Shown: positions 1 to 27,653, counted from the stretch's first letter. The stretch is 27,653 nucleotides of DNA from a virus (IMGVR_UViG_3300030110_003673:1-27653), one strand, 5' to 3'. Notes: generated by a model from the letters alone, not told the origin. Program-made: numbers and translations.

Positions 1-1
1 T

Positions 2-649
2 ATGGGATTCAAGGATTACAAGGTTATAATCTTGGATGAGTGTGATTACATCACACCAAACGCTCAAGCCGCACTTCGTAACCTAATGGAAACATTTAGT
101 AAACATTGTAGGTTTATCTTGACTTGTAATTTTGTCGAGAGAATTATTGACCCGATTCAATCTCGGTGTCAGGCATTTCAAGTAATTCCACCAAACAAAC
201 AAGATGTAGCGAAACATCTACATAATATTTTGACACAAGAGAACATAAATTATGAAAGAGAAGATTTAGGTTTATTAGTCAATAGTGGTTATCCTGATAT
301 TAGGAGAGTTATCAATGGAGCTCAAAGACAATCAGTTGAAGGTATATTAACGATTGATAAACAGAGTATTGTGGAGAACGATTATAAATTAAAATTATTA
401 AAGATTTTAGAAACCCAAGATAAAAAGAGTGCATTCAACAACATTCGTCAGTTGGTTGCCGACTCAAAGGTTACGGATTTTGCTGATTTATTTCGACTTC
501 TATATGATGAAGTTGATACTTATGGTAAAGGACATATTGCCGCTTGTATCTTGGTTATAGCAAAATATGAATTAAGTGATGCCCAAGTGGTTGATAAGGA
601 AATCAACGCTATGGCAATGTTAATAGAGTTATTAGGAATCATAAAATAA
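2..649 (+). CDS. Sliding-clamp loader ATPase subunit, T4 gp44-like (5' end outside window)
   Basis: This is the C-terminal two thirds of an AAA+ clamp-loader subunit, which uses ATP to open the sliding clamp and place it on primer-template DNA. The visible part begins just before Walker B (LDECD, residues 11-15 of the 215 visible). It continues through sensor 1 (TCN, 41-43) to the SRC arginine-finger motif (54-56) and a helical C-terminal collar domain. The Walker A region is missing because the gene runs off the left edge, so the Met at position 2 is internal and not a start. T4 gp44 is 319 residues, which fits about 100 missing here. The partner subunit (gp62-like) is encoded far downstream at 15935. 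The family is clear. Calling it phage rather than cellular RFC rests on the gp62-like partner and the gene context. Confidence 0.9.
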   Translation: MGFKDYKVIILDECDYITPNAQAALRNLMETFSKHCRFILTCNFVERIIDPIQSRCQAFQVIPPNKQDVAKHLHNILTQENINYEREDLGLLVNSGYPDIRRVINGAQRQSVEGILTIDKQSIVENDYKLKLLKILETQDKKSAFNNIRQLVADSKVTDFADLFRLLYDEVDTYGKGHIAACILVIAKYELSDAQVVDKEINAMAMLIELLGIIK

Positions 650-660
650 AAGGAGTCGTA

Positions 661-873
661 ATGTATTACGAAGCACAGGTTGTATTTACTGAAGAAATAG
701 ACACTAAAAATGGAGTCAAGGAAAAGAAAGTCCGACGCAACTATTTAGTAGAGTGTGATTCAGTATCGGTAGCAGAAGCAAGAGTAACTGAATTTCTAAA
801 GGATTCAGCATTTTTCTTTGAAGTAAAGGTAGCGAAAGAATCTAAGATAGTAGACGTGGTAGAAGCATCATGA
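661..873 (+). CDS. Small DUF4494-like protein
   Basis: A 70-residue protein with an AAGGAG ribosome site 5 nt upstream of its ATG. The pattern resembles DUF4494, a small family of unknown function that I associate mainly with Bacteroidota and their phages: an N-terminal strand (YYEAQVVF), a basic stretch (KEKKVRRNYLVE) and then an Ala/Glu-rich helix (SVAEARVTEFL). The match is by recalled pattern, not by alignment. The 3' end overlaps the following clpP-like gene by 4 nt (ATGA), so the two are probably translationally coupled. No catalytic residues are evident. Confidence 0.6.
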   Translation: MYYEAQVVFTEEIDTKNGVKEKKVRRNYLVECDSVSVAEARVTEFLKDSAFFFEVKVAKESKIVDVVEAS

Positions 874-1472
874 ACGGAAAATATTGGGGTGAAAAGAAAA
901 CACCAGCCCGTAAGGCAACACAAAATAGTAATACCGATAAGCACATTTCGGTTCAAGAAAATAAAATCTATTACTACTCAAGTGTAAACAGAGATAGTGC
1001 AGTAGAACTCAACAAGAAGATTGCAGAATTAGAATCAAAAAGTCTATCCTTGTCACATAGTTTAGATATTGATGCTCCACCTGTAAAGATAATGATTAAT
1101 TCAGGTGGTGGTTCTATCGTGGCAGGTATATCATCGATGGACACCATAATAAGAAGTAAAGTTCCAATTCATACCTATGTGGATGGATTTGCGGCAAGTG
1201 CAGCAACATTCCTCTCGGTAGTTGGAACTCATAGACTTATGAGTAGAAATTCTTATATGTTGATTCATCAACTATCAAGTACCTTTTGGGGAACATATTC
1301 TAATTTCGAGGACGAGAAACAGAATCTTGATTTAATGATGAAAACCATTAAAGAAGTGTATAAGAAGTATACTAAAGTTCCTATGAAAGAACTAAACAAT
1401 ATACTAAAACATGATTTATTATGGGATGCCCAAAAGTGTTTAGATATGGGATTAATTGACCAAATAATATAA
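870..1472 (+). CDS. ClpP-like serine protease (first of two)
   Basis: A 200-residue ClpP/crotonase-fold protease, close to normal ClpP length. The substrate-binding glycine loop (MINSGGGS) is at 75-82. The nucleophile Ser110 lies in GFAASAATF, His133 in MLIHQ, and a candidate Asp182 precedes the conserved ending GLID (194-197). The whole catalytic triad therefore seems present. About 30 N-terminal residues are polar and poorly conserved. Phage ClpP homologues act either in capsid/prohead processing or in a Clp-like degradation role. No ClpX/ClpA ATPase and no structural genes are in the window, so its role is open. It overlaps the preceding gene by 4 nt and the following kinase gene by 1 nt (TAATG). 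A second, diverged ClpP is encoded at 17499. Confidence 0.88.
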   Translation: MNGKYWGEKKTPARKATQNSNTDKHISVQENKIYYYSSVNRDSAVELNKKIAELESKSLSLSHSLDIDAPPVKIMINSGGGSIVAGISSMDTIIRSKVPIHTYVDGFAASAATFLSVVGTHRLMSRNSYMLIHQLSSTFWGTYSNFEDEKQNLDLMMKTIKEVYKKYTKVPMKELNNILKHDLLWDAQKCLDMGLIDQII

Positions 1473-2260
1473 TGAATGTATTAGTTATAGGAGATAGTTG
1501 TAAGGATGTATTTGTGTATGGTGATATTACACGAATAAGTCCTGAGGCACCAATTCCTGTATTTGTTCCATCACACACAGAAAAGAATGACGGAATGGCT
1601 CGTAATGTTTCACATAATGTAGAGGCATTACAAATGAACATCACTACGATTACTAATAAAAATGGTATAGTCAAAAAACGATATGTGGATAATCGTAGTG
1701 GTCAGATGGTATTAAGAGTTGATGAGCATGATTATTGTGATAGGATAGATAAAAAAGTTTTAGAAGATTTACGAGATAATAAATGTAGACCACACTTTGG
1801 TTCTGAAAAAAAGATTGATGCGATTATCATATCAGATTATTGTAAAGGATTTTTAGAAGAAGAAGATATTCAATTTATTTGTGATAATAATGATAATGTA
1901 TTTGTGGACACCAAGAAAAAACTTGGTAGTTGGATAAAACAAGCTGACTTCATCAAGATAAATGAATTGGAATACAAAAAAAATCATGAATTATTATCCG
2001 AAAAGGGATTTGAACAGAAACTCATCGTTACATTGGGAAGTAAGGGGTGCAGATATAGAAGTACAGTATATTCTGTTTCTGAAGTGCCAGTTAGGGATGT
2101 AAGTGGTGCAGGTGATACATTTCTTGCTGGGTTGGTTTGTGGATATTTAGATACAGGTAATATAGTTGAGGGAATAAGATTTGCTCAAAGGTGCACCACA
2201 ATTGTAGTGCAAAAACACGGAGTAGCAACCGTAGAATTAAAGGAGTTAGAGAATGGCTAA
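1472..2260 (+). CDS. Compact PfkB-family sugar kinase, RfaE1/HldE kinase-domain-like
   Basis: A 262-residue ribokinase-fold kinase resembling the D-glycero-beta-D-manno-heptose-7-phosphate kinase domain of HldE/RfaE. The RfaE signature RISPEAPIPVF occupies residues 21-31. An NV..NVEAL helix follows at 45-53. The ATP/anion-hole motif DVSGAGDTF is at 209-217, with Asp215 as predicted base. Compared with cellular HldE, about 35 residues seem to be missing after residue 53, where part of the substrate-binding region and lid normally lies. There is no C-terminal adenylyltransferase domain. The protein may therefore have altered substrate choice. It fits the sugar-linked genes at the right end (GT9 at 27257, DegT at 26468). 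Sugar kinase is secure; heptose specificity is inferred. Confidence 0.82.
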   Translation: MNVLVIGDSCKDVFVYGDITRISPEAPIPVFVPSHTEKNDGMARNVSHNVEALQMNITTITNKNGIVKKRYVDNRSGQMVLRVDEHDYCDRIDKKVLEDLRDNKCRPHFGSEKKIDAIIISDYCKGFLEEEDIQFICDNNDNVFVDTKKKLGSWIKQADFIKINELEYKKNHELLSEKGFEQKLIVTLGSKGCRYRSTVYSVSEVPVRDVSGAGDTFLAGLVCGYLDTGNIVEGIRFAQRCTTIVVQKHGVATVELKELENG

Positions 2261-2540
2261 AAGAAAACTACCACCACAAGGTGCACAGCCACAAGTTGAT
2301 TTGTCAAAGGCAGATACTATAAAATGTGAAGATTGTGGAAATTACCTTTTTATTACATCGAATGTGATTAAAAGAATTTCGGCAATAATGTCACCAAGTG
2401 GACAAGAAGCACTTGTACCAATTCAAGTATATAGTTGTGGTAATTGTGGTAAAGTTCCAAAGATGTTCTTAGAAGGAGCAGGGTTAACTGGTGAAGAACC
2501 ACCTAAAGAAGATTCACTTTCAAGATTTGATTTAGGATAA
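2253..2540 (+). CDS. Zinc-ribbon protein of unknown function
   Basis: A 95-residue protein with two CxxC knuckles (Cys25/Cys28 and Cys62/Cys65) that would form a zinc ribbon. It has a basic, proline-rich N-terminus (AKRKLPPQG) and an acidic tail. The segment between the knuckles is mostly beta-prone. I recall similar small zinc-ribbon proteins in T4-like marine phages, but no function is known to me. The start overlaps the kinase gene by 8 nt, preceded by a purine-rich AAGGAG-type site. Confidence 0.7.
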   Translation: MAKRKLPPQGAQPQVDLSKADTIKCEDCGNYLFITSNVIKRISAIMSPSGQEALVPIQVYSCGNCGKVPKMFLEGAGLTGEEPPKEDSLSRFDLG

Positions 2541-2779
2541 TGTCTTTAAATCTACTTGGTGATTACATCTTCAAAAGAATACAGAAAGACAATACAGATA
2601 ATCGAAATATTAAATATAAACCACGAGAATCTATGACTGGTTTATATATTGGTGCCAAAGATATACAAAGATATATCAATGATTATTTTAATTATGGTAT
2701 AGACCACATGGGCGACAATGAGTGTGCAGACGATAGGATAGAAAGATATTGGGATGATTCAGATGGTATCGAAAAATAA
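2540..2779 (+). CDS. Small hypothetical protein
   Basis: A 79-residue acidic protein that I do not recognise. It is rich in Asp, Asn and Tyr, with a probable amphipathic helix at 43-57 (KDIQRYINDYFNYG) and a strongly acidic C-terminus. Its start overlaps the stop of the previous gene by 1 nt (TAATG), with AGGA just upstream. Its 3' end overlaps the next gene. The compact coupling and matching strand support a real gene. Confidence 0.6.
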   Translation: MSLNLLGDYIFKRIQKDNTDNRNIKYKPRESMTGLYIGAKDIQRYINDYFNYGIDHMGDNECADDRIERYWDDSDGIEK

Positions 2780-3440
2780 AATAGAATCAGTATCATTAGA
2801 TATTGCAAATCATTGGAAAGATAATAATATATTAACTGAGGTGAATCCTCAATGTGGAACTTTTGTTGGGTTTGATTGGGTTGAATATGAGGGAAATTAT
2901 TATCTACCTTCAATTAACACTAATATAGATTTGGGTTATGTAGAACACGAACATTTTAAATTCGATGTTCTGTTAGAATTTTTGAAGGAAAATGAATATA
3001 GTTTTGCTTTAGGGTTAAGAAATTATGCATTCAAAGATAATCCATCAGAGGAATGGACAGATAAACTTAAAGAACTTTTAATTTCTAACGAAATAGAGTA
3101 TGATGAATTTGTAACTGATTTATGGCCAGCATCGATACCTGAGTTTGACATACCACCTAACGTTTTTGTTTTTAGGTATGCATTTGATGAGTATAGTAAG
3201 ATAGATAAGATGGCTTCAAATCAATCGTTATTTGAAGATTTTATGAAAACTTCACTTATCGATTATCCTAATGAAAACGACCAATTCGAAGTATATTATA
3301 ATGGTGGTAAGGATGAAGAACGACCATATAAGACACTCGAATTAGATTTACTGAAAATTACTGATAAAATACGAGTCATAGTTTTTTGTAGTGATAAGGG
3401 AAATTTTATATTACACAATTATAGTAGGAAAAGTAAATGA
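2763..3440 (+). CDS. Hypothetical protein
   Basis: About 225 residues and unrecognised. It is soluble, rich in aromatic and acidic residues, with no membrane segment or obvious catalytic motif. Two in-frame ATGs compete, at 2754 and 2763. I prefer 2763 because GGGA (2751-2754) lies about 8 nt upstream, a usual spacing, whereas for 2754 the same purines abut the codon. It overlaps the previous gene by 17 nt and hands over to the SGNH array with an ATGA overlap. That coupling suggests it is transcribed with the array. Confidence 0.6.
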   Translation: MVSKNKIESVSLDIANHWKDNNILTEVNPQCGTFVGFDWVEYEGNYYLPSINTNIDLGYVEHEHFKFDVLLEFLKENEYSFALGLRNYAFKDNPSEEWTDKLKELLISNEIEYDEFVTDLWPASIPEFDIPPNVFVFRYAFDEYSKIDKMASNQSLFEDFMKTSLIDYPNENDQFEVYYNGGKDEERPYKTLELDLLKITDKIRVIVFCSDKGNFILHNYSRKSK

Positions 3441-4183
3441 TAAAACTTTTATACACCATAGGAGATAGTTGGACTTTTGGAGATGAATTAGTATTTCCTG
3501 AGTTACATTCTTATCCAACCTTATTATCTAAGGAACTTGGTTGTGAGTTAGAAAATGATGCAATAAATGGTGGCCCAAACGATTGGATGTATAGAAAAAC
3601 AATAGAATGGGTTTGTAGTCAAGATAACCTCGATGATGTAGCAGTAATCGTTGGTTGGAGTTCGGTAAATCGTAGAGAAGAAAATTATCAGATTTATCAT
3701 GGTGCATATCAAGATGATGAAGTAGATAAGTTTATTTTTGATAGATTGTATAATGAAGAATTGGAACACTATCGAACTATTTGTAATATGGTCTCGTTAC
3801 AAGAATTTTTAAAGTCCAAAAATGTAAAGTATTTATTTTATCAACCTTGGTATGATGTTTTGGATTGTGAAGGTATTTTAGACAATAAAAGACAGCAAAA
3901 AAATAAATTTAATTGGTTAATGAAAGATGATTCGTTTAAAGACTATCGTAAGGAGTGTTATACCGATGTTTTAACCATTGGGAAAATAATAGAACAAGTA
4001 GATATGAGTCGTGTTATAGGACCAGTAGTTAAGGGTTATGAAAAAGAATACGATGTTAAAAGTATAATGAGTGGTATTTTTGGAAGGAGAGAAGATGGAC
4101 GACCAAAGATGCATCCCAACGAAGAAGGTCATAAGATAATATGTAAATTTTTAAAAGAAAAATTAATAGAATTATACTCGTGA
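3437..4183 (+). CDS. SGNH/GDSL hydrolase-like protein, array copy 1
   Basis: A 248-residue protein with the signatures of the SGNH hydrolase fold, which includes esterases and O-acetyl-ester hydrolases. Block I is GDSWTFG, with nucleophile Ser11. A block III-like GGPND is followed by WMYRK. A GWS motif comes next (VIVGWSSVNRREEN). The C-terminal block V has MHPNEEGH with catalytic His226. The putative Ser-His pair is intact, so this copy is predicted active. No signal peptide is visible, so action would be cytoplasmic or within the virion. It is the first of six consecutive paralogues and overlaps its neighbours by 4 nt on each side. The substrate is unknown; sugar O-acyl groups are one possibility given the glycan genes elsewhere in the window. 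Confidence 0.8.
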   Translation: MIKLLYTIGDSWTFGDELVFPELHSYPTLLSKELGCELENDAINGGPNDWMYRKTIEWVCSQDNLDDVAVIVGWSSVNRREENYQIYHGAYQDDEVDKFIFDRLYNEELEHYRTICNMVSLQEFLKSKNVKYLFYQPWYDVLDCEGILDNKRQQKNKFNWLMKDDSFKDYRKECYTDVLTIGKIIEQVDMSRVIGPVVKGYEKEYDVKSIMSGIFGRREDGRPKMHPNEEGHKIICKFLKEKLIELYS

Positions 4184-4821
4184 AAAAAACACTTTATACG
4201 ATAGGAGATAGTTGGACACAAGGATACGACTTGAAAAATCCTAAAGAAGAATGCTACCCATATCTTCTGTCTAAAAAACTTGATTGTGATTTGATAAATG
4301 AGGCAAAACCAGCAGCCTCAAACGATTGGATGTTTAGAAAATCGGTTGAATGGATTACCACAAACGATACCTCAAATATACACACATTTATAGTTGGATG
4401 GTCACAACCAGATAGACGAGAGGAAAACTTTAATTTTTATCATGGTGGAGCTCCAAAATATGAGAGAATCAACTATGCCGACAATACTATTTCTAATTGG
4501 ATTAGTGATAATTTGTCGAATGAAAAACTATCAAATATAAAAAGTTTTACCTACATTTATACCTTACAGGAAATATTGAAGAAAAATAATATTAATTATT
4601 TATTTTACTTTCCGTGGGATCCGATATTGTTACAGGATGATTGGTATGAAGAAAACATTAAAGAGTATGTTCACGATATATATTTAAGTATAGATTTAGA
4701 TTATTGTGTTGGTCCAGAATTTGATGGTGAAAGGCCAGTTCCAATAGATGAATTAAGACACCCAACTGATGTTGAGCAGACGTGGATATGTAATAAATTA
4801 TATGGGGAGTTGAGTAAATGA
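4180..4821 (+). CDS. SGNH/GDSL hydrolase-like protein, array copy 2 (short form)
   Basis: A 213-residue paralogue with a GTG start inside a GTGA overlap with copy 1. Block I is GDSWTQG (Ser11), block III ASND, then WMFRKSVEW and the GWS..DRREENF motif. Block V is reduced to RHPTDVEQ (His194), lacking the usual Asn after Pro. It lacks a middle segment of about 40 residues (around FR.RD..YD.IKEK) that copies 5 and 6 share, which explains its shorter length. Its N-terminal half is strikingly like copy 6. Serine and histidine remain, so activity is possible. Confidence 0.78.
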   Translation: MKKTLYTIGDSWTQGYDLKNPKEECYPYLLSKKLDCDLINEAKPAASNDWMFRKSVEWITTNDTSNIHTFIVGWSQPDRREENFNFYHGGAPKYERINYADNTISNWISDNLSNEKLSNIKSFTYIYTLQEILKKNNINYLFYFPWDPILLQDDWYEENIKEYVHDIYLSIDLDYCVGPEFDGERPVPIDELRHPTDVEQTWICNKLYGELSK

Positions 4822-5705
4822 AAAAATCTTTATTGTTATTGGTTAGTGATTCTTGGGGAGTTGGTGCAGAAATAGAAAAGGTAGAAGATAATTTATATGT
4901 AAATCATTTACAGCAATATTTAGGATTTGATGAGATAAAAAATCTATCAATGAGTGGTCAAACCAATGACTCAATATATCAATCAACTATTTCTTCCATA
5001 TTTGAATACAAAGATAAATTTAATTTATTTGTTCTCGTGGGATGGACTTCTCCTGAAAGGAAACTATTTTCTTTTAATAGATTATACGAGGGTGGAAAAT
5101 CACCATATAATTTTAGTCATGTACCAGGTATGATTTACCAAGAAGATAAAGACTATGGGTGTGATTCACCTAAACAAAAAAGTGATTTAAAACATTTCTT
5201 GAACTTGTATAATAAATATTGTTGGAGCGTTGAGGAATCTTTAGAAAGATGGAGTTATCAAATGGTCACCCTTCATCGATTGTTAATTTCTTATGATATA
5301 AAACATTTGTTTTTTAATAATTTTTATCCGTATGGTTCAATGTATGATTTTTTTAAGGATAGTATCATAGATAATGTCATGCAGTCAGATGTAGATGAAT
5401 TTTTTGGTCATAATGAAGAAGTAAAAGATTTACATTTATATAGTGAACCACTAAAGTCGAGTGATGAGTTAAATTTTAATGAAAATGAGAAAAATTTAAT
5501 TTCTCAGATAAACAAGAAGAATATTTTTCCCAACACACTATTAAATGTTTTGAGAGATAAATATGAGAATAAAGAAAGACCTCCGATGAAAGTATCATCT
5601 GCAAAACCAAACAACCCAACACTGGCATCTGGTGGTCATCCAAATGAATTTGGACATATAGAAATAGCAAATATGTTATATAATTATATTAAAGAGATTG
5701 ATTAA
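4818..5705 (+). CDS. SGNH/GDSL hydrolase-like protein, array copy 3 (long, diverged)
   Basis: A 295-residue diverged paralogue. Block I reads SDSWGVG (Ser12; the usual Gly before Asp is Ser). Block III is GQTND, followed by a VGWTSPERK segment. Block V is GGHPNEFGH (His274). It carries extra sequence in the middle and before the C-terminus (roughly 120-250), rich in Asn, Asp and Phe. The catalytic Ser, Asn and His positions appear kept. The start is in an ATGA overlap with copy 2. The divergence shows it is an older branch than copies 5 and 6. Confidence 0.75.
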   Translation: MKKSLLLLVSDSWGVGAEIEKVEDNLYVNHLQQYLGFDEIKNLSMSGQTNDSIYQSTISSIFEYKDKFNLFVLVGWTSPERKLFSFNRLYEGGKSPYNFSHVPGMIYQEDKDYGCDSPKQKSDLKHFLNLYNKYCWSVEESLERWSYQMVTLHRLLISYDIKHLFFNNFYPYGSMYDFFKDSIIDNVMQSDVDEFFGHNEEVKDLHLYSEPLKSSDELNFNENEKNLISQINKKNIFPNTLLNVLRDKYENKERPPMKVSSAKPNNPTLASGGHPNEFGHIEIANMLYNYIKEID

Positions 5706-6511
5706 TGTTCGCAGTAGTAGGATGTTCATTTACTCGTGGTGAAAGATTATTTTATCATAGATATGTGGATGTCAATGAAAATGGCCATTTTATACCAAAG
5801 GATTCACCTTATAGTGGTGAGTTAGAAATTCCAAAAACTCACAGAGGTTTTAGGGCTAACATTCCTATTTTTGGTAAGGTAGATGATTCTAATCATATGG
5901 CTATAGCAACCATAGATGATAAAAGGTTTCAATTAGACCATACTGCAGCAGGATTGTTATCAAAAAAATTAAATTGTGAGTATTTTCAATCATCTGGTCA
6001 TAATGATGGGAATCATAATCAGATAAAAGAATGGATAGACTTATCAAATAAAGTTTCAGAAAGAAAATTAGATTTTATTATTTGGCAACTAACTGATCCA
6101 CAGAGAGATTTAGAAGATGTTACTAATTTTTGGAGTAAACTAAACTCAATATCTACACCACCTGAAGAAAAGGAAAAACTTTGGAATCACATTACTAATG
6201 AAATACCACAGAAAACAATAGGTCATATTGTAGAGTTGGATAAAAAATGTAAAGAAAGTGATATTGATTTATTTGTTTGGAGTTGGCAAGATGATATTGC
6301 AAAACTGATAAAAAACGAGGATTATTTTGTTAGGTTGGTTCATAATGATAAGTGGTATCGTTCTTTTAATCACTTTAAAGATACAAGTAAATTAGATGTT
6401 GAATTGAGTCAAATTTTTAATACTGAAGATAATCACCCAAATAAATTTTTTAATGAGGTGTTGTATAATTCACTACTGATAAAACTGAGACAGAGGGGAT
6501 ATGAAATCTAA
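5705..6511 (+). CDS. SGNH hydrolase-like protein, array copy 4 (most diverged)
   Basis: A 268-residue protein whose N-terminus (VVGCSFTRG, Ser8) is the GCSFT variant of block I. GHNDGNHN corresponds to block III, and a C-terminal DNHPNKFF (His244) to block V. The region after block I is expanded. The middle reads DFIIWQLTDPQRD where other copies have the GWS motif, so the topology is kept although identity is low. It could be a distinct SGNH subfamily placed in the array, not a direct duplicate. The start shares 1 nt with the stop of copy 3 (TAATG). Its last residues (RGYEI) are encoded by the junction that also begins copy 5. Confidence 0.68.
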   Translation: MFAVVGCSFTRGERLFYHRYVDVNENGHFIPKDSPYSGELEIPKTHRGFRANIPIFGKVDDSNHMAIATIDDKRFQLDHTAAGLLSKKLNCEYFQSSGHNDGNHNQIKEWIDLSNKVSERKLDFIIWQLTDPQRDLEDVTNFWSKLNSISTPPEEKEKLWNHITNEIPQKTIGHIVELDKKCKESDIDLFVWSWQDDIAKLIKNEDYFVRLVHNDKWYRSFNHFKDTSKLDVELSQIFNTEDNHPNKFFNEVLYNSLLIKLRQRGYEI

Positions 6512-7211
6512 AATTTTATATACCGTAGGAGATAGTTGGACTTATGGGGATGATTTAAAAAACCCACAAATTGAATCGTATCCCTATTTACTCTCAAAAA
6601 GAATTGGATGTGATTTGGTAAACGATGGTAAGAATTTTGCTGGAAATGATTGGATATTCAGAAAATCTGTTGAATTCATTACAAGTAATAAAATAGAAAA
6701 TATTCATACCTTTATAGTGGGATGGTCTAATCATTGTAGGAGAGAGGAAAATTTTAAATTTTTCTATGGTGGTTCACCTAAAATAGAAAAGGCATTTAGA
6801 GCAAGAGATAGTCAGTATGACTTGATAAAAGAGAAAGTTGGTAATCTAAGTAGGGTTGTGTTAAAAAATAAATTATTAGGTGATGAAGATGAAACTTCTA
6901 AAATAATTAGTGAATTACTTTATAATAAGGAATTGTCAATTATTAAAAGTCTTACCTATATGGTATCATTACAGGAATTACTAAAGAGTAAAAATATAAA
7001 TTATGTTTTTTATTTTCCGTGGTACGATATTTTAACCGAAGAACATAACATCAATGATATTTATTCGCAGATAGATAGGAATTATTGTTTAGGACCGACT
7101 ATTGATGGTGATAAAATACCAACTGATAACGCTCGTCATCCAAATAAAAAAGAACACCAGTGGATATCCGATAAACTATACGATTTTATAGGAGATAAAT
7201 ATGGAATCTAA
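6501..7211 (+). CDS. SGNH/GDSL hydrolase-like protein, array copy 5
   Basis: A 236-residue paralogue with intact signatures: GDSWTYG (Ser12), AGND then WIFRKSVEF, VGWSNHCRREENF, and block V RHPNKKEHQW (His213). It shares with copy 6 a middle segment (RD..YD.IKEK.G.LSRVV) and a C-terminus ending IGDKYG followed by Ile or Phe. These two are the closest pair by their 3' halves. The gene begins inside copy 4 and ends inside copy 6, each time with an 11-nt overlap. Predicted catalytically competent; substrate unknown. Confidence 0.8.
   Translation: MKSKILYTVGDSWTYGDDLKNPQIESYPYLLSKRIGCDLVNDGKNFAGNDWIFRKSVEFITSNKIENIHTFIVGWSNHCRREENFKFFYGGSPKIEKAFRARDSQYDLIKEKVGNLSRVVLKNKLLGDEDETSKIISELLYNKELSIIKSLTYMVSLQELLKSKNINYVFYFPWYDILTEEHNINDIYSQIDRNYCLGPTIDGDKIPTDNARHPNKKEHQWISDKLYDFIGDKYGI
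7183..7205 (+). repeat. Junction direct repeat, copy A (pair with 7919-7941)
   Basis: A 23-nt stretch identical to 7919-7941. It contains AGGAGA, an internal ribosome-binding site within the end of an SGNH gene, followed by ATAAATATGGA, which includes the next gene's start codon. It marks the boundary of the duplicated unit and shows that the translational coupling signal was duplicated with the gene. Confidence 0.85.
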
Positions 7212-7947
7212 AATTTTATATACCATAGGAAATTGTATGACATTGGGAGTCGAGTTGGATAATCCTGAAGTAGAATCTTATCCGTATCTTTTATCACAAA
7301 AATTAGGTTGTGAGTTAATAAATCAGGCTGAACCAGCATCATCTAACGATTGGATTTTTAGGAAGTCAGTTGAATGGATTGCCACAAATGATACTTCAAA
7401 GGTGCATACTTTTATAGTAGGATGGTCATCACCTGATAGACGAGAAGAAAACTTTAAATTTTTCTACGGAGGCCCATCTCAAATAGAATGTGGATTCAGA
7501 AAAAGAGATGACCATTACGATATAATAAAGGAAAAAATAGGAAAACTAAGTAGAGTAGTAAAAGAACATATACATTTAGGTAAAGAGGATAGCACTTCTA
7601 AGGTAATTAGTGAACTGCTTTATAATAAAGAATTATCACTTATAAAAACTCTTACTTATGTGTATTCATTACAAGAGCTACTAAAGAGTAAAAACATAAA
7701 TTATGTTTTCTTTTTTCCTGGTTGGTATGGTATATTAATGAAAGAAAAGGGTATTAGTGATATTTATTTACATATAGATAAAAAATATTGTATAGAGCAA
7801 ACAATTGATGATACAAAAAAAGGTAATTGGGTAAGTTGGTATTCGGAAGATTCGGAAATTTTATCAGGTCGTCATCCAAATAAGAAAGAACATAAATGGA
7901 TGTCAGATAAATTGTATCATTTTATAGGAGATAAATATGGATTTTAA
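7201..7947 (+). CDS. SGNH-like protein, array copy 6, with altered active site (Asp-Ser-Trp to Asn-Cys-Met)
   Basis: A 248-residue paralogue in which block I is GNCMTLG (residues 10-16) instead of GDSWTxG. Three adjacent codons at 7231-7239 differ, and the nucleophile Ser is replaced by Cys12. The rest of the fold is retained: SSND then WIFRKSVEW, GWSSPDRREENF, and RHPNKKEHKW with His225. The reading frame is intact along its length, so this is not a plain pseudogene. Either Cys12 serves as an alternative nucleophile or the protein is a non-catalytic partner. Residues 27-85 are closer to copy 2 than to copy 5, whereas the middle and 3' part match copy 5, which suggests recombination. An insertion with KKGNWVSWYSED lies just before block V. 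Confidence 0.78.
   Translation: MESKILYTIGNCMTLGVELDNPEVESYPYLLSQKLGCELINQAEPASSNDWIFRKSVEWIATNDTSKVHTFIVGWSSPDRREENFKFFYGGPSQIECGFRKRDDHYDIIKEKIGKLSRVVKEHIHLGKEDSTSKVISELLYNKELSLIKTLTYVYSLQELLKSKNINYVFFFPGWYGILMKEKGISDIYLHIDKKYCIEQTIDDTKKGNWVSWYSEDSEILSGRHPNKKEHKWMSDKLYHFIGDKYGF
7919..7941 (+). repeat. Junction direct repeat, copy B (pair with 7183-7205)
   Basis: The second copy of the 23-nt junction, identical to 7183-7205. Here it supplies the AGGAGA ribosome site and ATG for the unrelated gene at 7937. The start region of the neighbouring gene therefore appears to have been fused to, or to have supplied, the repeated junction. Confidence 0.85.
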
Positions 7948-8365
7948 CATAACAGCTGCAAGAAGATATACTTCAAGTGGTTCACTCGACAATGTAGTTT
8001 ATGCAATAGCCTACCAATTTGAAATGAGTGGTTCTTCAAATAAATGGGATGGTAGTAATAATTGGTATAATTACAATACATATTCTGATTGGCACTTCTG
8101 TGGTCATGCAGATCCAGATAATTTTACTGCATTTGATAGCCTAACGACTTCATCTTATGAATCTTGGGTTCAGGCATCACATGGTGATAATTGGGGTGAT
8201 TATACTTCAAGTATAGAAACGAGAATGAGTGCAAGTTTGGCATTACGAGTAAATGAAAGTCCAACCGACCATCTTTCTTGGCAAACTGGATCACACGTTG
8301 TGTGTGGATTAGCTCTTGCAAGTGGCAGTGAATTTCAAGGACATTATTTTAACGAACATTTTTAA
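7937..8365 (+). CDS. Small conserved phage protein, DUF7936-like (tandem copy 1)
   Basis: A 142-residue protein. The layout matches a small family I recall from T4-like marine phages (DUF7936-like): an N-terminal beta-rich part (SGSLDNVVYAIAYQFEM), then DPDNFTAFDSLT, an aromatic SWV helix and a helix ending ALRVNES before a short tail. In the phage family the middle reads like PY..LTE..V..WV. Function is unknown. The next gene is a clear paralogue, sharing SGS..(D/N)VVYA, DEENF-type and GEYTSSI.(T/E)R elements. It overlaps SGNH copy 6 by 11 nt and uses the AGGAGA inside that gene. Confidence 0.65.
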   Translation: MDFNITAARRYTSSGSLDNVVYAIAYQFEMSGSSNKWDGSNNWYNYNTYSDWHFCGHADPDNFTAFDSLTTSSYESWVQASHGDNWGDYTSSIETRMSASLALRVNESPTDHLSWQTGSHVVCGLALASGSEFQGHYFNEHF

Positions 8366-8371
8366 GAGAGG
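8366..8371 (+). promoter_or_regulatory. Ribosome site deciding the GTG start at 8378
   Basis: GAGAGG immediately follows the stop of the previous gene and sits 6 nt before GTG at 8378. No in-frame ATG lies nearby, so this site supports a GTG start. Confidence 0.65.
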
Positions 8372-8377
8372 TTTTAA

Positions 8378-8848
8378 GTGAGGTGGTTAATAGACGATAG
8401 TATTAGATATAAACAAAGTGGTTCATTCGAAGATGTTGTGTATGCAGTAAGATATTGTTTCGAAGAAACTGGTTCATCTTGTATTGAAGGACAACATAAT
8501 ATTGTGGCTATTAAAGGTCATTATGGTGCACCACGAGTGGATGAGGAAAATTTTATACCTTATGAGAATGTAACCACTTCATCATTTAAAGAATGGATTC
8601 AAGATTCCTATGGTTCAGAGTGGGGAGAATACACTTCAAGTATTCAAGAAAGATTGATATCAAATTTAGAATCAAGAGTAAATCATAAAGCTTCCATTGT
8701 TCATATTTGGCCAGGTGGAGAACAAACAATAGATATACCAGATTGGTTTGAAAGGCCAGGACACCCACGATTAGCCAGAAGTACTTATGCACAAGGTGGA
8801 AAGCCAGATGACAAAATTGGACATTTAAAAAGAACAAATACTGATTAA
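8378..8848 (+). CDS. Small conserved phage protein, DUF7936-like (tandem copy 2)
   Basis: A 156-residue paralogue of the 7937 product, with a GTG start supported by GAGAGG 6 nt upstream. Shared features in order: SGSFEDVVYAVRY (about 15-27), DEENFIPYENVTTSS, a WIQDSYGSEWGEYTSSI helix region and a LESRVNH segment. Beyond this it has its own C-terminal extension of about 45 residues (IWPGGEQ to the end), rich in Gly, Pro and basic residues. No enzymatic motif is seen. Duplicated small genes next to the duplicated SGNH genes suggest that this part of the genome readily expands by tandem copying. Confidence 0.62.
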   Translation: MRWLIDDSIRYKQSGSFEDVVYAVRYCFEETGSSCIEGQHNIVAIKGHYGAPRVDEENFIPYENVTTSSFKEWIQDSYGSEWGEYTSSIQERLISNLESRVNHKASIVHIWPGGEQTIDIPDWFERPGHPRLARSTYAQGGKPDDKIGHLKRTNTD

Positions 8849-10014
8849 TGATAAAATTTGATTTTAATCTACACAACTATACTGAACATAAAGTTTCAAA
8901 GAATATTAAAAGAATAGAGGTTATTGACCGAAAAAAATTACAAGATGGAATTGATACTTTTCAAAAAGAATTAGACTGGCAACAAATGTGGTCAGTTGAT
9001 GATGCAGAAAAAAGATTGAAAGATAATTGGTGGTTTTATATAATAGAAAAAAATGATAAATATATTGGTTGGGCGTGGTTTGATACACCAAACAAACAAT
9101 TTTGTAATTTGTATGTTCATAAAAATTACAGAGATGATGGTTATGGTAAAGATTTGGTTTATGTAAGATTAAACGAATGTAAGAAACAAGGTATTGAAAG
9201 GGTTTGGATGGAAGTTCAAAAGTGGAATATACCTATTCAAAAGATTAATCAAGAACTTGGTTGGACACCAAAAATACATTATACATTTTGGACTGGTGGT
9301 TATGATTCAACTTATTTAGTTTGCAAATTATTATTGAATAATAAAATTGTTCAACCTATTTATATTGATGATGGGATAAATCATGGTGGATATCATTCTA
9401 ATCCATTATCAGCACAAAGAGGAGATAATTCTTATCCAAGACAATCTACGAGTATAGAGAGGGATAGAATTGAGTGGTTAGTAAATAGAATACATAAAAT
9501 TATACCAAATTCTAAAGATTTATTATTATCATTAATGGTTATAGATAATCCTATAAAAGAAGATAAACATATAAGTGATGTTATAAAAAAATATAACGAA
9601 TGGATACCCGAACCATTGTTTAAGGATAAGAATGGTAATCCACATTGGTTAGAAGTTCAAGCGGACATACTAACACGATTTCAAAAGGAATTCGGTATGG
9701 AAGTTTTTTACTCGAATGACCATATTGATGGAGAAGTTTGGGAAGCATTAGATGACGCGATAGAGGATGGAAAGTTGAATGTGGATAAGTTATCAGATGA
9801 GTATAAAGAATTTGAGATATTTAGTGGGTTTAACCAACCATTGAGAACCACCAATAAAGAAGAAATGTTAGAGGATTCAAAACAACTTGGATTTGACGAG
9901 TTGTTGTATTACACTTGGACTTGTTGGTATCCAAAAGATGATGAACCTTGTAATGAATGTAAAATGTGTAAGGAGAGAATAATAGAATGTCGGAACATTG
10001 GGGATACCATTTAG
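8848..10014 (+). CDS. GNAT acetyltransferase - QueC-like PP-loop ATPase fusion
   Basis: A 388-residue two-domain protein. Residues about 20-140 form a GNAT N-acyltransferase domain, with the acetyl-CoA loop RDDGYG (95-100) after strand NLYVHKNY and a closing ELGW. Residues about 143-388 form a PP-loop pyrophosphatase/ATPase: TGGYDST (149-155) is the PP-loop, normally SGG.DS. The C-terminus has four cysteines (359, 368, 371, 374) in the pattern of the QueC zinc site. QueC makes 7-cyano-7-deazaguanine (preQ0), and preQ0-type bases are used in some phage DNA modification systems. The PP-loop domain has a Ser-to-Thr change and a long insertion, so the product may differ. No queD, queE or dpdA is seen in the window. 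The fold assignments are strong; the reaction is inferred. Confidence 0.78.
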   Translation: MIKFDFNLHNYTEHKVSKNIKRIEVIDRKKLQDGIDTFQKELDWQQMWSVDDAEKRLKDNWWFYIIEKNDKYIGWAWFDTPNKQFCNLYVHKNYRDDGYGKDLVYVRLNECKKQGIERVWMEVQKWNIPIQKINQELGWTPKIHYTFWTGGYDSTYLVCKLLLNNKIVQPIYIDDGINHGGYHSNPLSAQRGDNSYPRQSTSIERDRIEWLVNRIHKIIPNSKDLLLSLMVIDNPIKEDKHISDVIKKYNEWIPEPLFKDKNGNPHWLEVQADILTRFQKEFGMEVFYSNDHIDGEVWEALDDAIEDGKLNVDKLSDEYKEFEIFSGFNQPLRTTNKEEMLEDSKQLGFDELLYYTWTCWYPKDDEPCNECKMCKERIIECRNIGDTI

Positions 10015-10352
10015 TACTTGATTGTAAAAATGGAAGAAATTTAAACGAAGATTCAGAAGAAGATATCAGAGTTTTTATAAAAGAACTCGTAAATAAAATA
10101 GATATGGTAGCATACGGAGAACCAAATATAGCATATCTACCAACACCAGACACACCCGAAAAGTCAGGATGGTCGGTAGTTCAGTTAATTTATACGAGTA
10201 GTATTACTTGTCATTTTGCTGACGAAAGTGGTGATTTCTATTTGGATGTTTTTTCGTGTAAAAAATTTGATAGAGACATAGTTATAGATTATGTGAAGCA
10301 ATATTTTTCACCTTTTAGTGTGAAAGAGAAATACTTATTAAGACAATCGTAA
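9987..10352 (+). CDS. speD: S-adenosylmethionine decarboxylase proenzyme (SpeD-like)
   Basis: A 121-residue bacterial/archaeal-type AdoMet decarboxylase, which makes the aminopropyl donor for spermidine. It self-cleaves to form an N-terminal pyruvoyl group. The key positions keep the spacing known from Thermotoga maritima SpeD (Ser55, Ser63, His68, Cys83): here Ser63, Ser71, His76 and Cys91. Ser71 is the predicted pyruvoyl serine. The residue before it is Thr70 instead of the usual Glu. DVFSC (87-91) is the diagnostic motif. Length is normal for the family. It overlaps the previous gene by 28 nt, with AGGAGA upstream. No spermidine synthase gene is present, so it would feed a host enzyme. SpeD genes are known in marine cyanophages. 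Confidence 0.87.
   Translation: MSEHWGYHLVLDCKNGRNLNEDSEEDIRVFIKELVNKIDMVAYGEPNIAYLPTPDTPEKSGWSVVQLIYTSSITCHFADESGDFYLDVFSCKKFDRDIVIDYVKQYFSPFSVKEKYLLRQS
10331..10340 (+). promoter_or_regulatory. Possible promoter-like element ATACTTATTA
   Basis: The 10-mer ATACTTATTA lies within the end of speD, 36 nt before the porin-like gene. The same 10-mer occurs at 19641-19650, in one of the few intergenic gaps, and ATACTTATAT occurs at 20532-20541 in another. Three positions upstream of non-overlapping gene starts suggest a phage promoter core, but AT-richness makes chance matches likely. Confidence 0.25.
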
Positions 10353-10375
10353 ACTAAACAAAGGAGATACGAGAA

Positions 10376-11245
10376 ATGAAAAGGTTATTATTGATATTAG
10401 GAATGGTTTCAGTTCTAACAGCGCAAACAGCAACAATGTCCAATAATATAATTGGATACACCACAATTAATGAGAAACATGATCCAGATGGTGCAGAAGA
10501 TAGAAATGGTGATGAATATGAATCTACTATTTCTTTTGAAAAACCATACCTTTGGTCATTCATTAAAAGTGATGATAAATCTTGGATGGCATCCATCTTC
10601 GTAGACGCACCTTGGGCAAGAGGTAGTGTTTATGTTGAGGAGTTATTCTATAAACCATATAGTGATAAGTTCACTATTGGATTAGGACGACAAGCAATTC
10701 CATTTGGTTCTAATGTTCCATATTTGGATTTAACAAGAGGTGATAAATTTACCTATCAAACACCAACACCTAACGATGTTGGTTTGTTATATTTCGGAGA
10801 TGGTGTTAGTGTTTATGGTGGAGTTGGTAATTGGTTCATCGAAACCTATCACGGAAACGATATAGAAAATGGATTCGAGGAATACACAGCTGGTCGTGTG
10901 AGTTATGAATTTGGTGACCACTTTGTTGGTGTATCAGTCGATAATGAAAACAGACAGGCACTTGATGTAAGTGGATATAGTGAGTTCGTAGATTATGTTA
11001 CAGAATTTAGGGAAGATTACCAATGGGGAAGAGCCGTTGTTAGACTACCTAATATGTGGCATCTAAAAGGATTAGGACTAATTGCAGGTTTAGAAAGAAC
11101 CGAAGATGAAACACAGGCACTTTATGGTGTAACTTGGAGTTACGGAGAAAATCGTTTTCTCTCTACCGAATTAAGTGGTGATGGTGATTTGAAGGTTAAG
11201 TTGTATTATGGTTTTAACTTAAAGATAGGAAAAGAAAATGAATAA
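10376..11245 (+). CDS. Secreted beta-barrel / porin-like outer-membrane protein
   Basis: A 289-residue protein beginning with a clear Sec signal peptide (MKRLLLILGMVSVLTAQ, cleavage probably near residues 15-19). The rest is made of alternating aromatic/polar beta-strands with tight Gly/Asp turns. It includes GLGRQAIPFG (about 98-107), typical of porin-like barrels, and ends in paired strands (LKVKLYYGFNLKIG). This fits a barrel in the host outer membrane or a barrel-derived exported protein. The start is well supported by AAGGAGA at 10361-10367. It overlaps the EamA gene by 8 nt, so a barrel and an inner-membrane transporter are made together. A porin-like gene is rare in a virulent phage. 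Function as a channel is inferred. Confidence 0.72.
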   Translation: MKRLLLILGMVSVLTAQTATMSNNIIGYTTINEKHDPDGAEDRNGDEYESTISFEKPYLWSFIKSDDKSWMASIFVDAPWARGSVYVEELFYKPYSDKFTIGLGRQAIPFGSNVPYLDLTRGDKFTYQTPTPNDVGLLYFGDGVSVYGGVGNWFIETYHGNDIENGFEEYTAGRVSYEFGDHFVGVSVDNENRQALDVSGYSEFVDYVTEFREDYQWGRAVVRLPNMWHLKGLGLIAGLERTEDETQALYGVTWSYGENRFLSTELSGDGDLKVKLYYGFNLKIGKENE

Positions 11246-12146
11246 ATTTTTAAAAGGATTTATAGCAGCAGCAGTTGCAATATTTGCTTGGTCAACCCTT
11301 GAGGTTACTGGTAGTTTTATATTCGCTGAAGGAGCAGGACCTGTATCGGTTTTATCGGTTAGGTTTCTAATCGCCACACTATTGTTTGGTGGAGTGATGT
11401 TATGGAAAAAACAAACAACAGGTGAAAATCTGTTTATAGTTGAGAAAGAGGATAGAAAGACATTTCTGTTAAATGGTGTAATATTGGCAGCACACTTATT
11501 GGTGTATTGGTTCGCTTGGGAATTACTCGACCCGAACCTACCTGTGATTTACGCAATATTCTATATGTATCCATTTGTTCTGTGTCTGATTTCGATTTAC
11601 TATTATGGTGAACGATTTAGTACAAATAGAAAGATAGCATTAGGATTGGGAACTCTCGGTTGTATGTTTGCAATAGAACTTATACCATCATTTTCAACCG
11701 AAGCTCTAAACACCAAAGGTATATTGTTGGATGTTGCAGCTTGTTTAACATGGGTTGGATATGTTCTCGTAGGACAGACCATAATGAAAAAATATAAACC
11801 ACTTACAATTGTTTTTTATGATTTTCTACAAGTGTTTGTTTATGTTTCATTATTCCAATCACCCACGACTACATTTTCTGAAGTCACACTTAGTGGATTA
11901 TTGGCAATAGCTTACATATCAGTAGTAGCAAGTTTTATCGCTTACTTATGTTATTGGTACGCAATCAAACAAATAGGTGCATCGAATGTTGGGATTGCTG
12001 AATTAGGAACACCAATATTTGGGGTAACACTTGGTTATTTCTTTTTAACCATGACTCCATCTTTATGGCAAATACTTGGACTTGTAATGATTTCAAGTGG
12101 TTTGGTTTTGGTTTATAAGGAAAAACAAGTAGTATATGACCAATGA
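11238..12146 (+). CDS. EamA/DMT-family membrane transporter
   Basis: A 302-residue inner-membrane protein with about ten hydrophobic segments arranged as two EamA repeats (about 5-140 and 155-297). Family features include the Glu/Pro-containing first helix (AWSTLEVTGSFIF), the R-F-L-I-A-T-L-L-F helix and a C-terminal copy ending GLVLVYKEK. Length is normal. EamA proteins of the drug/metabolite transporter superfamily usually move amino acids, nucleobases, amines or similar metabolites, often outward. The substrate cannot be read from the sequence. It follows the porin-like gene with an 8-nt overlap and precedes the DUF1989 gene with an 11-nt overlap. Confidence 0.88.
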   Translation: MNKFLKGFIAAAVAIFAWSTLEVTGSFIFAEGAGPVSVLSVRFLIATLLFGGVMLWKKQTTGENLFIVEKEDRKTFLLNGVILAAHLLVYWFAWELLDPNLPVIYAIFYMYPFVLCLISIYYYGERFSTNRKIALGLGTLGCMFAIELIPSFSTEALNTKGILLDVAACLTWVGYVLVGQTIMKKYKPLTIVFYDFLQVFVYVSLFQSPTTTFSEVTLSGLLAIAYISVVASFIAYLCYWYAIKQIGASNVGIAELGTPIFGVTLGYFFLTMTPSLWQILGLVMISSGLVLVYKEKQVVYDQ

Positions 12147-12819
12147 GTTTATCGTTGAGAGTGGTGGATTTACATTTGTAGTTCCTAAAAATCATAATTT
12201 TAAATTTGAATTATTAGAAGGACAGCAAATAATAGATGTTGCCATATGGAGTAAAGACAATCCAAAAAAAGAATTTCTTAGTATGGGACATTCTTTGTGG
12301 AAAAATGGTAGATTTATTAGTTTAGGCTCTTACCTTTGGTCAGACTATAAAAAAAGAAGGGTTATTGCTAAATGTGTGGACGAGACTTGGTTTGAATCAT
12401 CAAACGAAGGTTGGTATCATCATTTACTTCAAGGATATTGTGATGATGAAGAAAATCAAGGCCGTGGAAGTTGTAAGACAAACTTTCTTAATAGTATAAA
12501 GGAGTTTGGATTAGGAGTTGAGCATCTAAATGACAATACGATAAATTTATTTGAAAAGGTAATGGTTAGTGGTGGACGAAATTTACTATTCTCAGCAGAT
12601 TCAGATGCAACGAAGGGAGACCAAATAACCTTTCAAAGTTATATTGATTTATTGATATCGGTATCACTTTGTCCTACAATACATAATAAAACAGAAACAG
12701 ATAGTAACTACAACTTGGAAACAAAGGATCCAGACTATCATTATGATTTTATAGATAGGGTAAATTCAATAAAGATTTCAGTAAATCCAAATAAATTACC
12801 ATATCAGGTATATGAATAA
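12136..12819 (+). CDS. DUF1989 (urea carboxylase-associated family) protein
   Basis: A 227-residue protein that follows the DUF1989 pattern: an N-terminal beta-rich part (GQQIIDVAIW at 29-38), LWSDYKKRRVI, then conserved Cys102 (GYCDD), Cys113 (GSCKTNF), N..NLF (134-139), a GDQITFQ strand and Cys179-Pro180 near the end. The three cysteines are likely metal ligands. Known members include urea-amidolyase-associated proteins and the carboxyguanidine deiminase subunits of guanidine degradation. Members with unknown substrates are also common. Occurrence beside a transporter and speD suggests amine or nitrogen metabolism. I do not know this family from other phages. The exact reaction is unassigned. 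Confidence 0.72.
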   Translation: MTNEFIVESGGFTFVVPKNHNFKFELLEGQQIIDVAIWSKDNPKKEFLSMGHSLWKNGRFISLGSYLWSDYKKRRVIAKCVDETWFESSNEGWYHHLLQGYCDDEENQGRGSCKTNFLNSIKEFGLGVEHLNDNTINLFEKVMVSGGRNLLFSADSDATKGDQITFQSYIDLLISVSLCPTIHNKTETDSNYNLETKDPDYHYDFIDRVNSIKISVNPNKLPYQVYE

Positions 12820-13315
12820 AACAGAAAAATATATCTTAGAATGGTATAAAAATAAGATATGGACAAAACCCTTTTCGTCTAAAATATGTGATGGAATTGG
12901 AATGGTGGCTATTCGTGATATACCAAAAGAAACAAGTATATTTGATTTGGCAGAAAAAAGTGTTTATGGTTGGATTCCGATAGATGAGGCTAAGACAATA
13001 CCAAATGGAGTTTTGAGGTGGGCATTAGAAGGTCAACCACAGGCAGATTTGGATGTAATGAATTCATCAAACTTATATGATAATTTTTTACAAGGAAAAT
13101 ATGGAGATTTGTGGGCATACACACAAAAGGGAATGAATTGGCAAACAACTTGGTATTTTGTTAATCATTCGTTAGAGAATCCTAATGTATCAGTTCATTC
13201 TACTGGTCATCCAAGAGTATTTAAATATATTACCCTTAGAGATATTTATGAGGGGGAAGAAATTTTAGAAAATTATAATGAACACACATCGGCATGGAGA
13301 GGTAATGAAAAATAA
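12812..13315 (+). CDS. SET-domain protein (putative protein-lysine methyltransferase)
   Basis: A 167-residue protein with SET-fold motifs in order: GIGMVAIRDIPKE (28-40), the AdoMet/active-site NHS.ENPN motif (118-125), and GEEILENYNE (148-157) with Tyr155 as the conserved catalytic tyrosine. SET proteins transfer methyl groups from AdoMet to lysine side chains, sometimes on ribosomal or chromatin proteins. Small stand-alone SET proteins of this size occur in bacteria. The target is unknown; a phage or host translation or DNA-binding protein is conceivable. It overlaps its neighbours by 8 nt upstream and 11 nt downstream. Confidence 0.8.
   Translation: MNKTEKYILEWYKNKIWTKPFSSKICDGIGMVAIRDIPKETSIFDLAEKSVYGWIPIDEAKTIPNGVLRWALEGQPQADLDVMNSSNLYDNFLQGKYGDLWAYTQKGMNWQTTWYFVNHSLENPNVSVHSTGHPRVFKYITLRDIYEGEEILENYNEHTSAWRGNEK
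13296..13302 (+). promoter_or_regulatory. Ribosome site deciding the start at 13305
   Basis: GGAGAGG lies just upstream of ATG 13305. The earlier in-frame ATG at 13278 has no purine-rich site before it, so the shorter form is preferred. Confidence 0.6.
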
Positions 13316-14240
13316 ATACGATAGTTTACTTTATATTGATTTTGGAGAATTAAGTCCTGAAGAATGGACAGGAGTGTGGGAGTTTGATTCACTTACCGAG
13401 ATAAAACAACCAACTATTGTAAGGTATATCCCAAATCAAACTGTCGTTCAATTCTGGCAAGGTCCTTATTGGAACGAGGAAACAAAATCTTGGGAAAATG
13501 ACTTCACAAATCTAAGTAATTTTTATAATAGTGATGTTTTAAAAGGAATACCGATATGTCGTTGTTATACACCGATTGAAGTTAATTATAGTGCAGAATT
13601 AGCATATTATATAGAATCACCCGATGTCCACGATTTTTGTATATATTTTCCAGCCGATACTTTTGAACAGAGAAGAAATATGCAAAAGTTGGTATTTGAT
13701 GTTATCGGAGAAGTTCTTGGTGAATTGGGAATAAATACCATGTATGAAAACAATCCTACAGCAAATGATTTATTTTATGAACACAATGATTTAAAAATTG
13801 GTGATGAGGGTAAATATAGAAAGTTTGTCGGTTCATTGTATAAACCATCAGATAATGGTTTTGGTTATCTTGATTTTACCTTAACATACAAGTTTGATTA
13901 CGAATTGGCCAACAAGTTAAGACGAATCGAAAGTGATATAAATATTAAAAAGTATGATATTGAAGATATATCTGATAAAGTGGGTGGATTGTGGGATATT
14001 GATCCTACCATAGATTCAAACAAGATGGATTTGGATGTCATCCAATTATTGGCTAAAAAATTAAATTATTCTCTTGATATAAAATCCCCAACCGATGAAA
14101 TAAAATCAAGGATGTTTAAAAGAGGTCGTAGAAGAATGACAGAAAAGGATTGGTATTTATACGGAGATAATTCAAAATTTCCACCACACCCTTATCGTGG
14201 GTTTGAAACTATCGTAGGGGATTGGATAGATGATACCTAA
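13305..14240 (+). CDS. Lipoate/biotin-protein-ligase-like protein (divergent)
   Basis: A 311-residue protein that resembles the LplA/BPL fold. Around residues 40-55 there is an 'R..PNQTVVQFWQ' segment like the ligand-loop start. GIPICRCYTP (81-90) lies where ligases have the RR..GG motif. A V..EVLGELGI helix follows, then P.ANDLF (152-157), and LKIGDEGKYRKFVGS near 163-177, where the ligase catalytic lysine would be Lys164. The Arg-Arg and Gly-Gly residues are altered, so lipoate or biotin transfer is not assured. A C-terminal extension of about 90 residues is unassigned. The preferred start is 13305, giving an 11-nt overlap with the SET gene. Alternative: an unrelated phage protein with chance similarity. 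Confidence 0.45.
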   Translation: MKNKYDSLLYIDFGELSPEEWTGVWEFDSLTEIKQPTIVRYIPNQTVVQFWQGPYWNEETKSWENDFTNLSNFYNSDVLKGIPICRCYTPIEVNYSAELAYYIESPDVHDFCIYFPADTFEQRRNMQKLVFDVIGEVLGELGINTMYENNPTANDLFYEHNDLKIGDEGKYRKFVGSLYKPSDNGFGYLDFTLTYKFDYELANKLRRIESDINIKKYDIEDISDKVGGLWDIDPTIDSNKMDLDVIQLLAKKLNYSLDIKSPTDEIKSRMFKRGRRRMTEKDWYLYGDNSKFPPHPYRGFETIVGDWIDDT

Positions 14241-15282
14241 AAAATGTTACTTTGGTCGTATTTATGGTCGATTATCCACAAAAGGTGAGTATCAGATTTG
14301 CTGTGGAAAGGTGCCAACATCTGGTGATTATCACATCGATGGTAAATTCATAGACTATTGGAAATCAGATAAATTAAATAATTTACTTACTCAACTAAGA
14401 GATAATCTTGATGAGATGAATAAAACTTGGGCAGATGGTCATTGTGATTATTGTCCTCATTCTGTAATCAACGAGAAACTTCATAATGGTGAAATAGACA
14501 TTCCAACTTCACCAATCACTTTTAACATAGATGTTATCAATGTCTGTGACCACAGATGTAACTTTTGTTGGCACTGGTCATATGATATGATAGATGATAA
14601 GGCACAATTTGATGGATTTTCAGATTGGGCTAAAGAGAAATTAGATTTACAGATATTCAAGGATACCGTAGATGGTTTGGTAGAACTTGGTGATTGTGAG
14701 GAGATACAAATTGGTGGTGGGGGAGAACCATTGTTGCACCCAAATATACACGAAATGATAAACTATGTCAAGGAAAATAATTTATCTTGTAAATTGATAA
14801 CCAATTTTTGTCAGATAACAGAAGAACAACTCGACAATTTAATCGAGGTAGGACTCGATGATATCTTGATTAATATATCGGCAGGAAAAAGAAAAACTTA
14901 TTGTGAGACGAGACGCGTACAGTCAAAGGTGTGGGATAAATTGTTGTCTAACATAGGGCATATACTTAAAAATAGAACAACAGATGTTCCAAGACTAACA
15001 TTAAAGAGTGTAATTAATAGCGAAAATGTTCACGAAGTTGGTCACATGGTAGATTTAGGAGTGACACGTGGAGTTGATGTTGTTTCTTTGAGATTTTTTC
15101 AAGAGGATGGAGTTTATGATTCCGATAGTAAAATTGTTAGTAAAGAACAAAAAATTAAATTTGATGAAATACTTATAGATAAGATAAATGAATATGGATA
15201 TGAAAAATATGAAGATGACGATTCTTTTATTTATAATTATAAATCACAACAAACAAACACTTTATTAAGGGGAGATGTATGA
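14230..15282 (+). CDS. Radical SAM enzyme with N-terminal SPASM-like cysteine region
   Basis: A 350-residue radical SAM protein. The [4Fe-4S] motif C-D-H-R-C-N-F-C gives Cys106, Cys110 and Cys113 (CxxxCxxC). GGGEP (163-167) is the AdoMet-binding motif, and strands of the partial TIM barrel follow. Before the core, residues 1-80 contain Cys24-Cys25 in a GEYQICCGK strand, a W.SD.LN.L..QLRD segment and Cys72..Cys75 (CDYCPHS). This looks like a SPASM/auxiliary-cluster domain placed ahead of the barrel instead of after it. SPASM enzymes usually modify peptides or proteins. The gene sits between a ligase-like gene and an oxygenase gene with overlaps of 11 and 4 nt. The substrate is unknown, and there is no obvious short precursor peptide next to it. 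Confidence 0.85.
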   Translation: MIPKKCYFGRIYGRLSTKGEYQICCGKVPTSGDYHIDGKFIDYWKSDKLNNLLTQLRDNLDEMNKTWADGHCDYCPHSVINEKLHNGEIDIPTSPITFNIDVINVCDHRCNFCWHWSYDMIDDKAQFDGFSDWAKEKLDLQIFKDTVDGLVELGDCEEIQIGGGGEPLLHPNIHEMINYVKENNLSCKLITNFCQITEEQLDNLIEVGLDDILINISAGKRKTYCETRRVQSKVWDKLLSNIGHILKNRTTDVPRLTLKSVINSENVHEVGHMVDLGVTRGVDVVSLRFFQEDGVYDSDSKIVSKEQKIKFDEILIDKINEYGYEKYEDDDSFIYNYKSQQTNTLLRGDV

Positions 15283-15962
15283 AACCACTTATAGAATTAG
15301 ACGAATATTTAAATTTAGATGTAGAACCATTATATGAAGAATTTGTAAATACAATAGATACCATACCTAAAAAATATTGGCATATATTTTTATCTAATGC
15401 TGATAAATACAATGGTGGTGATGGTACTGGTGAAATATACGAAGGTTCTGGTTATAGATTTGAACCCATTGCCGGAGATAACGACTCACCTGATGTTCAG
15501 ACACTATATTTAAGAACAACCACACCCGAAGTAGATTTGGGAACTGATTACTTTACAATAGATAAATCCGAGTGTTGGGTTGATTTACCAATATATGAAA
15601 AGTTTCCCAAGATAAAAAAGATGATTTCTGAATTACCATATGAATCTGTTGGTAGAATTATGTTAATTTTTAGTAAAAATGGCACGGAAATTGTAACTCA
15701 TTATGACCACGATTGTAGGCATTGGCGTCAAGAGATGATTTGGATTGGTTTTAATGATGCAAAGAAATTGTTAGTTGAGGATAAAGATGAGACTATTTAT
15801 TTAAAAGGAAATTCGTGTTGGTTTGATAGTCAACGGCGACACGGAACTAAATCGGATGGTTATTCAGTTAGTATACGAGTAGATGGTAAATGGAAATCAG
15901 ATTTTAGAAACAAAATATTCGGAGAAGGTTCAGAGTGGGAAACAATAACAAAGTGGGATTGA
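15279..15962 (+). CDS. 2OG-Fe(II) oxygenase, aspartyl/asparaginyl beta-hydroxylase-like
   Basis: A 227-residue protein with the iron-binding facial triad of 2-oxoglutarate oxygenases: His141-Tyr-Asp143, distal His188 (RRHGT), and Arg200 (SIRVDG) for the 2OG carboxylate. The order and the ESVGRIMLIF strand before HYDHD resemble the aspartyl/asparaginyl beta-hydroxylase family, which hydroxylates protein side chains or small substrates. The first 90 residues are less conserved. The start is in an ATGA overlap with the radical SAM gene, preceded by AGGGGAGA. The 3' end overlaps the clamp-loader subunit gene by 28 nt, so this accessory gene is fused into the replication operon. Confidence 0.8.
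   Translation: MKPLIELDEYLNLDVEPLYEEFVNTIDTIPKKYWHIFLSNADKYNGGDGTGEIYEGSGYRFEPIAGDNDSPDVQTLYLRTTTPEVDLGTDYFTIDKSECWVDLPIYEKFPKIKKMISELPYESVGRIMLIFSKNGTEIVTHYDHDCRHWRQEMIWIGFNDAKKLLVEDKDETIYLKGNSCWFDSQRRHGTKSDGYSVSIRVDGKWKSDFRNKIFGEGSEWETITKWD
15921..15928 (+). promoter_or_regulatory. Ribosome site deciding the GTG start at 15935
   Basis: GGAGAAGG lies 6 nt upstream of GTG 15935. Other in-frame candidates (GTG 15953, TTG 15959) lie too far away. The site is inside the oxygenase gene. Confidence 0.55.
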
Positions 15963-16405
15963 AGAAAAACAAAGGTCTATTCGACCATATCACTCACATT
16001 ACTCAAAAACAAACTAAAGATTATTGGAATTCTCTAAACGAAACAGAGCAAAAGCAGTGGTCTAATTATATGATACATAGATTCTTATCTATGAAGGCTG
16101 AATATGTAGAAGTGGTGAATGAGATTCAAAAATACAACTTGAAACCAAAGGATTTATACAAATTATATACCAATGTTCTTCCAAAGAAAAAAGAATGGTT
16201 GAGATATACAAAAGGAAAGAAAGATATGAAATATGAAAAGTGGTTAGTTGAAGTAGTAGCAAAACATTACGAATCAAGTTTGTCAGAGGCAAGACAATAC
16301 TTGGAAGTGTTTTACTCTACCGAACAAAATAAAGCAAATCTAAAATCCATATTACAAAAATATGGTATCGAACCAAAGGAAATTAAAAAACTTAGACTAC
16401 CTTAA
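15935..16405 (+). CDS. Clamp-loader small subunit, T4 gp62-like
   Basis: A 156-residue, basic, mostly helical protein resembling T4 gp62, the single non-ATPase subunit that completes the gp44/gp62 clamp loader. The recognisable parts are the N-terminal KGLFDHI..IT..K, then the YMIHRFLSM segment (about 45-54), which aligns with the 'MVNRGLS' region of gp62. VNEIQKYNLKPKD follows, and then basic LPKKKEWLRYTKGKKD. It starts with GTG, supported by a ribosome site. In T4 the gene follows 44 directly. Here the ATPase gene ends at 649, some 15 kb upstream. The assignment rests on pattern and length plus the presence of a gp44-like gene. Confidence 0.78.
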   Translation: MGNNNKVGLKKNKGLFDHITHITQKQTKDYWNSLNETEQKQWSNYMIHRFLSMKAEYVEVVNEIQKYNLKPKDLYKLYTNVLPKKKEWLRYTKGKKDMKYEKWLVEVVAKHYESSLSEARQYLEVFYSTEQNKANLKSILQKYGIEPKEIKKLRLP

Positions 16406-17499
16406 TGGCAAGAGTAAACTACGAAACTCTCGGTAAACTCATCGATGTTGATGAAAAGGACTTGGAGTTTGAAAGGGTTACAAATTCAATAGATGTCGTT
16501 GATATAGAATATGGTGTGGAAGTCATATTTGATTACTATCGTAGGCATGGATTCCCTCACTACAAAATTCGTGAAGATGAAAAACACGACCACCTAAAGA
16601 AACTGAGAAAGTTTGATGTCGATACGATATTCAAGGATAATCAGATAGTTCAAACTATGCACGGTTTGAGATTGTGTTGGACTTTCTTTCCACACTTTTG
16701 GGAAATAGTTTGTGGTAGTGCTAAGAAATCACCTATGGATATATTTCACGATGATGATATGTTTAAATCAACAATCCGTAAATGTTGGAAGTGGGAACAG
16801 AAACATTACAAGGGTGAGGACCCAAATGGTGAGAGAAATGTATTTCACGAAAATCGATTAAGACAATCCATAAAGATTTATAGTGGAACTCAATCCGTGA
16901 GTAATTTCAGACCTACAGCAGCAAAACTTATCTATGAGAAGTTCGGTGGAGATGGAGTCATTCGAGATATGAGTTGTGGTTGGGGTGGTAGATTACTTGG
17001 ATTTTTATCTGCCTCAAATACCAAACATTACATAGGTACAGAACCATCTACAAAGACTTACGAAGGTTTATTGCAGATGAGCAAAGAATTTGATTATATA
17101 AATAAAAAGGTAGATATATATAAACAAGGGAGTGAAGATTTCGTTCCTAAAAAAGAATCAATCGATTTATGTTTTACTTCACCACCTTATTTCGATACAG
17201 AGAAATACTCAGACGAGAAAACTCAAAGTTATATTAAATTCCCATCCAATGATGAATGGGTAAATGGATTTTTAAAAAAGACCATAGAGAATTGTTACTA
17301 TGGTTTAAAAAATAATGGTTATATGTTAATGAATATTGCAAACACACCAAAATACAAATTTATAGAAGAAGAAACCGTAAGGATTTCCAAAGAGTTGGGT
17401 TTTATCCAAGAGGACACCTTACAACTAACATTATCAAGTGTGATGGGAGCAGGATATAAGTATGAACCTGTTTTTGTCTTTAAGAAAAAGGAAGTATAA
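16405..17499 (+). CDS. DNA (adenine-N6 or cytosine-N4) methyltransferase-like protein
   Basis: A 364-residue AdoMet-dependent methyltransferase. The catalytic motif IV is TSPPYF (258-263), typical of amino-methyltransferases acting on adenine N6 or cytosine N4. The AdoMet motif I is DMSCGWGGR (188-196), with an acidic motif II-like GTEPSTKTY (211-219). The N-terminal 150 residues, including FDYYRRHGFPHY, are a phage-type extension of unknown role. No restriction endonuclease gene is adjacent, so it is probably a solitary enzyme that marks or protects phage DNA. It shares 1 nt with the gp62-like gene and 1 nt with the next clpP. Confidence 0.83.
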   Translation: MARVNYETLGKLIDVDEKDLEFERVTNSIDVVDIEYGVEVIFDYYRRHGFPHYKIREDEKHDHLKKLRKFDVDTIFKDNQIVQTMHGLRLCWTFFPHFWEIVCGSAKKSPMDIFHDDDMFKSTIRKCWKWEQKHYKGEDPNGERNVFHENRLRQSIKIYSGTQSVSNFRPTAAKLIYEKFGGDGVIRDMSCGWGGRLLGFLSASNTKHYIGTEPSTKTYEGLLQMSKEFDYINKKVDIYKQGSEDFVPKKESIDLCFTSPPYFDTEKYSDEKTQSYIKFPSNDEWVNGFLKKTIENCYYGLKNNGYMLMNIANTPKYKFIEEETVRISKELGFIQEDTLQLTLSSVMGAGYKYEPVFVFKKKEV

Positions 17500-18095
17500 T
17501 GACGGATTCACCAGTTTTAAAAGTTAATTATGGAGATATGCCAGGTATGAAAAGTAAAACACAACTATTCTTTAAAAATTTAGAGTGGGGTATAAATATA
17601 AAATCTAATACTATGTATTTGACATACGAAATAGAACAAGATACATTGTATGCTGTAACCACTCGTTTTGATAACTTTCTACAACATAACGAAGGTAAAG
17701 ATATAAATTTAATAATTTCATCATATGGTGGGGATGTATATTCTATGTTAGGAATAATAGATTATTTTAAATCTTTACCAGTAAAGGTCAATACACATTG
17801 TCTTGGAGCCTGTATGTCAGCAGCCGCAGTAATACTTGCATGTGGAACTGGTAACAGAACAATCACAAAGAATTCTACGGTGATGGTTCACGAGGGTTCA
17901 GCATTTGAGAGTGGTAAAACCTCAGATGTTTTAAAAGGTGCAGACCACTTAAAAAAATTACAAAGTAATATAAATAGAATAATGGCAGAAGTCACAGGAA
18001 AAGACCAAGAATTTTGGGATAAGGTTTCACAACACGACACATATTTAACAGCAGAAGAATGTTTAGATTATGGTATAGTGGATGAAATTATTTAA
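17499..18095 (+). CDS. ClpP-like serine protease (second of two)
   Basis: A 198-residue ClpP homologue, different from the one at 870. Its signature positions are ISSYGGDV (73-80), Ser107 in GACMSAAAV, His131 in VMVHEG and Asp180 in QHDTYLTAEE, ending GIVDEII. The triad looks intact. The first 40 residues are distinct from the other copy. Two ClpP-like proteins in one phage could form a mixed ring, as in some bacteria and plastids, or have separate roles. It shares 1 nt with the methyltransferase gene and is followed by one of the few real intergenic gaps. Confidence 0.87.
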   Translation: MTDSPVLKVNYGDMPGMKSKTQLFFKNLEWGINIKSNTMYLTYEIEQDTLYAVTTRFDNFLQHNEGKDINLIISSYGGDVYSMLGIIDYFKSLPVKVNTHCLGACMSAAAVILACGTGNRTITKNSTVMVHEGSAFESGKTSDVLKGADHLKKLQSNINRIMAEVTGKDQEFWDKVSQHDTYLTAEECLDYGIVDEII

Positions 18096-18102
18096 AAAAT
18101 GG

Positions 18103-18131
18103 TTGACTTTTATGTTAATTATGTGTAAATT
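18103..18131 (+). promoter_or_regulatory. Candidate sigma70-like promoter before the Nmad1 gene
   Basis: In the 59-nt gap after the second clpP, TTGACT (18103-18108) matches 5 of 6 bases of a -35 box. After a 17-nt spacer, TAAATT (18126-18131) matches 4 of 6 bases of a -10 box. This is the largest gap in the window, so a promoter here would start a new transcript for 18155 onward. AT-rich sequence gives many chance -10 boxes, hence the modest confidence. Confidence 0.4.
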
Positions 18132-18142
18132 CCAGTATGGAA

Positions 18143-18148
18143 AGAGGA
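18143..18148 (+). promoter_or_regulatory. Ribosome site deciding the start at 18155
   Basis: AGAGGA lies 6 nt upstream of ATG 18155. The earlier in-frame ATG at 18137 would place this site inside the gene and has no site of its own. Confidence 0.6.
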
Positions 18149-18154
18149 AATAAT

Positions 18155-18547
18155 ATGGCAGAAATGATAAGAGAATCTAAGAATAAAAAAGAAGTAAATT
18201 CTAAATCAACATCCATTATAAAACAGATGGAAAAAGAATGGCCAGAGATGACCAAAGAATTTAAAAGATTACAAAGGGAACAATACGAATTGTTCTTACA
18301 CAAGCAACACGATTACGGTCCAGGTAACATAAGTGTTGGAACACAATTACAAACCGAAGAAGAAATACATTTATCACTTACAGGTTTGTGGTTCAGAATG
18401 AATGATAAGATACAGAGGTTAAAAACTTTACTGATGACTAAAAGAGATAATGCAGTAGAAGGTGAACCGATGGAAGATGCTTATCTTGATGTTTCCAACT
18501 ATGGGATTATGGCGACAATCGTAAAAAATGGAAAGTGGGGAAAGTAA
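18155..18547 (+). CDS. Nmad1/DUF1599 nucleotide-modification-associated protein
   Basis: A 130-residue helical protein with the hallmarks of DUF1599 (Nucleotide modification associated domain 1): HDYGPGN (52-58), GLWFRMNDKIQRL (77-89) and a final EP..DAYLDVSNYGI (104-118). Members occur in many phages and were named for gene-neighbourhood links to modified-base synthesis; their biochemical role is unproven. The helical pattern with D/E-rich motifs resembles all-alpha nucleotide pyrophosphohydrolases. It sits one nucleotide before the thioredoxin gene and behind a candidate promoter, near a methyltransferase. Confidence 0.82.
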   Translation: MAEMIRESKNKKEVNSKSTSIIKQMEKEWPEMTKEFKRLQREQYELFLHKQHDYGPGNISVGTQLQTEEEIHLSLTGLWFRMNDKIQRLKTLLMTKRDNAVEGEPMEDAYLDVSNYGIMATIVKNGKWGK

Positions 18548-18548
18548 T

Positions 18549-18797
18549 ATGAAAACCGCAAAGTATTTTACAGCCACATGGTGTGGCCCTTGTAAAGCAT
18601 TCAAACCAGTAATGAATGAAATTAAAGGTGAGGGATACTCAATACAATTTATTGATGCAGATGACAATCAAGCTCTGATGCAACAACATAATGTTAGAGC
18701 AGTTCCAACCACGATAATAGAAGAAAACGGAGTAGAAGTAGATAGGTTTATGGGAGCACTTCCAAAAGACCAAGTTATTCAAAAATTAAATGGCTAG
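18549..18797 (+). CDS. Thioredoxin / glutaredoxin-like protein
   Basis: An 82-residue compact thioredoxin fold. The redox motif WCGPC occupies residues 11-15, and the cis-proline loop (RAVPTTII) follows at about 55-62. It is shorter than E. coli thioredoxin (109), lacking the first strand and helix, like phage T4-type small thioredoxins. It could reduce a ribonucleotide reductase or other enzyme. The preferred start is ATG 18549, with GGGGA 7 nt upstream; an ATG at 18528 would overlap the previous gene without a ribosome site. It overlaps the nuclease gene by 8 nt. Confidence 0.88.
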   Translation: MKTAKYFTATWCGPCKAFKPVMNEIKGEGYSIQFIDADDNQALMQQHNVRAVPTTIIEENGVEVDRFMGALPKDQVIQKLNG

Positions 18798-19641
18798 AAA
18801 AAAATCAATATCATATAGTCAGTTTGCACTATGGGAACAATGTCCCTATTCTTGGAAATTGACATATGTGGATAAGGCAATACCATTCACAGATAATATC
18901 TATACAATGTTTGGTACAGCTATGCATGAAGTATTACAAGAATACCTAAGAGTTATGTATTCCGAAAGTATTGTAGAGGCTGACAAATTACTTCTTAATG
19001 AAGAACTCGAAGATAGAATGAAAAAAATCTTTATGGAAATCAGACAGAAGAATGGTGGAGAAGAATTCTGTACTAAAAATGATATGTTAGAATTTTACAA
19101 TGATGGATTAAAAATAATTGATTACTTCAAGAAGAAACGGAATCAGTATTTCAGTAAAAGAGGTTATGAATTGGCAGGTATAGAAACACCACTTAGTTAT
19201 GATTTACCTAACAATCTAAGATTTCGTGGGTTTATTGACTTGGTTATCAAGGATACGGTTAGAAATCGAATTAAGATTATTGATATCAAAACATCAACTT
19301 GGGGTTGGAATAAATACCAAAAGGCCGACAAGAATAAAACAGACCAATTATTATTGTATAAACAATTCTATTCGAAAGAATTTGATGTTCCAATGGATAG
19401 AATTGATGTAGAGTATTTTATAGTAAAGAGAAAGTTGTATGAGAATACAGACTTTCCACAAAAGAGAATACAGACTTTTATACCAGCAAATGGAAAACCA
19501 TCTATTAATAAAGTTAATAGAAGATTGGAAGCATTTATGAAAGAGTGTTATGATCCTGATGGAAACATAATTGAACACAATTACGAAAAATGTTCACCTC
19601 AAAAGAAATGTAAATCATTTACTAAATGTAAGGATTTATAA
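18790..19641 (+). CDS. PD-(D/E)XK nuclease, Cas4/AddB-like, with probable Fe-S cysteines
   Basis: A 283-residue RecB-family nuclease. Motifs in order: an N-terminal YSQFALWEQCPYSW (Cys18), GTAMHE with His46, GFIDLVI with Asp150, IIDIKTS with Asp165 and Lys167, and QLLLY (Gln186, Tyr190). The C-terminus has Cys268, Cys274 and Cys280. One N-terminal and three C-terminal cysteines is the arrangement used by Cas4 and AddB to hold a 4Fe-4S cluster that pins the domain closed. There is no CRISPR array or cas gene nearby, so a role in phage recombination or DNA end processing is more likely than adaptation. Nuclease is secure; the Fe-S cluster is inferred from cysteine placement. Confidence 0.85.
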   Translation: MARKKSISYSQFALWEQCPYSWKLTYVDKAIPFTDNIYTMFGTAMHEVLQEYLRVMYSESIVEADKLLLNEELEDRMKKIFMEIRQKNGGEEFCTKNDMLEFYNDGLKIIDYFKKKRNQYFSKRGYELAGIETPLSYDLPNNLRFRGFIDLVIKDTVRNRIKIIDIKTSTWGWNKYQKADKNKTDQLLLYKQFYSKEFDVPMDRIDVEYFIVKRKLYENTDFPQKRIQTFIPANGKPSINKVNRRLEAFMKECYDPDGNIIEHNYEKCSPQKKCKSFTKCKDL

Positions 19642-19650
19642 TACTTATTA
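19637..19650 (+). promoter_or_regulatory. Possible promoter core before the 19669 gene
   Basis: The 27-nt gap after the nuclease gene begins with TATAAT (19637-19642, partly inside the stop region), which runs into ATACTTATTA (19641-19650). The 10-mer is identical to 10331-10340. No good -35 box is visible 17 nt upstream, so a phage-type late or middle promoter is as likely as a sigma70 one. Confidence 0.28.
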
Positions 19651-19668
19651 TGAAGATGGAGAAATAAA

Positions 19669-20121
19669 ATGGCAACCACAGGACAAATATATGCACTAAG
19701 ACTTAAATTATCTGATTTTATTAATACAGAATATGAGTCATTAGTGATTGATAGGATTAATGAGGCAAATAAAACTCATACATTTAAACTTCAGTTGTGG
19801 TATGATGAGGGAGAAGTAACTTCTAAAGACTTGAAATTATTTATGGAAAAGTATGAAAGTTTACTTCATTACAAAACAACAATAAGACCAAACAGAGCTG
19901 TCGACCGCTCTCAATTTACTTGGTATGATATTATCCATCAAGAAGATATAGAAGAAGGATATCCATACAGATTTAGGTTTGTTGGAAGTGAGGATAGATT
20001 AACCTGTGTCTTTCAAGGAATAGAAAATTTTAAAAGTTGTTTATTATTTATTACTTCTGATAAACCATCAAAACAAGAAAAACCAAAAAGAAAGCAAAAA
20101 AGAAACGACTACGAGGATTAG
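19669..20121 (+). CDS. Hypothetical protein with a basic tail
   Basis: A 150-residue protein I do not recognise. The body (1-130) mixes strands and helices with no enzymatic motif. The last 20 residues are Lys/Arg-rich (KQEKPKRKQKRNDYED), suggesting nucleic-acid contact. The ATG is preceded by ATGGAGA 10 nt upstream. It lies between a nuclease and a SLOG gene, and its stop is 1 nt from the next start. Confidence 0.6.
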   Translation: MATTGQIYALRLKLSDFINTEYESLVIDRINEANKTHTFKLQLWYDEGEVTSKDLKLFMEKYESLLHYKTTIRPNRAVDRSQFTWYDIIHQEDIEEGYPYRFRFVGSEDRLTCVFQGIENFKSCLLFITSDKPSKQEKPKRKQKRNDYED

Positions 20122-20122
20122 T

Positions 20123-20527
20123 ATGAAGCGAATTGGTATAGTAGGAGCACGAACCTATACTAATAAAAGAAAAATAAAAGAATTTGTATTTAAATTAAGA
20201 GAACAATTTGGTAATAAAGTTGAAATTATAAGTGGTGGACAACCAAAAGGAGCGGATGGTTACGCTAAGAAATTTGCACTTGAGTTCGATATGAAATATG
20301 TAGAATTCCCACCAAGACATTATCAATATAACCAACATTGTATTTTAGAACAAAATCACTACGGAAAAAAATATCATATAACTAATTTCTTTGATAGAAA
20401 TAAACAGATAGCAGAGTATAGTGATTGTATAGTTGCATTTATTCCAAATAATTATAGTTCAAGAGGAACATTAGATACGATTGAACATGCACAAAAATTG
20501 AAAAAAAAAGTAGTTATTTTGGATTAA
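20123..20527 (+). CDS. SLOG / DUF2493 (YspA-like) Rossmann-fold protein
   Basis: A 134-residue protein with the YspA-type SLOG pattern: MKRIGIVGARTYTNK (strand and nucleotide-binding loop), ISGGQPKGADGYAKKFA (36-52), a short KYVEFPP strand, FFDRNKQIAEYSD..VAF (88-106) and TLDTIEHAQKLKKKVVI at the end. SLOG proteins bind or process nucleotides or nucleotide-derived ligands. This small class is frequent in phages, but its ligand is unknown. Length is normal. It follows the previous gene by 1 nt. Confidence 0.82.
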   Translation: MKRIGIVGARTYTNKRKIKEFVFKLREQFGNKVEIISGGQPKGADGYAKKFALEFDMKYVEFPPRHYQYNQHCILEQNHYGKKYHITNFFDRNKQIAEYSDCIVAFIPNNYSSRGTLDTIEHAQKLKKKVVILD

Positions 20528-20531
20528 GGTG

Positions 20532-20558
20532 ATACTTATATATATGTATATATGGAGA
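20532..20558 (+). promoter_or_regulatory. AT-alternating gap: possible promoter plus ribosome site for 20564
   Basis: The gap after the SLOG gene has ATACTTATAT (20532-20541), then alternating TATATGTATATATG, and GGAGA (20554-20558) 5 nt before ATG 20564. GGAGA sets the start at 20564 over an in-frame ATG at 20552. The alternating tract may be a promoter core or easily melted DNA. Confidence 0.35.
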
Positions 20559-20563
20559 TTAAA

Positions 20564-20761
20564 ATGAAAAGTGAAACAAAGCTCACTTCGGTTAAAATTA
20601 TAACCGATTTGTATAAGAAATTTAAAGGTGTGGCTTTAAACGAAGAATTTACATTGCAAAAATTAGTAAACAGGTCAATGGATAAATATTTAAAAGAAGA
20701 AGAATTTAAAAAGTCCATTGTGGAATATGATAATCTACAAATAAGTGGTAGTAATTTTTAA
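20564..20761 (+). CDS. Small ribbon-helix-helix-like protein
   Basis: A 65-residue protein. The first part reads like an RHH DNA-binding domain: a short strand (KLTSVKIITD), helix A (LYKKFKGVALNEE), a turn and helix B (TLQKLVNRSMDKYLKEEE). RHH proteins act as dimeric repressors or small DNA-binding proteins in phages. It lies directly before the glycosyltransferase block, so it might regulate it, but no operator is seen. The tail after residue 48 is polar. Confidence 0.6.
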   Translation: MKSETKLTSVKIITDLYKKFKGVALNEEFTLQKLVNRSMDKYLKEEEFKKSIVEYDNLQISGSNF

Positions 20762-20779
20762 GTTATAAGGAAGGGTTGT

Positions 20780-22165
20780 ATGTCTAAAAAGAAAATTTTA
20801 TTGTTGTCAGACGATTTAAGAATGAGTAGTGGAGTTGGTACGGTTTCTAAAAACTTTGTTCTCGGAACAATTGATAAATACGATTGGGTTCAAGCTGGTG
20901 GTGCTATAAAACATCCTGAAGAAGGTAAAGTTGTTGATATGAATAAATCAGTTCGAGAAGAAACTGGTGTAGAAGATGCAAGTTTAAAGATTTATCCAAT
21001 AAGTGGTTATGGTAATCAAGAGTTACTCAGACAACTTATGAATATGGAAAAGCCAGATGCTATATTACATTATACGGATCCAAGATTTTGGGAATGGTTG
21101 TATCAGATGGAGCACGAGATAAGACAAAATATTCCTATTTTCTATTATAATATTTGGGATGATTTACCATACCCAAGATATAATGAATTTTTCTACGAGA
21201 GTTCTGATTTGATTATGAATATTTCTAAACAAACTGTAAATATTGTTAATAATTGTGCAGTAAAGAAACCAAGAACAGATTGGGATTGCACTTATGTTCC
21301 TCATGGGATTCCTGAAGAAAGTTTCTTCCCAATTGAAGAAATGGACAAGAAGGCACTTGATTTCAAAAAATCAATGTTACAGAATAAAGATTATGACTTT
21401 GTAGTGTTTTGGAACAATAGAAACATCCGTAGGAAATTACCAAGTGATGTAATAATGGCATATAAAACATTTTGTGATACTTTGACCAAAGAACAATCTA
21501 AAAAATGTGTATTAGTTATGCACACACAACCAATAGATGGAAATGGTACAGATTTACCTGCAGTGGTTAGGGAATTATGTCCTATGTATGATGTTATATT
21601 TTCACATAAGAAATTAGAAGAAGAGCAGTTAAATTGGTTGTATAATATAGCAGATGTCCAAATCAATATGGCATCCAATGAGGGATTTGGATTAGGAACT
21701 GCAGAAGCAGTAATGGCAGGAACACCAACCATTGTAAATGTTACAGGTGGATTACAAGACCAATGTGGATTTAAATTAAAAGGTAAACACATTACCTACC
21801 AAGATTATACAGAAATTGTATCATTACACGATGATAAAAAATGGAAAGATAATCCTGATTTGACTTGGGGTGATTGGGTAAAACCAGTATGGCCATCCAA
21901 TCGTTCATTACAAGGTTCAATACCAACACCTTACATTTTTGATGACAGATGTAGGTGGGATGATGTAGCAGAAAGAATTAGAGAATGGTATGATATTCCA
22001 AAAGATGAAAGATTGAAGGCAGGATTAAAGGGTAGAGAATGGATGCTAACAGAAGAAATTGGAATGTCATCAAAACATATGTGTGAAAGATTTGTCCACG
22101 ACATGGAACAGGCATGGGAAAAGTGGACACCAAGAAAACGATTTACTTTACATAAAGTAGTATAA
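20780..22165 (+). CDS. GT-B glycosyltransferase, family 4-like (first)
   Basis: A 461-residue glycosyltransferase with two Rossmann-like lobes. The N-terminal lobe starts KKILLLSDDLRMSSGVG (3-20). The C-terminal lobe carries the nucleotide-sugar EX7E motif, Glu301 to Glu309 in SNEGFGLGTAEAVMAG, followed by GTPTIVNVTGG. Family-4-type enzymes transfer a sugar with retention, usually from an NDP-sugar. An extension after about 340 (WGDWVKPVWPSN) is unusual. Phage members may decorate DNA bases, virion proteins or host surface sugars. It is followed by a small basic gene and a second GT4-like gene. The acceptor is unknown. Confidence 0.88.
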   Translation: MSKKKILLLSDDLRMSSGVGTVSKNFVLGTIDKYDWVQAGGAIKHPEEGKVVDMNKSVREETGVEDASLKIYPISGYGNQELLRQLMNMEKPDAILHYTDPRFWEWLYQMEHEIRQNIPIFYYNIWDDLPYPRYNEFFYESSDLIMNISKQTVNIVNNCAVKKPRTDWDCTYVPHGIPEESFFPIEEMDKKALDFKKSMLQNKDYDFVVFWNNRNIRRKLPSDVIMAYKTFCDTLTKEQSKKCVLVMHTQPIDGNGTDLPAVVRELCPMYDVIFSHKKLEEEQLNWLYNIADVQINMASNEGFGLGTAEAVMAGTPTIVNVTGGLQDQCGFKLKGKHITYQDYTEIVSLHDDKKWKDNPDLTWGDWVKPVWPSNRSLQGSIPTPYIFDDRCRWDDVAERIREWYDIPKDERLKAGLKGREWMLTEEIGMSSKHMCERFVHDMEQAWEKWTPRKRFTLHKVV

Positions 22166-22176
22166 GGAGAAATTAA

Positions 22177-22317
22177 ATGATAGGTTTAGAAAAGTTTCTA
22201 AAAGTTATAGATGATGTTACCACATTTATCATTGGTGATAAAAGAAGTGGTGATGATAGACGAGTAAAAAAATCTAAAAGAAAGAAAACTCGTAGAAAAA
22301 CAGTTCGTAGGAAATAA
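22177..22317 (+). CDS. 46-residue microprotein with protamine-like basic tail
   Basis: A short gene between the two GT4-like genes, with AAGGAGA (22164-22170) 6 nt before its ATG and the next gene's AAGGA at its stop. The first 20 residues (MIGLEKFLKVIDDVTTFIIG) form a plausible hydrophobic/amphipathic helix. The rest is strongly basic, with 15 of the last 20 residues Lys or Arg. This suggests binding to DNA, RNA or an acidic partner. The ribosome site, exact fit between neighbours and matching strand support a real gene. I recognise no family. Confidence 0.65.
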   Translation: MIGLEKFLKVIDDVTTFIIGDKRSGDDRRVKKSKRKKTRRKTVRRK

Positions 22318-22326
22318 GGATAAAAA

Positions 22327-23664
22327 ATGAGTTATAAACCTTTAGTATTAGTTACAGCACCAGTAGGAACAAGAAGTGGTTATGGTTCTCATAGTAGGGA
22401 TATTGTGAGGTCATTGATTGATATGGACAAATTTGATATTAAAATATGGCCAGTTCGTTGGGGTTCTACACCACAGAATGCACTTGACCAAAAGAATCCA
22501 AAGGATATTCCTATTATCGAAAGATTACTTCCCTCACCAAATATGGATAGAAAACCAGATGTTCATATTCATATCGTAGTTCCAAATGAATTTCAACCAT
22601 TGGGAACTTATAACATTGGAATTACTGCAGGATTAGAAACTACGGTTTGTCCTCCTGAATGGGTAGATGGGTTGAATAGGATGGATTTAAATATAGTTCC
22701 TGCTACTTTTATAAAAACAATTATTGAAGAATTAAAATTTGATAAAATTGATAAGAACACTAAACAAAAAGTGGGTGTGATTGGTTCGGAAAAACCTATT
22801 GAAGTATTGTTTGAAGGTGCAGATATTGATATTTATAAACCAGTTAGGGAATTTTCAAAAGATTTGGTTGATGAGTTTGAAGGGATAAAAGAAGATTTTT
22901 GTTTTCTGTTCGTAGGTCATTGGTTACAAGGAAATCTTGGACACGACAGAAAAGATTTGGGAATGTTGATAAAAACATTCTTAGAAACTTTTAAGAATCA
23001 AACAAAACAACCAGCATTAATACTTAAAACTTCAGGAGCTTCACCATCCATATTGGATAGAGAAGATATAACAAAGAAAGTAGAACAAATTAAAGCTGGT
23101 ATCGAAGGTAAATTACCGAGTATTTACTTCCTACATGGTGATTTAGAAGATGAAGAAATGAATGATTTGTATAACCACCCAAAAGTAAAGGCTCATGTTT
23201 CTTTCACACACGGAGAGGGATTTGGTCGTCCATTACTTGAGGCTTCTCTTTCAGAAAAACCAGTTATAGCACCGAATTGGAGTGGTCATACAGATTTTTT
23301 GAGTCAGAAAGACGCAGTATTACTACCTGGTAGTCTTAATGATGTGAAAAAAGAATCGTTTCCAAAGGGTATGTGGATAGAGGGTACAAAGTGGTTTACG
23401 GTAAATTATAATTACGCATCAAAAACTATGAAAGATGTATTTGAGAATTATAATAAATACATAGTAAAGGGAAAGAAACTTTCCATAATGAATCAATCAA
23501 AATTTTCACTTGATAAGATGACTGAAAAGTTTGAAGGAATATTAGATAAACATCTTCCTAAATTTGTAGAACAACCAAAATCAGTAGATTTAAAGTTACC
23601 TAAATTAAAAAAGGTTGGTAAACCAAAGAAGATTGAATTACCAAAACTAAAAAAGGTGAATTAG
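22327..23664 (+). CDS. GT-B glycosyltransferase, family 4-like (second)
   Basis: A 445-residue glycosyltransferase of the same general fold as the 20780 product, but not a close copy. It starts YKPLVLVTAPVGTRSGYGSHSR (3-24), a sugar-nucleotide-enzyme-like glycine loop. The EX7E motif is Glu297 to Glu305 in GEGFGRPLLEASL, and PVIAPNWSGHTDFL follows. The C-terminal 25-30 residues are a Lys/Pro-rich tail with LPKLKKV twice, likely a flexible binding tail. The start is preceded by AAGGA. The pair of GT-B genes suggests sequential sugar addition. Confidence 0.88.
   Translation: MSYKPLVLVTAPVGTRSGYGSHSRDIVRSLIDMDKFDIKIWPVRWGSTPQNALDQKNPKDIPIIERLLPSPNMDRKPDVHIHIVVPNEFQPLGTYNIGITAGLETTVCPPEWVDGLNRMDLNIVPATFIKTIIEELKFDKIDKNTKQKVGVIGSEKPIEVLFEGADIDIYKPVREFSKDLVDEFEGIKEDFCFLFVGHWLQGNLGHDRKDLGMLIKTFLETFKNQTKQPALILKTSGASPSILDREDITKKVEQIKAGIEGKLPSIYFLHGDLEDEEMNDLYNHPKVKAHVSFTHGEGFGRPLLEASLSEKPVIAPNWSGHTDFLSQKDAVLLPGSLNDVKKESFPKGMWIEGTKWFTVNYNYASKTMKDVFENYNKYIVKGKKLSIMNQSKFSLDKMTEKFEGILDKHLPKFVEQPKSVDLKLPKLKKVGKPKKIELPKLKKVN
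23596..23658 (+). repeat. Internal LPKLKKV repeat at the end of the second GT4-like gene
   Basis: Seven codons for LPKLKKV occur at 23596-23616 and again at 23638-23658, separated by VGKPKKIE-type codons. The synonymous codons differ between copies, so the peptide repeat is selected or old, not a fresh DNA duplication. It forms a basic, proline-rich tail on the enzyme. Confidence 0.75.
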
Positions 23665-23665
23665 T

Positions 23666-24124
23666 ATGGAAAGAGTAATAGATTGTCCAGTATGTTTTGA
23701 CCACGATGCCTGTTTTGAGGATACACAAGAAAAATTCAATTCGTATATGTGTTTTAATTGTGGATTTATGAGTAATAGTATTTATACCGAAGATAATTTA
23801 AATCAGATTGAAAATTCTTCTAAACTTGTAAATGAATTAAAATTCTACGATGAGGAGAGAAAAATATATTGGTATCCATCGGTAGTTAATATGGGAGCTA
23901 AAGGAATTATTTTTCCTGAAGGTTCTCCTGACAATTGGTATTGGAAGTATGCAGAAGTAGTTCAAATAGAACAAGAAGAACAATTAGATTATCCAATTCC
24001 AGGTGAAGAAGGTAAATTTTATACAGAAAAACTTGATGTAGAAAATGCTACATCATTTGGTCAATATGAATTTTTAGAGGCATGTAAGAAAATGGGTATA
24101 ACTATGGATGTTCCTAATGTCTAA
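23666..24124 (+). CDS. Zinc-finger hypothetical protein
   Basis: A 152-residue protein with an N-terminal four-cysteine zinc knuckle (Cys7, Cys10, Cys29, Cys32: CPVC and CFNC). An acidic body follows with WYPSVVNMGAKGIIFP at about 70-85, and a C-terminal helix EFLEACKKMGI. I recall such proteins from T4-like marine phages, without a function. It starts 1 nt after the previous stop. The last codons overlap the next gene. Confidence 0.68.
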   Translation: MERVIDCPVCFDHDACFEDTQEKFNSYMCFNCGFMSNSIYTEDNLNQIENSSKLVNELKFYDEERKIYWYPSVVNMGAKGIIFPEGSPDNWYWKYAEVVQIEQEEQLDYPIPGEEGKFYTEKLDVENATSFGQYEFLEACKKMGITMDVPNV

Positions 24125-24608
24125 GATTGGAACAAGTTGGAATCGAGTTGAACCTGGTGATATTGTTTCGTTTAAATATCAATCGGTGGTAGATAAATCA
24201 AAACAGGCTAAAACATCCACCATCTTGGTATTGAATACACGATTTCAGAAGAAGTTAAAGAATGGTGATATTGGATATTATTTGAATGGTATGAAATTAG
24301 AAGGTTCTAATATATCAGTATTTGGTAATAGAGATAGTGCATATCAGTTATTAACCGAAGTAGGTGGTTTGGAAATCGTAGACTTACAAAATGAGATATA
24401 TAAGGTAAACATCGAAAGTAAATATATTGGAACTTGGGGTGCTAACGAAAAGTTATATGTAGCATTACAGAAAACACCAGAAGGAAAGAAGGCACAATTC
24501 AGAACATATGATTGGAATCAATGTAGAAAAAGTGCTGTATTTTTTGAACCAATAAAATTACCTATGAAGAAGGTGATGAGGTTAGCAGAACAACAAGGTA
24601 TTAGATGA
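24117..24608 (+). CDS. Hypothetical beta-rich phage protein
   Basis: A 163-residue protein, unrecognised in function. It begins MSKIGTSWNRVEPGDIVSF and runs through alternating strands with lysines. Its C-terminal part (RTYDWNQCRKSAVFFEPIKLP) ends in a helix. The ATG at 24117 is chosen because it leaves the phage-like MSKIGTSW start and an 8-nt overlap. An ATG at 24108 is equally open, and neither has a good ribosome site. I recall similar sequences in marine T4-like phages, where function is also unknown. Confidence 0.6.
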   Translation: MSKIGTSWNRVEPGDIVSFKYQSVVDKSKQAKTSTILVLNTRFQKKLKNGDIGYYLNGMKLEGSNISVFGNRDSAYQLLTEVGGLEIVDLQNEIYKVNIESKYIGTWGANEKLYVALQKTPEGKKAQFRTYDWNQCRKSAVFFEPIKLPMKKVMRLAEQQGIR

Positions 24609-25264
24609 AAATTAGTTATGGTATTACAGTTCACAATGAAGCTGACGAGTTAAATAGGTTATTAGAAATACTAATTCACAAAACAGATCCTGATGATGAG
24701 ATAGTAATCTGTGTAGATGGAGATGATGATGGGGTAGAATTTGTATTACAATCTTGGACACAACAACACGCTGACCACAAGACAATGAAGATATATCAGA
24801 GAAAACTTGATGGTGATTTTGCAGCCCATAAAAATTCAGTTATAGAAAACTCAGATGGTGATTATATATTTCATATAGATGCCGATGAGTATCCACACGA
24901 AACATTACTATTACAATTGAAACCAATATTAGAAGTCAATGAGAATGTTGATTTGATATGGATTCCACGAGTAAATACCGTAGATGGATTTACAGAAGAT
25001 GATGTTAAGAGATGGGGATGGAGAGTTACAGAAAAAGGTTGGGTAAATTATCCTGATTATCAGGCAAGGTTTTTTAGAAATCATAAAAGTATAAGATGGG
25101 AAAGACCATTACACGAAGTAATAAGGGGATGTAAAACATACGCACACTTACCACCACACGAAGAATTATCATTATATCACCCAAAGACAAAGGAAAAACA
25201 AGAGGCACAGAATAAATTTTATATGGATAATTTCAGTAAAGATTTATTGGTGAGACGTGGATAA
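24605..25264 (+). CDS. GT-A glycosyltransferase, family 2-like
   Basis: A 219-residue GT-A enzyme. It starts with ISYGITVHNEADELNRLL (3-20), the family 2 nucleotide-binding start. DDEIVICVDGDDDG is at 30-43, and the metal-binding DxD is DAD (92-94) in FHIDADEYP. WERPLHE (about 177-183) and a His-rich PPHEELSLYHP follow. It is short for the family, with no membrane segment. It starts in an ATGA overlap. It probably acts with the two GT-B enzymes. The acceptor is unknown. Confidence 0.87.
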   Translation: MKISYGITVHNEADELNRLLEILIHKTDPDDEIVICVDGDDDGVEFVLQSWTQQHADHKTMKIYQRKLDGDFAAHKNSVIENSDGDYIFHIDADEYPHETLLLQLKPILEVNENVDLIWIPRVNTVDGFTEDDVKRWGWRVTEKGWVNYPDYQARFFRNHKSIRWERPLHEVIRGCKTYAHLPPHEELSLYHPKTKEKQEAQNKFYMDNFSKDLLVRRG

Positions 25265-26111
25265 AAAATATTTATTATCAAATGGAGATAGTTGGACTCT
25301 TGGTTTTATGTTGGATACTGAGTATATGAGATTAAAGACTATGTTCAAGATGAAAATGAATTACGAACACTTATCTAAATTAATAGAGGATGAGGATTTG
25401 GATGAATGGTCTTGGTATATTGAGAATACTAAGTTACAAAAAGAATCATATGACTTTTCTGTAAAGAATCGATTTACAGGATTGGTAAGTAAGAAAATGG
25501 GATTAGAAGAAATAAATATTTCATATCCTGGTAAATCTAACAGAGCAATAATGAGAACCACCATTGAGTGGATTTTAGATAATCAAGACAAAGTGAAAGA
25601 TACTTTTTTTCTGATTGGTTGGACTGCACCACATAGAACCGAATCTGTATCTGAAGATAAAGATGAATACGAAATTGGTGTGGATTCAAATGTTCCCTTT
25701 TCTGAAATTAAAACACTATATGATATAATCAATTTACAAAATTACTTTAAAGTTAATGACATAGATTATATGTTCATTGATTTATTCTCTGGTTTATTTA
25801 TGGAAATGCCAGATGTGATTAGAAATCCATATGATGATACACATAGAAACTTTACAACATCTTTGGGTTTGTATAATGATTTGTTGAAAACATTAGATAA
25901 GGATAACTTTCTTAGTGAAAAATCTTTATTACGGATAATAGAAGAAAATGTAGATGGTGGTAATCTTGTAGCTGGAAATCAATTTTGTGAATTACCAATA
26001 GAGAATAATTATTCAGATGATTATAAAGATTTCGTTGGTCATCCATCGATATCATCAAGTAAAATTATAGGAGATTTAATATATGAGAAAATATCTTCCG
26101 ACAATAAGTGA
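25257..26111 (+). CDS. SGNH/GDSL hydrolase-like protein, dispersed seventh copy
   Basis: A 284-residue SGNH-like protein with a GTG start. Block I is GDSWTLG (Ser12). The block III region is KSNRAIMRTTIEW, where the Asn is followed by Arg instead of Asp. The GW motif is LIGWTAPHRTES, and block V is VGHPSISSSK (His262). An insertion of about 40 residues follows block I. This copy lies 18 kb from the tandem array and inside the glycosyltransferase block, which connects the family to glycan chemistry. It overlaps the GT2 gene by 8 nt. Confidence 0.77.
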   Translation: MDKKYLLSNGDSWTLGFMLDTEYMRLKTMFKMKMNYEHLSKLIEDEDLDEWSWYIENTKLQKESYDFSVKNRFTGLVSKKMGLEEINISYPGKSNRAIMRTTIEWILDNQDKVKDTFFLIGWTAPHRTESVSEDKDEYEIGVDSNVPFSEIKTLYDIINLQNYFKVNDIDYMFIDLFSGLFMEMPDVIRNPYDDTHRNFTTSLGLYNDLLKTLDKDNFLSEKSLLRIIEENVDGGNLVAGNQFCELPIENNYSDDYKDFVGHPSISSSKIIGDLIYEKISSDNK

Positions 26112-26466
26112 ATTGATAGATAGACTTTCTATTGTACAATTAAAAGAGGTGTTTATAACAGAACACAAAGAAGAATATGCTAAAGAAATTAAAGACATAG
26201 TTCATGATTTATCCGAGTTAGGATTGAACGGAGAAATGATACGGGCAATCGTAGTTTTATCTCAAATGAATCTACACATATGGCATAACGAAACTAAATA
26301 TAGAGCTGGTGAAGGTGATGGTAATCTTGGATTGACTCACGGATTAAATGGTATCAGAAATACAGCAAAAAATATTATACAAGACCAAGTTGAAGATGGT
26401 GGTAGGAAAGATTACAAGATAGATTGTATAGCAGCCGAGTTCAAAGATTGGGATGTGAGTTGGTAG
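26083..26466 (+). CDS. Helical protein, DUF4254-like
   Basis: A 127-residue helical protein beginning YLPTISELIDRLSIVQLKEV (4-23). That ELIDRLSI pattern is one I associate with DUF4254, a family often found beside glycosyltransferase family 9 genes in bacterial surface-polysaccharide clusters. Here a GT9-like gene starts at 27257, in agreement. HIWHNETKYR (about 65-74) is a second conserved-looking helix. No enzymatic motif is evident. AGGAGA (26069-26074) lies 8 nt before ATG, inside the SGNH gene, giving a 29-nt overlap. The family name is from memory. Confidence 0.55.
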   Translation: MRKYLPTISELIDRLSIVQLKEVFITEHKEEYAKEIKDIVHDLSELGLNGEMIRAIVVLSQMNLHIWHNETKYRAGEGDGNLGLTHGLNGIRNTAKNIIQDQVEDGGRKDYKIDCIAAEFKDWDVSW

Positions 26467-26467
26467 A

Positions 26468-27061
26468 ATGTCATTCGAAGTAATAAAAGAGTTTGAGAAT
26501 AAAGTATCAGAATACTTTGGTTCACCTTATGGAATAGCTATAGATAGTTGCACTCATGGTTTAGAATTATGTTTAAGGTTATTTGATATTCCCATAATTG
26601 AAGTTCCAAAGAGAACTTACTTATCTGTTCCAATGTTAGCAAATAAATTGAATAAACCATTACGATGGAGAAATGAAAATTGGAAAGATTATTACGAGAT
26701 AAGTAATAGTGGTATCTATGATGCAGCCGTGTTGTGGGGAGAGAACACTTATGTTGAGGGAACTTATATGTGTATTAGTTTTCAATTTCAAAAACATCTA
26801 AGTCTTGGTAGAGGTGGTATGATATTAACAGATAATAAAGAAGCTAGAAATCAGTTAAAGAAAATGTCTTATGATGGTAGGACACCTGATTTACCTTGGA
26901 GAGAACAAGAAATAGACACAATGGGTTATCATTATTATATGACACCCGAGACGGCTATGTTAGGATTGGATAGGTTAGAAAGTGCAAAAAATACAAAACC
27001 AAGAGATTGGGTAATTTCAGATTGGCCAGATTTAACAAAACTAAAGGTATTTAATGTTTAA
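26468..27061 (+). CDS. Mini DegT/DnrJ/EryC1-type aminotransferase
   Basis: A 197-residue protein that matches DegT-family sugar aminotransferases but is about half their usual length (about 370). It keeps FENKVSEYFGSPYGIAIDSCTHGLEL-like start motifs (9-34), VPKRTYLSVPM (47-56) and SFQFQKHLSLGRGGMILTD (104-122), where Lys109 is the predicted PLP Schiff-base lysine. YDGR and YHYYMTPETAMLG follow. The C-terminal small domain is missing. It may aminate a nucleotide sugar, or it may be a reduced or non-catalytic form. It is coupled to the DUF2061 gene. Confidence 0.78.
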   Translation: MSFEVIKEFENKVSEYFGSPYGIAIDSCTHGLELCLRLFDIPIIEVPKRTYLSVPMLANKLNKPLRWRNENWKDYYEISNSGIYDAAVLWGENTYVEGTYMCISFQFQKHLSLGRGGMILTDNKEARNQLKKMSYDGRTPDLPWREQEIDTMGYHYYMTPETAMLGLDRLESAKNTKPRDWVISDWPDLTKLKVFNV

Positions 27062-27260
27062 AGAAACACGAGGTCGTTCAACCAGAAAGTCTATCAGTTG
27101 GAGAATAATAGCATTTACTAATTCTTGGATTATACTGGCATTAAGTATGACCGAAGTTCCACTTTGGAATGCAATAATAATGAATGCTACGGGTATGATT
27201 ATGTTTTATTTTCACGAAAGGATTTGGGATAAGATTAAAGTGGGGAGATATAAAGGATGA
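27054..27260 (+). CDS. DUF2061 small membrane protein
   Basis: A 68-residue protein with the DUF2061 pattern: ETRGRSTRKSISWRIIAF (4-21), a first membrane helix (IIAFTNSWIILALSM), a second (AIIMNATGMIMFYF) and a closing HERIWDKI (54-61). DUF2061 is a family of small membrane proteins of unknown role, often near sulfur, sugar or surface genes in bacteria. It overlaps the aminotransferase gene by 8 nt and the next gene by 4 nt. Confidence 0.82.
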   Translation: MFKETRGRSTRKSISWRIIAFTNSWIILALSMTEVPLWNAIIMNATGMIMFYFHERIWDKIKVGRYKG

Positions 27261-27653
27261 TATTTTTTAGGTTAATAGACAATCGACTTTATCCAGTTCA
27301 CGAGGTGGATACACTTGGATTTGAAGAACAAGAAGGATTGAGGATACCTGATGAGTATTTGGATACTCAAAAGTTTATGATTATGAGGACTTGCCACGGA
27401 ATAGGTGATTGGGGAATACTATCTGCCATGCCTCGTTTATTGAAAGAGAAATATCCAAATTGTAAGGTCTATGTTCCAACAAAAAAATTATTAAAAAGGG
27501 TATTTGGAAAAGAACATAATAATGTTCATGTGGTGTTTAATCACAATCCCCACATAGATGAATTTGTAGATGAGTTAGCTGGTGAGGTATTTCACGACCA
27601 TTATAGAATTTGGGATAAAAATAATTCTGATATCCCATTACTCAAACAGATGT
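27257..27653 (+). CDS. GT9 heptosyltransferase-like protein (3' end outside window)
   Basis: The first 132 residues of a gene that runs off the right edge. MRTCHGIGDWGILSAMPRLL (about 47-66) is the N-terminal glycine loop of glycosyltransferase family 9 (ADP-heptose:LPS heptosyltransferase-like). Then come KEKYPNCKVYVPT and a second half with HNPHIDEFVDEL. The first 45 residues are not typical. GT9 enzymes move heptose or related sugars onto lipopolysaccharide-type acceptors. It starts in an ATGA overlap with the DUF2061 gene. The RfaE1-like kinase at 1472 could supply a related sugar phosphate. Confidence 0.78.
   Translation, partial: MIFFRLIDNRLYPVHEVDTLGFEEQEGLRIPDEYLDTQKFMIMRTCHGIGDWGILSAMPRLLKEKYPNCKVYVPTKKLLKRVFGKEHNNVHVVFNHNPHIDEFVDELAGEVFHDHYRIWDKNNSDIPLLKQM

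Follow-up and report, generated by a model that had tools for sequence, protein, structure and literature searches.

An array of six SGNH-family genes in a marine T4-like phage, carried in a variable island between clamp-loader genes

Introduction

Why would a phage carry six genes of one enzyme family side by side, and how did such a row of genes come about? The question is raised by a stretch of viral DNA of 27,653 nucleotides (IMGVR_UViG_3300030110_003673:1-27653), referred to here as the window, in which six consecutive genes encode proteins resembling SGNH hydrolases. The known SGNH enzymes of phages are tail-fibre deacetylases (PMC13123978). Neither the Pfam family DUF6071, to which several of the six proteins belong, nor phage arrays of such genes were found described in the literature searched, mostly without subscription papers, which agrees with the remark in the first-pass annotation of this DNA that no phage system of this kind was known to have been described. 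The same annotation spoke of a compact phage genome, which does not follow from the record, a 27.7-kb linear piece of a T4-like marine phage; the contig of a relative measures 132 kb.

Organisation of the array

The six open reading frames lie on the plus strand between 3437 and 7947, exactly where they had been annotated, and their products of 248, 213, 295, 268, 236 and 248 aa span the reported range of 213 to 295 aa. Copy 1 (3437..4183, +; 248 aa) contains the motifs GDSWTFG, GGPND, GWSSVNR and MHPN and matches DUF6071 at 1.3e-12. Copy 2 (4180..4821, +; 213 aa), which has a GTG start and a 4-nt overlap with copy 1, contains GDSWTQG, AASND, GWSQPDR and RHPT (DUF6071, 4.1e-8), and is followed by the divergent copy 3 (4818..5705, +; 295 aa; SDSWGVG, GQTND, GWTSPER, GHPN) and by copy 4 (5705..6511, +; 268 aa; GCSFTRG, WQLTDPQR, NHPN), the most divergent of all. 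Copy 5 (6501..7211, +; 236 aa) shows GDSWTYG, FAGND, GWSNHCR and RHPN, and in copy 6 (7201..7947, +; 248 aa; DUF6071, 4.3e-8) the nucleophilic Ser is replaced by Cys (GNCMTLG), the other motifs being kept. The pairwise identity among the copies ranges from about 66% (copy 5 against copy 6) down to about 20%. A seventh copy (25257..26111, +; 284 aa) lies apart from the array, between a GT2 glycosyltransferase gene and a gene for 127 aa, an arrangement that is the same in the related record G011.

At their junctions the genes of the array overlap by 1, 4 or 11 nt, which in the sequence looks like an arrangement for translational coupling. Copies 5 and 6 share at their 3' ends ATAGGAGATAAATATGGA, a stretch that holds the ribosome-binding site and the start of the next gene, and this shared junction fits a tandem duplication. 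With regard to transcription, the T4-type late-promoter motif TATAAATA was at control level everywhere and thus gave no contrast between regions.

A single family with an SGNH fold

The relatedness of the copies was assessed with an iterated HMM seeded with copies 1, 2, 5 and 6 and searched against 1525 ORFs from 21 records. The search converged at 55 members across the 21 records, by which point no decoy made from reversed sequences scored E<0.1, and it revealed multi-copy records among the marine relatives, as the first-pass annotation had proposed to look for. To guard against circularity, leave-clade-out HMMs were built, in which each divergent copy was removed from the model together with its sister. 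These models recovered copies 1, 2, 5 and 6 at 1e-58, 1e-71, 1e-64 and 1e-61, and copies 3, 4 and 7 at 1.9e-28, 1.4e-8 and 4.4e-29, respectively. By these profiles, all six copies and copy 7 are members of one SGNH-fold family, DUF6071 and its relatives; their homology goes far beyond chance, and they are not scattered over unrelated families, even if copy 4 is the weakest case.

The Pfam profile of DUF6071 (PF19547) is matched by most of the related loci and, above its gathering cut-off of 27 bits, by copies 1 (48.3), 2 (33.6) and 6 (33.5), whereas copies 5 (25.2), 7 (23.1) and 3 (19.5) score below the cut-off and copy 4 has no match. Searches outside this circle of sequences returned little. 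The NCBIfam and PHROGs profiles had no meaningful match among the copies, tblastn with copies 1, 4, 5 and 7 and two relatives had none in annotated phage records, and a profile of copies 1, 2, 5 and 6 had none in genome contigs. Single-query scans of viral sequences gave no match for copies 3, 4 and 5; for copy 7 the sole match was a second contig from the same virus.

The structural models are consistent with this assignment. An AlphaFold2 model of copy 5, built from an alignment of 35 family members (pLDDT 87.6), clearly predicts a three-layer alpha/beta/alpha SGNH fold, with 52 PDB matches at E<=1e-3 of which nearly all those listed are SGNH esterases such as TesA, EstA and acetyl xylan esterases. 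In BFVD the model matches many free-standing proteins of uncultured Caudovirales, with top TM values of about 0.6-0.7, and a profile search likewise reaches GDSL structures (4rsh, 1.9e-4). Copy 4 (pLDDT 79.5) comes closest in the PDB to SsfX3, an SGNH acyltransferase (E 0.014, prob 0.97), the remaining matches being weak, so that its SGNH fold is weakly predicted and comes mainly from the sequence profile. The remaining copies are assigned to the fold by homology. The SGNH fold proposed in the first-pass annotation, which had suggested structure prediction as a check, is therefore borne out clearly for copy 5 and weakly for copy 4.

An unusual active site

In the copy 5 model, G10-D-S12 follows strand 1, xxGxSND opens the helix that comes after strand 2, GWS and R80 follow strand 3, and the last helix starts with H213-P214. 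Conservation across the family is high at these positions (S12 in 44/46 members, G10 in 45/46, H213 in 47/47, R80 in 49/49). The model also corrects the earlier reading of the motifs, in which ND had been taken for block III: its position at the beginning of the helix after strand 2 makes it block II, and the true block III is the segment following strand 3, where GW[ST]xxxR stands in place of GxND and the Asn is replaced by Ser or Thr. The GWS motif noted previously is present, as GWS or GWT, but copy 4 has WQLT instead. Of the other motifs annotated, GDSWTxG in block I applies to copies 1, 2 and 5, and also to copy 7, but not to copies 3 (SDSWGVG), 4 (GCSFTRG) and 6 (GNCMTLG), and HPN in block V applies to most copies, the exceptions being copy 2 (HPT) and copy 7 (HPS).

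The block I Ser is present in every copy in the window except copy 6. A second Ser-less member of the family, G007:11374, has Asn at this position (GDN, compared with GNC in copy 6), and both keep the rest of the site. The acid three residues before the invariant His is not conserved across the family. Since no Asp is fixed at this place and the block III Asn is exchanged for Ser or Thr, the classical triad cannot be assumed. The position of D192 is occupied by an acid in 78% of the family, and the catalytic acid may be provided from elsewhere than its usual place. SGNH esterases working with a dyad exist.

Compared with SGNH/GDSL hydrolases such as TesA, EstA, acetyl xylan esterases and CE2, the phage proteins are alike in fold, in the block I Ser, in the block V His and in the order of the blocks, but differ in having GW[ST]xxxR for GxND, no fixed Asp at -3 of the His, and an invariant Arg80. 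A widespread marine phage SGNH subfamily can thereby be defined, with GW[ST]xxxR as block III and without the classical triad Asp as its unusual active-site signatures.

A variable island between two clamp-loader genes

The array is the cargo of a variable accessory island of 13.4 kb (2541..15934), located between a zinc-ribbon gene, which follows gp44, and gp62. The gene for the clamp-loader large subunit gp44 (2..649, +; phrog_168, 2e-45) is cut off at its 5' end and was also identified by tblastn to T4-like phages. The left edge of the island is the zinc-ribbon gene (2253..2540, +), and the right edge is the gene for the clamp-loader small subunit gp62 (15935..16405, +; phrog_225, 7e-17), whose profile also picks up the protein annotated as clamp loader A subunit in Microcystis phage Mel-JY01 (3e-24). 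In Mel-JY01 the genes for gp44, the zinc ribbon and gp62 directly follow one another.

Around the array the gene order is conserved: gp44, ClpP, PfkB kinase, zinc ribbon, a 228-aa gene, SGNH genes and DUF7936, followed by GNAT-QueC, SAM decarboxylase, an outer-membrane-like protein and an EamA transporter. In the window, the 228-aa gene (2754..3440, +) adjoins copy 1; in relatives it adjoins most SGNH genes of the core clade described below, and it also occurs without them. Directly after the array comes a tandem pair of DUF7936 genes (7937..8848, +), where G001, G003 and G004 have just one behind their SGNH gene, and then the conserved fusion of GNAT and QueC-like domains (8848..10014, +).

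The occupancy of the site varies widely among relatives. A scan for the zinc-ribbon family found 276 relatives, of which 80 were kept. In the 42 non-dereplicated loci with both edges, the distance from the zinc-ribbon gene to gp62 was -22 to 450 b in 30, which are near-empty sites, and 4.6-7.8 kb in 11, as far as measurable within 8-kb flanks, against 13.4 kb in the window. Whole records show larger islands, of about 10-11 kb in G001, G003, G005, G006 and G007. Among 28 distinct loci, 20 had no SGNH gene nearby, six had one, one had three and the window had six, the highest number seen; island carriers other than the window have 0-3, and G007 has two SGNH genes close to the zinc ribbon and another one close to gp62. 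The array thus appears as an extreme case of a widespread phage enzyme family, and a comparison of phages whose copy number at this locus ranges from 0 to 6 makes the function of the cargo directly testable.

In pelagimyophages, glycosyltransferase genes are carried by hypervariable islands at other places in the genome (PMC7029224). The hypervariable islands of T4-like cyanophages and pelagimyophages likewise place accessory cargo at a fixed position among core genes, but are found in the structural region or between the replication and structural modules, whereas the present island splits the clamp-loader gene pair (PMC7029224). The position is an unexpected one for a variable island, and occupied sites exist alongside near-empty ones.

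Evolution of the copies

In the tree, copies 5 and 6 are sisters (100/98) and are the only tandem sisters of the array. Together with copies 1 and 2 they fall in a core clade resident in the island, all members of which (20/20) are found in records, or at positions, that fit this site. Copy 1 groups with single genes of G006, G007 and G011, its orthologues, and copy 2 lies near genes of G001 and G003 with weak support. Copies 3 and 4 have their origin in other clades, copy 3 as a long branch outside the core clade and copy 4 with the orthologue G006:130115 (100/100), which sits outside the island. Copy 7, which is likewise not part of the island, pairs with G011:24795 (100/100).

A single lineage expansion, as first proposed, does not agree with this topology. 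AU tests rejected the six copies as one clade (p-AU 5e-83), which rules out a single tandem expansion of all six, and also rejected copies 1, 2, 5 and 6 alone (2e-56); copies 2, 5 and 6 as a clade were not rejected (0.07). By its phylogeny, the array has grown through tandem duplication (copies 5 and 6) and through the gathering of older, separately evolved members (copies 1, 2, 3 and 4). Pairwise dN/dS among copies 1, 2, 5 and 6 is about 0.11-0.39, a rough estimate given that dS exceeds 1.1 and is near saturation; on these values the four copies are old and have been kept functional under purifying selection. A GC profile gave no compositional sign of recent transfer.

Possible functions of the array

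The best explanation of the whole, which appears somewhat more probable than not, is that the island carries an SGNH cargo array of cytosolic acyl-esterases or acyltransferases with diversified substrates. The products would be free-standing cytosolic enzymes of the Ser-His type, as the copies have no apparent secretion signal (the catalytic domain begins within the first residues) and no fibre domain. Ser12 would attack the acyl ester with His213 as the base, block II (GxSN) and the GW[ST] loop would form the oxyanion and substrate pocket, and the invariant Arg80 may bind an anionic group of the substrate. The copies would differ in the acyl substrate, be it sugars, nucleotide-sugars, lipids or other small molecules, and their products might act in metabolic reprogramming or in the takeover of the host rather than in the virion. 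In copy 6, the change of Ser to Cys could mean an altered chemistry or a non-catalytic role. A further reading, in which the six diverged enzymes of an unrecognised subfamily, encoded in a coupled operon, form a battery acting on distinct host acyl substrates, or as catalytic and non-catalytic subunits, is a tentative proposal that is rather doubtful at present.

An unlikely, though not negligible, alternative is that function has little to do with the number of copies, and that a recombination hot spot picks up and duplicates SGNH genes, most of them redundant and their high number transient. Copy numbers from 0 to 6 at one site, with many relatives near-empty, the duplication of the adjoining DUF7936 gene and the standing of the window as a single outlier would all be expected from such a process. 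However, the copies compared are intact, with dN/dS well below 1 over long times, and other phages carry orthologues of copies 1 and 4.

The neighbours of family members include PfkB, ClpP, GNAT, sulfotransferase and QueC-like genes, and the PfkB resembles the heptose kinases of cyanophages. Copy 7 adjoins GT2, DegT and further sugar genes; another contig from this virus (L067, 99.8% over 11.2 kb) appears from its sequence to run on into more sugar-nucleotide genes. The setting of copy 7 and the resemblance of PfkB would suit a role in glycan biosynthesis, in which the copies O-acylate or deacylate a phage-directed sugar. Yet no enrichment of sugar genes near the family was found in the same records among the top 25 families, with GT2 at 2/148 near neighbours against 6/142 distant genes, so that the neighbours give no indication of the substrate, and this reading is held to be just as unlikely as that of a recombination hot spot.

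More improbable still is a hetero-oligomer, or a set of enzymes and pseudoenzymes, with the Ser-less copy 6 and G007:11374 as non-catalytic partners. The overlapping, apparently coupled cistrons would favour it, as would the loss of the nucleophile in two core-clade members, both from multi-copy records and both with the other site residues kept. Nonetheless, many relatives have a single island copy, which argues that partners are not obligatory, and a divergence to about 20% identity is unusual for subunits of one ring.

Compared with these readings and with the preferred one of diversified cytosolic enzymes, a role as virion or receptor-binding esterases, removing acetyl groups from the host surface in the manner of the tail fibres of phage G7C and Klebsiella prophages, has very little probability: phage tail fibres commonly have SGNH domains that are active deacetylases (PMC13123978) and there is a weak profile match to the tail-associated lysin gp59 (6v8i, E 0.001), but the proteins of 213-295 aa have no fibre or attachment domain and their genes are surrounded by replication and accessory genes and not by structural ones. 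With the SGNH domains of such fibres (G7C gp63.1, Klebsiella prophages; PMC13123978) the array proteins have the fold in common, whereas they themselves are free-standing products of tandem genes in a replication-gene island.

Island cargo

A single fused gene encoding a GNAT acetyltransferase and a QueC-like PP-loop domain (window 8848-10014) occupies a conserved position adjoining the SGNH genes. The pairing of an outer-membrane-like protein with an inner-membrane transporter recurs in the island, being represented by an outer-membrane-like protein and an EamA transporter in the window (10376-12146) and by DUF5020 and Vut_1 in a related contig (L089:11013-12309), and this recurrence suggests a role in nutrient uptake. 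Two ClpP-like proteases flank the island, one to either side (window 870-1472 and 17499-18095). At the same site, contig L085 (3761-9247) presents different cargo, namely 2OG-Fe(II) oxygenases and a protein of ~900 aa without a Pfam match; such alternative cargo is also found in L071, L091, L098 and L139.

Further SGNH genes and sugar genes

The SGNH family member at L028:9425-10633 has an N-terminus longer by ~190 residues, in a single frame (FVGGSSGSFVKRLF), which may reflect a domain fusion or read-through across two genes. Outside the clamp-loader island, an orthologue of copy 4 has a further SGNH gene immediately after it, where the contig stops (G006:130115-131623, the L130/L068 record); the two may belong to a second array truncated at that point.

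The second contig of the window's virus runs on past the window (L067:10827-20850), with genes resembling those for DegT, hexapeptide acetyltransferase, UDP-GlcNAc 2-epimerase, Gfo/Idh oxidoreductase, NAD epimerase and sulfotransferase. The set could possibly constitute a phage-borne pathway for a sugar of the diacetamido-uronic-acid type.
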